Positions 1-64,000 of a stretch of DNA of 64,000 nucleotides are shown here, piece after piece. The translations under genes were made by a program, and so were the position numbers. A model generated the notes under the pieces. It was not told the DNA's origin, did not search any database, and saw only the letters and a program-made list of their open reading frames with translations. The number at the start of each line of letters is the position of its first letter. Position 1 is the stretch's first letter. The stretch is taken from the NCBI GenBank assembly GCA_947462335.1, contig OX381706.1, forward strand, positions 14,608,784 to 14,672,783, written 5' to 3'. The stretch is from Harmothoe impar. Its lineage: Eukaryota; Annelida; Polychaeta; Phyllodocida; Polynoidae.

Positions 1-420
1 CCTGGCCCCCTCTTCTGCCCCCCACAAAATCCCATCCTTCACCCCCCCCCCCCACTTCCCACCTATCCGCCCCCCCCCTTTTCTCCTTTATTACCCAAAT
101 TAAAACTCCCATCCCCCCCTTCCCTAAAATATTCACCCAAAACCCCTGGTAATCCGGACTGGCTTGCGCCACTCCTATTTACATCATACAGTATTGCTAC
201 ATATTTACTACATTTACTATTAAAGCCGATAGGCTAAGTTTGTTTACGCCCGCTCAATGTTTACACATTGACTAGGCGTAAACAAACAAATACATTCTGT
301 AACTTTACATAAAGATAAGAATATAATTTATCACCTGATACCATCAAGGTGTACTGGGAAGTACGTAATCCGGGCCCGCGGCCTCTGTACCTTACTCAGT
401 ATAAATAAATGAATACTATA
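1..420. other. C-rich low-complexity start and intergenic or intron sequence
   Basis: The first 130 bases are strongly C-rich, with runs of 8 to 10 C. The remainder to about 420 is AT-rich and holds no open frame or repeat that I can support. It is probably the last intron of the gene that ends at 522. Confidence 0.4.
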
Positions 421-450
421 CTATAGCGTGCCTCTTGTTCTCCACCACAG

Positions 451-522
451 GTGGCAACACTGGTCGTTGAACAAGTTGATCAGTTGAACAGATTATCTAA
501 AAAGTATGCACGTAATGCTTAA
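451..522 (+). CDS. Putative terminal exon of an upstream gene
   Basis: A polypyrimidine tract ending in CCACCACAG (442-450) is followed by 23 codons and a TAA at 520-522. The peptide begins VATLVVEQVDQ and ends KKYARNA, a charged, helix-prone C-terminus. An AATAAA lies at about 604-609, so acceptor, short open frame, stop and poly(A) signal occur in the right order for a last exon. The rest of the gene would lie left of the window. I do not recognise the family, and a 23-codon frame could occur by chance. Confidence 0.4.
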   Translation: MATLVVEQVDQLNRLSKKYARNA

Positions 523-1747
523 TTATCCTAATTTACTGTGATTTACTTTTTTCTATACGCATAAGGTATGAACTTGGTTGTGAGTGATCTGCACAAACAC
601 CAAAATAAAACAAGGACTGTCCTGCCTAAGGAATTGTGGGCAGGTAGAAAGACTGGCAGCATATAATTCCATATGCCAAATCCCAAATGGCATTATGTTT
701 AATACCCGATTGAAAGTAAATTTAGGTATCCCATAAATGGATCATGCAAATCTGCACCTGAGAGACGTAGACGGCGTGGTCCTAAAAGAACTTACATGAA
801 CTGATAATCACGTTGACGGGAATCAATCTGAACAGATTTATCTTTCTCACCTGTACCATAATTGTATATGTGGCATGTACTGGGAAAAGGGACCTTAGTG
901 CACCCTGCACTAAGGGCCTTTTTCGCAGATCGTGTCACATATATTTTTCCTCCACCTGACCATACTGGCAGAACGTGTTCAACCTTTACATGATTTATGG
1001 TCAATAAAACTATTCAAAAAAAATATAAATGTCATATAATTTTGAAAAAAAAATGCCTTGGCACATTCACCTTACCCTTTGTTATGTTATTTTTAGTTTT
1101 AAAGTAACATAATCCCAGGGTGAATTTAATTCCTTGGTTTTAGTTAGATTTGTGAGAAAAGCAGCGATTTGAGTACAGAATCAGGTAGTGGAACCTCAGC
1201 TTAATTTTCTCTTTTCATCTGGTATACCAACCAAATTTCTCAGATATCTAGAGGAGATTACCTGGGATATAAACAACCCATAACAGTTTGCAGTCACAGG
1301 TAAAACCAATAAGCTATGACTGACTTAGGGGAAAACACAGAATAAAACAACTGTATTTCTTTCTATATTTTGCAAGACAGAAGAGCAATTTGCCAACAAT
1401 TTGTGATCAAAACCTTAGCCATATATACCTAGGATCATAAGATACACTTTAGATTTAAAATAATAGTGATTAATGGATTAATTAATTCAGTTCGGGACTT
1501 TTAGTCGTCTTTTAGTGACATACTGTCTGTAAAGGGTTAAATGTGTATTATGAGTTATTGACAAGCACCTCATATATGTTGTATGTGTGGGTTTAACAGT
1601 GGGGGACCAACAATAGGGATACACCAAGACTAAATGGGTTATTTAGTCATTGCGACAAAAGAGGCCACTGAGTATGGGTTCCTAGGGTTTGGATGGATAC
1701 TCCTATTGTGACAATCCCAAACAAGGGTATCCAGGGACATGCACATG
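523..1747. other. Putative 3' UTR then intergenic DNA
   Basis: The poly(A) signal of the upstream gene lies near 604. At 893-915 there is a perfect 10-bp hairpin with a 3-base loop (CCTTAGTGCA arms). A degenerate right end of a piggyBac-like MITE lies at about 1508-1540. No gene is supported here. Confidence 0.4.
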
Positions 1748-1970
1748 TTAACCCTTAAAGACAGCATAATGTCTCATGACCTTGGTCATCATGATGCATG
1801 AATGCAGCCCTGGTAAGTAACTCTCAAGTGCTGTATTCATTCATCATGCTGACCTACAGTGTTGAGACGCTCCCAGAGGGTCAGCATAATGCACTGATGC
1901 GCCAGGGTGGCATTGGTGCATCATGACGAGAAATTCATATTTTAGCAATATACCACCCGTTAAGTGTTAA
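1748..1970. mobile_element. piggyBac-like MITE copy 1
   Basis: It begins TTAACCCTTAAAGACAGCAT and ends in an imperfect inverted copy (GTTAAGTGTTAA). A TTAA target with CCCT termini is the piggyBac pattern. The interior carries two near-palindromic blocks built on ATGCAGCCCTGG and GCATCATG. Confidence 0.6.
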
Positions 1971-2173
1971 CAGGTTAATAAGGCATATCCAGAACGTAGG
2001 ACAATAGGCCCTATATAGTTCATGGTCAAACATCAAGATATGACAAAGCATGTCCGAAGAATGACATCATTTATTTAAACCAACCTAAAGTTGAGAATTA
2101 GGATGGATCCACAATGCCTATTCAATCAAGCGAAATCATCCAACAGCGATTGTTGGAGAATATGTCTCATACC

Positions 2174-2234
2174 ATGAGAGAATCATTTCTCTGGATATTC
2201 CTGATTGTTTGGAATCCGGCTACCATTTACACAG
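2174..2234 (+). CDS. Fucolectin gene exon 1 (signal peptide)
   Basis: The peptide begins MRESFLWIFLIVWNPATIY, a short charged N-terminus followed by a hydrophobic core as in a signal peptide. The donor is ACAG|GTTAGT and leaves phase 1, which joins exon 2 to give Glu. An in-frame ATG four codons upstream (2162) could also be used. This exon lies in the left copy of a tandem duplication. Confidence 0.65.
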
Positions 2235-5200
2235 GTTAGTTATCATTCAATTCATCATGTAAAATGTTGTGTCATTATATTTGAAATATCTGCAGTTTAT
2301 TAAATAGAGTCGAATGGCCGAAAATACAAATTCATGCATCGCTTTGTATACAAAAGTATTTACTATGAAGAAGCTAAGACAGTTTTAGCTATTTATTATT
2401 GAGAGAGTCTCACAGGTAAAAGGGATTAATAAATTTGATCACCTAAAGTAGAGTGAAATAGGTATAATAGTGAGTTCATGTGTCTCTGTTTATTGTCATT
2501 GTCTACAATATTCTTATGTAGGGTAGGTTCACCCCAAGTCAAACACATATCTCAAGTTGGTTACCCCTCCAAAGAGGACAAAACAGAGTATGATATTGAT
2601 CAACATTTGGTTAGAACTGAGATGCAGCCCATTTTCCCCATTGTGGAACCTTTTTGGTCCATCAACGCAGCGGATTGAAATCTTTATGAAATCTTTTCAC
2701 CCTGCAGGACATTTGGTCCTGCAGATTTTTATTTCTGCAGGACCGGTTAGGTTTTCGCAGGACCAGATACTTGCACACACCCAAGAATAATCTAGTTAAA
2801 GCCATATCCATATTTTACTATTTTACAGCCTGGGCAGCATACAGATACCTTAATTACATATTAAATGTATTGTCTATGAAAGTAACTTTATTTTCATGAC
2901 CAATAATTTTATCTCTGTTTGCCCCTCCACAGTTTCATTAATAATGGTCCGATTTACACACAAAAAGAACCAAAATGTAGGTAAATGTTGACCTGCCATA
3001 CTGGCCCATCTACCGGACCTGTGACATTTCTGCCGGAAATTTCCGATGTCCGACAGCATTTCAAAGAGGCTGTTGAACACACCCCCCCAACACATTTATG
3101 GGCGAGGGTCAGGTCGGCTGTCAGAAAATTTAAATGTTTAACCTATCAACTTGTGATTGATAACACAGGTTGTTATGATCAGTTGGAGGCAGATGGTTGA
3201 GTGATAAGAAGTCCTTAACCCTTTAAGGGTGCCTTAATGCATCATTACCTTAGTCATCATAACACATGAATGCAGCCCTGGCGAGTAACTCGCCAGCACT
3301 GCATTCAAGCATCATACCGACAACACAGGGTTGAGACACTCCTGAAGGGTCAACATCCTGCACCAATGCAGCACTAGTGAGTTACTTGCCGGGTTGTATT
3401 AGTGCATCATTATGTCTTTTAGTGACAGGCCGTCTATAAAGGGTTAAAAGTGTATTGTCAGCTATTGATAAAGCACCTTATATATGTTGTATGCTTGATT
3501 TGATCAGTGGAGGGCCAACAATGAAGATGGTGTGTCATGACAATCCCAAACAAGGGTATCCAAGGACATGCACATGTTAACCCTTGAAGACAGCATAATG
3601 TCTCATGACCTTGGTAATCATAATACATGAATGCATCCCTGGAGTAACTCTCCAGTGCTACATTCATTCATCGTGCTGACCCTATAGGGTTGAGACACTC
3701 CCAAAGGTTCAGCATGAGACACCAATGCAGCACCAGCGAGGTACTCTCTAGGGCGGCATTGGTGCATCATCACGACGAATTCATATTTTAGCAACATACC
3801 ATCCTTAAAGTGTTAACAGGTTACTAAGGTGTATCCAGAATAGAAAGTATGACAATAGGCCCTACAAAGCTCAAAGTCAGACGTCAAGATATGACAAAGC
3901 ATGTCAGAAGAATGACATCATTAATTTACACTTCTCTGGGTATTTCTGATTGCCTGGGATCCAACTATAATTTACGCAGGTTAGTTATCTTTGCATTATC
4001 ATATGAAATATCATGTCAAAACATTGAAATATCTGCAATTTAACTGAGGCTGGAAATACAAATGTCTTGCCTGAGATACAGATATAATAACTAGAGAAAC
4101 GAATTAGAGAGAAACTAAGACATTTACCATTGAGAGAGATGAATAATAGTTCAAGGCGAGTTCTGTTAACCCTTTACCGACAGCATAATGCATTAATACA
4201 TCATCCCAATAGTCATCATGATTCAAGGATGCAATCCTAGTGAGTAACATGCCAATGCTGCATTCAAGCATCATGCAGGCTCTTTAGAGGGTCGGTATGA
4301 TGCACCAATGCAGCCCTGGTGAGTAACTTGCCATGGCTGTATTGGTGCATCATGCCAACAAATTATTTCAGTGACATGCAGTCATGAAAGGATTGAGGGG
4401 AGTTTGGTTAACATTGTAGAGTGTCATCTCTTGTGAAGACTTGTTGTTGTTATTGTCGTCGTTATTTCGTTTATTTCTATCCTGAGGAGATACATAGCCA
4501 TTATAAATCGTGTTTTTTTGTATTCCACAGGATTTATAGCACAATATAACCCATTAAGCAGCCATTTAGCCCATATTCTAGTGTAGAAGTTTCAATCGGA
4601 TGTTGGGCAGGCCAATCACTTGGGCAGTCCCAGTGCCGTGTGTTCGTTCTAAGATGAAATGTTATCACATAATTTCGAACAAATTAGGTAATAGAATTCT
4701 TCCTAATATTGGAGGCATTTTTAAAGTTCTTTATTGTATACCTCCATTAAAGAAGAGTGTTACACTGACCATACCGCTCCAAACCTGGCGCTAGGGAAAG
4801 ACGTCTACGCCAACACTCACTCACATATAACACATTTAATGGTGGATGGGAGGCGCCTCTCCAGCCCCTGGCAGAGTGAGTTGACCACATTTTTGGTTGA
4901 TTTATAATCATTTTAAAGATCATTATCTCCTCTCAGTTCTTTCGAATTTCTATTTTTAGTCTTGGAAATTTGTATGTAGGCCTATAGCTACCCCAAGTTG
5001 TAAAATTAACTCCCTATGTATACACGAATCAGGAAATCGGCCTATTTATTAGCTAGTAATAACCATTTATGGGTAATACAAAGACAAAGGTGCACGAGTT
5101 TTAGTCTGTTGGCTGGGTTATTTCACGAGTTAGATGTCAGGCCGTATTTCACTCGGCCGACGGCCTCGTGAAATATGGCCTGACATCTAACTCGTGAAAT

Positions 5201-8200
5201 AACCCAATCAACAGACTAAAACGAGTGTGCCTTTGTATTTATTTTTTATGTTTTTCGATCCAAATTACCAAATTTATGATAGGGGAAGCCTAAAATCGCT
5301 TAGTTCTACGCCATACAAATGTAAACAAACCGCCATTGATGACGTCATTGATGACGTCACAGAGCCGTGAAATACGGCCATGGGTTATTTCACGGGGGGT
5401 GTGCAATACGGCGTTCTTTGGTTAAGTCAATGGTTGGCTGTATTTCATAAAAAATAAATGAAAATACACACACCAATCTAACTTTCTCCAGGTCCTGTAT
5501 TTAGGATTTGAATCCCAATGAGCCTCTTTTTGATTGCATGGAAACGCGAAAATTACAATTTTTCAATTACAGATTACTACTTCTCAGATGGTAGGATTCG
5601 GCCTTGGGTCACTGTTGACCTAGGGCTGGTGACTGACATCAAAACTGTTGTTGTCTGCATATCAGATGATAGTCGAGGTAAGTTAGATATATAAAAGGGA
5701 GGAAATAAAAAAATAAATGTCAATAGTCAAAATATGTACCGTATACTTCTATATGTCGCATACATTATGTACGATGGGCAATTAGTTGTCCGTACTGACT
5801 ACTTTAGGCCGGCAGGTTGATTTTTGCAAAAGAAACCTCTACTTTAATGTGTGATCATTAGTTTAATCTATAGATTCTGCTCAGATAAAGTTTTTCCCTC
5901 TGATGATTTTCATCTCTGGCCATGGCCATTTTTCTTCTATACCCTTCTTTTCTTCTTTTCTAAACTATACCTTTTTACCTTTACTTTCCTATCCAATCTA
6001 ATTATCACTCCTATTGAGGCTGTCAGTACCTTAAGTACAAATGACACAGTAATATCTTGCCTCAGATGAGCCTGAGCCCATCAATTCCTATTCAAAATTT
6101 AAATAATCATCATCATTAAATGAACTCGCGGGTAGTGGGATTGTTCAAATACATCTTGAACAGCCCCCCATCCCATTACCACCCCCTAAATAGGGCAAGT
6201 GGACTAACTACCGCTTAACGGAATTCCTATATAATTGCAAGCTGTGGAATGCAATAAAACAATCTGTAAGGTTATGTATTTCCTCAGGATAAAAATAAAC
6301 TAAATAACAACAACAACATGGGGTCTAGGTAAAGTGGTTGTAGAGCTCTAACCCTCAGTCAATTTGTGATATTCAAGATGGCCGCCAGAAGGCTCTTGAA
6401 GACTAAAAACGAGCGTCTATCCCAGCTTATAATGAACTTAGAGACACAAATAAAAATGCAAAAAGTATATCTATGCGGTCTAGGAATACAACTCTGCCAT
6501 TTTCAAGAAAATACGTGCTATTTCTTTTGCAGCTGAAAATCACGCTGGTTTTTTCATTCTCATTGGGAAAGATTTTAATACAACTACTTTTGAGCCCGAT
6601 GTATCTGAAGGCTATGAACAATGTGGTCAAACATACAGTGGTTTTTCACATAGAGAAATAGTCTACATCCACTGCTACAGAACTCTCATAGGCAGATATG
6701 TTGTGGCAACAATACCTACTAAGCTCATTATTGCAATCGCTGAAATGGAGGTGTACGAGGACCAAGGTAGAATATTTTGAGCATAACGAACCAATTCTTT
6801 ATTTATGACTTGCATTGATTCAGGCAACTATCTAATGCTCACTAATTCCATGAATGATGTTAATATTTGAAGTCGAAATGGACAGAAACTTTGCATTGAC
6901 CCACATAATATCATATCTAAAAATTGACTCCTATGAAGTCACCACTATAATATGGCCAACCATAAAACCTTGTGTATTGGCCATGTTTAGTATGTGAATC
7001 AGATCGCCAGTGCGGCTTATATGACCACCCTAAAGTCGGGGTGCGGCTTATACGCGAGTTAGGCTTATATGCGAGGTTTTACAGTGCTCATAAGTGTGGC
7101 TGCATTTGGCCTATCCACTTGTGCCTGCTTTAAAGGGAGATGATGGATATATACCTAACAGTGATCTCTTCCCTGACATAGTATTTCAGCCCATGGAGTG
7201 GCTCTGTACATTACCAGAGCGAACTGGACCTACAGGGGCGTGGAATGTTGCTCGGGGGAAAACTACATATGCTAGTTCTGTCAACAACACGTGAGTTGAC
7301 TCAACAGCATAGTTCATCAATGCCTGTTCCTAATATATTGACAGAAAGTAGTTAGAAATCACTTTATCTTTATACAGAGCACTCCATATCGAAAGCAAAA
7401 TACCTTTGGAAGTGCTGGTATTAGCAAGTGTGTTCTAAAAATTATTTGTCTCTAAAAGTTTGATACTGAATAAATATTTTTACTTTTGCAGTTCACCTTG
7501 GTCCTCTTAATTTGTACTTCTCTTTTCTCCATCAGAGTACTTACATTTATTCTCATGACTATTTTTCCCTACAGACAAAGATTGGTTGATGGTCTTGATG
7601 ACCCGTATTGGGCCAACAATGAGTGTGGGGGCACAAATGAGATGGTCTCCCCGTGGGTGGTTGTGGATCTGGGCCAAACCTACAAAGTCAAGGCGGTCCT
7701 TCTCGTCAACGTTGCTGACAGTTTTTGTAAGTGTTTTATTTGTCTGATTACCCCAATCAATTAGCAACATTGAATATCACACAGGTCCCTCTATCCAAAT
7801 GCATTTGATTCCAGACTGGAAAGCAGGCAGAGATTTATCAATGAAAAGTTCCCTCTATGAAAGTGATTATGTATAGCCCTCAATGTTCAAGCCTTTGGGA
7901 ATGCATGTGCTAAGAAAGACAGGAAAAAGATTTTACCACTTTGCATTTGACAGATTTTCTTCTGAAGGAATTCAAGATCTATGTTGGGAACAATGATGGG
8001 CCATCCGCACCTTTCAACCCATCACAATATGAAGTGTGTGCTAAAGTGTGTGATCAGCAGAGCAGACGAGGTCGTATCTACACCTGCCACACCAAACCTG
8101 AGGGGCGCCATGTTGCTATTGCACATTACTCCACAGCTGCTACTAGGCTGTACTTGTGTGAAGTTGAAGTGTACCCAGAAAGCACTCAAGGTAAGACATC

Positions 8201-9382
8201 TCTTTTATGCACCGTAAACCTAACGTAGAAGATCATCTGTGCGGCTTATAGGATTCTGGACAAATTCTGGCTGCGGCTTATACGCAAGTTTTTAAATGTA
8301 TACTACAGTATTAAAGTCAGCATAATGAATCTTTTTGTGTGGCTTACAGGATTTTCCCAAACTCTAGGTGTGGCTACTACGCATGTTAGTTTTATATGCA
8401 AGGACAATTTTGTTCTGTAATTCGTATGTGATGTAACGCAACAGGTAAAACAAAGTTAACAATAGCATTCAAAAACAAATTCATGAATGAAAGCTAAATC
8501 TATATAGAAGACAATAACCTCAGTATAATCACCATTTAACTTGTAATGTTGATAAACTGTTGATTGCCATTGATCCAATGTTGATATCTGAGCAGTGATT
8601 CAACCACTATCTTCTATTATATGTTGATGTTAATCAATCAAATGGTAAAGTGGATAAGATTTGGTGCTCACATGTAAAATGCTAAAACATTTTTGTTGAT
8701 AATTGTTTCAACATACAGATGGTGCTTTGATGTGAACTCATGTTAATTTTGGGCAGGTATACCAACAAATCATTAAATTGTCAAGATTCATTTCTATATG
8801 ATACATTAAAGTTGATACTCAAGCTTGTTGTCACATGAAAGGTGGCATTTCTAAGGATTTCATTTTGTTGGTAATCAGGAAACAGTTGATTTATTTTTTC
8901 TTCCTTCTTTCGAAGACATAGCCTTTGAATCCCGTGAGACTGGACTCACTGCAACACCTACCAACCAGCGGAAGCTTTATGACAATGATGAAACTACATG
9001 CACAGATATCAGAGAATTTCTAGGAGGCAATGGACCGCATGTCTCCCTGAAGATGAACTGGGACCCGACTGAAATGAACACACAGACCGAATCAGCCATA
9101 TACGGATGTAAGAACGATTTCTTTGTGAATGTAACTCATGGCAACAATGTTAATGTTTCTGTCTACCGTGGCGATGACAACCTGGAAACAACAAATATTG
9201 CCACCAAATTGGTGAGCTACTCCGCATGTCTCACCCTTGGGCAGACTGAGAGTGGTCAGTTTCTGCGTACCAAGTTCCACTGTACTTGTACAGCTTTGTG
9301 CCATATCCTGGTGAGGTTCTCACTGTTTGATGTAAATGAAGCAGCAAACAGCACAGTCTGCACTGTCAAGCTGTACTATTAG
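2174..9382 (+). CDS. Secreted two-domain fucolectin-like (FTP / F5-8C-like) protein, 8 exons
   Basis: Exons 2174-2234, 4753-4875, 5573-5677, 6533-6766, 7140-7290, 7575-7726, 7954-8190 and 8916-9382 sum to 1530 nt and join without a frame break, giving 509 aa and a stop at 9380-9382. Order: signal peptide (exon 1), FTP domain 1 (exons 2-4), FTP domain 2 (exons 5-7), and a Cys-rich C-terminal domain of about 155 aa that I do not recognise (exon 8). Family marks are the domain opening NLALGK, the core WVTVDLG / WVVVDLG, the strand FKIYVGNN, and the closing AEMEVY / CEVEVY. FTP lectins bind fucosylated glycans and often act in invertebrate innate recognition. The Arg usually found before V-D-L in the fucose site is Thr or Val here, so the ligand may differ. 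An in-frame upstream ATG at 2162 is the alternative start. Domain calls are firm; function is inferred. Confidence 0.85.
2690..3045. repeat. GCAGGACC-motif repeat
   Basis: It is a cluster of GGTCCTGCAG / CTGCAGGACC palindromic pieces at 2700-2765, with related sequence near 3000-3040. A second copy lies at 46610-46940. A short ORF here has no other support. Confidence 0.4.
3215..3446. mobile_element. piggyBac-like MITE copy 2
   Basis: It runs from TTAACCCTTTAAGGG to CCGTCTATAAAGGGTTAA, about 232 bp, with the same interior as copy 1. Confidence 0.65.
3577..3816. mobile_element. piggyBac-like MITE copy 3
   Basis: It runs from TTAACCCTTGAAGACAGCAT to CATCCTTAAAGTGTTAA. It is the duplicate of copy 1 within the segmental duplication. 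Confidence 0.65.
3925..3979 (+). pseudogene. Broken second copy of fucolectin exon 1
   Basis: This is the right-hand copy of exon 1 with the same frame (LLWVFLIAWDPTIIYAG) and the same donor GTTAGT. The frame has an in-frame TAA at 3922-3924 and no ATG, because about 100 nt present in the left copy between the shared leader and the signal peptide are missing. It could only be translated if joined to another upstream coding exon, so I call it a relic. Confidence 0.5.
4166..4395. mobile_element. piggyBac-like MITE copy 4
   Basis: It starts TTAACCCTTTACCGACAGC. The right end is degenerate (CATGCAGTCATGAAAGGATT). The interior matches the family. Confidence 0.55.
4753..4875 (+). CDS. Fucolectin gene exon 2 (FTP domain 1 start)
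   Basis: It encodes EECYTDHTAP, then NLALGKDVYAN, the canonical opening of an FTP domain, then VDG and SPWQ. The acceptor is TTAAAG| at 4751-4752 and the donor is GGCAGA|GTGAGT. Phase 1 at both ends fits both neighbours. Confidence 0.8.
5077..5236. repeat. Near-perfect long palindrome (fold-back repeat)
   Basis: Arms of about 65 bp (5085-5148 against 5166-5231) pair with only a few mismatches around a GC-rich centre (CTCGGCCGACGGCC). Arm motifs include GGTTATTTCACGAG and GATGTCAGGCC. It lies in fucolectin intron 2. A diverged copy lies at 57714-57872. Confidence 0.8.
5331..5465. repeat. CRE-containing repeat downstream of the palindrome
   Basis: Two perfect TGACGTCA palindromes (5340-5347 and 5352-5359) are 12 bp apart, followed by GTGAAATACGG, GGGTTATTTCACGG, TGCAATACGGCG and GTATTTCATAAAAAATAA. 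The same unit recurs in the same orientation at 39713-39790, 57984-58095 and 58537-58640. Confidence 0.6.
5573..5677 (+). CDS. Fucolectin gene exon 3
   Basis: The acceptor TTACAG| is followed by YYFSDGRIRPWVTVDLGLV, the central beta-sandwich signature. The donor is CGAG|GTAAGT. Thr stands where Arg is usual before VDL. Confidence 0.85.
6533..6766 (+). CDS. Fucolectin gene exon 4 (end of FTP domain 1)
   Basis: The acceptor is TTTTGCAG|. The exon encodes GFFILIGKDF, two Cys around the GRYV strand, and the domain end AIAEMEVYED. The donor is CAAG|GTAGAA, a weaker GT site, and the phase fits. Confidence 0.85.
6998..7085. repeat. GCGGCTTATA-type interspersed repeat
   Basis: It carries GTGCGGCTTATA, CGCGAGTTAGGCTTAT. 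Related copies lie at 8237-8420, 9430-9600, 44550-44625 and, inverted, 52203-52410. No open frame. Confidence 0.5.
7140..7290 (+). CDS. Fucolectin gene exon 5 (linker and FTP domain 2 start)
   Basis: It encodes an inter-domain linker, then NVARGKTTYASSVNN, the opening of the second FTP domain. The acceptor at 7138-7139 was chosen because it is the nearby AG that keeps the frame. The donor is ACAC|GTGAGT. Confidence 0.75.
7575..7726 (+). CDS. Fucolectin gene exon 6
   Basis: The acceptor is CCCTACAG|. The exon encodes LVDGLDDPYWANNECGG, then PWVVVDLGQTYKVKAV, the core of FTP domain 2. The donor is TTTT|GTAAGT. Val replaces the Arg usual before VDL. Confidence 0.9.
7954..8190 (+). CDS. Fucolectin gene exon 7 (end of FTP domain 2)
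   Basis: The acceptor is TTGACAG|. The exon encodes FKIYVGNNDG, a Cys pair (VCAKVCDQ), GRHVAIAH and LYLCEVEVYPES, the standard end of an FTP domain. The donor is CAAG|GTAAGA. Confidence 0.9.
8237..8420. repeat. GCGGCTTATA-type interspersed repeat
   Basis: Same family as 6998-7085, in fucolectin intron 7. Confidence 0.5.
8916..9382 (+). CDS. Fucolectin gene exon 8 (C-terminal Cys-rich domain, stop)
   Basis: The acceptor is TTTCGAAG|. The exon encodes 155 residues starting DIAFESRETGLTATP, with LYDNDETTCTDI, eight further Cys and several N-X-S/T sequons (NVTHG, NVSV, NSTV), and ends KLYY-stop. All-beta composition and sequons suggest an extracellular domain. I cannot assign a family. Confidence 0.85.
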
Positions 9383-9429
9383 GTAAATACGGTCCCCAGA
9401 GTTGTCTGAGAATGGACAAGACCATAACT

Positions 9430-9588
9430 TCCGTAAAACCTTGCCTATAGGCCACAGCTAGTCAGGGTGCAGTTTTCATATACTATAGGACTAATGTTGC
9501 CATAATCAGAACTCCTGTGAGGCATATACCCGGGGGCTAATAGGACATTCCCGAAATCTAGGTGCAGCTAGTACGCGAGTTAGGCTTA
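9430..9588. repeat. GCGGCTTATA-type interspersed repeat
   Basis: A diverged copy in the presumed 3' UTR or flank of the fucolectin gene. No clear AATAAA follows the stop closely, so the transcript end is not assigned. Confidence 0.4.
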
Positions 9589-9589
9589 T

Positions 9590-10022
9590 GGCTCAGCCTC
9601 ACAATTTTGTAACAATTGGACCGGGAGGCTAGAAAAGGTCTGCTTTTATTATTTTATTTTTTTTCCCCCATATCTCTACTATTTGTAAAAATATGTGGAT
9701 GGTTATTGCAAACACTTTGGACAGTGTAGCTCTTCAAATTCCACATTGCATAGAAAGTGAAGTCTTTGACCGGGCTGAGGAAAAAATATAACATTAAGCA
9801 TGTAAAAGGGCTACATTTAAATATAAAAAACTTCATATCAATTTCATTTCATATAGTGTGAAAATATCCTTTGACTTTTTCCACCCTTTTTTTACTATAT
9901 AGGTCTAATTTATGCTATAATAACGTTTCCCTGTCAAAGACATCACCCGGTCAAAGATGTCACCCGGTCAAAGACGCCACCCGGTCAAAGAGGATCCAAT
10001 TGTTACAAAGTCGTGAGACTGT
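9590..10022. mobile_element. MITE with GGTCAAAGACG interior (family B)
   Basis: Terminal inverted repeats are CTCACAATTTTGTAACAATT and AATTGTTACAAAGTCGTGAG. The right part contains three short direct repeats of CCGGTCAAAGA. Family members lie at 48240-48557, 51934-52196, a fragment near 46165-46245, and the MITE split by the LTR element (13548-13678 plus 26674-26832). Confidence 0.65.
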
Positions 10023-10134
10023 ACCTTATACACAAGGTAACTGAAGTAATATAAGACAGGATAAGACAGGATAAGGGCTGTTCATCCATATTAGTCAGGA
10101 GCATTTTCTGGAAAAGAGGGCTTATAAAAAGGGT

Positions 10135-10729
10135 CAAGGCATTTTTGAGTAGAATTGTTTTTAGAGTTGGATTAGGGTAATTTGGGTGTGCTGAATCCAA
10201 ATCTGCCGTATAACATTTCCTATCTTGATGTTATATGCCTGAAAAATCAAAAACAAAATGGCTACCATTTTAGGCTTTAAAACTGCAGATATGAGCAGGT
10301 ATAGTTTAGAATAGTATAGGAAAATAGGTGATATAGCCATCAAATTGAACATGCTTACTCCTCAGTGAGTCACTTTTCAAATCTGTATCATTTGATATTT
10401 GTAAATCCAAGTTGGCGGCCATTTTCCAAGATGGCCGCCCGAATCACATTTTAAAACTTGTTTGCTTCATAGAAATGGATGTAGTTGGTCAATCAGCTTG
10501 ATCTTGGTGTCAAATTCTATGTTTTCAGACCTGCTGTAGCTGATTCTAACACTTTTAATGCTTTTAGAGCAGTTATAAAGCAAGAAAATATGAATTTCAC
10601 ATCATTTCCTTGAGTATAGATAATGAGTGTTTTGTGATTCCATGCTCATCGTCTGACTATTATTCACTCTATGACACAAGGAAGACTATGGTCAGTCTCT
10701 ATCCCACCTACCCATTCCTCACTACCCAG
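10135..10729 (+). repeat. Fold-back element 1, left arm
   Basis: Inverted partner of 12596-13190. Confidence 0.8.
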
Positions 10730-12595
10730 GGAAATAGAAGTTGACATAGTTAAGCACGAAAGATTTTGCAACAGGGGGCTGTGTTCTAACCCAAAACTAA
10801 GCGTATCAAATGGACACATCTTTACATTAGAAACTGGGAAATGTAATAATGACAAGAAGCAGATGGAGAGATACCTGACTCATTATATCAGTCAAAGATC
10901 ATCATTCGAAGTCAAAGTCCATAATCTTACAGCAGATGTGTATGAGCTCCATGTCCTAGATAGAATAGCAGATAAGGAAAGGGAACATTTCTAGTGCTAA
11001 AACAGTGGCGAAGGAGAAGGGGGGGCCAGGGGTGTTGTGTGATATCCTTTGATGCAGTCATAATCATTTCAGTCAGTATGGTTTATTTTGGTATTAGGTC
11101 TAAGGGATTGCTGCATGAATATGTGTAGTCATTTTAGCAGGAAGAAGCTGAAATAGCTCTTTGGTCACCTTCTCCTCGCGAACAACTGCCAGACCTTGAA
11201 GAGCTGCCTACCTTTATTAGGAGCCGGGGGTACATGTGTATCTTAATGAATAGCGGCCTTAGCTCCTAAATGCACCAGCACAAAATATACAGATGTGATA
11301 TGAATACAAATAGACAGTGCCCTAAAGCTGCTCAATCCTGATACTGGAGCAATTTCTATGGAAACATTAGTAGCTGATTGATTTGTACATCCATGTGATC
11401 CACCTAGTAAAGTCAGCATGGAGTGGTTAACTGAACCAGGGAGCCTTACCCCCATAAACTGTCAGCACAGGCAAAGGACACTTTTAGCATAGTGGTACAT
11501 TGCCAATACACTTGGTCAGGCATGAAGCAACCTGGACAACCATCCAACCAGCAATGAACAAGACAATCTGAACGAAGGCTAGAGCAAGTAAAGCCCGAAA
11601 TCACATTCCATGCAATACAGTCTTAGAGATCTGGAGTCTTGAACCTAATGAAATACTGTTCTTGATGTTGTTCCATGCTATTATAGGGACTAATACCACT
11701 AATTTCCTGGCAGGTCACCCAACAGCATAGAAAGACTTTGTGCAAAACCACAAGGTTCAGAATGTTTCTAGTAGCAATCTTTGACAAAACTGACCAACTG
11801 TAATATAATTATAATGGTGAAACTAGAGCTCTCCTGTTCATTTAAGGCATAGGCAAAGAGCTCCCGCATCCAACCAGAAATGCTTTCAAACTATGCTTCA
11901 TGGACACTAACCTTTAGTCCATTATATATGGCAGATGTCAATGGAAAGTTTATAAAACCACTAGCAAACCAATATTCTATAGTATTCTCCAAGAGTCTGT
12001 CAGATTTGATATTTGACCAATGTTTGCCTGCATTCATTGCAGATGGTCAAGGTCTGACTGTACAATACTAAAGGTAACTAAAATGAGAGACACAAATCAA
12101 CTACATCTATTTCTGTGAGCATGGACATGAACCTTTATACGCATGTCACATGTTTAATGTGCCTACATTATTAATTGATTAATCCTTTTATCTGATTTTT
12201 TTTTAAACTGGGATAAAAAATGAATCTGGTGCAGAGTGTGGTGAGGGGTGGGGAGGTCAGAGTGGAGGTTGACCATAGTCTTACTAATGTGAGTGAGTGA
12301 GGGTAAGAGTAAGAAGCTGAGGATAAAATCACAAAACTCTTATTATCTACACTTAAGTCTACCATGGTCATAATATAAAGCACACATCCTTCTGCTCTAT
12401 ACTAACTCTAAAAGCACTATAAGTGTTAGAATCATCTTCAGCAGTTCTTAAAACATGGAATTTGACACCAAGATTAAGCTGATTGACCAACTACAGCTGT
12501 TTCCCTGAGAAATGTTGTGTAACAGTATGAAAAGGGAAGAACAAGGGTGAGGGGCACAGACCAGGGATCCATTGTAACAGGTGTATCGGAGGGTA

Positions 12596-13190
12596 ACGGG
12601 TAGTGAGGAATGGGTAGGTGGGGTAGAGACTGACCATAGTCTTCCTAGTGTCATAGAGTGGGTAATAGTCAGACGATGAGCATGGAATCACAAAACACTC
12701 ATTATCTATGCTCAAGGAAATGATGTGAAATTCATATTTTCTTGCTTTATAACTGCTCTAAAAGCATTAAAAGTGTTAGAATCAGCTACAGCAGGTCTGA
12801 AGACATAGAATTTGACACCAAGATCAAGCTGATTGACCAACTACATCCATTTCTATGAAGCAAACAAGTTTTATAATGTGATTCGGGTGGCCATCTTGGA
12901 AAATGGCCGCCAACTTGGATTTACAAATATCAAATGATACAGATATGAAAGGTGACTCACTGAGGAGTAAGCATGTTCAATTTGATGGCTATATCACCTA
13001 TTTTCCTATACTATTCTAAACTATACCTGCTCATATCTGTAGTTTTTAAGCCTAAAATGGTAGCCATTTTGTTTTTGATTTTTCAGGCATATAACATCAA
13101 GATAGGAAATGTTATACGGCAGATTTGGATTTAGCACACCCAAATTACCCTAATCCAACTCTAAAAACAATTCTACTCAAAAATGCCTTA
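12596..13190 (-). repeat. Fold-back element 1, right arm
   Basis: Inverted partner of 10135-10729. Confidence 0.8.
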
Positions 13191-13547
13191 ACAACTTTGA
13201 TTTCCTGAAAGTTGGCCCTGACTATAATGCCCTTCTCTATGCAGCTATCAAATTTAATTTAAAAAAAAGTTAGCTTCAAGTTACTTCAAGCTGCTGAATG
13301 CTTAAATTGTTTTTAAATGCTTAAAGCTGTTGAACAAAGGCCATTTATCAACTTTAATTCCTGCTTAAAGTTGCTTAAATCGAATTCAAAGCTCCAAGCT
13401 ATAAAGATCTTGGATTAGATATGGAAATGCTGAAACACAAAGTAGCTGTAAATTTAAGATAGGCATCATGCAATTGGGAACTAGGCTATGTAGGGGCCAG
13501 TGTCTGTACTGGAGAAACTGAAGTCATAGACAAAGTGGTAGACATGA

Positions 13548-13678
13548 GGCTGTGTCTCACGACCTTGGGACAATGAGCTTGGCTTGATAAGGTCAAAATA
13601 CTAGCAGCAGGAGGCTAATTATAATTATAACTATGATTATATAACAACCGCCATAACGTTTTTCCAAATCCTTATATA
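13548..13678. mobile_element. Left half of a MITE split by the LTR element
   Basis: It starts GGCTGTGTCTCACGACCTTG. The matching inverted end, AAGGTCCTGAGACACAGCC, is at about 26813-26832 on the far side of the retrotransposon. The ATATA ending this half is repeated directly after the 3' LTR. Confidence 0.7.
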
Positions 13679-13871
13679 TGTAGGGGCATGATATTACATA
13701 TTAATCTCATACACGGTATTTCCGGGTAACGTCTGTTTACTCGGCCTCTCCACCTGGAGCTAGTGCACACAGTTCCCGGGAGAGGGCGCAGGTCCTCTTC
13801 AGGTAACCGTGTGCCGCTCTCAGGTGGGCGGCCGACCCACCCACCTGGCCACGTGATCTGAGAGCCGGTGT

Positions 13872-13910
13872 TATATAAGACCCATGTGTTTACCTGGAAC
13901 GGCAGTCAGT
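13872..13910 (+). promoter_or_regulatory. LTR core promoter (TATA box and initiator)
   Basis: TATATAAG at 13872-13879 is followed 36 bp on by GTCAGT (A at 13908), a good initiator match. This predicts the start of the genomic RNA near 13908. The same TATA octamer occurs in the internal promoter at 21353. Confidence 0.7.
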
Positions 13911-14081
13911 GCAGGCCCGACTGACGAGAGACTTCACATGTCCAACCGTGCGGACAGAGTTGTATGCTAAGAGTTGCATACTGACCGTTTCCTCTATTTA
14001 TAGAGAAACCTGATTTACCTGTGTGTATTAATTCTACACTGATCGTTCCCCAGTAAAGAAACTAGAGTTGTTATTCTTGTG

Positions 14082-14087
14082 AATAAA
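14082..14087 (+). terminator. LTR poly(A) signal AATAAA
   Basis: AATAAA lies in the 5' LTR, and the functional copy lies at 26592-26597 in the 3' LTR. It is about 75 bp from the LTR end, leaving room for R-U5. Confidence 0.6.
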
Positions 14088-14115
14088 GACAGATATATTC
14101 TCGCACCTGGAAACT

Positions 14116-14126
14116 GCCGTGATCGT
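14116..14126 (+). other. LTR segment identical to the 5' end of tRNA-His
   Basis: GCCGTGATCGT equals the first 11 nt of animal cytoplasmic tRNA-His as I know it. The first seven bases recur in the primer-binding site, so this is a second place where the primer's acceptor strand could pair. The 3' LTR copy is at 26626-26636. Confidence 0.4.
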
Positions 14127-14163
14127 TGTTCTTTAACCTAGAGTTAACTACGAACCACCACAC

Positions 14164-14176
14164 TGGTGCCGTGACC
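14164..14176 (+). promoter_or_regulatory. Primer-binding site, tRNA-His type
   Basis: TGGTGCCGTGAC directly follows the LTR and is complementary to the 3' end of tRNA-His (acceptor UCACGGC, discriminator A, CCA). Twelve bases match before the first mismatch. Confidence 0.7.
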
Positions 14177-14281
14177 AGTAGCAGTGAAGGTAGCAGAACA
14201 AGTTAATTGTTCGGGAATATGTTCGGGTTATACTGAACAGGAAGTCCTTGGGTGGACAGACAGTCCTTTAGTGGACAGACA

Positions 14282-16822
14282 ATGGCTACCGGTGGTAGCC
14301 TGGGCGGCTCTGGCCCAGAGCTGAGTGAAGGGGAGTTGGAATCAACTCGCCTGGAGGTGCCAGGGATGGACCCTGGGGAGGGCTTGAAGCCAGAACAGAA
14401 GAAGAGGAAATTGCAGGATCTTTCCTGGGTGGAACCCTATGTAGGGGATGAGAGATTCCAGAGGGAATATGACGAGCGTTTGGCTCGGGAAGAGGATGAC
14501 CTCTACTGGGAGAATGTCCGATTGGACAAGCAGTCAATGGAAGATCAGTATGCTGCATTGACTGAGGAATTGACATCCCTGGTAAAAGAAAGGGACGAGA
14601 TCCTCTCTGAGAATCAGAGGGTAAAAGGAACTCTGATAGAAGAGAGAGAACGGTTGATAGAAGACAACCGGTATATGAAAAAGAAGGTTGCTCAGGAATC
14701 GCATGAATACCAAAAGATTCAAGCAAAGATTGCTGAGAACCAGAAGGAGAATGAACACTCCAAATCTCTTAAGGAGAGGTATGAGAGGGATTTAAAAAAA
14801 TACTCTAGAGAATGGTATGCCCTGAAGAGGGGGACAGAAGAGCTCGAGAAGGGCAGAGACCAGTTGGTCAAGGATAACGAATCCACCAGGATACAAATCC
14901 TGGAAGAAACGGAGGAGTTAGAAAGGAAACGGAAAGCTGAAGTGGAGGCTGTCTGTTCCCTGGAAGCCAGGAAAACTCTCCTGCGGAGTGAATTGTCGAA
15001 GGCAACGGAACAGCAGGGGGGGGAACAAGTTCCAGCTATCGGGCCGGAAACTGTTCTGGACAGCACTCTTGCTGCTAGGCAAGTAGATGCATTACCTCAA
15101 TTCGATCCATTTATTAATGATAATGGATTGAGGAATGTGGAGGACTCTGTGTATAAAAACAGAGGGAAGGATTCAAAGAGAGTGAATATCATCGGGCGCT
15201 CTCTTGAACGGGAACCAGTTAATCATGCCAGTATTGGGCAGGTTAACAGGGAAATGTCTCCAGAGGAGGAAGTGTCTCGACATTATAAAAATAAATTCCG
15301 AGATGAAGTCGTGAACCATAGTTATGGCTCATTGAACCCCTTTTCGGGGGATGATCCGGCTCAGTATGGAAACCCGGGAGATTATGATAGCAAGGGTAAT
15401 TATAGATATTGCCCGGATACAACTTATTCATATCCACCTCCGGCCACTGATACACATTCGGGAGTCAATAAGGACCCTGAAAATAGCCGGAGGGGTAGTC
15501 TGAATAAGGGGTCACAGCAGAAAACGAAGGGAAGGTCAAATCCAGTGCATAAAAACACTCAGGGATTGTCCGGTTATCAAGGCCCACGCTTTGATGAGGG
15601 TACAGACTCGGAATCAGATAAATCTTCTGACGATATACCCAAGATAAAGGTTCCTTTGAACCGAAGGGTAACAATGACCCCGGCGGAACACCGATTACAT
15701 AATCGAGACCCAGCCATAGGTAATTTGGGACTAGATTGCTCCAGCCGAGGTCAAGACGGTACAGACTTACTGGCTTGGAGTAGACGCATGTCGGGTCAAT
15801 TAGTGCATTCTAATTATGCTGCTAAAAGAACTGCACGCGTGACTAAGCCTTACAGGGGTTTACGACCCTGGAAGGAAGAATATCAATCACTTTTAGATGA
15901 TTGTAAGTACAATTGCTGGAACAAGGAGGAATCCTTGGGAGCTTTTGTGATATGGTTGAGTGACGGCCCGGGTAAGATAGTGGTTGAAGAATGGAGGGAC
16001 ACTTACGGGCCGGAAGCTACATACGACCAGCTGGAAGTATTAGCTTGTTATACCTTTGGGAAAATGGTGACAGTAGATCACTGGACTCTGTTTCAGAGAA
16101 GAACGCAGAAACCTAAGGAATCTGCTAAAATTTTTGGGCTAGAATTGCAGCGATTATTGCGGCAGGCTAGGCCAGAATGGAGTAGGGATGCTGAATATTA
16201 CATAGAATCCCTATTTGTAAGATTTATTAGTGGATTGAGTGATCCCGAACATGCTAAAGTTTGTGGTAGAGCTTGGGAAGCTGGGTCTTCCCTAGCAGAT
16301 TTGTTCATGGCGATTGATCAACATGACAAGAAGAAGATACTGTTGGCTGGTATGATACCCGCTAGTAGGGGGCAGCGCGTCTCTGGAATTGAACATTCCT
16401 TAGATGGAGACGATTCTTCCGCGGAAGAATCTGAAGGGGAGGAGAGAGTAGACGCCCTGAAATTCAAGGGTCGACAGAAATCTAGCTCAACCCCAGCTTC
16501 CGGGAAGCTTCCCAGTAACAAAGGTTATTCGGAAACCCCCCGGAAACCCGACATCCGGGAGCCTCAGACTGAACCCAGTCAGAAAACCCAGACCCCGGAG
16601 ACGACCACTCCGGATAAAACAAATGCGTCAGGAAACTCATTAAATACCTTAATGGAGTCCATGATTAAACGCATGAACGAGGTGTTTGATAATCAAACCA
16701 GGCGCCGCCCTAGGGTCGATCGTAACACTGTCCAGTGTTACAGATGTCAAGTCAAAGGGCACTTTGCATCTGAATGCAAAGCAGAGAAACCTGTTTTAAG
16801 AAGTGAGGTTTCGGGAAATTAG
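14282..16822 (+). CDS. gag: Gag polyprotein of the Ty3/gypsy element
   Basis: 846 aa from the first ATG (14282); the open frame upstream to 14252 has no ATG. In order: an acidic N-terminus, a long charged coiled coil (about residues 90-250, rich in E, K and R with few Pro), a Ser/Asn/Pro-rich disordered region, a globular capsid-like helical domain (about 500-690, with PWKEEYQSLLDDCKYNCW), another low-complexity stretch, and one CCHC zinc knuckle CYRCQVKGHFASEC (residues 819-832) typical of nucleocapsid. It forms the particle and packages element RNA. It is about twice the usual Ty3 Gag, owing to the coiled coil and linkers. It ends at TAG 16820-16822 inside a frameshift signal. Confidence 0.9.
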   Translation: MATGGSLGGSGPELSEGELESTRLEVPGMDPGEGLKPEQKKRKLQDLSWVEPYVGDERFQREYDERLAREEDDLYWENVRLDKQSMEDQYAALTEELTSLVKERDEILSENQRVKGTLIEERERLIEDNRYMKKKVAQESHEYQKIQAKIAENQKENEHSKSLKERYERDLKKYSREWYALKRGTEELEKGRDQLVKDNESTRIQILEETEELERKRKAEVEAVCSLEARKTLLRSELSKATEQQGGEQVPAIGPETVLDSTLAARQVDALPQFDPFINDNGLRNVEDSVYKNRGKDSKRVNIIGRSLEREPVNHASIGQVNREMSPEEEVSRHYKNKFRDEVVNHSYGSLNPFSGDDPAQYGNPGDYDSKGNYRYCPDTTYSYPPPATDTHSGVNKDPENSRRGSLNKGSQQKTKGRSNPVHKNTQGLSGYQGPRFDEGTDSESDKSSDDIPKIKVPLNRRVTMTPAEHRLHNRDPAIGNLGLDCSSRGQDGTDLLAWSRRMSGQLVHSNYAAKRTARVTKPYRGLRPWKEEYQSLLDDCKYNCWNKEESLGAFVIWLSDGPGKIVVEEWRDTYGPEATYDQLEVLACYTFGKMVTVDHWTLFQRRTQKPKESAKIFGLELQRLLRQARPEWSRDAEYYIESLFVRFISGLSDPEHAKVCGRAWEAGSSLADLFMAIDQHDKKKILLAGMIPASRGQRVSGIEHSLDGDDSSAEESEGEERVDALKFKGRQKSSSTPASGKLPSNKGYSETPRKPDIREPQTEPSQKTQTPETTTPDKTNASGNSLNTLMESMIKRMNEVFDNQTRRRPRVDRNTVQCYRCQVKGHFASECKAEKPVLRSEVSGN

Positions 16823-19800
16823 AGGGGGTTACCGGGGATGGCAGGACGGTAACCCCTGAGGAAATATGTCAGATTATCACCGACGTTGGCGGTGAAGATT
16901 CATTAGCAGTGAATGCGTCCAGCAAGAAGGGAGATGGGACCGTACATCCCGGAAACCATGAGGCTGGGGAGACTGGTACAACAGGCGCCCAGGGGTGCGC
17001 GTATGGGAAACCTAGTGCCAGTTTAGAGGAGTCAATAACCAAAGAGTTGGTTAAGGTTGGAGGAACCAGGCTTCCCCCGGGTCATCCTTGTCTGGAACAC
17101 CTGAAAGGATGTGGGTTCGACCTGGGCACTGATAGTGACCTTCACCGGTTTACTAGGAATCCCTCAGTAACTGATGGGAAGAGGTGGTACGTTTCCTGTT
17201 CTGTACAAGGAAAGACTGGGGATTTTCTTATGGATACTGGAGCTAGCCACTCCATGGTCTCTAAGAGATTCATCAGCTTATTGCCGAATATGTGTGAGAA
17301 CCTCACAATGAGGGTAAACGCATGTACGGCCGATGGTACCAGAATGAGGACATTTGGACGGACTTTTCTGATAATCTCTGTGGCCGGGAAAGAATTTGTT
17401 TGGGCCCCGACCATAGCTGAGATTGAAGATGATGGTATTCTTGGTTTGGATTTTGCGGCGCTTTTCGGTGCGACTTTGAATCCGAAAAGTTGGAAGTTGA
17501 AAATTGAATACCCGTATGATATGACCATACTCTGTAAGTTGAGAGTGATAAGTAGTGTCGCTAGTGTGGCACAGACTGTGAAGATTCCCCCGGGAATGAC
17601 CTGTGACGTGTTAGTCAGTTCAGGGAGGCTAATCCAGAAAGGATTAGCGGTAATCGAGCCGGATATGGCTGTATTATCCCGGAAGGGATTGGAATCTGCG
17701 GATACCCTAGTAGGGAATTCCAGATGGACAGTGACACCCATTTCCAACCCCGGAAACTCCACAGTATATCTTGAGAAAGGCACTGAAGTTGGGAAAGTGA
17801 TACTTGCGGAGGCAGTCACCGGTAGCCACCAAGACCTGAGGTTAGAAGAAGGAGGGGAAGAGGAATTGCATGAAGAGTTAACTAAGTTGTTAACAGGATC
17901 GTCCATAACGGATGAGAATGATCAGGAAGCCCTAAAGGCTATGCTGAAGAGATGCAGGCAAGCTTTTGCGGCCCCAGGGGAACCCCTGGGGAGAACCAAT
18001 AAGGTATTGCATGAAATTAAAACCGGGGATAACCCCGCTTTTAAGATTCCTTATAGGAGATTACCCCTCAAGAAGAAGATTGTAGCTGAGGAAGAGATAG
18101 CGAAAATGCTGAAGGATAATGTTATTGTTCCCAGCATGAGTCCTTGGTCCTCCCCTGTGTGTATGGTAACCAAGAAGGATGGTAGCATACGGTTCTGTAT
18201 TGATTACCGGAAACTGAATGGGTTGACTAAAAAGAACTCCTATCCTCTTCCTAGGATAGATGAGACGATTGATTCCCTGGGAGGGAATGAATGGTTTTGT
18301 ACCCTGGATTTACAGTCCGGGTATTGGCAAGTAGGCATGAAGCCTGAGGATATGGAGAAAACTGCGTTCTCCAGCCATATCGGGTTGTTTGAATATAAGG
18401 TAATGCCGTTCGGGTTATGTAACGCGCCGGCCACCTTTGAAGCCATGATGGAGACACTGTTAAGTGATTTATTATGGCGGAAATGTCTAGTTTACTTGGA
18501 TGACGTAATTGTGTTTGGAAAGACCTTTGCGGATTGTTTAAGTAATTTAGAGGAAGTCTTAAACCGAATCATGTCTAATGGTCTCAAATTGAAACCAAAG
18601 AAATGCAATCTGTTTAAGAAGGATATTAACTACCTAGGGCGGATTATTTCCACCGAGGGGGTTAAGGCGGATCCGGAAAAGATCAGGAGTGTGACTGAAT
18701 GGGAAGTCCCCAGGGGTCCTAAAGATGTGCGATCCTTTCTAGGATTCTGCTCATACTATAGGGATTTCCTGCCGGGGTATTCCCGGGTAGCCTATCCGAT
18801 CCAGTGTTTGTCACACTGGACACCCGGAAATAGGAAGGAAGAGTTCCCATGGGGGAGGGAACAGGACACAGCTTTCTTAGCAATAAAAAAGTTGTTTGTA
18901 GAGACCCCGGTGTTAAAGTATCCCACCCCGGATGGTCATTTTGTATTGGATACAGATGCTAGTAATGAGAGTATTGGGGCCGCCCTCAGTCAAGTCCAAA
19001 ACGGAGTGGAGGTTCCCATTGCCTTTGCTAGTAATACTATGAGTAAGACCCAGCGTAATTATTGCACCACTAAAAGGGAATTGTTGGCTGTGATAGTTTA
19101 TACTAAAAAGTTCAAACATTTCCTTTGGGGGTCAGATTTTACGCTAAGAACAGATCATTCCTCTTTGAGATGGTTATTGAATTTCAAAGATGCGGAAGGA
19201 ATGATTGGCCGTTGGCTAGCACACCTTTCCGAGTTCGGTTTGGAGCAAAGTCAGATCCAGCATAGAGCTGGGGTAAAGCATGTGAATGCTGATGCACTTT
19301 CCCGACGTCCTATCAGGAAGTGCGAGAACACCAACTGTGATGACTGTGGTCAGCATGAGGCTGTCATAGCCGGAACAAGGATTCCCTTTGAGATCAAGGG
19401 AACTGGGGCTCTGGAGTGGTCCATGGGAACCATCCGGAAATTCCAGGAAAAGGATCCTAACCTTAGCCGGTTGTTGGTATTGTTACCTAGGAAGATACGG
19501 CCCCCGCGGCCTGAGATTTCCCTGGAGAATCGGGAAATGAGACGACTAATAGCTCAATGGGCAGAGCTAGAGGTCCAGAGCGGAATCGTCTACCGGTGGA
19601 AGATTAATTCATCCGGTAGGAGAGTCCGGCAAGTGGTAATCCCCTCCGGTATGCGGAGGGATGTTATGTATTATTGCCATGGACACCTGACCAGTGGACA
19701 TTTCGGGAAAAAGCGTTCCCTGGAACGTCTGAAAAGGAGATATTACTGGCCAGGGATGAGTAGTGATCTATTAAGATGGATTGCTACTTGCCCGGATTGT

Positions 19801-21030
19801 TGTAAAAACAAACCTGGGCCTGGGATGGGTAAAATGCCTTTGTCCCAGGAGTTGTTTGGTGTAAGATTTGCGCGAGTCGCCATAGATATTATCAGTGGGT
19901 TTAAAACTACCCCTGAGGGTAATACTTGTATGATGGTCGTCACTGACTATTATACTAAGTATACGAGAGTGTTTCCATTAGCGGATCACAAAGCAGCAAC
20001 CTGTGCAAAAGCTTTTGTTAAAGGTTGGGTATTGCATCTTGGGGTTCCCCTAATGATGCATAGTGACCAAGGTCGGGAATTTGAATCTGATCTTTGGCAG
20101 GAAATGTGTCACCGACTGGCGATTTGTAAAACAAGAACAAATCCCTATCGGCCACAAAGTGATGGAATGGTTGAGAGATTCAATCGTACATTGATTCAGG
20201 TGTTGAAATCCCTGGTGAATGATAAAATGGATGACTGGGATGAGCAGTGTGATTATGTATGCCATGCATATAATAGCACTGTCCATTCTAGTACTTCCTG
20301 TTCCCCGAATCTGTTAGTTTTCGGGGAAGATTTAATAATGCCCGCTGATCTGGTATTTGGGGTGGTTGGAATGAACCCGGAAACCCCCTGCCATGTGATG
20401 TTTGTGGAGTCATTAAGAGATCAATTCAAATATGCTTATGAATTGGTCAGAACTGAATTACAGAAGAATGCCACCTGGCAGAAAACCGGCTATGATCTAG
20501 GCCTCAGGCCGCGACGGTTCAAAGTCGGTGATCAAGTGGTAAGATTGCATGAGCCGTTATCGACTCTGAAACTTGCTAGCAATTGGGACGGGCCCTTTGT
20601 GGTTACCCGGATAGTAAGTGAGAGTACTGTAGTGATCCGTTCATTACAGGGGAAGATGTATAAATCTAATGTAGCTCGACTAAGAGAATGGAAGGGGAGA
20701 GATTTGTCCCTGGACTCGTATGAGTTGGAAGTTGATACTTTGATAGAGGAAAGTGAACAGCGGAAATTAGTGAAGGAACCTCCCCGGAAACGCGGGAGGC
20801 CGCGGAAGGAGGTTTCCCGGAAACTAATGGTGCAAAGGCCCGTCATCCCAAAAAGATCCGGGAAGAAGGCGGCTAATAAAGTCTCGCCGGCTGAAGGGAA
20901 AAGGACCCGGAAGAGTGTGGTTAAGGCTAAATCCACTCTGGAAAAGGCGTGTCCTGGAACCAGGTCTAATGTTATGCCTAAAAACATAAGACGCAGTCCC
21001 CGGTTACTAGCTAGGGACGGTATAACCTAA
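16807..21030 (+). CDS. pol: Pol polyprotein (protease, RT, RNase H, integrase)
   Basis: The -1 frame is open from 16807 and is entered by frameshifting near 16819, not by its own ATG. Aspartic protease: LMDTGASHSM with Asp at 17233, and GILGLDFA. Reverse transcriptase: RFCIDYRKLN, MPFGLCNAPATF, and catalytic YLDDV at 18493-18507. RNase H: LDTDASNESIGAAL near 18945. Integrase: HHCC finger (GHLTSGH to CPDCC, about 19680-19800), catalytic Asp 19885, Asp 20065 and Glu 20173, giving D-x59-D-x35-E, then the GPF module (NWDGPFVV). The tail has an AT-hook-like RKRGRPRKE at 20785-20811 and a very basic end rather than a chromodomain. It matures and copies the RNA and integrates the cDNA. All catalytic residues are present. 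Confidence 0.95.
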   Translation, partial: GFGKLEGVTGDGRTVTPEEICQIITDVGGEDSLAVNASSKKGDGTVHPGNHEAGETGTTGAQGCAYGKPSASLEESITKELVKVGGTRLPPGHPCLEHLKGCGFDLGTDSDLHRFTRNPSVTDGKRWYVSCSVQGKTGDFLMDTGASHSMVSKRFISLLPNMCENLTMRVNACTADGTRMRTFGRTFLIISVAGKEFVWAPTIAEIEDDGILGLDFAALFGATLNPKSWKLKIEYPYDMTILCKLRVISSVASVAQTVKIPPGMTCDVLVSSGRLIQKGLAVIEPDMAVLSRKGLESADTLVGNSRWTVTPISNPGNSTVYLEKGTEVGKVILAEAVTGSHQDLRLEEGGEEELHEELTKLLTGSSITDENDQEALKAMLKRCRQAFAAPGEPLGRTNKVLHEIKTGDNPAFKIPYRRLPLKKKIVAEEEIAKMLKDNVIVPSMSPWSSPVCMVTKKDGSIRFCIDYRKLNGLTKKNSYPLPRIDETIDSLGGNEWFCTLDLQSGYWQVGMKPEDMEKTAFSSHIGLFEYKVMPFGLCNAPATFEAMMETLLSDLLWRKCLVYLDDVIVFGKTFADCLSNLEEVLNRIMSNGLKLKPKKCNLFKKDINYLGRIISTEGVKADPEKIRSVTEWEVPRGPKDVRSFLGFCSYYRDFLPGYSRVAYPIQCLSHWTPGNRKEEFPWGREQDTAFLAIKKLFVETPVLKYPTPDGHFVLDTDASNESIGAALSQVQNGVEVPIAFASNTMSKTQRNYCTTKRELLAVIVYTKKFKHFLWGSDFTLRTDHSSLRWLLNFKDAEGMIGRWLAHLSEFGLEQSQIQHRAGVKHVNADALSRRPIRKCENTNCDDCGQHEAVIAGTRIPFEIKGTGALEWSMGTIRKFQEKDPNLSRLLVLLPRKIRPPRPEISLENREMRRLIAQWAELEVQSGIVYRWKINSSGRRVRQVVIPSGMRRDVMYYCHGHLTSGHFGKKRSLERLKRRYYWPGMSSDLLRWIATCPDCCKNKPGPGMGKMPLSQELFGVRFARVAIDIISGFKTTPEGNTCMMVVTDYYTKYTRVFPLADHKAATCAKAFVKGWVLHLGVPLMMHSDQGREFESDLWQEMCHRLAICKTRTNPYRPQSDGMVERFNRTLIQVLKSLVNDKMDDWDEQCDYVCHAYNSTVHSSTSCSPNLLVFGEDLIMPADLVFGVVGMNPETPCHVMFVESLRDQFKYAYELVRTELQKNATWQKTGYDLGLRPRRFKVGDQVVRLHEPLSTLKLASNWDGPFVVTRIVSESTVVIRSLQGKMYKSNVARLREWKGRDLSLDSYELEVDTLIEESEQRKLVKEPPRKRGRPRKEVSRKLMVQRPVIPKRSGKKAANKVSPAEGKRTRKSVVKAKSTLEKACPGTRSNVMPKNIRRSPRLLARDGIT
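16813..16856 (+). promoter_or_regulatory. -1 ribosomal frameshift signal between gag and pol
   Basis: The heptamer GGGAAAT (16813-16819) fits X XXY YYZ in the gag frame (G GGA AAT) and is directly followed by the gag stop TAG. Five bases later, GGGGTTACCG (16825-16834) pairs perfectly with CGGTAACCCC (16847-16856), a 10-bp stem with a 12-nt loop. The pol frame is -1 to gag and is open from 16807, so slippage here gives Gag-Pol. Confidence 0.85.
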
Positions 21031-21329
21031 GCCGGTACACAACGAGTGTGGTGTCCTGTAATCTTGTTAAATATTTTAATGTTGTAATCAGTTATGTGTG
21101 GAAGTAAGTACGGTCGGAATGATCGTGATAGTCCCCCTGTCAAGGATCCCATGGGTGATGGACGGATAATCCGGTGAATGTGCTTTATTATGCCATTCAT
21201 ATATATTTCATTGATACTCTCGACGAGTTGACAGAGCGTAAGGATTAACACGTGGAATGAGGGTACCTGTTTACAATTGAAAGCGTGGTGACCTGGTTCC
21301 AAGGAACTGGGTCACGGGACACGCGGGGT
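21031..21329 (+). other. Non-coding gap after pol
   Basis: About 300 bp without an open frame on the + strand. GC content rises towards the predicted internal promoter at 21330. Confidence 0.5.
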
Positions 21330-21416
21330 TGCGCATGCGCGGTGGCGCGCCTTATATAAGGCCCGCGGAGTGGCGGGAATCGCCAGTTGGGGTTGAGAGG
21401 CGGTCCAGAGCAGACG
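21330..21416 (+). promoter_or_regulatory. Predicted internal promoter for ORF3/ORF4
   Basis: TGCGCATGCGCG (21330-21341) is a perfect NRF1-type palindrome. Twelve bp later, TATATAAG (21353-21360) is the same octamer as the LTR TATA box. CGCCAGTT places an initiator A at 21385, 32 bp after the TATA start, and AGACG (21412-21416) lies exactly at +28 to +32, matching the DPE consensus RGWYV. The first ATG downstream is that of ORF3 (21508). The stacking of motifs is seen; activity is inferred. Confidence 0.6.
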
Positions 21417-21507
21417 TGAGAGCTCGGACACGACCATTGTCGCTGTGGGGAGGTGGATCCCCTATAAATCCATCAACAAACACTTTTCTTGAGTGTGACA
21501 CAAAAAC

Positions 21508-24117
21508 ATGTCTTCCGAGACAGACCACCAACAGGTGGACCCTCTTCAAGAGGGCGACTCCGCTAGCGGAGGAAATGTGGTTGTTAATCAACCTGACCTC
21601 GTGGACCAGGAATCTATAGATTTCCTGGGACAAGAGGGGATAATGGACGTCGACGCTGACTCTCAGTCACCGCTACGCCCTGCTAATGTCCCCGCCAATT
21701 ACTTGGAAGGGCTAGACATTGAGGCCATCAGCCCTGCTGACGGTCACGCTGATACCGGTGAAGCTGAGTATCAGGATCCGGGTCCATTGTACCATGGAGA
21801 ACCGCCGGCGGACGTTGAAAAACCCCGCCCGGCAGTACCAACACTAGGAGGCTTCATGTCCAATTACGATGGACGTGAAGTAGAACTGCACGAGGACGTG
21901 CTAAGACTCAAGGCGGAGGGAGCTCCCCGCCGGATAGACCCGCTCACAAGGCAGGCGATATTGCTCTTCCTGTTAGTGGAGGAGCAGGAGGACATGCCCC
22001 CGGACTGGTTTGTGTACTGGGAGGCACTCCAGAAAGGACTACGCGTATGCTACTGCTTACGGCGAGCTGTCTTCGATTTACATATCGCAGACATAAAGCG
22101 GTTAATGCCCACACTCCCAATTCTGTCTCTGGACCCGAATTGTGGAGTTGCCGGGATGTTGTTGACTGGAGTCAACAGGTACCGGGCACGAATCGGGAAA
22201 CTCCGAGAACCGAAAACCCGGAAGGAGTACGAGATTGCTGCCGCTAATACGCAGGGGGTAGTTTCGTACATCCTGGATGTAGCCACTATTGAAGACTACA
22301 TGGATACTCACAACATCAAACGAGATATTGCCATATCTTGTTTGGTTGACGAGGCGGTTTGTACAGTGCGAACCAGATCTTCCAGTGCGGAGGAGAAGGC
22401 GCGAATAAAAGCGCTGAAAGCCACACCTAGGGGGCGCGGCAGTAAAGGTGAGAGGGGGGCCTCAAACCGGTCGAGCTCGGCCGACAGTAACCAGTCGGAC
22501 GAGTTTGTCCAGGAGAGAGGACGTCAGGCTCGCCGGAACGAGAAGGCAAGATTAGCTAACTTGCCGGACTCTGTGTTAGCAGAGGGATTACCGGAACAAC
22601 CTTCCGGAGGACAGCCCGTTATTCCCCGGGCTGAGGAGGAGACGGATGAGGCTATGGACATAAACGAAGCCAATACTCCGGCGCCCTCCAGCACAGACAC
22701 CACCACCCCCACCCCGGCCCTTGTGGCAGATATGACCGCCGCCGCGGGAGCAGCGGCCGCCGTGGCGGCTGCGCTGGTATTCAATCCAGCACGTCTCAGC
22801 CCTCTCCGTAGTCCGGCTCATTCGGATGCGGAAGAGGGGGAGGTTCCGGCTAACGCTGAGGAACCAGGAAATGCCCCAGAGGACCCCATCCCGCCTAATG
22901 ACGTGATGAGGCGGATCTGGCAGAACGCGAACAATAAGTTCCGCGTGTTCATTCCCAATTCCTGGGAACAGTGTCCAATTGGTCCTACCAATTTCGGATG
23001 TCCACCCTCGACCAATTGTAAAGGTCAGAGTGACGACGAGGATTGGATCCGGAATACCCCCCGGGACCGTCCTCCGTCTGCTTTTTATCAGCAGTGGCTA
23101 GATCAACTCAGGATCCTGCCGGATACTTACTATAGTAAGGAGCAGAAGGAAAAGCTTCTTTTTGCGAGTAACCGCTGGTATAGCCAACGGGAAAGAAACT
23201 GGTGCCCATTCGCTACGTGTGTAAACACGATTGGCACAGACAGAACCGTGTTTGTAACAAAACAACGGTTTCTGCGACACCTATGTGAAAATCACATGCA
23301 CCACTGTGTGGTGTACCACTGTGATATCACAGTAGGTAGGGAGTCCCAGCTTTGTAACGGGTGTTTAGAACCCCGGAGAGGTGAGCTCATGCGCCACATG
23401 AAAGATTGCCATAATATGGGAATCAGTGTAGCTCGCAATCGTGTGAATGCGCTACATGATGCCGTATGTGACCAGTACAAGTCACTCACGGAGGAACAGA
23501 AGGCTAAGATCCGGCCGGCAACTCCCTTCTACTGCGAGGTCGCAGATGGGAAGTTCAAAGCCAGGATTGCCAGAGTGGACGGACGACATAAGTTCGCCAT
23601 GAATGACGAGGAATATACGGTGTTATGCACTACCCGTACTTCCCGCAGAGGTGGCGGTAGTTTCCGTCAGCCGGAAACCCGGGGTAGTTCCCGGGGGAAG
23701 AGCCGGTCCACCCGCGACCGCTCTCGATCTCCTGCGGTCTCACCCGGACCAAAACGGAGACATGCCGGATCCACTTTGGAGGAACTCGATAATTCCTACT
23801 ATGGGATTTATCATGCCCCGGAAGGTCGCGACTATTTTCGCGAGTATCCAGACCCGCTGTTTACAGACCGGAAAGATCGGAAACGTGATTCCGGTGGTCA
23901 AGCGGCGGCGGCTACTAACATGGAATACCGTTCTAGACGTCTGAGCAGTTCAGACAGTGCCAACAGTCAACCTGACTGTGGAGGTGCCCGGCCTAAAGAA
24001 CCGGCTACCAGAACAAAGGCTTCCCTGCCTTTGACGTACCATCTGGGGACAACTGCAAAGCTAACCCCCAGGGACGTCCGGTCACCCACTACCCAACTCG
24101 GGACATGCAGGGCTTGA
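21508..24117 (+). CDS. ORF3: accessory protein with C2H2-like zinc fingers and an Arg/Ser segment
   Basis: 869 aa from ATG 21508, the first ATG after the predicted internal start. An acidic N-terminus (about 1-110) is followed by a globular helical domain (about 120-300, including PPDWFVYWEALQKGLR). Next come Ser-rich and Thr/Pro-rich linkers and an Ala run (AAAGAAAAVAAA), then a Cys/His domain at about 566-640 with CPFATC, RHLCENH, CNGC and RHMKDCH, arranged like two irregular C2H2 fingers. Last is an Arg/Ser-rich part (RGSSRGKSRSTRDRSRS) with KRR clusters. There is no signal peptide or membrane segment, so it is not an envelope. Nucleic-acid binding is likely; the exact role (second nucleocapsid, transcription factor or RNA export factor) is unknown. 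I do not recognise the family. Confidence 0.85.
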   Translation: MSSETDHQQVDPLQEGDSASGGNVVVNQPDLVDQESIDFLGQEGIMDVDADSQSPLRPANVPANYLEGLDIEAISPADGHADTGEAEYQDPGPLYHGEPPADVEKPRPAVPTLGGFMSNYDGREVELHEDVLRLKAEGAPRRIDPLTRQAILLFLLVEEQEDMPPDWFVYWEALQKGLRVCYCLRRAVFDLHIADIKRLMPTLPILSLDPNCGVAGMLLTGVNRYRARIGKLREPKTRKEYEIAAANTQGVVSYILDVATIEDYMDTHNIKRDIAISCLVDEAVCTVRTRSSSAEEKARIKALKATPRGRGSKGERGASNRSSSADSNQSDEFVQERGRQARRNEKARLANLPDSVLAEGLPEQPSGGQPVIPRAEEETDEAMDINEANTPAPSSTDTTTPTPALVADMTAAAGAAAAVAAALVFNPARLSPLRSPAHSDAEEGEVPANAEEPGNAPEDPIPPNDVMRRIWQNANNKFRVFIPNSWEQCPIGPTNFGCPPSTNCKGQSDDEDWIRNTPRDRPPSAFYQQWLDQLRILPDTYYSKEQKEKLLFASNRWYSQRERNWCPFATCVNTIGTDRTVFVTKQRFLRHLCENHMHHCVVYHCDITVGRESQLCNGCLEPRRGELMRHMKDCHNMGISVARNRVNALHDAVCDQYKSLTEEQKAKIRPATPFYCEVADGKFKARIARVDGRHKFAMNDEEYTVLCTTRTSRRGGGSFRQPETRGSSRGKSRSTRDRSRSPAVSPGPKRRHAGSTLEELDNSYYGIYHAPEGRDYFREYPDPLFTDRKDRKRDSGGQAAAATNMEYRSRRLSSSDSANSQPDCGGARPKEPATRTKASLPLTYHLGTTAKLTPRDVRSPTTQLGTCRA

Positions 24118-24725
24118 CCGTGAAAGCTGAACCAAAATCACTAATCTCAGTGGTAACGCCTCGGGGCATAACTGTCCCGAAGGCTGCAGCGGTTGCGAAA
24201 GCGCCGCAAGCGGATGTTAAACCCGTGATTCCTGCAGCCCAGGAGCCGGTTGTCATCCAGCCAGTCGCGGGTACCTCCCGCACGGAAACTACCGGTGGCG
24301 TAAAATTAAAATACGTCCCGATAGTCAACTACTTCTCTCGGGAGGAGAAAGCGAGCTGCGAAGTGGGACAGAGAATTGTAACGGAATTCCAGGAGTCCCA
24401 ACGCGAGCTGGCGGTGGAATATAACACCAAGATGTTAGGCCTGTTCACGCATGGCCTAAAGATTGCCCACAGGGAGGAGAAAGCATTGGTCGCTGTCGGC
24501 AATGCTGACTACTTGGCTAAAAAGTCAAGGGAAGCTGCTTCAGGCCAAAAGACTGCTGAGGCCGCCGCAGGGTTCGTTCGTCAAGAGAACGAGAAGTTAA
24601 CCAAACGGTTACAAGACATGAACGTAAAATTTTACGGGGTGTTCGGCGTGAGTCTCGATACCTGGGATGGCACAGCTGAGCACACGCTTGCTTTAATTAG
24701 GGCAAGAGATGAACCTTTAGGTTAA
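24105..24725 (+). CDS. ORF4: small helical accessory protein
   Basis: 206 aa. The ATG (24105) lies 13 nt before the end of the ORF3 stop, in the -1 frame, and this frame is open back to 23997, so either reinitiation or a -1 shift could express it. The N-terminal 70 residues are Ala/Pro/Val-rich and probably disordered. Residues about 75-175 are charged and helical (REEKASCEVGQRIVTEFQ, then ENEKLTKRLQDM), coiled-coil-like. No motif I recognise and no membrane segment. I see no canonical X XXY YYZ heptamer in the overlap, so coupled reinitiation is the simpler guess. Confidence 0.7.
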   Translation: MQGLTVKAEPKSLISVVTPRGITVPKAAAVAKAPQADVKPVIPAAQEPVVIQPVAGTSRTETTGGVKLKYVPIVNYFSREEKASCEVGQRIVTEFQESQRELAVEYNTKMLGLFTHGLKIAHREEKALVAVGNADYLAKKSREAASGQKTAEAAAGFVRQENEKLTKRLQDMNVKFYGVFGVSLDTWDGTAEHTLALIRARDEPLG

Positions 24726-26188
24726 AAGACTAACAGAAGGTTCTGAGTCTATTTCTAATTTTTTTAGGAATAGAGGAGGAAACTATAATAGTTTCCGGAT
24801 AGATTAATTGTTCTTTCAGTTAATCTGACGTCATAAATTGTTTATGACGGGGTTTCCCTTCTGAAGGAAGGGGCATCTTTTTAGATGCATATGGATCAAC
24901 GCGGGGGGAACCTTCCGTGGAAGCTCTGGACTTACCTAACTACTCAACTCTCAACTATAGCCTACCGATGGGGAATCAGGACTCCACCGGGAAGCTACCA
25001 AACTAACGTCCCTGAAATTAACTTTTGGGATACGTTACCATGATGTGTTCCTGATACTATTATGCTGAGTTATAAACTGTTCCCGTCCAAAGGATTACGT
25101 GTCAAACAGACAATGCTCGTGGTTCCAGTTCTACTTATATATTTCATGAACATTCCTGGAGCTAGGATTACGTGTTAAACGGACAGTACTCGTGGTTTCC
25201 AGCCGGATTATAGTTATATATGTCATGAACTTTACTGGAGCGAGGACGGGATACTTATCGAGCTGTATACATATGAACTTACCTTCGGGTGATATTTATC
25301 CAAGAAACAGTATTAAGAAGAGGAGAGCACCTCACTCATTCATCTATTAGAAGCGGAGAGCACCTTGACCACAACTAGATCACCAGTAAGCTATATTTAA
25401 TTGTAAGGGTTTCCGGGTACACTGCCAGGTTACTCATTAAAACGTTTTTAATATATAAAATATATCATTATTATGTGATACATATCACCTCAGGTGTTCC
25501 AATAAGGTGTTCTCATACTTACCTTATGAATCGAGTTTCATAATATGCTATATATGAAGATTATATGATCTGATAAGCTAGGAAACGTGGCTACCCGTAA
25601 TGTTTATATGAAGTCGTTAAGACTATGTGTATATGCTAAGTATACCGCATGGTATTGTCGTGTGTGTTGACTCTGTTGTATGTTGCGAGAGATATTAATA
25701 CTCCGGTTATATAATCGGATTACCCGGCTTAAAACAAAGGCTGTGGTTACTGTTATCCATTGTGTGAATGTTTTCATTAAATCACAAATCAATGTAAGAC
25801 GCTGGTGGTTGTGAGTCCTTATCAGGACTGGTTTTTAATAACTTTTCTGTTCAACTTAAATATATAAACACACCCCACGCGCATTTTTTTTAACCGAGTA
25901 AGGTAACTTCATAGGGAAGTCATATCGAAATGTGTCAAGCCGTTCGATTGTATGTATGATATTATATTCACATGTCATAAATCATCCATTATGGTTGCTA
26001 TTACAGTGTAATGCCATATTTATATTGAGTTTTATGATCTCGCTTGTGTAGTATGTCGTAATAATATGTTTACGCCCCTAGTTACTGTATAGACAATAAC
26101 TGTAAAGTCGTTGGTCTGAAGTGTTTTCTATATACTAGGAAAACCGTATATATATTCGTTACCACCTAGTTTTGTCTAGGGGGGGTAG
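24726..26188 (+). other. Non-coding 3' region of the LTR element with a tandem repeat and PPT
   Basis: 1.46 kb without a substantial + strand ORF. Two diverged tandem units of about 72 nt start at 25091 and 25163 (each with AGGATTACGTGT, then CTCGTGGTTTCC-like and ATATATTTCATGAAC-like blocks). A shorter pair of GGAGAGCACCT motifs lies near 25320-25365. The G-tract AGGGGGGGTAG (26178-26188) abutting the 3' LTR is the polypurine tract that primes plus-strand DNA. Confidence 0.6.
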
Positions 26189-26673
26189 TGTAGGGGCATG
26201 ATATTACATATTAATCTCATACACGGTATTTCCGGGTAACGTCTGTTTACTCGGCCTCTCCACCTGGAGCTAGTGCACACAGTTCCCGGGAGAGGGCGCA
26301 GGTCCTCTTCAGGTAACCGTGTGCCGCTCTCAGGTGGGCGGCCGACCCACCCACCTGGCCACGTGATCTAAGAGCCGGTGTTATATAAGACCCATGTGTT
26401 TACCTGGAACGGCAGTCAGTGCAGGCCCGACTGACGAGAGACTTCACATGTCCAACCGTGCGGACAGAGTTGTATGCTAAGAGTTGTATACTGACCGTTT
26501 CCTCTATTTATAGAGAAACCTGATTTACCTGTGTGTATTAATTCTACACTGATCGTTCCCCAGTAAAGGAACTAGAGTTGTTATTCTTGTGAATAAAGAC
26601 AGATATATTCTCGCACCTGGAAACTGCCGTGATCGTTGTTCTTTAACCTAGAGTTAACTACGAACCACCACAC
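26189..26673 (+). repeat. 3' LTR
   Basis: 485 bp, three substitutions from the 5' LTR. Followed directly by the ATATA target duplication. Confidence 0.95.
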
Positions 26674-26832
26674 ATATATGAGTATAATTCTTTTTAAAAC
26701 ACCTTTTTCTGACACCTGGTCAGAGGCGGCAGCCGGTCAGAGACGGCAGCCGGTCAGAGACGGCAGCCAGTCAGAGACGGCACCCGATCAGAGACAAAAA
26801 CATTGTCCCAAGGTCCTGAGACACAGCCATAG
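26674..26832. mobile_element. Right half of the MITE split by the LTR element
   Basis: Contains four direct repeats of GGTCAGAGACGGCAGCC and then the inverted end AAGGTCCTGAGACACAGCC, which pairs with 13548-13576. Confidence 0.7.
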
Positions 26833-26910
26833 ATATGCATCCGTAGCTCTAACCTGGGGAAGACAGCAGTTTACTTGAACAGGCTCTTGTGGGGACTTAC
26901 AACGATCCCT

Positions 26911-27245
26911 GTAGTACAGGAACTTTAGAAGAATTCTAACCCAAACCTGGAATTAAATACCATAAAGCTCAAAATTTCAGGAATGGCTCGTCATTATATT
27001 AGGTTTGACCTCTTAAAAGTCCTGGAGTGTCCTATGTGGGCTTCCATTGAAAAACGGGCCAAATCCAATATGGCCGCCAAATAATCAGAATCTCATCTCC
27101 AATAATGACAATATCACTCCTAGAATAATATAAACCATACCTACCCCCCCTAAATTGGGTACAAGGAATCCACTGGTGCCAGTGGTTAATTGCTAGGACA
27201 AGTGGTTGCTTAGCAATAGCAGGTTTACATAGCAAACCGGGCTTA
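26911..27245 (+). repeat. Fold-back element 2, left arm
   Basis: Inverted partner of 29900-30235. Confidence 0.8.
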
Positions 27246-29899
27246 GAAGCAAGCATCTACAGCAAAACCCCAAGACTCCATTTAGGAAGACCCTTACATC
27301 ACTTACCCCACAACTAAATGAACCCAAATGAATCAATTGGTATGGCTAGAACTTCTAGCTGGTTTACATTATCATTCCAACCATATAATTGCTTAGCAAC
27401 ACAGGTTTGCATAGCAAACTGGGCTTAGAAGCAAGCATCTACAGCAAACCCCACTACAACATCCAGGGAGATCCTGACATCATTCACCTCTATACTAAAT
27501 TAAGTCCAATGAATCCATTGGTATTGCTAAGTCCTCTAGTTGCTTAGCAATATTACTTCCAATTTATAGTTGCCTAGCAACACAGGTCTAACTTGTTCCT
27601 AATGCAATATCAATATAGCGATCCCCTCAAAAGAGACAGTGGGGATTCCAATCATGTCATTAATCTCTTTCTTTTCCATTCAATTCTTGCTATCATGTGT
27701 GCTTGCTTAGCAACCTTGATTATATTTCTTTATTTGCCTAGCAACACCATGAGTCCCCAGGTCAATTTCCATTCTACCTTTCATTATATTATAAGATAAT
27801 CCTGGGATAGAAATGAAAGTGTAGCTAATTACCCGTTGCTAAAATATTCCCTCAAATTCATTGTTGGGGTTAAAGGAAAAGACCAGCATGATTTCATCTA
27901 TCGGTAGTATTGATTAGCGATATTCTGACTTGCACACTATCAAAATGTGCATCATGTACTTAAACCAGAAATAAAGAAGAACAGGGTGACATCACATGAG
28001 ATCAAATATGTACCCAGCCATAGAATTCCTATACAAGTTCAGTATATTCTACTACAATTTACAGTGTAATAATGGATAGGCAATAGGGGGCTATTCCTTG
28101 TATACATGAAGTAATTACAACCCCCTTTTCCTTCTCATTTTGTACAGACAGTTATAAGGGAGGCTACAATAGTCTTATCAAGCACAGACCAGGGTGTGAG
28201 GTAGCTGCCCGATAGGCTCCACTCACTGACGCTTCTGTCTCTCTCTACACAGATTGTTTTGTGAGACAAGAGTTATTTTAGCTGATGATGAGGAATACAG
28301 TAATATGACTTAGTGTGATGTATATGGAATGGTATATAGCCTTCATTTCTGCATATAGCATTCAGAGACAAACGGAAAGTGCACTATGAGAAGTCTCCAA
28401 AGTAAACTCTACAAATATGATAAGACTGTCTATGTCTAACTAAGTGGTTCTGTTGCATGCCCCTTAACATGTATGGGTGAAATCACCATGAGGACAAGTA
28501 CAATTTGACCAGAAACACAGAAGTTATTGGGTGTATCCTCATGAATATATAAGAGTAGATGTTCAATTATTCTGTCTTTTATAAATGCCTTTGTGGTAAA
28601 TTGGATAGTGTCCAGCATTTTGTATTATATTGTTCTCGGATTTGTAAGAGGATGGCTAGGTATGTGGTTAAGGAGGCAGGACAAGATGAAGCTCTCCTTT
28701 GAATGCCTTTGTCTTAGCACATATTCACAGGCTGTTTCCTGAAAGCAGAAGCCAGCATTAAAGCTGGGCAGTGTGTGAATCCTTAAACATATAGTGTGAC
28801 TCTGCTGGAAAGGGGTGCAGGATAGTACATGTATCATCCATGTCTCTGATGTTCAACATGGGTAATATGATGTATTACCTGTATCACCTGGGTAAAGTTC
28901 TGTACTGTTCCCCTTAACTTTATATGGTAATGTTGCTAAGCAAACCAATCAATTTTATTCTTGTTGCTAAGTAAGTGAGACCAATGATAAAGGGTACCAC
29001 TAGATTTCTTGAGGCTGATTCAGAAGGGAGGTTGGTACCCATAGATATGTTATATATTGATTCTTTATATAGGCTCAACACTTTCCAGCCACCTAGTGCA
29101 TTTAATGCACTACCTGGTTAGAACGGCTAGTACATTAATGCACTATGAGGAGGGCATTTTTGGTATCAAATGCTATTTTCCTGAGTACACCAAATAAATA
29201 TTTTGAGCAGACATTACCTGTTATTATGGTACCATATGAAAGGAAATTATATACATGTTGCAAATCAGTCATTTGAAAACATGTATCAATATACCAATTC
29301 TCATATTAACCTCAATATTACCCCATATATTAATACTGCTGGGTCTGGGGCCTCAATCTGCCGTATTCTGTGGAGTTTACACCATTATAGAGCCGGATGG
29401 AAAGGGTTAATAGTGCCATTGCTAACCAACATCAGTAACAGTTTACCTATTGCTAAGCAACTCCCACAATTATAAATGACACCATTGTTTTCCCTTTTCC
29501 ACTTGGTGCTGTTAGAATGTTGAATATTAATTCTAAATGATGTTAAAATATCTCAATCTGCATGGAATTCAACCACAAAAAAGTGAAATGTGAGTTGCTA
29601 GGAAATTATGTATTTGAAAGTAATGATGCTAAGCAACTAGAGGTCAAAACTAAAGCAATATTAGCAATGTGTTCATTAGAGTTGATTTAGTGGGGCTCTG
29701 TGAGACCAGGGTCTTCCTGAATGGCATCACGGAGGTCTCACTGTAGATAATTGCTTTAAAGCCCAGGTTGCTAGGCAAGTCAGCTGTTACTAAGAAACTG
29801 CTTGTCCTAGCAACAAACCAATGACACCAGTGGATTCCTTGCACCTATTTTAGGGGAGTAGGTAAGGTTTGTATTCTTCTAAGATGAATATTGTTGTCA

Positions 29900-30235
29900 T
29901 GGGAGATGGGTTTAAACCCGGCTTGCTAGGCAAACCTGCTGTTGCTAAGCAACCACTTGTCCTAGCAACAAACCAATGACACCAGTGGATTCCTTGGACC
30001 CATTTAAGGGGGGTAGGTAAGGTTTATAATTTTCTAGGATAGATATTGTTGTCATAGGAGATGAGATTCTGATTATCTGGCGGCCATATTGGATTTAGCC
30101 ATTTTTTAATGGAAGCCCACACAGGATACTCCAGGACTTTTAGTACAGTGATAACAATACCAAAGCCAATCATTCCTGCAATTTTCAGCTTTATGGTATT
30201 TAATTCCACGTAAAAACCTAAAGTTCCTGTACTAC
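29900..30235 (-). repeat. Fold-back element 2, right arm
   Basis: Inverted partner of 26911-27245. Confidence 0.8.
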
Positions 30236-30604
30236 TGCTTAGGAATGACAACTTTCACAACGAGAAATGTGGGAAAAAAAGAATCTATTGTTGCAATTCA
30301 ATAGGTCGACTTTACAGTAATTCCATGTTAATTCAATGTTTACCAACGTTTAATCAAATTGGGAATTTTAACTATTGTTCACCATTTGGATATGTCTATG
30401 TACATATCTCAGACAGTTGATATCACAGGTACAGCACTGTTGAGACAATATGGATAGTTCTTATCTTATAGCATGGGGAGAGAATTTTTTTTTTAGTCTC
30501 TTGCAATCCTATAGCTTTTGTTTAACATCTTTGCCCCTTGTATATGATTCTTGCTGAAGATCGACTGAGAACATATACTACAAGCACAATGACATCAGTC
30601 CTAT

Positions 30605-30882
30605 CTATAGACCAATGCGCCAAGAAAGGGTGACTTTTTCAAAATATAGTTGTGTTTACGTTATTTTCAGCAGAATGCACATAACATTGCCTATAATGGC
30701 TATATTGGCAAACATCTCATATCAGGAGATTCACAGGACAATCATCTTTCAAATAGTATATATTAAAATGCAGGGTTTTGAATTTTTATTCATATATTTG
30801 TTGGTCATGCTTCACAAATGTTCAAAAACTTTATCAACAACTTTTCTAAAAAGTCACCCTTTCTTGCTGCATTGGTCTATAG
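30605..30882. mobile_element. MITE with CTATAGACCAATGC termini
   Basis: 278 bp with ends CTATAGACCAATGC and GCATTGGTCTATAG. The inverted match continues inwards (AAGAAAGGGTGACTTTTT against AAAAAGTCACCCTTTCTT), about 35 bp in all. No coding potential. Confidence 0.75.
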
Positions 30883-32142
30883 TATTGCTAAACCTTCTAT
30901 CATTATCATCAAATTATAAGAAAAGGCTGAAAGGCCATTAGCTAAATTAAGTCATGATTTTTGGTATAAACCGTCAACTGGAGATCGACCAATTACAGGC
31001 AGATTGTTATGCCTACCAATTATCACTATAAATAAAGCAATTTACGCACATACATACATGTATACATACCTCGTAAAAAGTCTAGGGAATGGAGCAAAAG
31101 GTCCAATACAAGGAGTAGTAGCCCGTCTAACTCTGGTGACACATGGACCAGCCTCCTCCTACCCCCATGGGTATTTCCATGTTTATGCCTGTCGTGCCAC
31201 ATACTGATCAATAAAAGCCATAGATACTGCTTTAAACCATTTTAATGGCCTTGAATCAGCTCAATTTGACCACCGGCAATCATCCCTCTGGACTTGAGTA
31301 AAACCGCCATCCACACAACCCATGCAGGGAATGGGGCTGGGTGCCATGTAGTGGCAAAGTGAGCAGTAAAAATGTGCCCAATAATGTTTACGGGCACATA
31401 GAGAATAGAAAGGGCAGGAGAAAGAGGGAGACAGAAAGGATGGAGAGAAAGAGAGAGTAATACGAAGATTAAGAGGTGCAAGGGAATGGCTGTGAATGGA
31501 GGGAGAAAAATAGGGGAGGGTTGGATGGGTGGATGGACAGAGAGTGAAAAGTGGTTAGGGTTAAAGAGGGAGTGGCATGGAGAGAAGAGAGGATGGAAAG
31601 ATGGAGATAAGAGGGAAGAGAGGGTAGATTTTAAACAAGCTTGTCAAAGTTTTACGGTATGCACATAATTAAAGGATCATTGAATAAAATTCATTATTGA
31701 CCATATGGGTAGGAGGTAGGGTATGAGACAACAGGATGACAACCAATTTAAGAAATCCTTTGTTCTTCGGCATTTTTCTAGTTGGATGTGTTTTGTGGCA
31801 GTTAAATGTGCGGAGTGCTTTTATTATTCATGTGTTTATCGGGTTTGATGCCAGGTCCTCTAGTACAGCTTAGTGCAATGCCATCTGTGCTTCAGACGGA
31901 TGTAGGCAATCCATATACTGTGAACTGCCCCTGAAACTATCCCTCATAGGTTGGACTGCAGATGGTAAGTAACTCTCCAGTGCTGCATTAATGCCAACCA
32001 TATTGGGCTGGTACATATTTATCACATGAAAGCACTAAGAGGCAATGAACCAAAATTGAAAAATGCCTAGCAATGTGTAAGGCGTTATATCAAGCAATAA
32101 CATGGATAGAGTCTGCTTTGATTTACCAGGTATTTTTGGGTG
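30883..32142. other. Intergenic stretch with a GA-rich tract
   Basis: No gene supported. Bases 31390-31640 are strongly purine-rich (GGGAGAAAAATAGGGGAGG and similar). A fragment related to the piggyBac-like MITE interior is seen near 31950-31995. Confidence 0.4.
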
Positions 32143-33088
32143 CACAGAGGGAAAAGTGAGAGTCACCTGGACTCACATACCACAGTGAGGCATGTGTCGC
32201 CAAAAGCACTCTCATCTGATAGTCAGGCTGACTTTGACAGTAGAGAGGGTCCAGCAATGCCTGACTCAGGGAAGCATGACAGTCAGACAGTGCTGGACCC
32301 TCTCTACTGTCAAAGTCAGGCAATGCTGGACCCTCTTGTACAAGAGTTCAACACTGCCTGACTTTCATGCTCAAGGGTAGTCTGGCAATGCTGGACTGTA
32401 CCTAGAGCAAGAGTATAGCAATGCCAGACTCTGGCTATTGAGAGTCGAGCCAAGCTGGACTCACATATGGATGTGAGTCTAGCAATGCTGGACCTTGGCC
32501 TCAAAGAGAGTCAGGGATAGCTGGAATCTCTTCTTTACAGTAACACTAATTGCTTATTTGTATTGGGAGGTGGTGTTTTTAAATATATATATGACCTCCC
32601 TGACACTTGTAATAGAAATCCTATATAAAATAGTTCTGTTGTCCTGAATAGGAAAGAGTGTGCTATTACAGACCACCAGTCATTTAGGTATATAACAACA
32701 TAGAGACATCACATTTGTCAGAGTTCATCCCAGAATCTCAATGTATATTATTTCCAAATCCACAAGAATGGTGTATTATACCCTGCCATTAATCTCAATA
32801 CTGTATTGCCTCCCCACCTGGTAGCAAACAAAGAAGGCTCAGGCTAACTGACCCTCATTCCAGAGTCAGACATAGCCTGACTGTGGACAGAAAGTCAGCA
32901 TGACTCTGGTCTGAAGAATTATCTTGCCTGACTGTCATTCTAGGATCAGGCTTACTCTCAAGTAACTTTATGGGACTATCAAAGGAGGCTCAGTCTGACT
33001 GTTGTAAAAGTCCAGCTGACTCTCTAACCTGAGTCAGGTAGTGCCTGACACTGGGGAGAGTCCAGCTGACGCTCACATTTTCTCTGTG
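32143..33088. mobile_element. MITE-like element with CACAGAG termini (family C), copy 1
   Basis: Ends are CACAGAGGGAAAAGTGAGAGTCA and its inverted partner (TGACGCTCACATTTTCTCTGTG). The interior is a series of diverged GGCAATGCTGGAC / GTCAGGCAATGC units. At about 32234-32312 it forms a hairpin whose arms carry AGAGAGGGTCCAGCA and its complement. Confidence 0.6.
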
Positions 33089-35819
33089 TGGCTGAATTAG
33101 TGCATGCAATATCTATGTTTGTCCCCCCCCCCGACACCTTCCGCTTCAAACTGACTCCAAAACTGTCACCAATTCTTTCCTTGTCTAACACATCTCTTCT
33201 ACCACCACCTTCTTTGTTAATTTGGTCAGAAACCAGGCCGTTTCCCTTCACATGCGACCCCACCATCACACCTTGACAAATGGCACATTTGTGATTTCTT
33301 TTCACATCCAGTGTAACCCTAGGGTTGTTAAATGCACTGTGCCCTTTTGTCGATCATCATGATGCAGCACAAATGCATTATACTGGGTCTTGCATCATGT
33401 ATTGATAACAATGATGCATCAACGTAGCAATTGCCTATCATTGCACCATTATGACAAATGACTACAAAGCCATGAGTCACCATGCCGTCTTTAAAGGGTA
33501 AAAATGAGTTATCGGCTGCGGATGGTTCCCGGGGCAGACAGAGCTCTATAAACATTATTAATGTAGAATATATATGAGATGTGCATGCTGGCAGTCATAT
33601 GATTATGGCAAGCCAATAGGGTAAACTAATCAATTAACAATCATCTTCACACTGTTCTAAGAAGTTTCTGGGTGTAAAATATTGTTATATCTGTGACAGA
33701 ACTGTGACAAAGTCTTTCTCTGGTAATTTTAATTTGGAGGCCTTTCATATGATGAAAACTCTTTTCTTTCGATAAGCAACAGCAACACAAACAGTAAATT
33801 TTGAGAAATGCATGAAAAAGAACGGCTTGCCATAGCCAGATGGCCTCATATTGGGGACTAGACCCAATCAAATTATCAATGATATGATATCAGGGGCTTA
33901 GCTTGAAGCTGAGCAGTGACATATCTCCCTATAAAGGTTCTGGAATCACTCCCATGTGTTGCTAGGAATTGGTGTAGAGGAACTTCTCCTACATCTATTG
34001 ATCACCAATGAATAATTCCATTAATATGGGATTCATACCAGAAGTTTAAGTATTAATATTGCAGACTTAAGCCCACATGGTGAGCCCAGATTTTAAAGAT
34101 TCACAAAAGGAGGGCACCACTATCTTTTAACTGCAGTAATTAAGTTTTGCCTTATCATAATTAGATCTAAGCATTATCATTTGGTAACATAATAAAATGT
34201 TTTAGATGATGTCTTTTAATTCCAGACTGTGTTTTCCGGGTCTGGCAATGCTGGAGCCTTAGAGCTTCTCTCGGGTGCCGATGATCTTTTCAAAGCCAGT
34301 GTGTTGTGACAGAATCTTGTGGTACTAATTCATCCACTTTACCCGCACAATAACCTGAATGGTAACTCTGTCTATTCCAAACATACTTCAACCATCAAAA
34401 AGCTGACAGCAGTAAATAGAGGCAATCTGAGAGGCACACAGAGGTGATGTGTGCAGGAACAAGGAGGAAGGGAGGAAGTAAGATGTGAAGCACCGAAAGG
34501 AAGATTCAGCTCATGAGTTATTTCATAAAAGGGAATACTGTAAATGTAGTTTATTCTCGGAAATGAAAATAAGCGAAAATATTTACAGCATGAATATTTA
34601 TCCAGTGTAATAATATAACTACCATGTTCCAAAATGTGTGGATTTAAATCCCAGTGAACCTGTCATTTATAGCCAATCCCTGAAAATATATATGCGCAAA
34701 ATAAAGCATGTTTACAGTAGAAGGAATTGCAGAGGCAGAATAGGATTGAAGCATGAATGCAGATTTACTGCCAGGGCTACTTTTCTTTTGAGTTCAAGTA
34801 TCATGCTTACCCTATGGGGCTGATACACACCTGTAATTTCAGTGTGATGCATGGATATATCACTGGTGAGGTACTTTCCGGGACTGCATTCATACATAAT
34901 GTATTGATGCAGTATGTGGCCCTTAGAGGGTGGAGCATGGGGACTGGGGGTTGTAAGAAAGATTCTGCAGTCTGGGATAGTGGACAGTCTGGTATATCGT
35001 CTCCACTTCTTAATTCCCAAGGAGCCAATTACTGCCACGACTGAACAAAATAAACAGAATTCAATCATATCTCCACAACCTTAATTATCTCACAAATCTC
35101 CCATTTCCAACAGATAAAAAACTCGCTAAGGTTGTTGCTCTATCTGCCATTTCCATGCACCCCCCCTAAATACAACTTAATGAGTTGAGACCCCATTTCT
35201 TTTACCGGCGCTGGCGCCGGGACGACCCCAAGTGGTTTCTATAAGGATCATTTGGCAGATTTATACCTCTCTTTAAAACGGTTGGGGTGGTTTGGGTGGG
35301 TGTGAGTTGGGTGGGGTTGGAGGGATAGAATTTGATTAGGTATTGGTGTGGGTGGTAGTAATGTTGGCATAACCTCATACACAAGCACCAACAATGGTCT
35401 TTATTTCCATTAATACCAAATTGATGATGCAACAGGATACTTAGACAGTGAATCAGTTCCATGGGTCCCTATTGCATTTGTAGGGCATCAGCGATAATAA
35501 CAAAATAATGAAAGTGTAAGCTATTATAAGGGAAAGGCAGAGGCATAGGAAGCACAAATAAAAAGTAGGATTGGTATAAGTTAAAACATTCATACATAAA
35601 TTTGTTTCGCCGTTATTAATTCTTTCCTTGATAATCTATGGTCATCTAAAGGTTTGAATATTGATTTATCACACCGGTAAGGGCATTAAAAAATACATGC
35701 ATATGTCTTAATTAGTGGTTTATAGATAAAGACCAGTGATAAATGAATGGGGTAAAAAGATAGATAAAGGATTCTTGTTGCGCACAGACCTGAACTTCCA
35801 CAAGTTTTATAATGTAATT
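33089..35819. other. Intergenic, MITE fragments only
   Basis: Diverged piggyBac-like MITE copies at about 33312-33505 and 34740-34935. No ORF with splice sites or family resemblance. Confidence 0.4.
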
Positions 35820-36183
35820 AGGGGTAGACACTAACGCTGGCCCCGGAGCCAATGGCCCCCATAATTTGTGTTGCTGGACCATAGTTTTCTTCAGAATTTA
35901 TCTTCCCATAGGCCCAGGTGGCCCACAGAAGATTTAGCAAGACAATTGAGGAGTACATACCTTATAAGTATATGCATGTAATATGTCATTGGAAGGAGGA
36001 AAATGTGGGCTAATAGGGTATTATGGTTTCATTTTAATATAAATAAATCAGACATATATGATTTTCCCTTTTTTCAGAAAAGTAAAAATTTTTCCCTGGC
36101 CCACAGCTGAAGGTCTGGGCGTACAGATTTCTGAAGCTAGGGGCCCGGATGGCCCACAGCTGAGAAAGTTAGTGTCTACCCCT
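35820..36183. mobile_element. MITE with GGGGTAGACACTAAC termini
   Basis: 364 bp with inverted ends GGGGTAGACACTAAC / GTTAGTGTCTACCCC. TGTAAT occurs on both flanks and may be the target duplication. The terminus resembles hAT ends (CAGGGGT), a tentative placement. Confidence 0.6.
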
Positions 36184-36189
36184 GTGTAA

Positions 36190-36972
36190 TACAGTAAAAT
36201 CTCGTTATAAGGAGCACCTTTTGGCAAGGCAGATTTGCTCGTTGTAACCAACCTTCCTTGTAACCGATTCTGGGCATTATAAACAGTGCAACTAGTAAGT
36301 AAACAAAAAACTTTATACAATATTTTATAACATTATATAACGTTTCTCTAAGGCTCCTTACTATGGTATAACGTTATATAAAGTTTTAAAACATTATATT
36401 GAAGTAAAATAATGGGTTTTTTTTGGGTTGGGCACCACCCCTACACTATAGTGACACAGGGGGAGCGGGAGGGGGGGGGGGGGTTGAGGAGACACCCCAC
36501 ATCTCCCCCAAAGTGAGAGTAGAGACGCCTGTCTAGTGTAGAGACGCCTGCCTACTGCCAGGGCTTCCCTGTGTAGTGTAGAAACGCCTGCCTACTGCCA
36601 GGACTTCCCTGTGTAGTGTAGAAACGCCTGCCTACTGCCAGGGCTTCCCTGCGTAGTTTAGAAACGCCTGCCTACTGCCAGGACTTCCCTGTGTAGTGTA
36701 GGGATGCCTGCCTACTGCCAGGCCTTCCCTGTGTAGTGTAGGGACGCCTGCTTACTGCCAGGGCTTCCTTGTGTATTGTGGAAGTTTGTTGTAAATATAT
36801 CCCATTCATGCTCAAAAAATGCTCCTTATAAACGATTTTTCATGAGAATTGCTCGTTCTAGCAGGGTTTTTTAACTATAGAAATGTATGGGATAGAAAGT
36901 GGCAGAGCAAATCTGCTCCTTATAACCGTTTGCTCCTTATATCCGTCCTCCTTATAACGAGATTCTACTGTA
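36190..36972. mobile_element. pogo/Tc1-type MITE carrying a minisatellite
   Basis: Ends are TACAGTAAAATCTCGTTATA and its inverted partner TATAACGAGATTCTACTGTA, with TA at both ends, as in Tc1/mariner-pogo elements (CAGT...ACTG). It starts only 6 bp after the previous MITE. The minisatellite fills its centre. Confidence 0.7.
36533..36785. repeat. 40-bp minisatellite, about six units
   Basis: The unit TGTGTAGTGTAGAAACGCCT plus GCCTACTGCCAGGGCTTCCC is repeated with few changes. Confidence 0.8.
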
Positions 36973-38810
36973 GTATCCTGTAAAAGGCAGTGTTGTTGAA
37001 ATGAATGTGAATATTGGTGGCATTAAGGCAGGAAATCCTGGTACCTTTTAATGTCACATTTAAATGCAAATTATATCCCATTTTTGAGTACAGAGTGATA
37101 GAAGTAGGATATTGTTTCCCCGAGCAATATTGCCATCTAAATGCTTATTGGTCTTATAATGGGAGTGAATCCAGATCCTAGGTCCAATTTGTTCAAGGTG
37201 GAATCATCACTTTGTAACACAAAGCTGCGATACACTTTCTGAAATCTCTAGTTGAACCTCTTGTCTGAAAAAAAGACGCAATGCCAGGATAAAAAACATG
37301 TGAGAACATGTTTTTATTATTAGGGCGTGTTTGATACACATGTATGGCAGTATATTTTTGTGACAGTTAGCCATTCCCCCTCCCTCCGCCCATGTATCAC
37401 TCACTTAAACTTTTCGAGCAGTTAGTGTGGGTCTAATGAGTTCAAACACTTGGCACTTGGTGGCAACTATTTATAAATAGACAAATTACAACACCCATTG
37501 ATACCGTCTCTGATGCATTTCTCGAGTGGAGGCCGGGGCAGTATCCCTCTAAGCTGCAGGCTGAGTGCCAATCTTTAGAAGTGCATTGCCCATTGAACCT
37601 CAGTCCGCGGGTTAACACGCCAATCATGTTATCTCTGTGTCCTCCCCTGGAGAGACATAATGGTCACACCTTTGTTGATTGATTTATCAATTGGTTGTCA
37701 AGGCTCAGTCCCCTTTGGCAGCTGGTGACCTGGTAAGGGGGCTTGTTGAGGCTGGGACCCACTCACATACAGAGCTTCATTTTAACATGAGATTACTTGT
37801 ATTGTTATTCGGCAGTTTAGTAGAGGGCAGTATTTTAGGAGATGGAGCTAGGTGTAATGCGGTCCAGTATCAACAAATGAAGACCATCTCAAGTACACCT
37901 GATAGATTGAATCTGTGCATCTATTTCATATGTTTTTTATAGTTGCTGCTTGGGATGAAAGCCATGTTAGTTCTGAGCTCGAAATCTCGCGTGAGATTGA
38001 GGCAGTGACCAAACACCAACACACCATACCTTGCAAGGCACAACCTAAGTTGTGAAAGCAGAGCCAAGATCTCACGAGATTGCTGGTGTCAATGTAATAC
38101 AGCAGTTGCCCCAGCTCGACCTTTGTTCCCGAACGTCATCTCTGGCACCAAGGCTTGCTGGTAAAAGTATTTTCCAACACCCAGTGGTGAAGTGAGTATC
38201 TCTATGGCAAACTGGTGTTTAAAATACAGATATTGATCATTTTGTGGTTGGTAAGCACCATTGGAGAGGCTATAGCTGCCAATACAACTTCTGGTGTTGG
38301 AAGAAGAAACAAAAAGGCCTGGGGTTGTGTAGTTACTGCACTTTGGATCTCAGGACAATACGGACACAATTATGGTGGAGGCTTAGATTACTATCAATAA
38401 ACAACTATAGGGCAATATCATAAACGATATGGTTTGGATCATGTACACACATAAAGACTTTTATGGTTGTGGTTGAAAATAATGCTTAATGTATGTCAGA
38501 ACAAAGCAATTGTCCCCAACTGGCCCCTGCGTGGAAGGCAAACGTTTGATATTTTTCATGCAATCTGCAGTAATAAACCCGATTATAGGGCTTAAAAAAG
38601 TTGTGTTTCAGTTTTTATTTGTTGAATTGTAAATTTTTGAGAATAAAAGTATGAGTAATATTTCCCGAGAGAATAACGCTTGCTGAATAGGTCGATCATT
38701 TCACTTAAGGGCGTATACCACTGACGTAAATCGTCTGGGATTCTATCATCAAACGAAAATTCATAATGTTCATGGGCGATCACGTCAATGGAATACACCC
38801 TTAATTAGCA
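36973..38810. other. Intergenic, no firm gene
   Basis: No repeat or gene stands out except the small-peptide candidate at 38224-38400. Confidence 0.3.
38224..38400 (+). CDS. Candidate exon for a small secreted peptide
   Basis: After TTTAAAATACAG| (a possible acceptor, though with a poor pyrimidine tract) the frame reads ILIILWLVSTIGEAIAAN, a signal-peptide-like core. It continues with a dibasic GVGRRNKKAW, one Cys, and a Gly/Tyr-rich end GQYGHNYGGGLDYYQ. The stop TAA is part of an AATAAA at 38396-38401. No in-frame ATG precedes it (TGA at 38188), so it needs an upstream exon that I cannot place; the frame could be chance. Confidence 0.2.
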   Translation: MQILIILWLVSTIGEAIAANTTSGVGRRNKKAWGCVVTALWISGQYGHNYGGGLDYYQ

Positions 38811-38812
38811 TA

Positions 38813-38870
38813 CCGTATTTGACGTAATAAGCGCCCTCCCGCTAATAAGCCCCCCCCTCTTTTTACACCT
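38813..38870. repeat. Fragment of the GACGTAATAAGCGCC MITE
   Basis: Matches the left end of the MITE at 55395-55566. The right end is not found here. Confidence 0.5.
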
Positions 38871-38910
38871 ATTGTGTAAGATTGAGGACGTCACACCTGT
38901 GCAGGTGTTA

Positions 38911-39070
38911 AGGGAGTGCTCATTTTTTAAGAACAGGGGGGGGGGTGGTGGGTTTCCATGTGGAGCGCGCGAAATATTGTACACACCCCCGGTCAAGGGT
39001 CAACATTTTTTACCCCCCTCCTTACGGGTGGAAAATCGGCGCATGCGTAGGCCCTTTGTAGCATAGTAAC
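38911..39070. mobile_element. Harbinger-like MITE fragment
   Basis: TTAA then GGGAGTGCTCATTTTTTAAG matches the left end of the MITE at 47337. The right terminus is missing. Confidence 0.4.
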
Positions 39071-39712
39071 GCACAGGATTTGATTGGTCAACTCCTAAAG
39101 AGAAGTTAGTCAAACAAGTTTTTTTTTATATGAGTTTGCCCAGACAAACACGTTTTTTTAATATGAGTTTGTCCAGACTCTACTATTATAGAGTCGGGGC
39201 CTGAGACTGGTGTTGGGGTGGCGGTGACTCAAGGTGTCAGGCGACATTGCAGCATTATGACATATCAGCAAGTCTTAGCAGTATCAGCAGCAAGGGCTCC
39301 ATTCTTTTCTTATTTATTCAAGGCAAAGAAGAACACTCTCCTAGAAAGGCAGTGGAGTTTGAATAGAAAAAAAATCCACAAAAAATAGGGAATTAATGGA
39401 GCTTTTCATATATATTTCTTCACATTAATTTTTTTTCCGGAAAAAAAACGCTCCCCTCCCGCATTGGGCTCGATGCATAATTCCCTCGGTGACTCGATCA
39501 CCATGGTAGAGAGTTAGACATTTGGATGGATAAGAAGTGTACCCAGTATTTCTTCACATCATAACATTATTCTGTAAAATCTAATAGTTTTTTTTAATTG
39601 CCCTTGACGGTAACCCCCTACTTTTATATTCCTCCCACCCCACCCACCCCTAGCTGTTAAGTACTACAAAATGAAGTATTCGTTGTGTAAAAGGACATAT
39701 TATTATATAACA

Positions 39713-39790
39713 GGGGGTGTGTAATACGGCGCTCCTTGGTTAAATCAATGGCACTGCCGTATTTCATAAAAAATAATACGGTATTCCTCA
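39713..39790. repeat. Partial copy of the CRE-containing repeat
   Basis: GGGGGTGTGTAATACGGCGC and GTATTTCATAAAAAATAA match 5395-5460. The CRE part is absent. Confidence 0.5.
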
Positions 39791-39890
39791 CCGTTTCTCT
39801 CTGCTCCTCCTTGTGTAATAAGGATGTCACTGCTTGATAGGTCAGCAGCAGGGGGGGGGGGGGTGTTTCTAGTAACACCGGGGACACGCA

Positions 39891-40131
39891 TACACAGAGA
39901 AGAGAAGCAGAATCACTGTGACTCCCGATTTGATCACTGAGGTAACTCTCGCCATGATTCTAAAGTGACTACCTAACATTAGTAGGACTCTATAATAACT
40001 CTATAATGACTCCTATTCGATGCCTCCCTAATGATTGGGAGTCACATTACAGTTGGGGGAGAGTTACCTCAGTGATCGAGCCCAGATTCCCATTTGGGAG
40101 TCACCGTGATTCTACTTCCTTTCTCAGTGTA
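39891..40131. mobile_element. Family C MITE, copy 2
   Basis: Inverted ends ACACAGAGAAGAGAAGCAGA and TCTACTTCCTTTCTCAGTGT. Inner arms carry GAGTTACCTCAGTGATC and its partner. Confidence 0.65.
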
Positions 40132-40528
40132 TGCAATATCCAGCCCTCCTCTTTTGAGTTCAAAACATCTAGTATTCTCTATTAATAGTATGTTTTTCTC
40201 CCGAAAAGGGCATACACATATGTACTGATGTCGGTTCCATTAAGCTGAGAGTATTGGAGATACCTGAAACCCACATTGTCCTATCCTTTAAGTGATTGTG
40301 TCTCGTGCCACCAGGTGTCATAGTGGAGCTGTGAGTAGTGAGGGGCACATGCTGGTGTATAGGGGCCCAGTCACCTGATGTATCAGACACATGGATGTAC
40401 CCCCCCCCCCCGCCCCGCACACACCAACACAGACACACACTTATATGCTAGGGCATCGTTATGTGGTCGGTGATGACTCCCATTAAAATTAAGCTTATGG
40501 TAACATTATGAAAACAAAAGGAGAGTAC

Positions 40529-41374
40529 ACACAGAAAATTATGCGAGTCACAATGACTCATCTACCCTAGTCAATGGGACTTTGACTCACTTCTTTGCTC
40601 ATTTGACTCTGCCATGTAGTGAGTCAAACCCCATTTGACTCATTTACCATTATTGACTCACTTGCCTTGCAGAGTTAAGTGAGTTTGACTCTGACAGCAA
40701 CCGAGTCAAAGTGACTTTGACTCTTTTATCTGAGTCAAAGTGACTTTGACTCAGATATTCCCGCCATAGGTCACGTGGGGACGCCGTTTTCTTTGTTTAG
40801 ATGCATCATTGCATCAGTAGGACTACAGCAGCGGCATGGAGAGATGTATAGGTGAGTACATATGTATGTCTATGTATATTGTTTTTCATGGGCGACCTTC
40901 GCATTATTTGCAGAGGGTAGGCTACATGTCGAAAGTATATACAGAGACATCTGCAGGGTATATCTATATGGACGATTTGAACAAACCAGTGTCAATTTAG
41001 ATAGTATATGTACATGTTGTATATGGATGTGTAGTGCATGCATGCACTGCAGTACACATGCATCTAGAAATACCTTGACTCAACATAAAATATGTGTTAA
41101 TGCCTATAACGTTCTCTTCCAGATTTTTGAGCTGGCCATGGATAACACACACCCAACAACTGATGATAAATAAAAATGCATAGCCCTACCACGGTCCACC
41201 CCATCTGGCATTTCAAGCCTATACAAAATAGTCAAACATATTTGACTCATTTGTATATCCGAGTCAAATGCAGTTTGACTCGCTTGCACAAATGAGTCAA
41301 AAAGTGAGTTATTCTGATGACAGAGCTTTGACTCAGGCAAGTGAGCTATTTTGACTAGGATAATTTTCTCTGTG
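40529..41374. mobile_element. Family C MITE-like element, copy 3, packed with TGACTCA motifs
   Basis: Ends CACAGAAAATTATGCGAGTCA-like and TTGACTAGGATAATTTTCTCTGTG are inverted copies. About ten TGACTCA/TGAGTCA heptamers lie at 40545-40760 and 41240-41345. Between them (40760-41200) is unrelated sequence with a CACGTG E-box, possibly a nested insertion. Confidence 0.6.
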
Positions 41375-41633
41375 TAGGCTATTGCTAGAGGGACGGGCAG
41401 AGGATTAATTCATAATATATCGTAATAGAGAATATACCTCCTCGTGGTGGGTTGTAGCCAGGGGCTGTTTAGATGTGTGGGTGTTTTAAAATATTGTTCA
41501 CTAAACATTAGAGTCCTGAACAGGGTCTAGTCGCCGATGATTGAAATATCTTTAGAAAAAGATCTGATTTGATTCCGTGGGTTTGGAAAATGTGAATGAC
41601 ACATTTCGGAATGGTATTGCATCGTTTCAACTA

Positions 41634-41850
41634 AGGCCAAAAAAGGTAAGTTTCAGGTAACATGGAAAGAAAATTTAGGGTCTGTAGGTAGGAGAATCTT
41701 TTTTTTTAACTTCTTTTAAACATGGAAAGTACTAGCCAGCCTCTCTGAAGACCCTAAAAGTGACCCCAAAAAAGGGTAAAAAATACGGACATTTTTTCAC
41801 AATTGCACACAAAAACGTAGGGTGATCTGAAACAGCCCTTTTTTTTGCCC
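41634..41850. mobile_element. MITE with GGCCAAAAAAGG / GTTTCAGGTAAC ends
   Basis: Inverted ends TAAGTTTCAGGTAACATGG and GTGATCTGAAACAGCC. A better copy is at 47752-48037. Confidence 0.5.
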
Positions 41851-42150
41851 AATAAAAAAATAAATACACACATATAGATTTGTTTAAATCACCCGTTCCC
41901 CCAGAAAGATTAGTAGGCCTAGTTACTAAAATATGGTGGAAAAGAGTAAAGGTGGTAATAGTGATACACATTATATAACATTATATGCTTGGATAATAAT
42001 GGCTGTGTCAGTCTTGTATGGGGGCTATATGGGGGCCAGTCAGATGGGGGCTGGATGGGGGCCAGATGGTGGGGTCAGATCGGGCATTGCAGCCACAAGG
42101 TGACCAGACTCAGTCCATAGACAGACACAGAGGAGGACATACCTGGGATT

Positions 42151-42240
42151 AAGATGGCGGCATCCATGTAGAAGTATTTCCTGTTTTATACCTACAGCTG
42201 TAGTGGACACTACCCTTACTACAATACTGCATACTCTAAC
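42151..42240 (+). promoter_or_regulatory. ABCC1-like gene 5' leader with YY1-type element
   Basis: AAGATGGCGGC (42151-42161) is the YY1 consensus often found just downstream of transcription starts of TATA-less animal promoters. Its ATG opens a five-codon upstream ORF (MAASM-stop) before the main start at 42241. No TATA box is seen just upstream. Confidence 0.5.
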
Positions 42241-63377
<21,137 letters not shown>

Positions 63378-63380
63378 GTA

Positions 63381-63610
63381 AGGGAGTGTTCATTTATTAG
63401 TTACAGGGGGGGTGGTGGGGTACAATTTTCTGACCCCTCTTGAGGGGGGGGGGGCGTAAAAATTTCAGCCCCTTTTAAGCCAAAAAGCCCCCCGCGTTAC
63501 TATAGTTCAAAGAGGGGGGGATGAAAAGATTTCGCCGCCTTGGACAGGGGGGGCATGAAACGCTCTATGCGCTGTCGAAGGGGAGGGCGTAAAGGTTTTT
63601 CCCGATTTGA
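63381..63610. mobile_element. Harbinger-like MITE fragment at the exon 18 donor
   Basis: GTAA|GGGAGTGTTCATTTATTAG: the left terminus follows the TAA inside the donor. G-rich and C-rich runs fill the interior, as at 38911. The right terminus is not found. Confidence 0.5.
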
Positions 63611-63729
63611 TTGTGATTTTTGGTGCAGAGCAGCATTCCTTTTGAGTTTTGTTCATCTTCAAAACATGCTACACTTTTTTTGTTTATGTTGACTTTTTAT
63701 GATTTTTTGGTATGTAATGGACACAACAG

Positions 63730-63768
63730 AACAAGATCTAACAACACAAGACAGTACAGAACAACATG
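63730..63768 (+). CDS. ABCC1-like: Possible ABCC1-like exon 19 (linker)
   Basis: After ACACAACAG| the frame continues the phase of exon 18 and reads EQDLTTQDSTEQH, then a GTGTGT donor in the same phase. An acidic/polar linker exon is expected here, but a 39-nt match is weak. Confidence 0.35.
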
Positions 63769-64000
63769 GTGTGTATATTATAGAGCTTGTCAGTCTACCA
63801 TACTAATACTATAGTATAAGGAGTACTTACAAACAATGCTACATTTATCATTAATAAGTCTACAATGTATAATGCATACAAAGCTTATCAATCTATCATA
63901 CTAATACACTAATGCTATATAGAACTATATCATAAGGAGTTCCATAAAAATGATCCATCCCTCCAAACAGAACTCAAGAATGTCACAAGTTTGAAACATG

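Follow-up and report, generated by a model that had tools for sequence, protein, structure and literature searches.

The window analysed here, a stretch of 64,000 nucleotides from the polychaete Harmothoe impar, contains a young Ty3/gypsy-type retrotransposon with nearly identical LTRs (Table 1). Its pol shows the protease, reverse transcriptase, RNase H and integrase order of Ty3/gypsy elements (Metaviridae), with the Pfam domains RVT_1 (314-471), RNase H (541-669), H2C2 (804-862) and rve (885-975); RVP_2 (1-84) scores 19.1 bits, under the cut-off of 20.3. LTRs, a target-site duplication and a primer binding site adjoining the 5' LTR are likewise present, as in Ty3/gypsy elements. The pol reading frame is already open from 16807, and a heptamer of the -1 frameshift type (GGGAAAT) lies at the 3' end of gag, ahead of its TAG stop. 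In a search that measures similarity only, the top pol match reached 86% (P0002), many ENA contigs fell at 50-80%, and the closest match on a eukaryote-named record was Cordylochernes (44%). One 53% pol match carries the name of a Calditrichaeota MAG. Scans of viral_contigs with ORF3, pol and alignments found no relatives. The host genome contains many ORF3-bearing copies (614 and 6127 first-look candidates).

Table 1. Features of the retrotransposon, in window coordinates.
Feature	Position	Strand	Remarks
Left target-site duplication, ATATA, 5 bp	13674..13678		read directly; equals 26674-26678
5' LTR, 485 bp	13679..14163	+	482/485 identical to 26189-26673
LTR TATA box, TATATAAG	13872..13879	+	score 9.3
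Primer binding site, TGGTGCCGTGA	14164..14174	+	same sequence in relative L001
gag ORF, 846 aa	14282..16822	+	CCHC zinc knuckle
pol (protease, RT, RNase H, integrase)	17230..21030	+	counted from first ATG
Block 1, CGGTACACAACGAGT, non-coding 15-mer	21033..21047	+	exact in L001
NRF1-type palindrome, TGCGCATGCGCG	21330..21341	+	-55 to -44 relative to predicted start
Internal TATA box, TATATAAG	21353..21360	+	score 12.2 (LTR copy: 9.3)
Initiator, GCCAGT (GCC-A-GT)	21382..21387	+	predicted +1 = A21385
Predicted ATG-free 5' leader of ORF3 mRNA, 123 nt	21385..21507	+
Block 2, TGAGAGGCGGTC, 12-mer	21394..21405	+	+10 to +21; exact in L001 at 6833
DPE-like AGACG	21412..21416	+	+28 to +32
ORF3, 869 aa in window copy	21508..24117	+
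'ORF4', C-terminal part of ORF3	24105..24725	+	different frame in window copy
3' LTR	26189..26673	+
Right target-site duplication, ATATA	26674..26678

An in-frame stop sits four codons upstream of the ORF3 ATG, and ORF3 therefore requires a start of its own. Late ORFs in the plural, as proposed in the sequence-only reading, were not supported: 'ORF4' was rejected as a separate gene, since it matches the tail of a relative's ORF3, and most other copies have it in the same frame as ORF3. Of 20 other copies, 14 carry ORF3 as a single frame of 1064-1072 aa. Judged by its sequence, ORF3 is a coding gene under constraint as a protein, with a polar N-terminus, a Cys/His core resembling a zinc finger and an RS-rich stretch. 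No membrane segment was found in ORF3 (peak 19-residue Kyte-Doolittle mean 1.76, in an alanine-rich stretch), and it does not have the make-up of an errantivirus-type third ORF, a glycoprotein with signal peptide and transmembrane segment. Pfam and PDB searches with ORF3 gave nothing convincing (no Pfam domain; best PDB E 0.24), and AlphaFold was uninformative on the core (pLDDT 38.8). ORF3 is probably a nucleic-acid-binding accessory protein and not an envelope.

The NRF1 palindrome, TATA box, initiator, AGACG and an ORF3 start that is the first downstream ATG were all found between pol and ORF3 where they had been placed earlier, and the internal TATA box is indeed the same word as the LTR TATA box. 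A21385 lies 32 nt past the T of the internal box, and no ATG occurs from there to 21508. The LTR start, previously put near 13908, has to be moved, as the CA with equal 32-nt spacing is A13904. No NRF1 site was found in the 100 nt ahead of the LTR TATA box (best match with 5 mismatches). An origin of the internal promoter as a duplicated LTR piece was not supported: only TTATATAAG-CCC is common to both, and the local score was reached in 68 of 300 shuffles.

By itself, TATATAAG is no rarity: the window has 11 where 3.7 are expected. The exact NRF1 pattern YGCGCAYGCGCR occurs once in the 64 kb, and in none of 60 window shuffles or 400 element shuffles. A TATA box (score at least 9) with a BBCABW initiator was found in 8 cases over both strands of the window, 2 of them with a DPE; only the one at 21353 also has an NRF1 site, and it is the sole full stack. 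When the 530 nt starting at 21031 were shuffled 5000 times with dinucleotides preserved, TATA plus initiator arose 33 times, with a DPE once and with the exact NRF1 site never. The motif definitions for these counts were set post hoc, and therefore conservation is a better test than rarity.

Forty copies were retrieved from the host through the ORF3 protein, without using the promoter as query; 42 of the 6127 candidates were scored, a sample that favours well-kept ORF3 (35 of the 42 matches lack a stop). The earlier proposal depended on the motifs not being degraded in most intact copies, and this was borne out: core motifs upstream of a 3' ORF are kept among the copies, with the complete NRF1-TATA-Inr-DPE stack in 35 of 40. 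The NRF1 site is exact in 37 of 40, and all 37 have a TATA-type word 23 nt from its start (TATATAAG or TATAAAAG in 36). In 36 of 40 copies a BBCABW initiator stands 31-33 nt past the first base of the TATA box; AGACG is present in 36 of 40, with none of its five columns variable in a 37-row alignment. Within 21330-21416, 4 of 31 motif columns vary versus 28 of 56 others (Fisher p 0.0004, uncorrected for relatedness), and three of the four changed motif columns are still motif-compatible (R at 21341, TATAAAAG, BBCABW). Two copies depart from the stack yet have ORF3 matches without a stop: L059 lacks initiator and DPE, and L079 carries TACATAAG.

Potentially, the stack might be a chance or relic promoter that is kept solely through the youth of the copies. 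Relatedness keeps the 40 copies from being independent (upstream of ORF3, 36 of them match the window at 89-99% identity, and most copies at 95-99%), and when the motif pattern was slid over the gap, its placement was not significant for diversity (51 of 375 placements equally or more conserved) or for variable sites (86 of 375), since variation is also low in the gap's 5' half. However, the motifs are retained in the same copies in which the spacers are highly variable (15 of 21 columns from TATA to initiator, 39 of 85 in the leader past the DPE), and we regard mere youth as a very improbable explanation. The leader is ATG-free from +1 to the ORF3 ATG in all 34 alignable copies, and the preceding 354 nt hold a mean of 8.9 ATGs. 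Of 3000 shuffles of the window gap, 15 left the last 170 nt without an ATG and 65 the last 123 nt; when the tracts were shuffled by themselves, 27 and 139 of 2000 did so, respectively. Such a tract is also compatible with a splice acceptor inside it, in which case ORF3 would come from a spliced, LTR-started subgenomic RNA, like the spliced env of insect errantiviruses (PMC12992720), and the stack would be coincidental or minor. We consider this unlikely, as no acceptor in 21338-21507 of the window reaches a score of 2, and the donors in the leader at 13904-14400 are all weak (best 4.4 of 12.7). Better donors lie within gag and pol (9.0 at 15972), so splicing retains some likelihood. In the 170 nt that follow the NRF1 site in the 37 copies bearing it, the best acceptor has a median of 3.0 and a maximum of 5.8 of 19.5. 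Splicing would also leave unexplained why NRF1 site, TATA box, initiator and DPE are conserved at near-fixed spacing.

Splice sites that agree with this alternative are found in L001, a distant relative whose gene order matches that of the window element (pol 51%). Its leader has a strong donor, GAGGTGAGT, at 11755 (score 11.5), and its gap has fair acceptors ending at 6828 (6.0; 5 nt ahead of the 12-mer of block 2) and 6868 (6.5). TATAWAAR is absent from L001 and the splice sites are better, so that the ORF3 promoter may be lineage-specific and L001 could use splicing for ORF3. An exact NRF1-type site in L001 lies 27-38 nt past the first base of the ORF3 ATG; it is therefore a poor fit to an upstream activator and was not counted as support. 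A TATA-like TACAAAAA, the second-best TATA score in the L001 gap, lies 42 nt ahead of the 12-mer (41 nt in the window). Its homology to the internal TATA box was not accepted beyond a hint, as the flanks lack extended similarity and only 9 of 40 host copies have the 12-mer without a mismatch.

Sharing of 13 or more nucleotides, as for block 1, occurred in 0 of 300 shuffle pairs, and sharing of 12 or more, as for block 2, in 4 of 300. Of 40 host copies, 33 have block 1 unchanged. Block 2 is weakly constrained, since beside the exact copies 25 of 40 have one mismatch and 6 of 40 three or more. With A, C or T as the next base, the block 1 15-mer has a single host-genome site, in an ordinary 92-97% copy, and a search of viral_contigs with the 15-mer matched 14 contigs. 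Both blocks could be RNA elements, and ORF3 might then be translated off the genomic RNA by reinitiation, an IRES or leaky scanning, with the gap holding RNA signals (packaging, IRES). This is hardly credible, as gag, pol and nine gap ATGs precede ORF3 on that RNA, and an RNA element leaves the NRF1 site and TATA box at core-promoter spacing unexplained. On the evidence of sequence evolution, an internal promoter is the best supported reading, and this part of the original claim stands, without the plural late ORFs and the word 'undescribed'. Most likely, 21330-21416 is a dedicated Pol II core promoter for ORF3 within a Ty3/gypsy-type LTR retrotransposon.

The claim of an undescribed design is weakened, as LTR elements with internal promoters have already been described (foamy virus IP, Ty1i), and one was proposed for the env-like ORF of Sireviruses. 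The inhibitor made from Ty1i is a Gag fragment. Ty1i itself is an internal transcript of yeast Ty1 encoding a separate protein that inhibits Ty1 mobility (PMC5834202); the window element resembles it as an LTR retrotransposon with a predicted internal transcript for a separate protein, but differs from this Ty1/copia case in that a distinct ORF downstream of pol would be served. In foamy viruses (Spumaretrovirinae), an internal TATA-box promoter lies upstream of the 3' genes, besides the LTR promoter, as is proposed here; it sits close to the 3' end of env and drives retroviral accessory genes (PMC6669660). In contrast, no env-like ORF was found in the window element, which is of Ty3/gypsy type, and its predicted promoter, with an NRF1 site and a DPE, follows pol and precedes a non-env ORF3. 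For the ENV-like ORF of Sireviruses (plant Ty1/copia), an internal promoter was proposed and not conclusively identified (PMC2829016); CpG-rich, motif-bearing DNA flanking a third ORF on its 5' side is common to both, whereas superfamily and hosts differ. Insect errantiviruses (gypsy, ZAM) are also Ty3/gypsy elements with a third ORF past pol, but the known third ORF of insect Ty3/gypsy elements is an envelope expressed via splicing (PMC12992720), and ORF3 here has no membrane segment. The proposed ORF3 promoter is best read as a variant of a known internal-promoter idea.

NRF1 near -50 and TBP on the TATA box would set a start near A21385, and the RNA would begin with the 123-nt ATG-free leader, be translated from the ORF3 ATG at 21508 and end at the 3' LTR. 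The LTR promoter would give the genomic RNA for gag and, via the -1 frameshift, gag-pol. In human cells, NRF1 sites act as activators when they lie upstream of the TSS (PMC11269187). With a promoter of its own that carries an NRF1 site, and none near the LTR TATA box, ORF3 expression would be uncoupled from gag-pol and linked to this host factor. More tentatively, and with somewhat less than even confidence, a whole Ty3/gypsy-type lineage might possess two transcription units, an LTR unit for gag-pol and an NRF1/TATA unit for ORF3 as a possible trans regulator; the ORF3 protein, conserved, zinc-finger-like and RS-rich, would then probably be nuclear. A non-env ORF3, constrained as a protein and multicopy, appears to be driven by its own host-factor-dependent promoter. 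If RNA confirms this, it would be a concrete case of the mode only proposed for Sirevirus env; NRF1 site, TATA, Inr and DPE would make a tractable set of cis-elements for study, and ORF3 would add an orphan protein family. If the two-unit reading is true, the host programme read by NRF1, and not the LTR, would set ORF3 dosage. In L001, ORF3 and the two short blocks of the gap are retained, and the roles of promoter and splicing may be swapped; the clade would then serve as a natural experiment on the way a third ORF acquires expression of its own.

The sequence-only reading had placed a second, internal promoter for ORF3 within this Ty3/gypsy retrotransposon, and its positions for the NRF1, TATA, initiator (Inr) and DPE motifs were all confirmed in the sequence. 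The definitions of the NRF1, BBCABW and DPE motifs, like the TBP and splice matrices, are general knowledge. The TATA word TATATAAG is frequent here on its own, with 11 occurrences against 3.7 expected; the internal box scores 12.2 versus 9.3 for the LTR box. TATA boxes scoring at least 9 and paired with BBCABW occur eight times on both strands of the 64 kb. A DPE at +28 accompanies two of these pairs, of which only the one at 21353 also has the NRF1 palindrome. In 5000 local shuffles, TATA with Inr arose in 33, together with the DPE in one, and with exact NRF1 in none.

In the element, gag contains a CCHC knuckle and pol follows the Ty3/gypsy order of protease, RT, RNase H and integrase; the target-site duplication is ATATA, 5 bp. 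With a slippery heptamer directly before the gag stop and an open −1 frame for pol, gag-pol expression looks like ordinary −1 frameshifting. Pol is followed by a gap of 477 nt, ORF3 and 'ORF4'.

Features of the element and of its surroundings
Feature	Position	Remark
Inverted repeat	10124-10727, 12598-13201	604 nt, 97% complementary, shortly before the element; may be a further mobile element
Element	13679-26673	LTRs 485 bp, differing at 3 positions
PBS	14164	shared with L001, a distant relative
pol	from 16807	open in −1 frame
GGGAAAT, then at once TAG	16813-16822	heptamer and gag stop
15-mer CGGTACACAACGAGT	21033-21047	3' of pol; L001 6328-6342
NRF1-type palindrome	21330-21341	
TATA box	21353-21360	
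Inr	21385	inferred +1
DPE-like AGACG		+28 to +32
12-mer	21394-21405	
ORF3 ATG	21508	
'ORF4'	24105-24725	
GGTCAAAGACG-like tandem arrays	9929-9991, 26718-26795, 46171-46218, 48273-48334, 48462-48524	related 16-17 nt units; one array begins 45 nt past the 3' LTR
330-aa ORF	50982-51974	about half covered by 15-nt tandem repeats

A protein search with ORF3 returned one relative, P0001 (1096 aa, 44% over 98%; 7991 and 7985 candidates scored). Its C-terminus matches ORF4, and among 20 other host copies, chosen as good promoter matches, 14 have a single frame of 1064-1072 aa from the same ATG, a fifteenth (L046) has an open frame of 1072 and five break earlier. The ORF3/ORF4 split therefore looks like a break peculiar to the window copy. 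Among 19 of these copies and the window (L048, a short match, left out), pairwise difference at ORF3 codon positions 1, 2 and 3 is 0.91, 0.92 and 3.24%, and the low values at the first two argue for constraint on the protein. ORF3 gave no Pfam match, no convincing relative in PDB and no membrane segment; it has a Cys/His core, zinc-finger-like by eye, and an RS-rich stretch. By these tests it is not an envelope.

Since the promoter-picked copies alone would be circular, the host genome (1.51 Gb, 736 contigs) was searched with P0001 instead, which gave 42 scored matches of 6127 candidates (49-52% identity; 35 without a stop). Upstream DNA was taken at 40 of them. NRF1 is exact in 37, each with a TATA-type word 23 nt further on; the word is TATATAAG or TATAAAAG in 36 of the 40, and in 36 an Inr follows 31-33 nt later, accompanied by a DPE at +28. 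All four motifs stand in 35 of 40, so the stack is kept in other copies, a check the sequence-only reading had asked for. The exceptions are three copies with a truncated or rearranged upstream region (L080, L092, L093), one without Inr or DPE (L059) and one with TACATAAG as TATA word (L079). In the alignable set (36 loci and the window, without L069, L080, L092 and L093, L069 despite an intact stack), 4 of 31 motif columns in 21330-21416 vary versus 28 of 56 others, with a Fisher p of 0.0004 that is not corrected for relatedness; of the four changes, three still fit the motif. However, these copies share ancestry, and when the motif pattern was slid across the gap 51 of 375 placements were equally conserved, because 21048-21320 itself varies little; both points count against stack conservation as evidence.

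The first ATG downstream is indeed that of ORF3, with none from 21338 onwards. The leader from +1 is ATG-free in 34/34 alignable copies (L059 and L095 also excluded), even with variation in 39 of the 85 columns past the DPE; upstream of it, 354 nt contain a mean of 8.9 ATGs. Among 3000 shuffles of the window gap, 15 had a 170-nt and 65 a 123-nt ATG-free end. The tract suggests that the RNA from which ORF3 is translated either begins within it or has a splice acceptor there. No acceptor scoring at least 2 was found in the window's tract, and the LTR leader has weak donors only, which makes a start site the simpler choice. Where NRF1 is exact (37 copies), the highest-scoring acceptor in this tract has a median of 3.0 and a maximum of 5.8 of 19.5.

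L001, whose contig was placed in the bin of a Calditrichota MAG, is an element of eukaryotic type; its assembly is circular, the ends overlapping by 91 nt. LTR-retroelement-like contigs (L001 1-13374; L003, L009) occur in bacterial or archaeal MAGs, and in 3 of 11 the two ends are identical (over 91, 120 and 99 nt), which looks as though repeats had been closed into circles during assembly. L001 carries gag, pol (51% identical), a 666-nt gap and a 1051-aa ORF3 similar over the Cys/His core to P0001 and ORF3 (blastp 2e-5 and 4e-4, single comparisons; hhalign probability only 27%). The 15-mer and 12-mer are exact and in the same order in both gaps; in 300 shuffle pairs none reached 13 and four reached 12, and the LTR and 3' regions share no exact stretch above 10. 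The 15-mer, exact in 33/40 host copies versus 9/40 for the 12-mer (one mismatch in 25), points more firmly to an ancient cis-element. In the L001 ORF3 leader, the 12-mer is followed shortly by a perfect 7-bp inverted repeat with a TTCG loop (6846-6863), seen by eye. The last 276 nt of the L001 gap are also ATG-free, matched by 91/3000 shuffles. No TATAWAAR was found in L001, its only exact NRF1 palindrome lies within the start of ORF3, and its splice sites are better: the leader donor is strong, and acceptors of fair score flank the 12-mer. The case for the putative TATA/NRF1 promoter is accordingly confined to the host family and its subfamilies.

An NRF1 site in human cells is activating when it precedes the TSS and repressive when it lies beyond it (PMC11269187), and host NRF1 may act likewise. 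Parallels exist in the internal promoter of foamy viruses (PMC6669660), in Ty1i (PMC5834202) and in the internal promoter proposed for Sireviruses (PMC2829016); within the titles and abstract openings of a limited open-licence search, none announced such a promoter serving an ORF behind pol in Ty3/gypsy elements. Errantivirus env is made by splicing (PMC12992720). The best reading here is a separate internal promoter, in which NRF1 near −50 with TATA, Inr and DPE would direct a start near 21385 and yield an ORF3 mRNA distinct from the gag-pol RNA that the LTR would drive.
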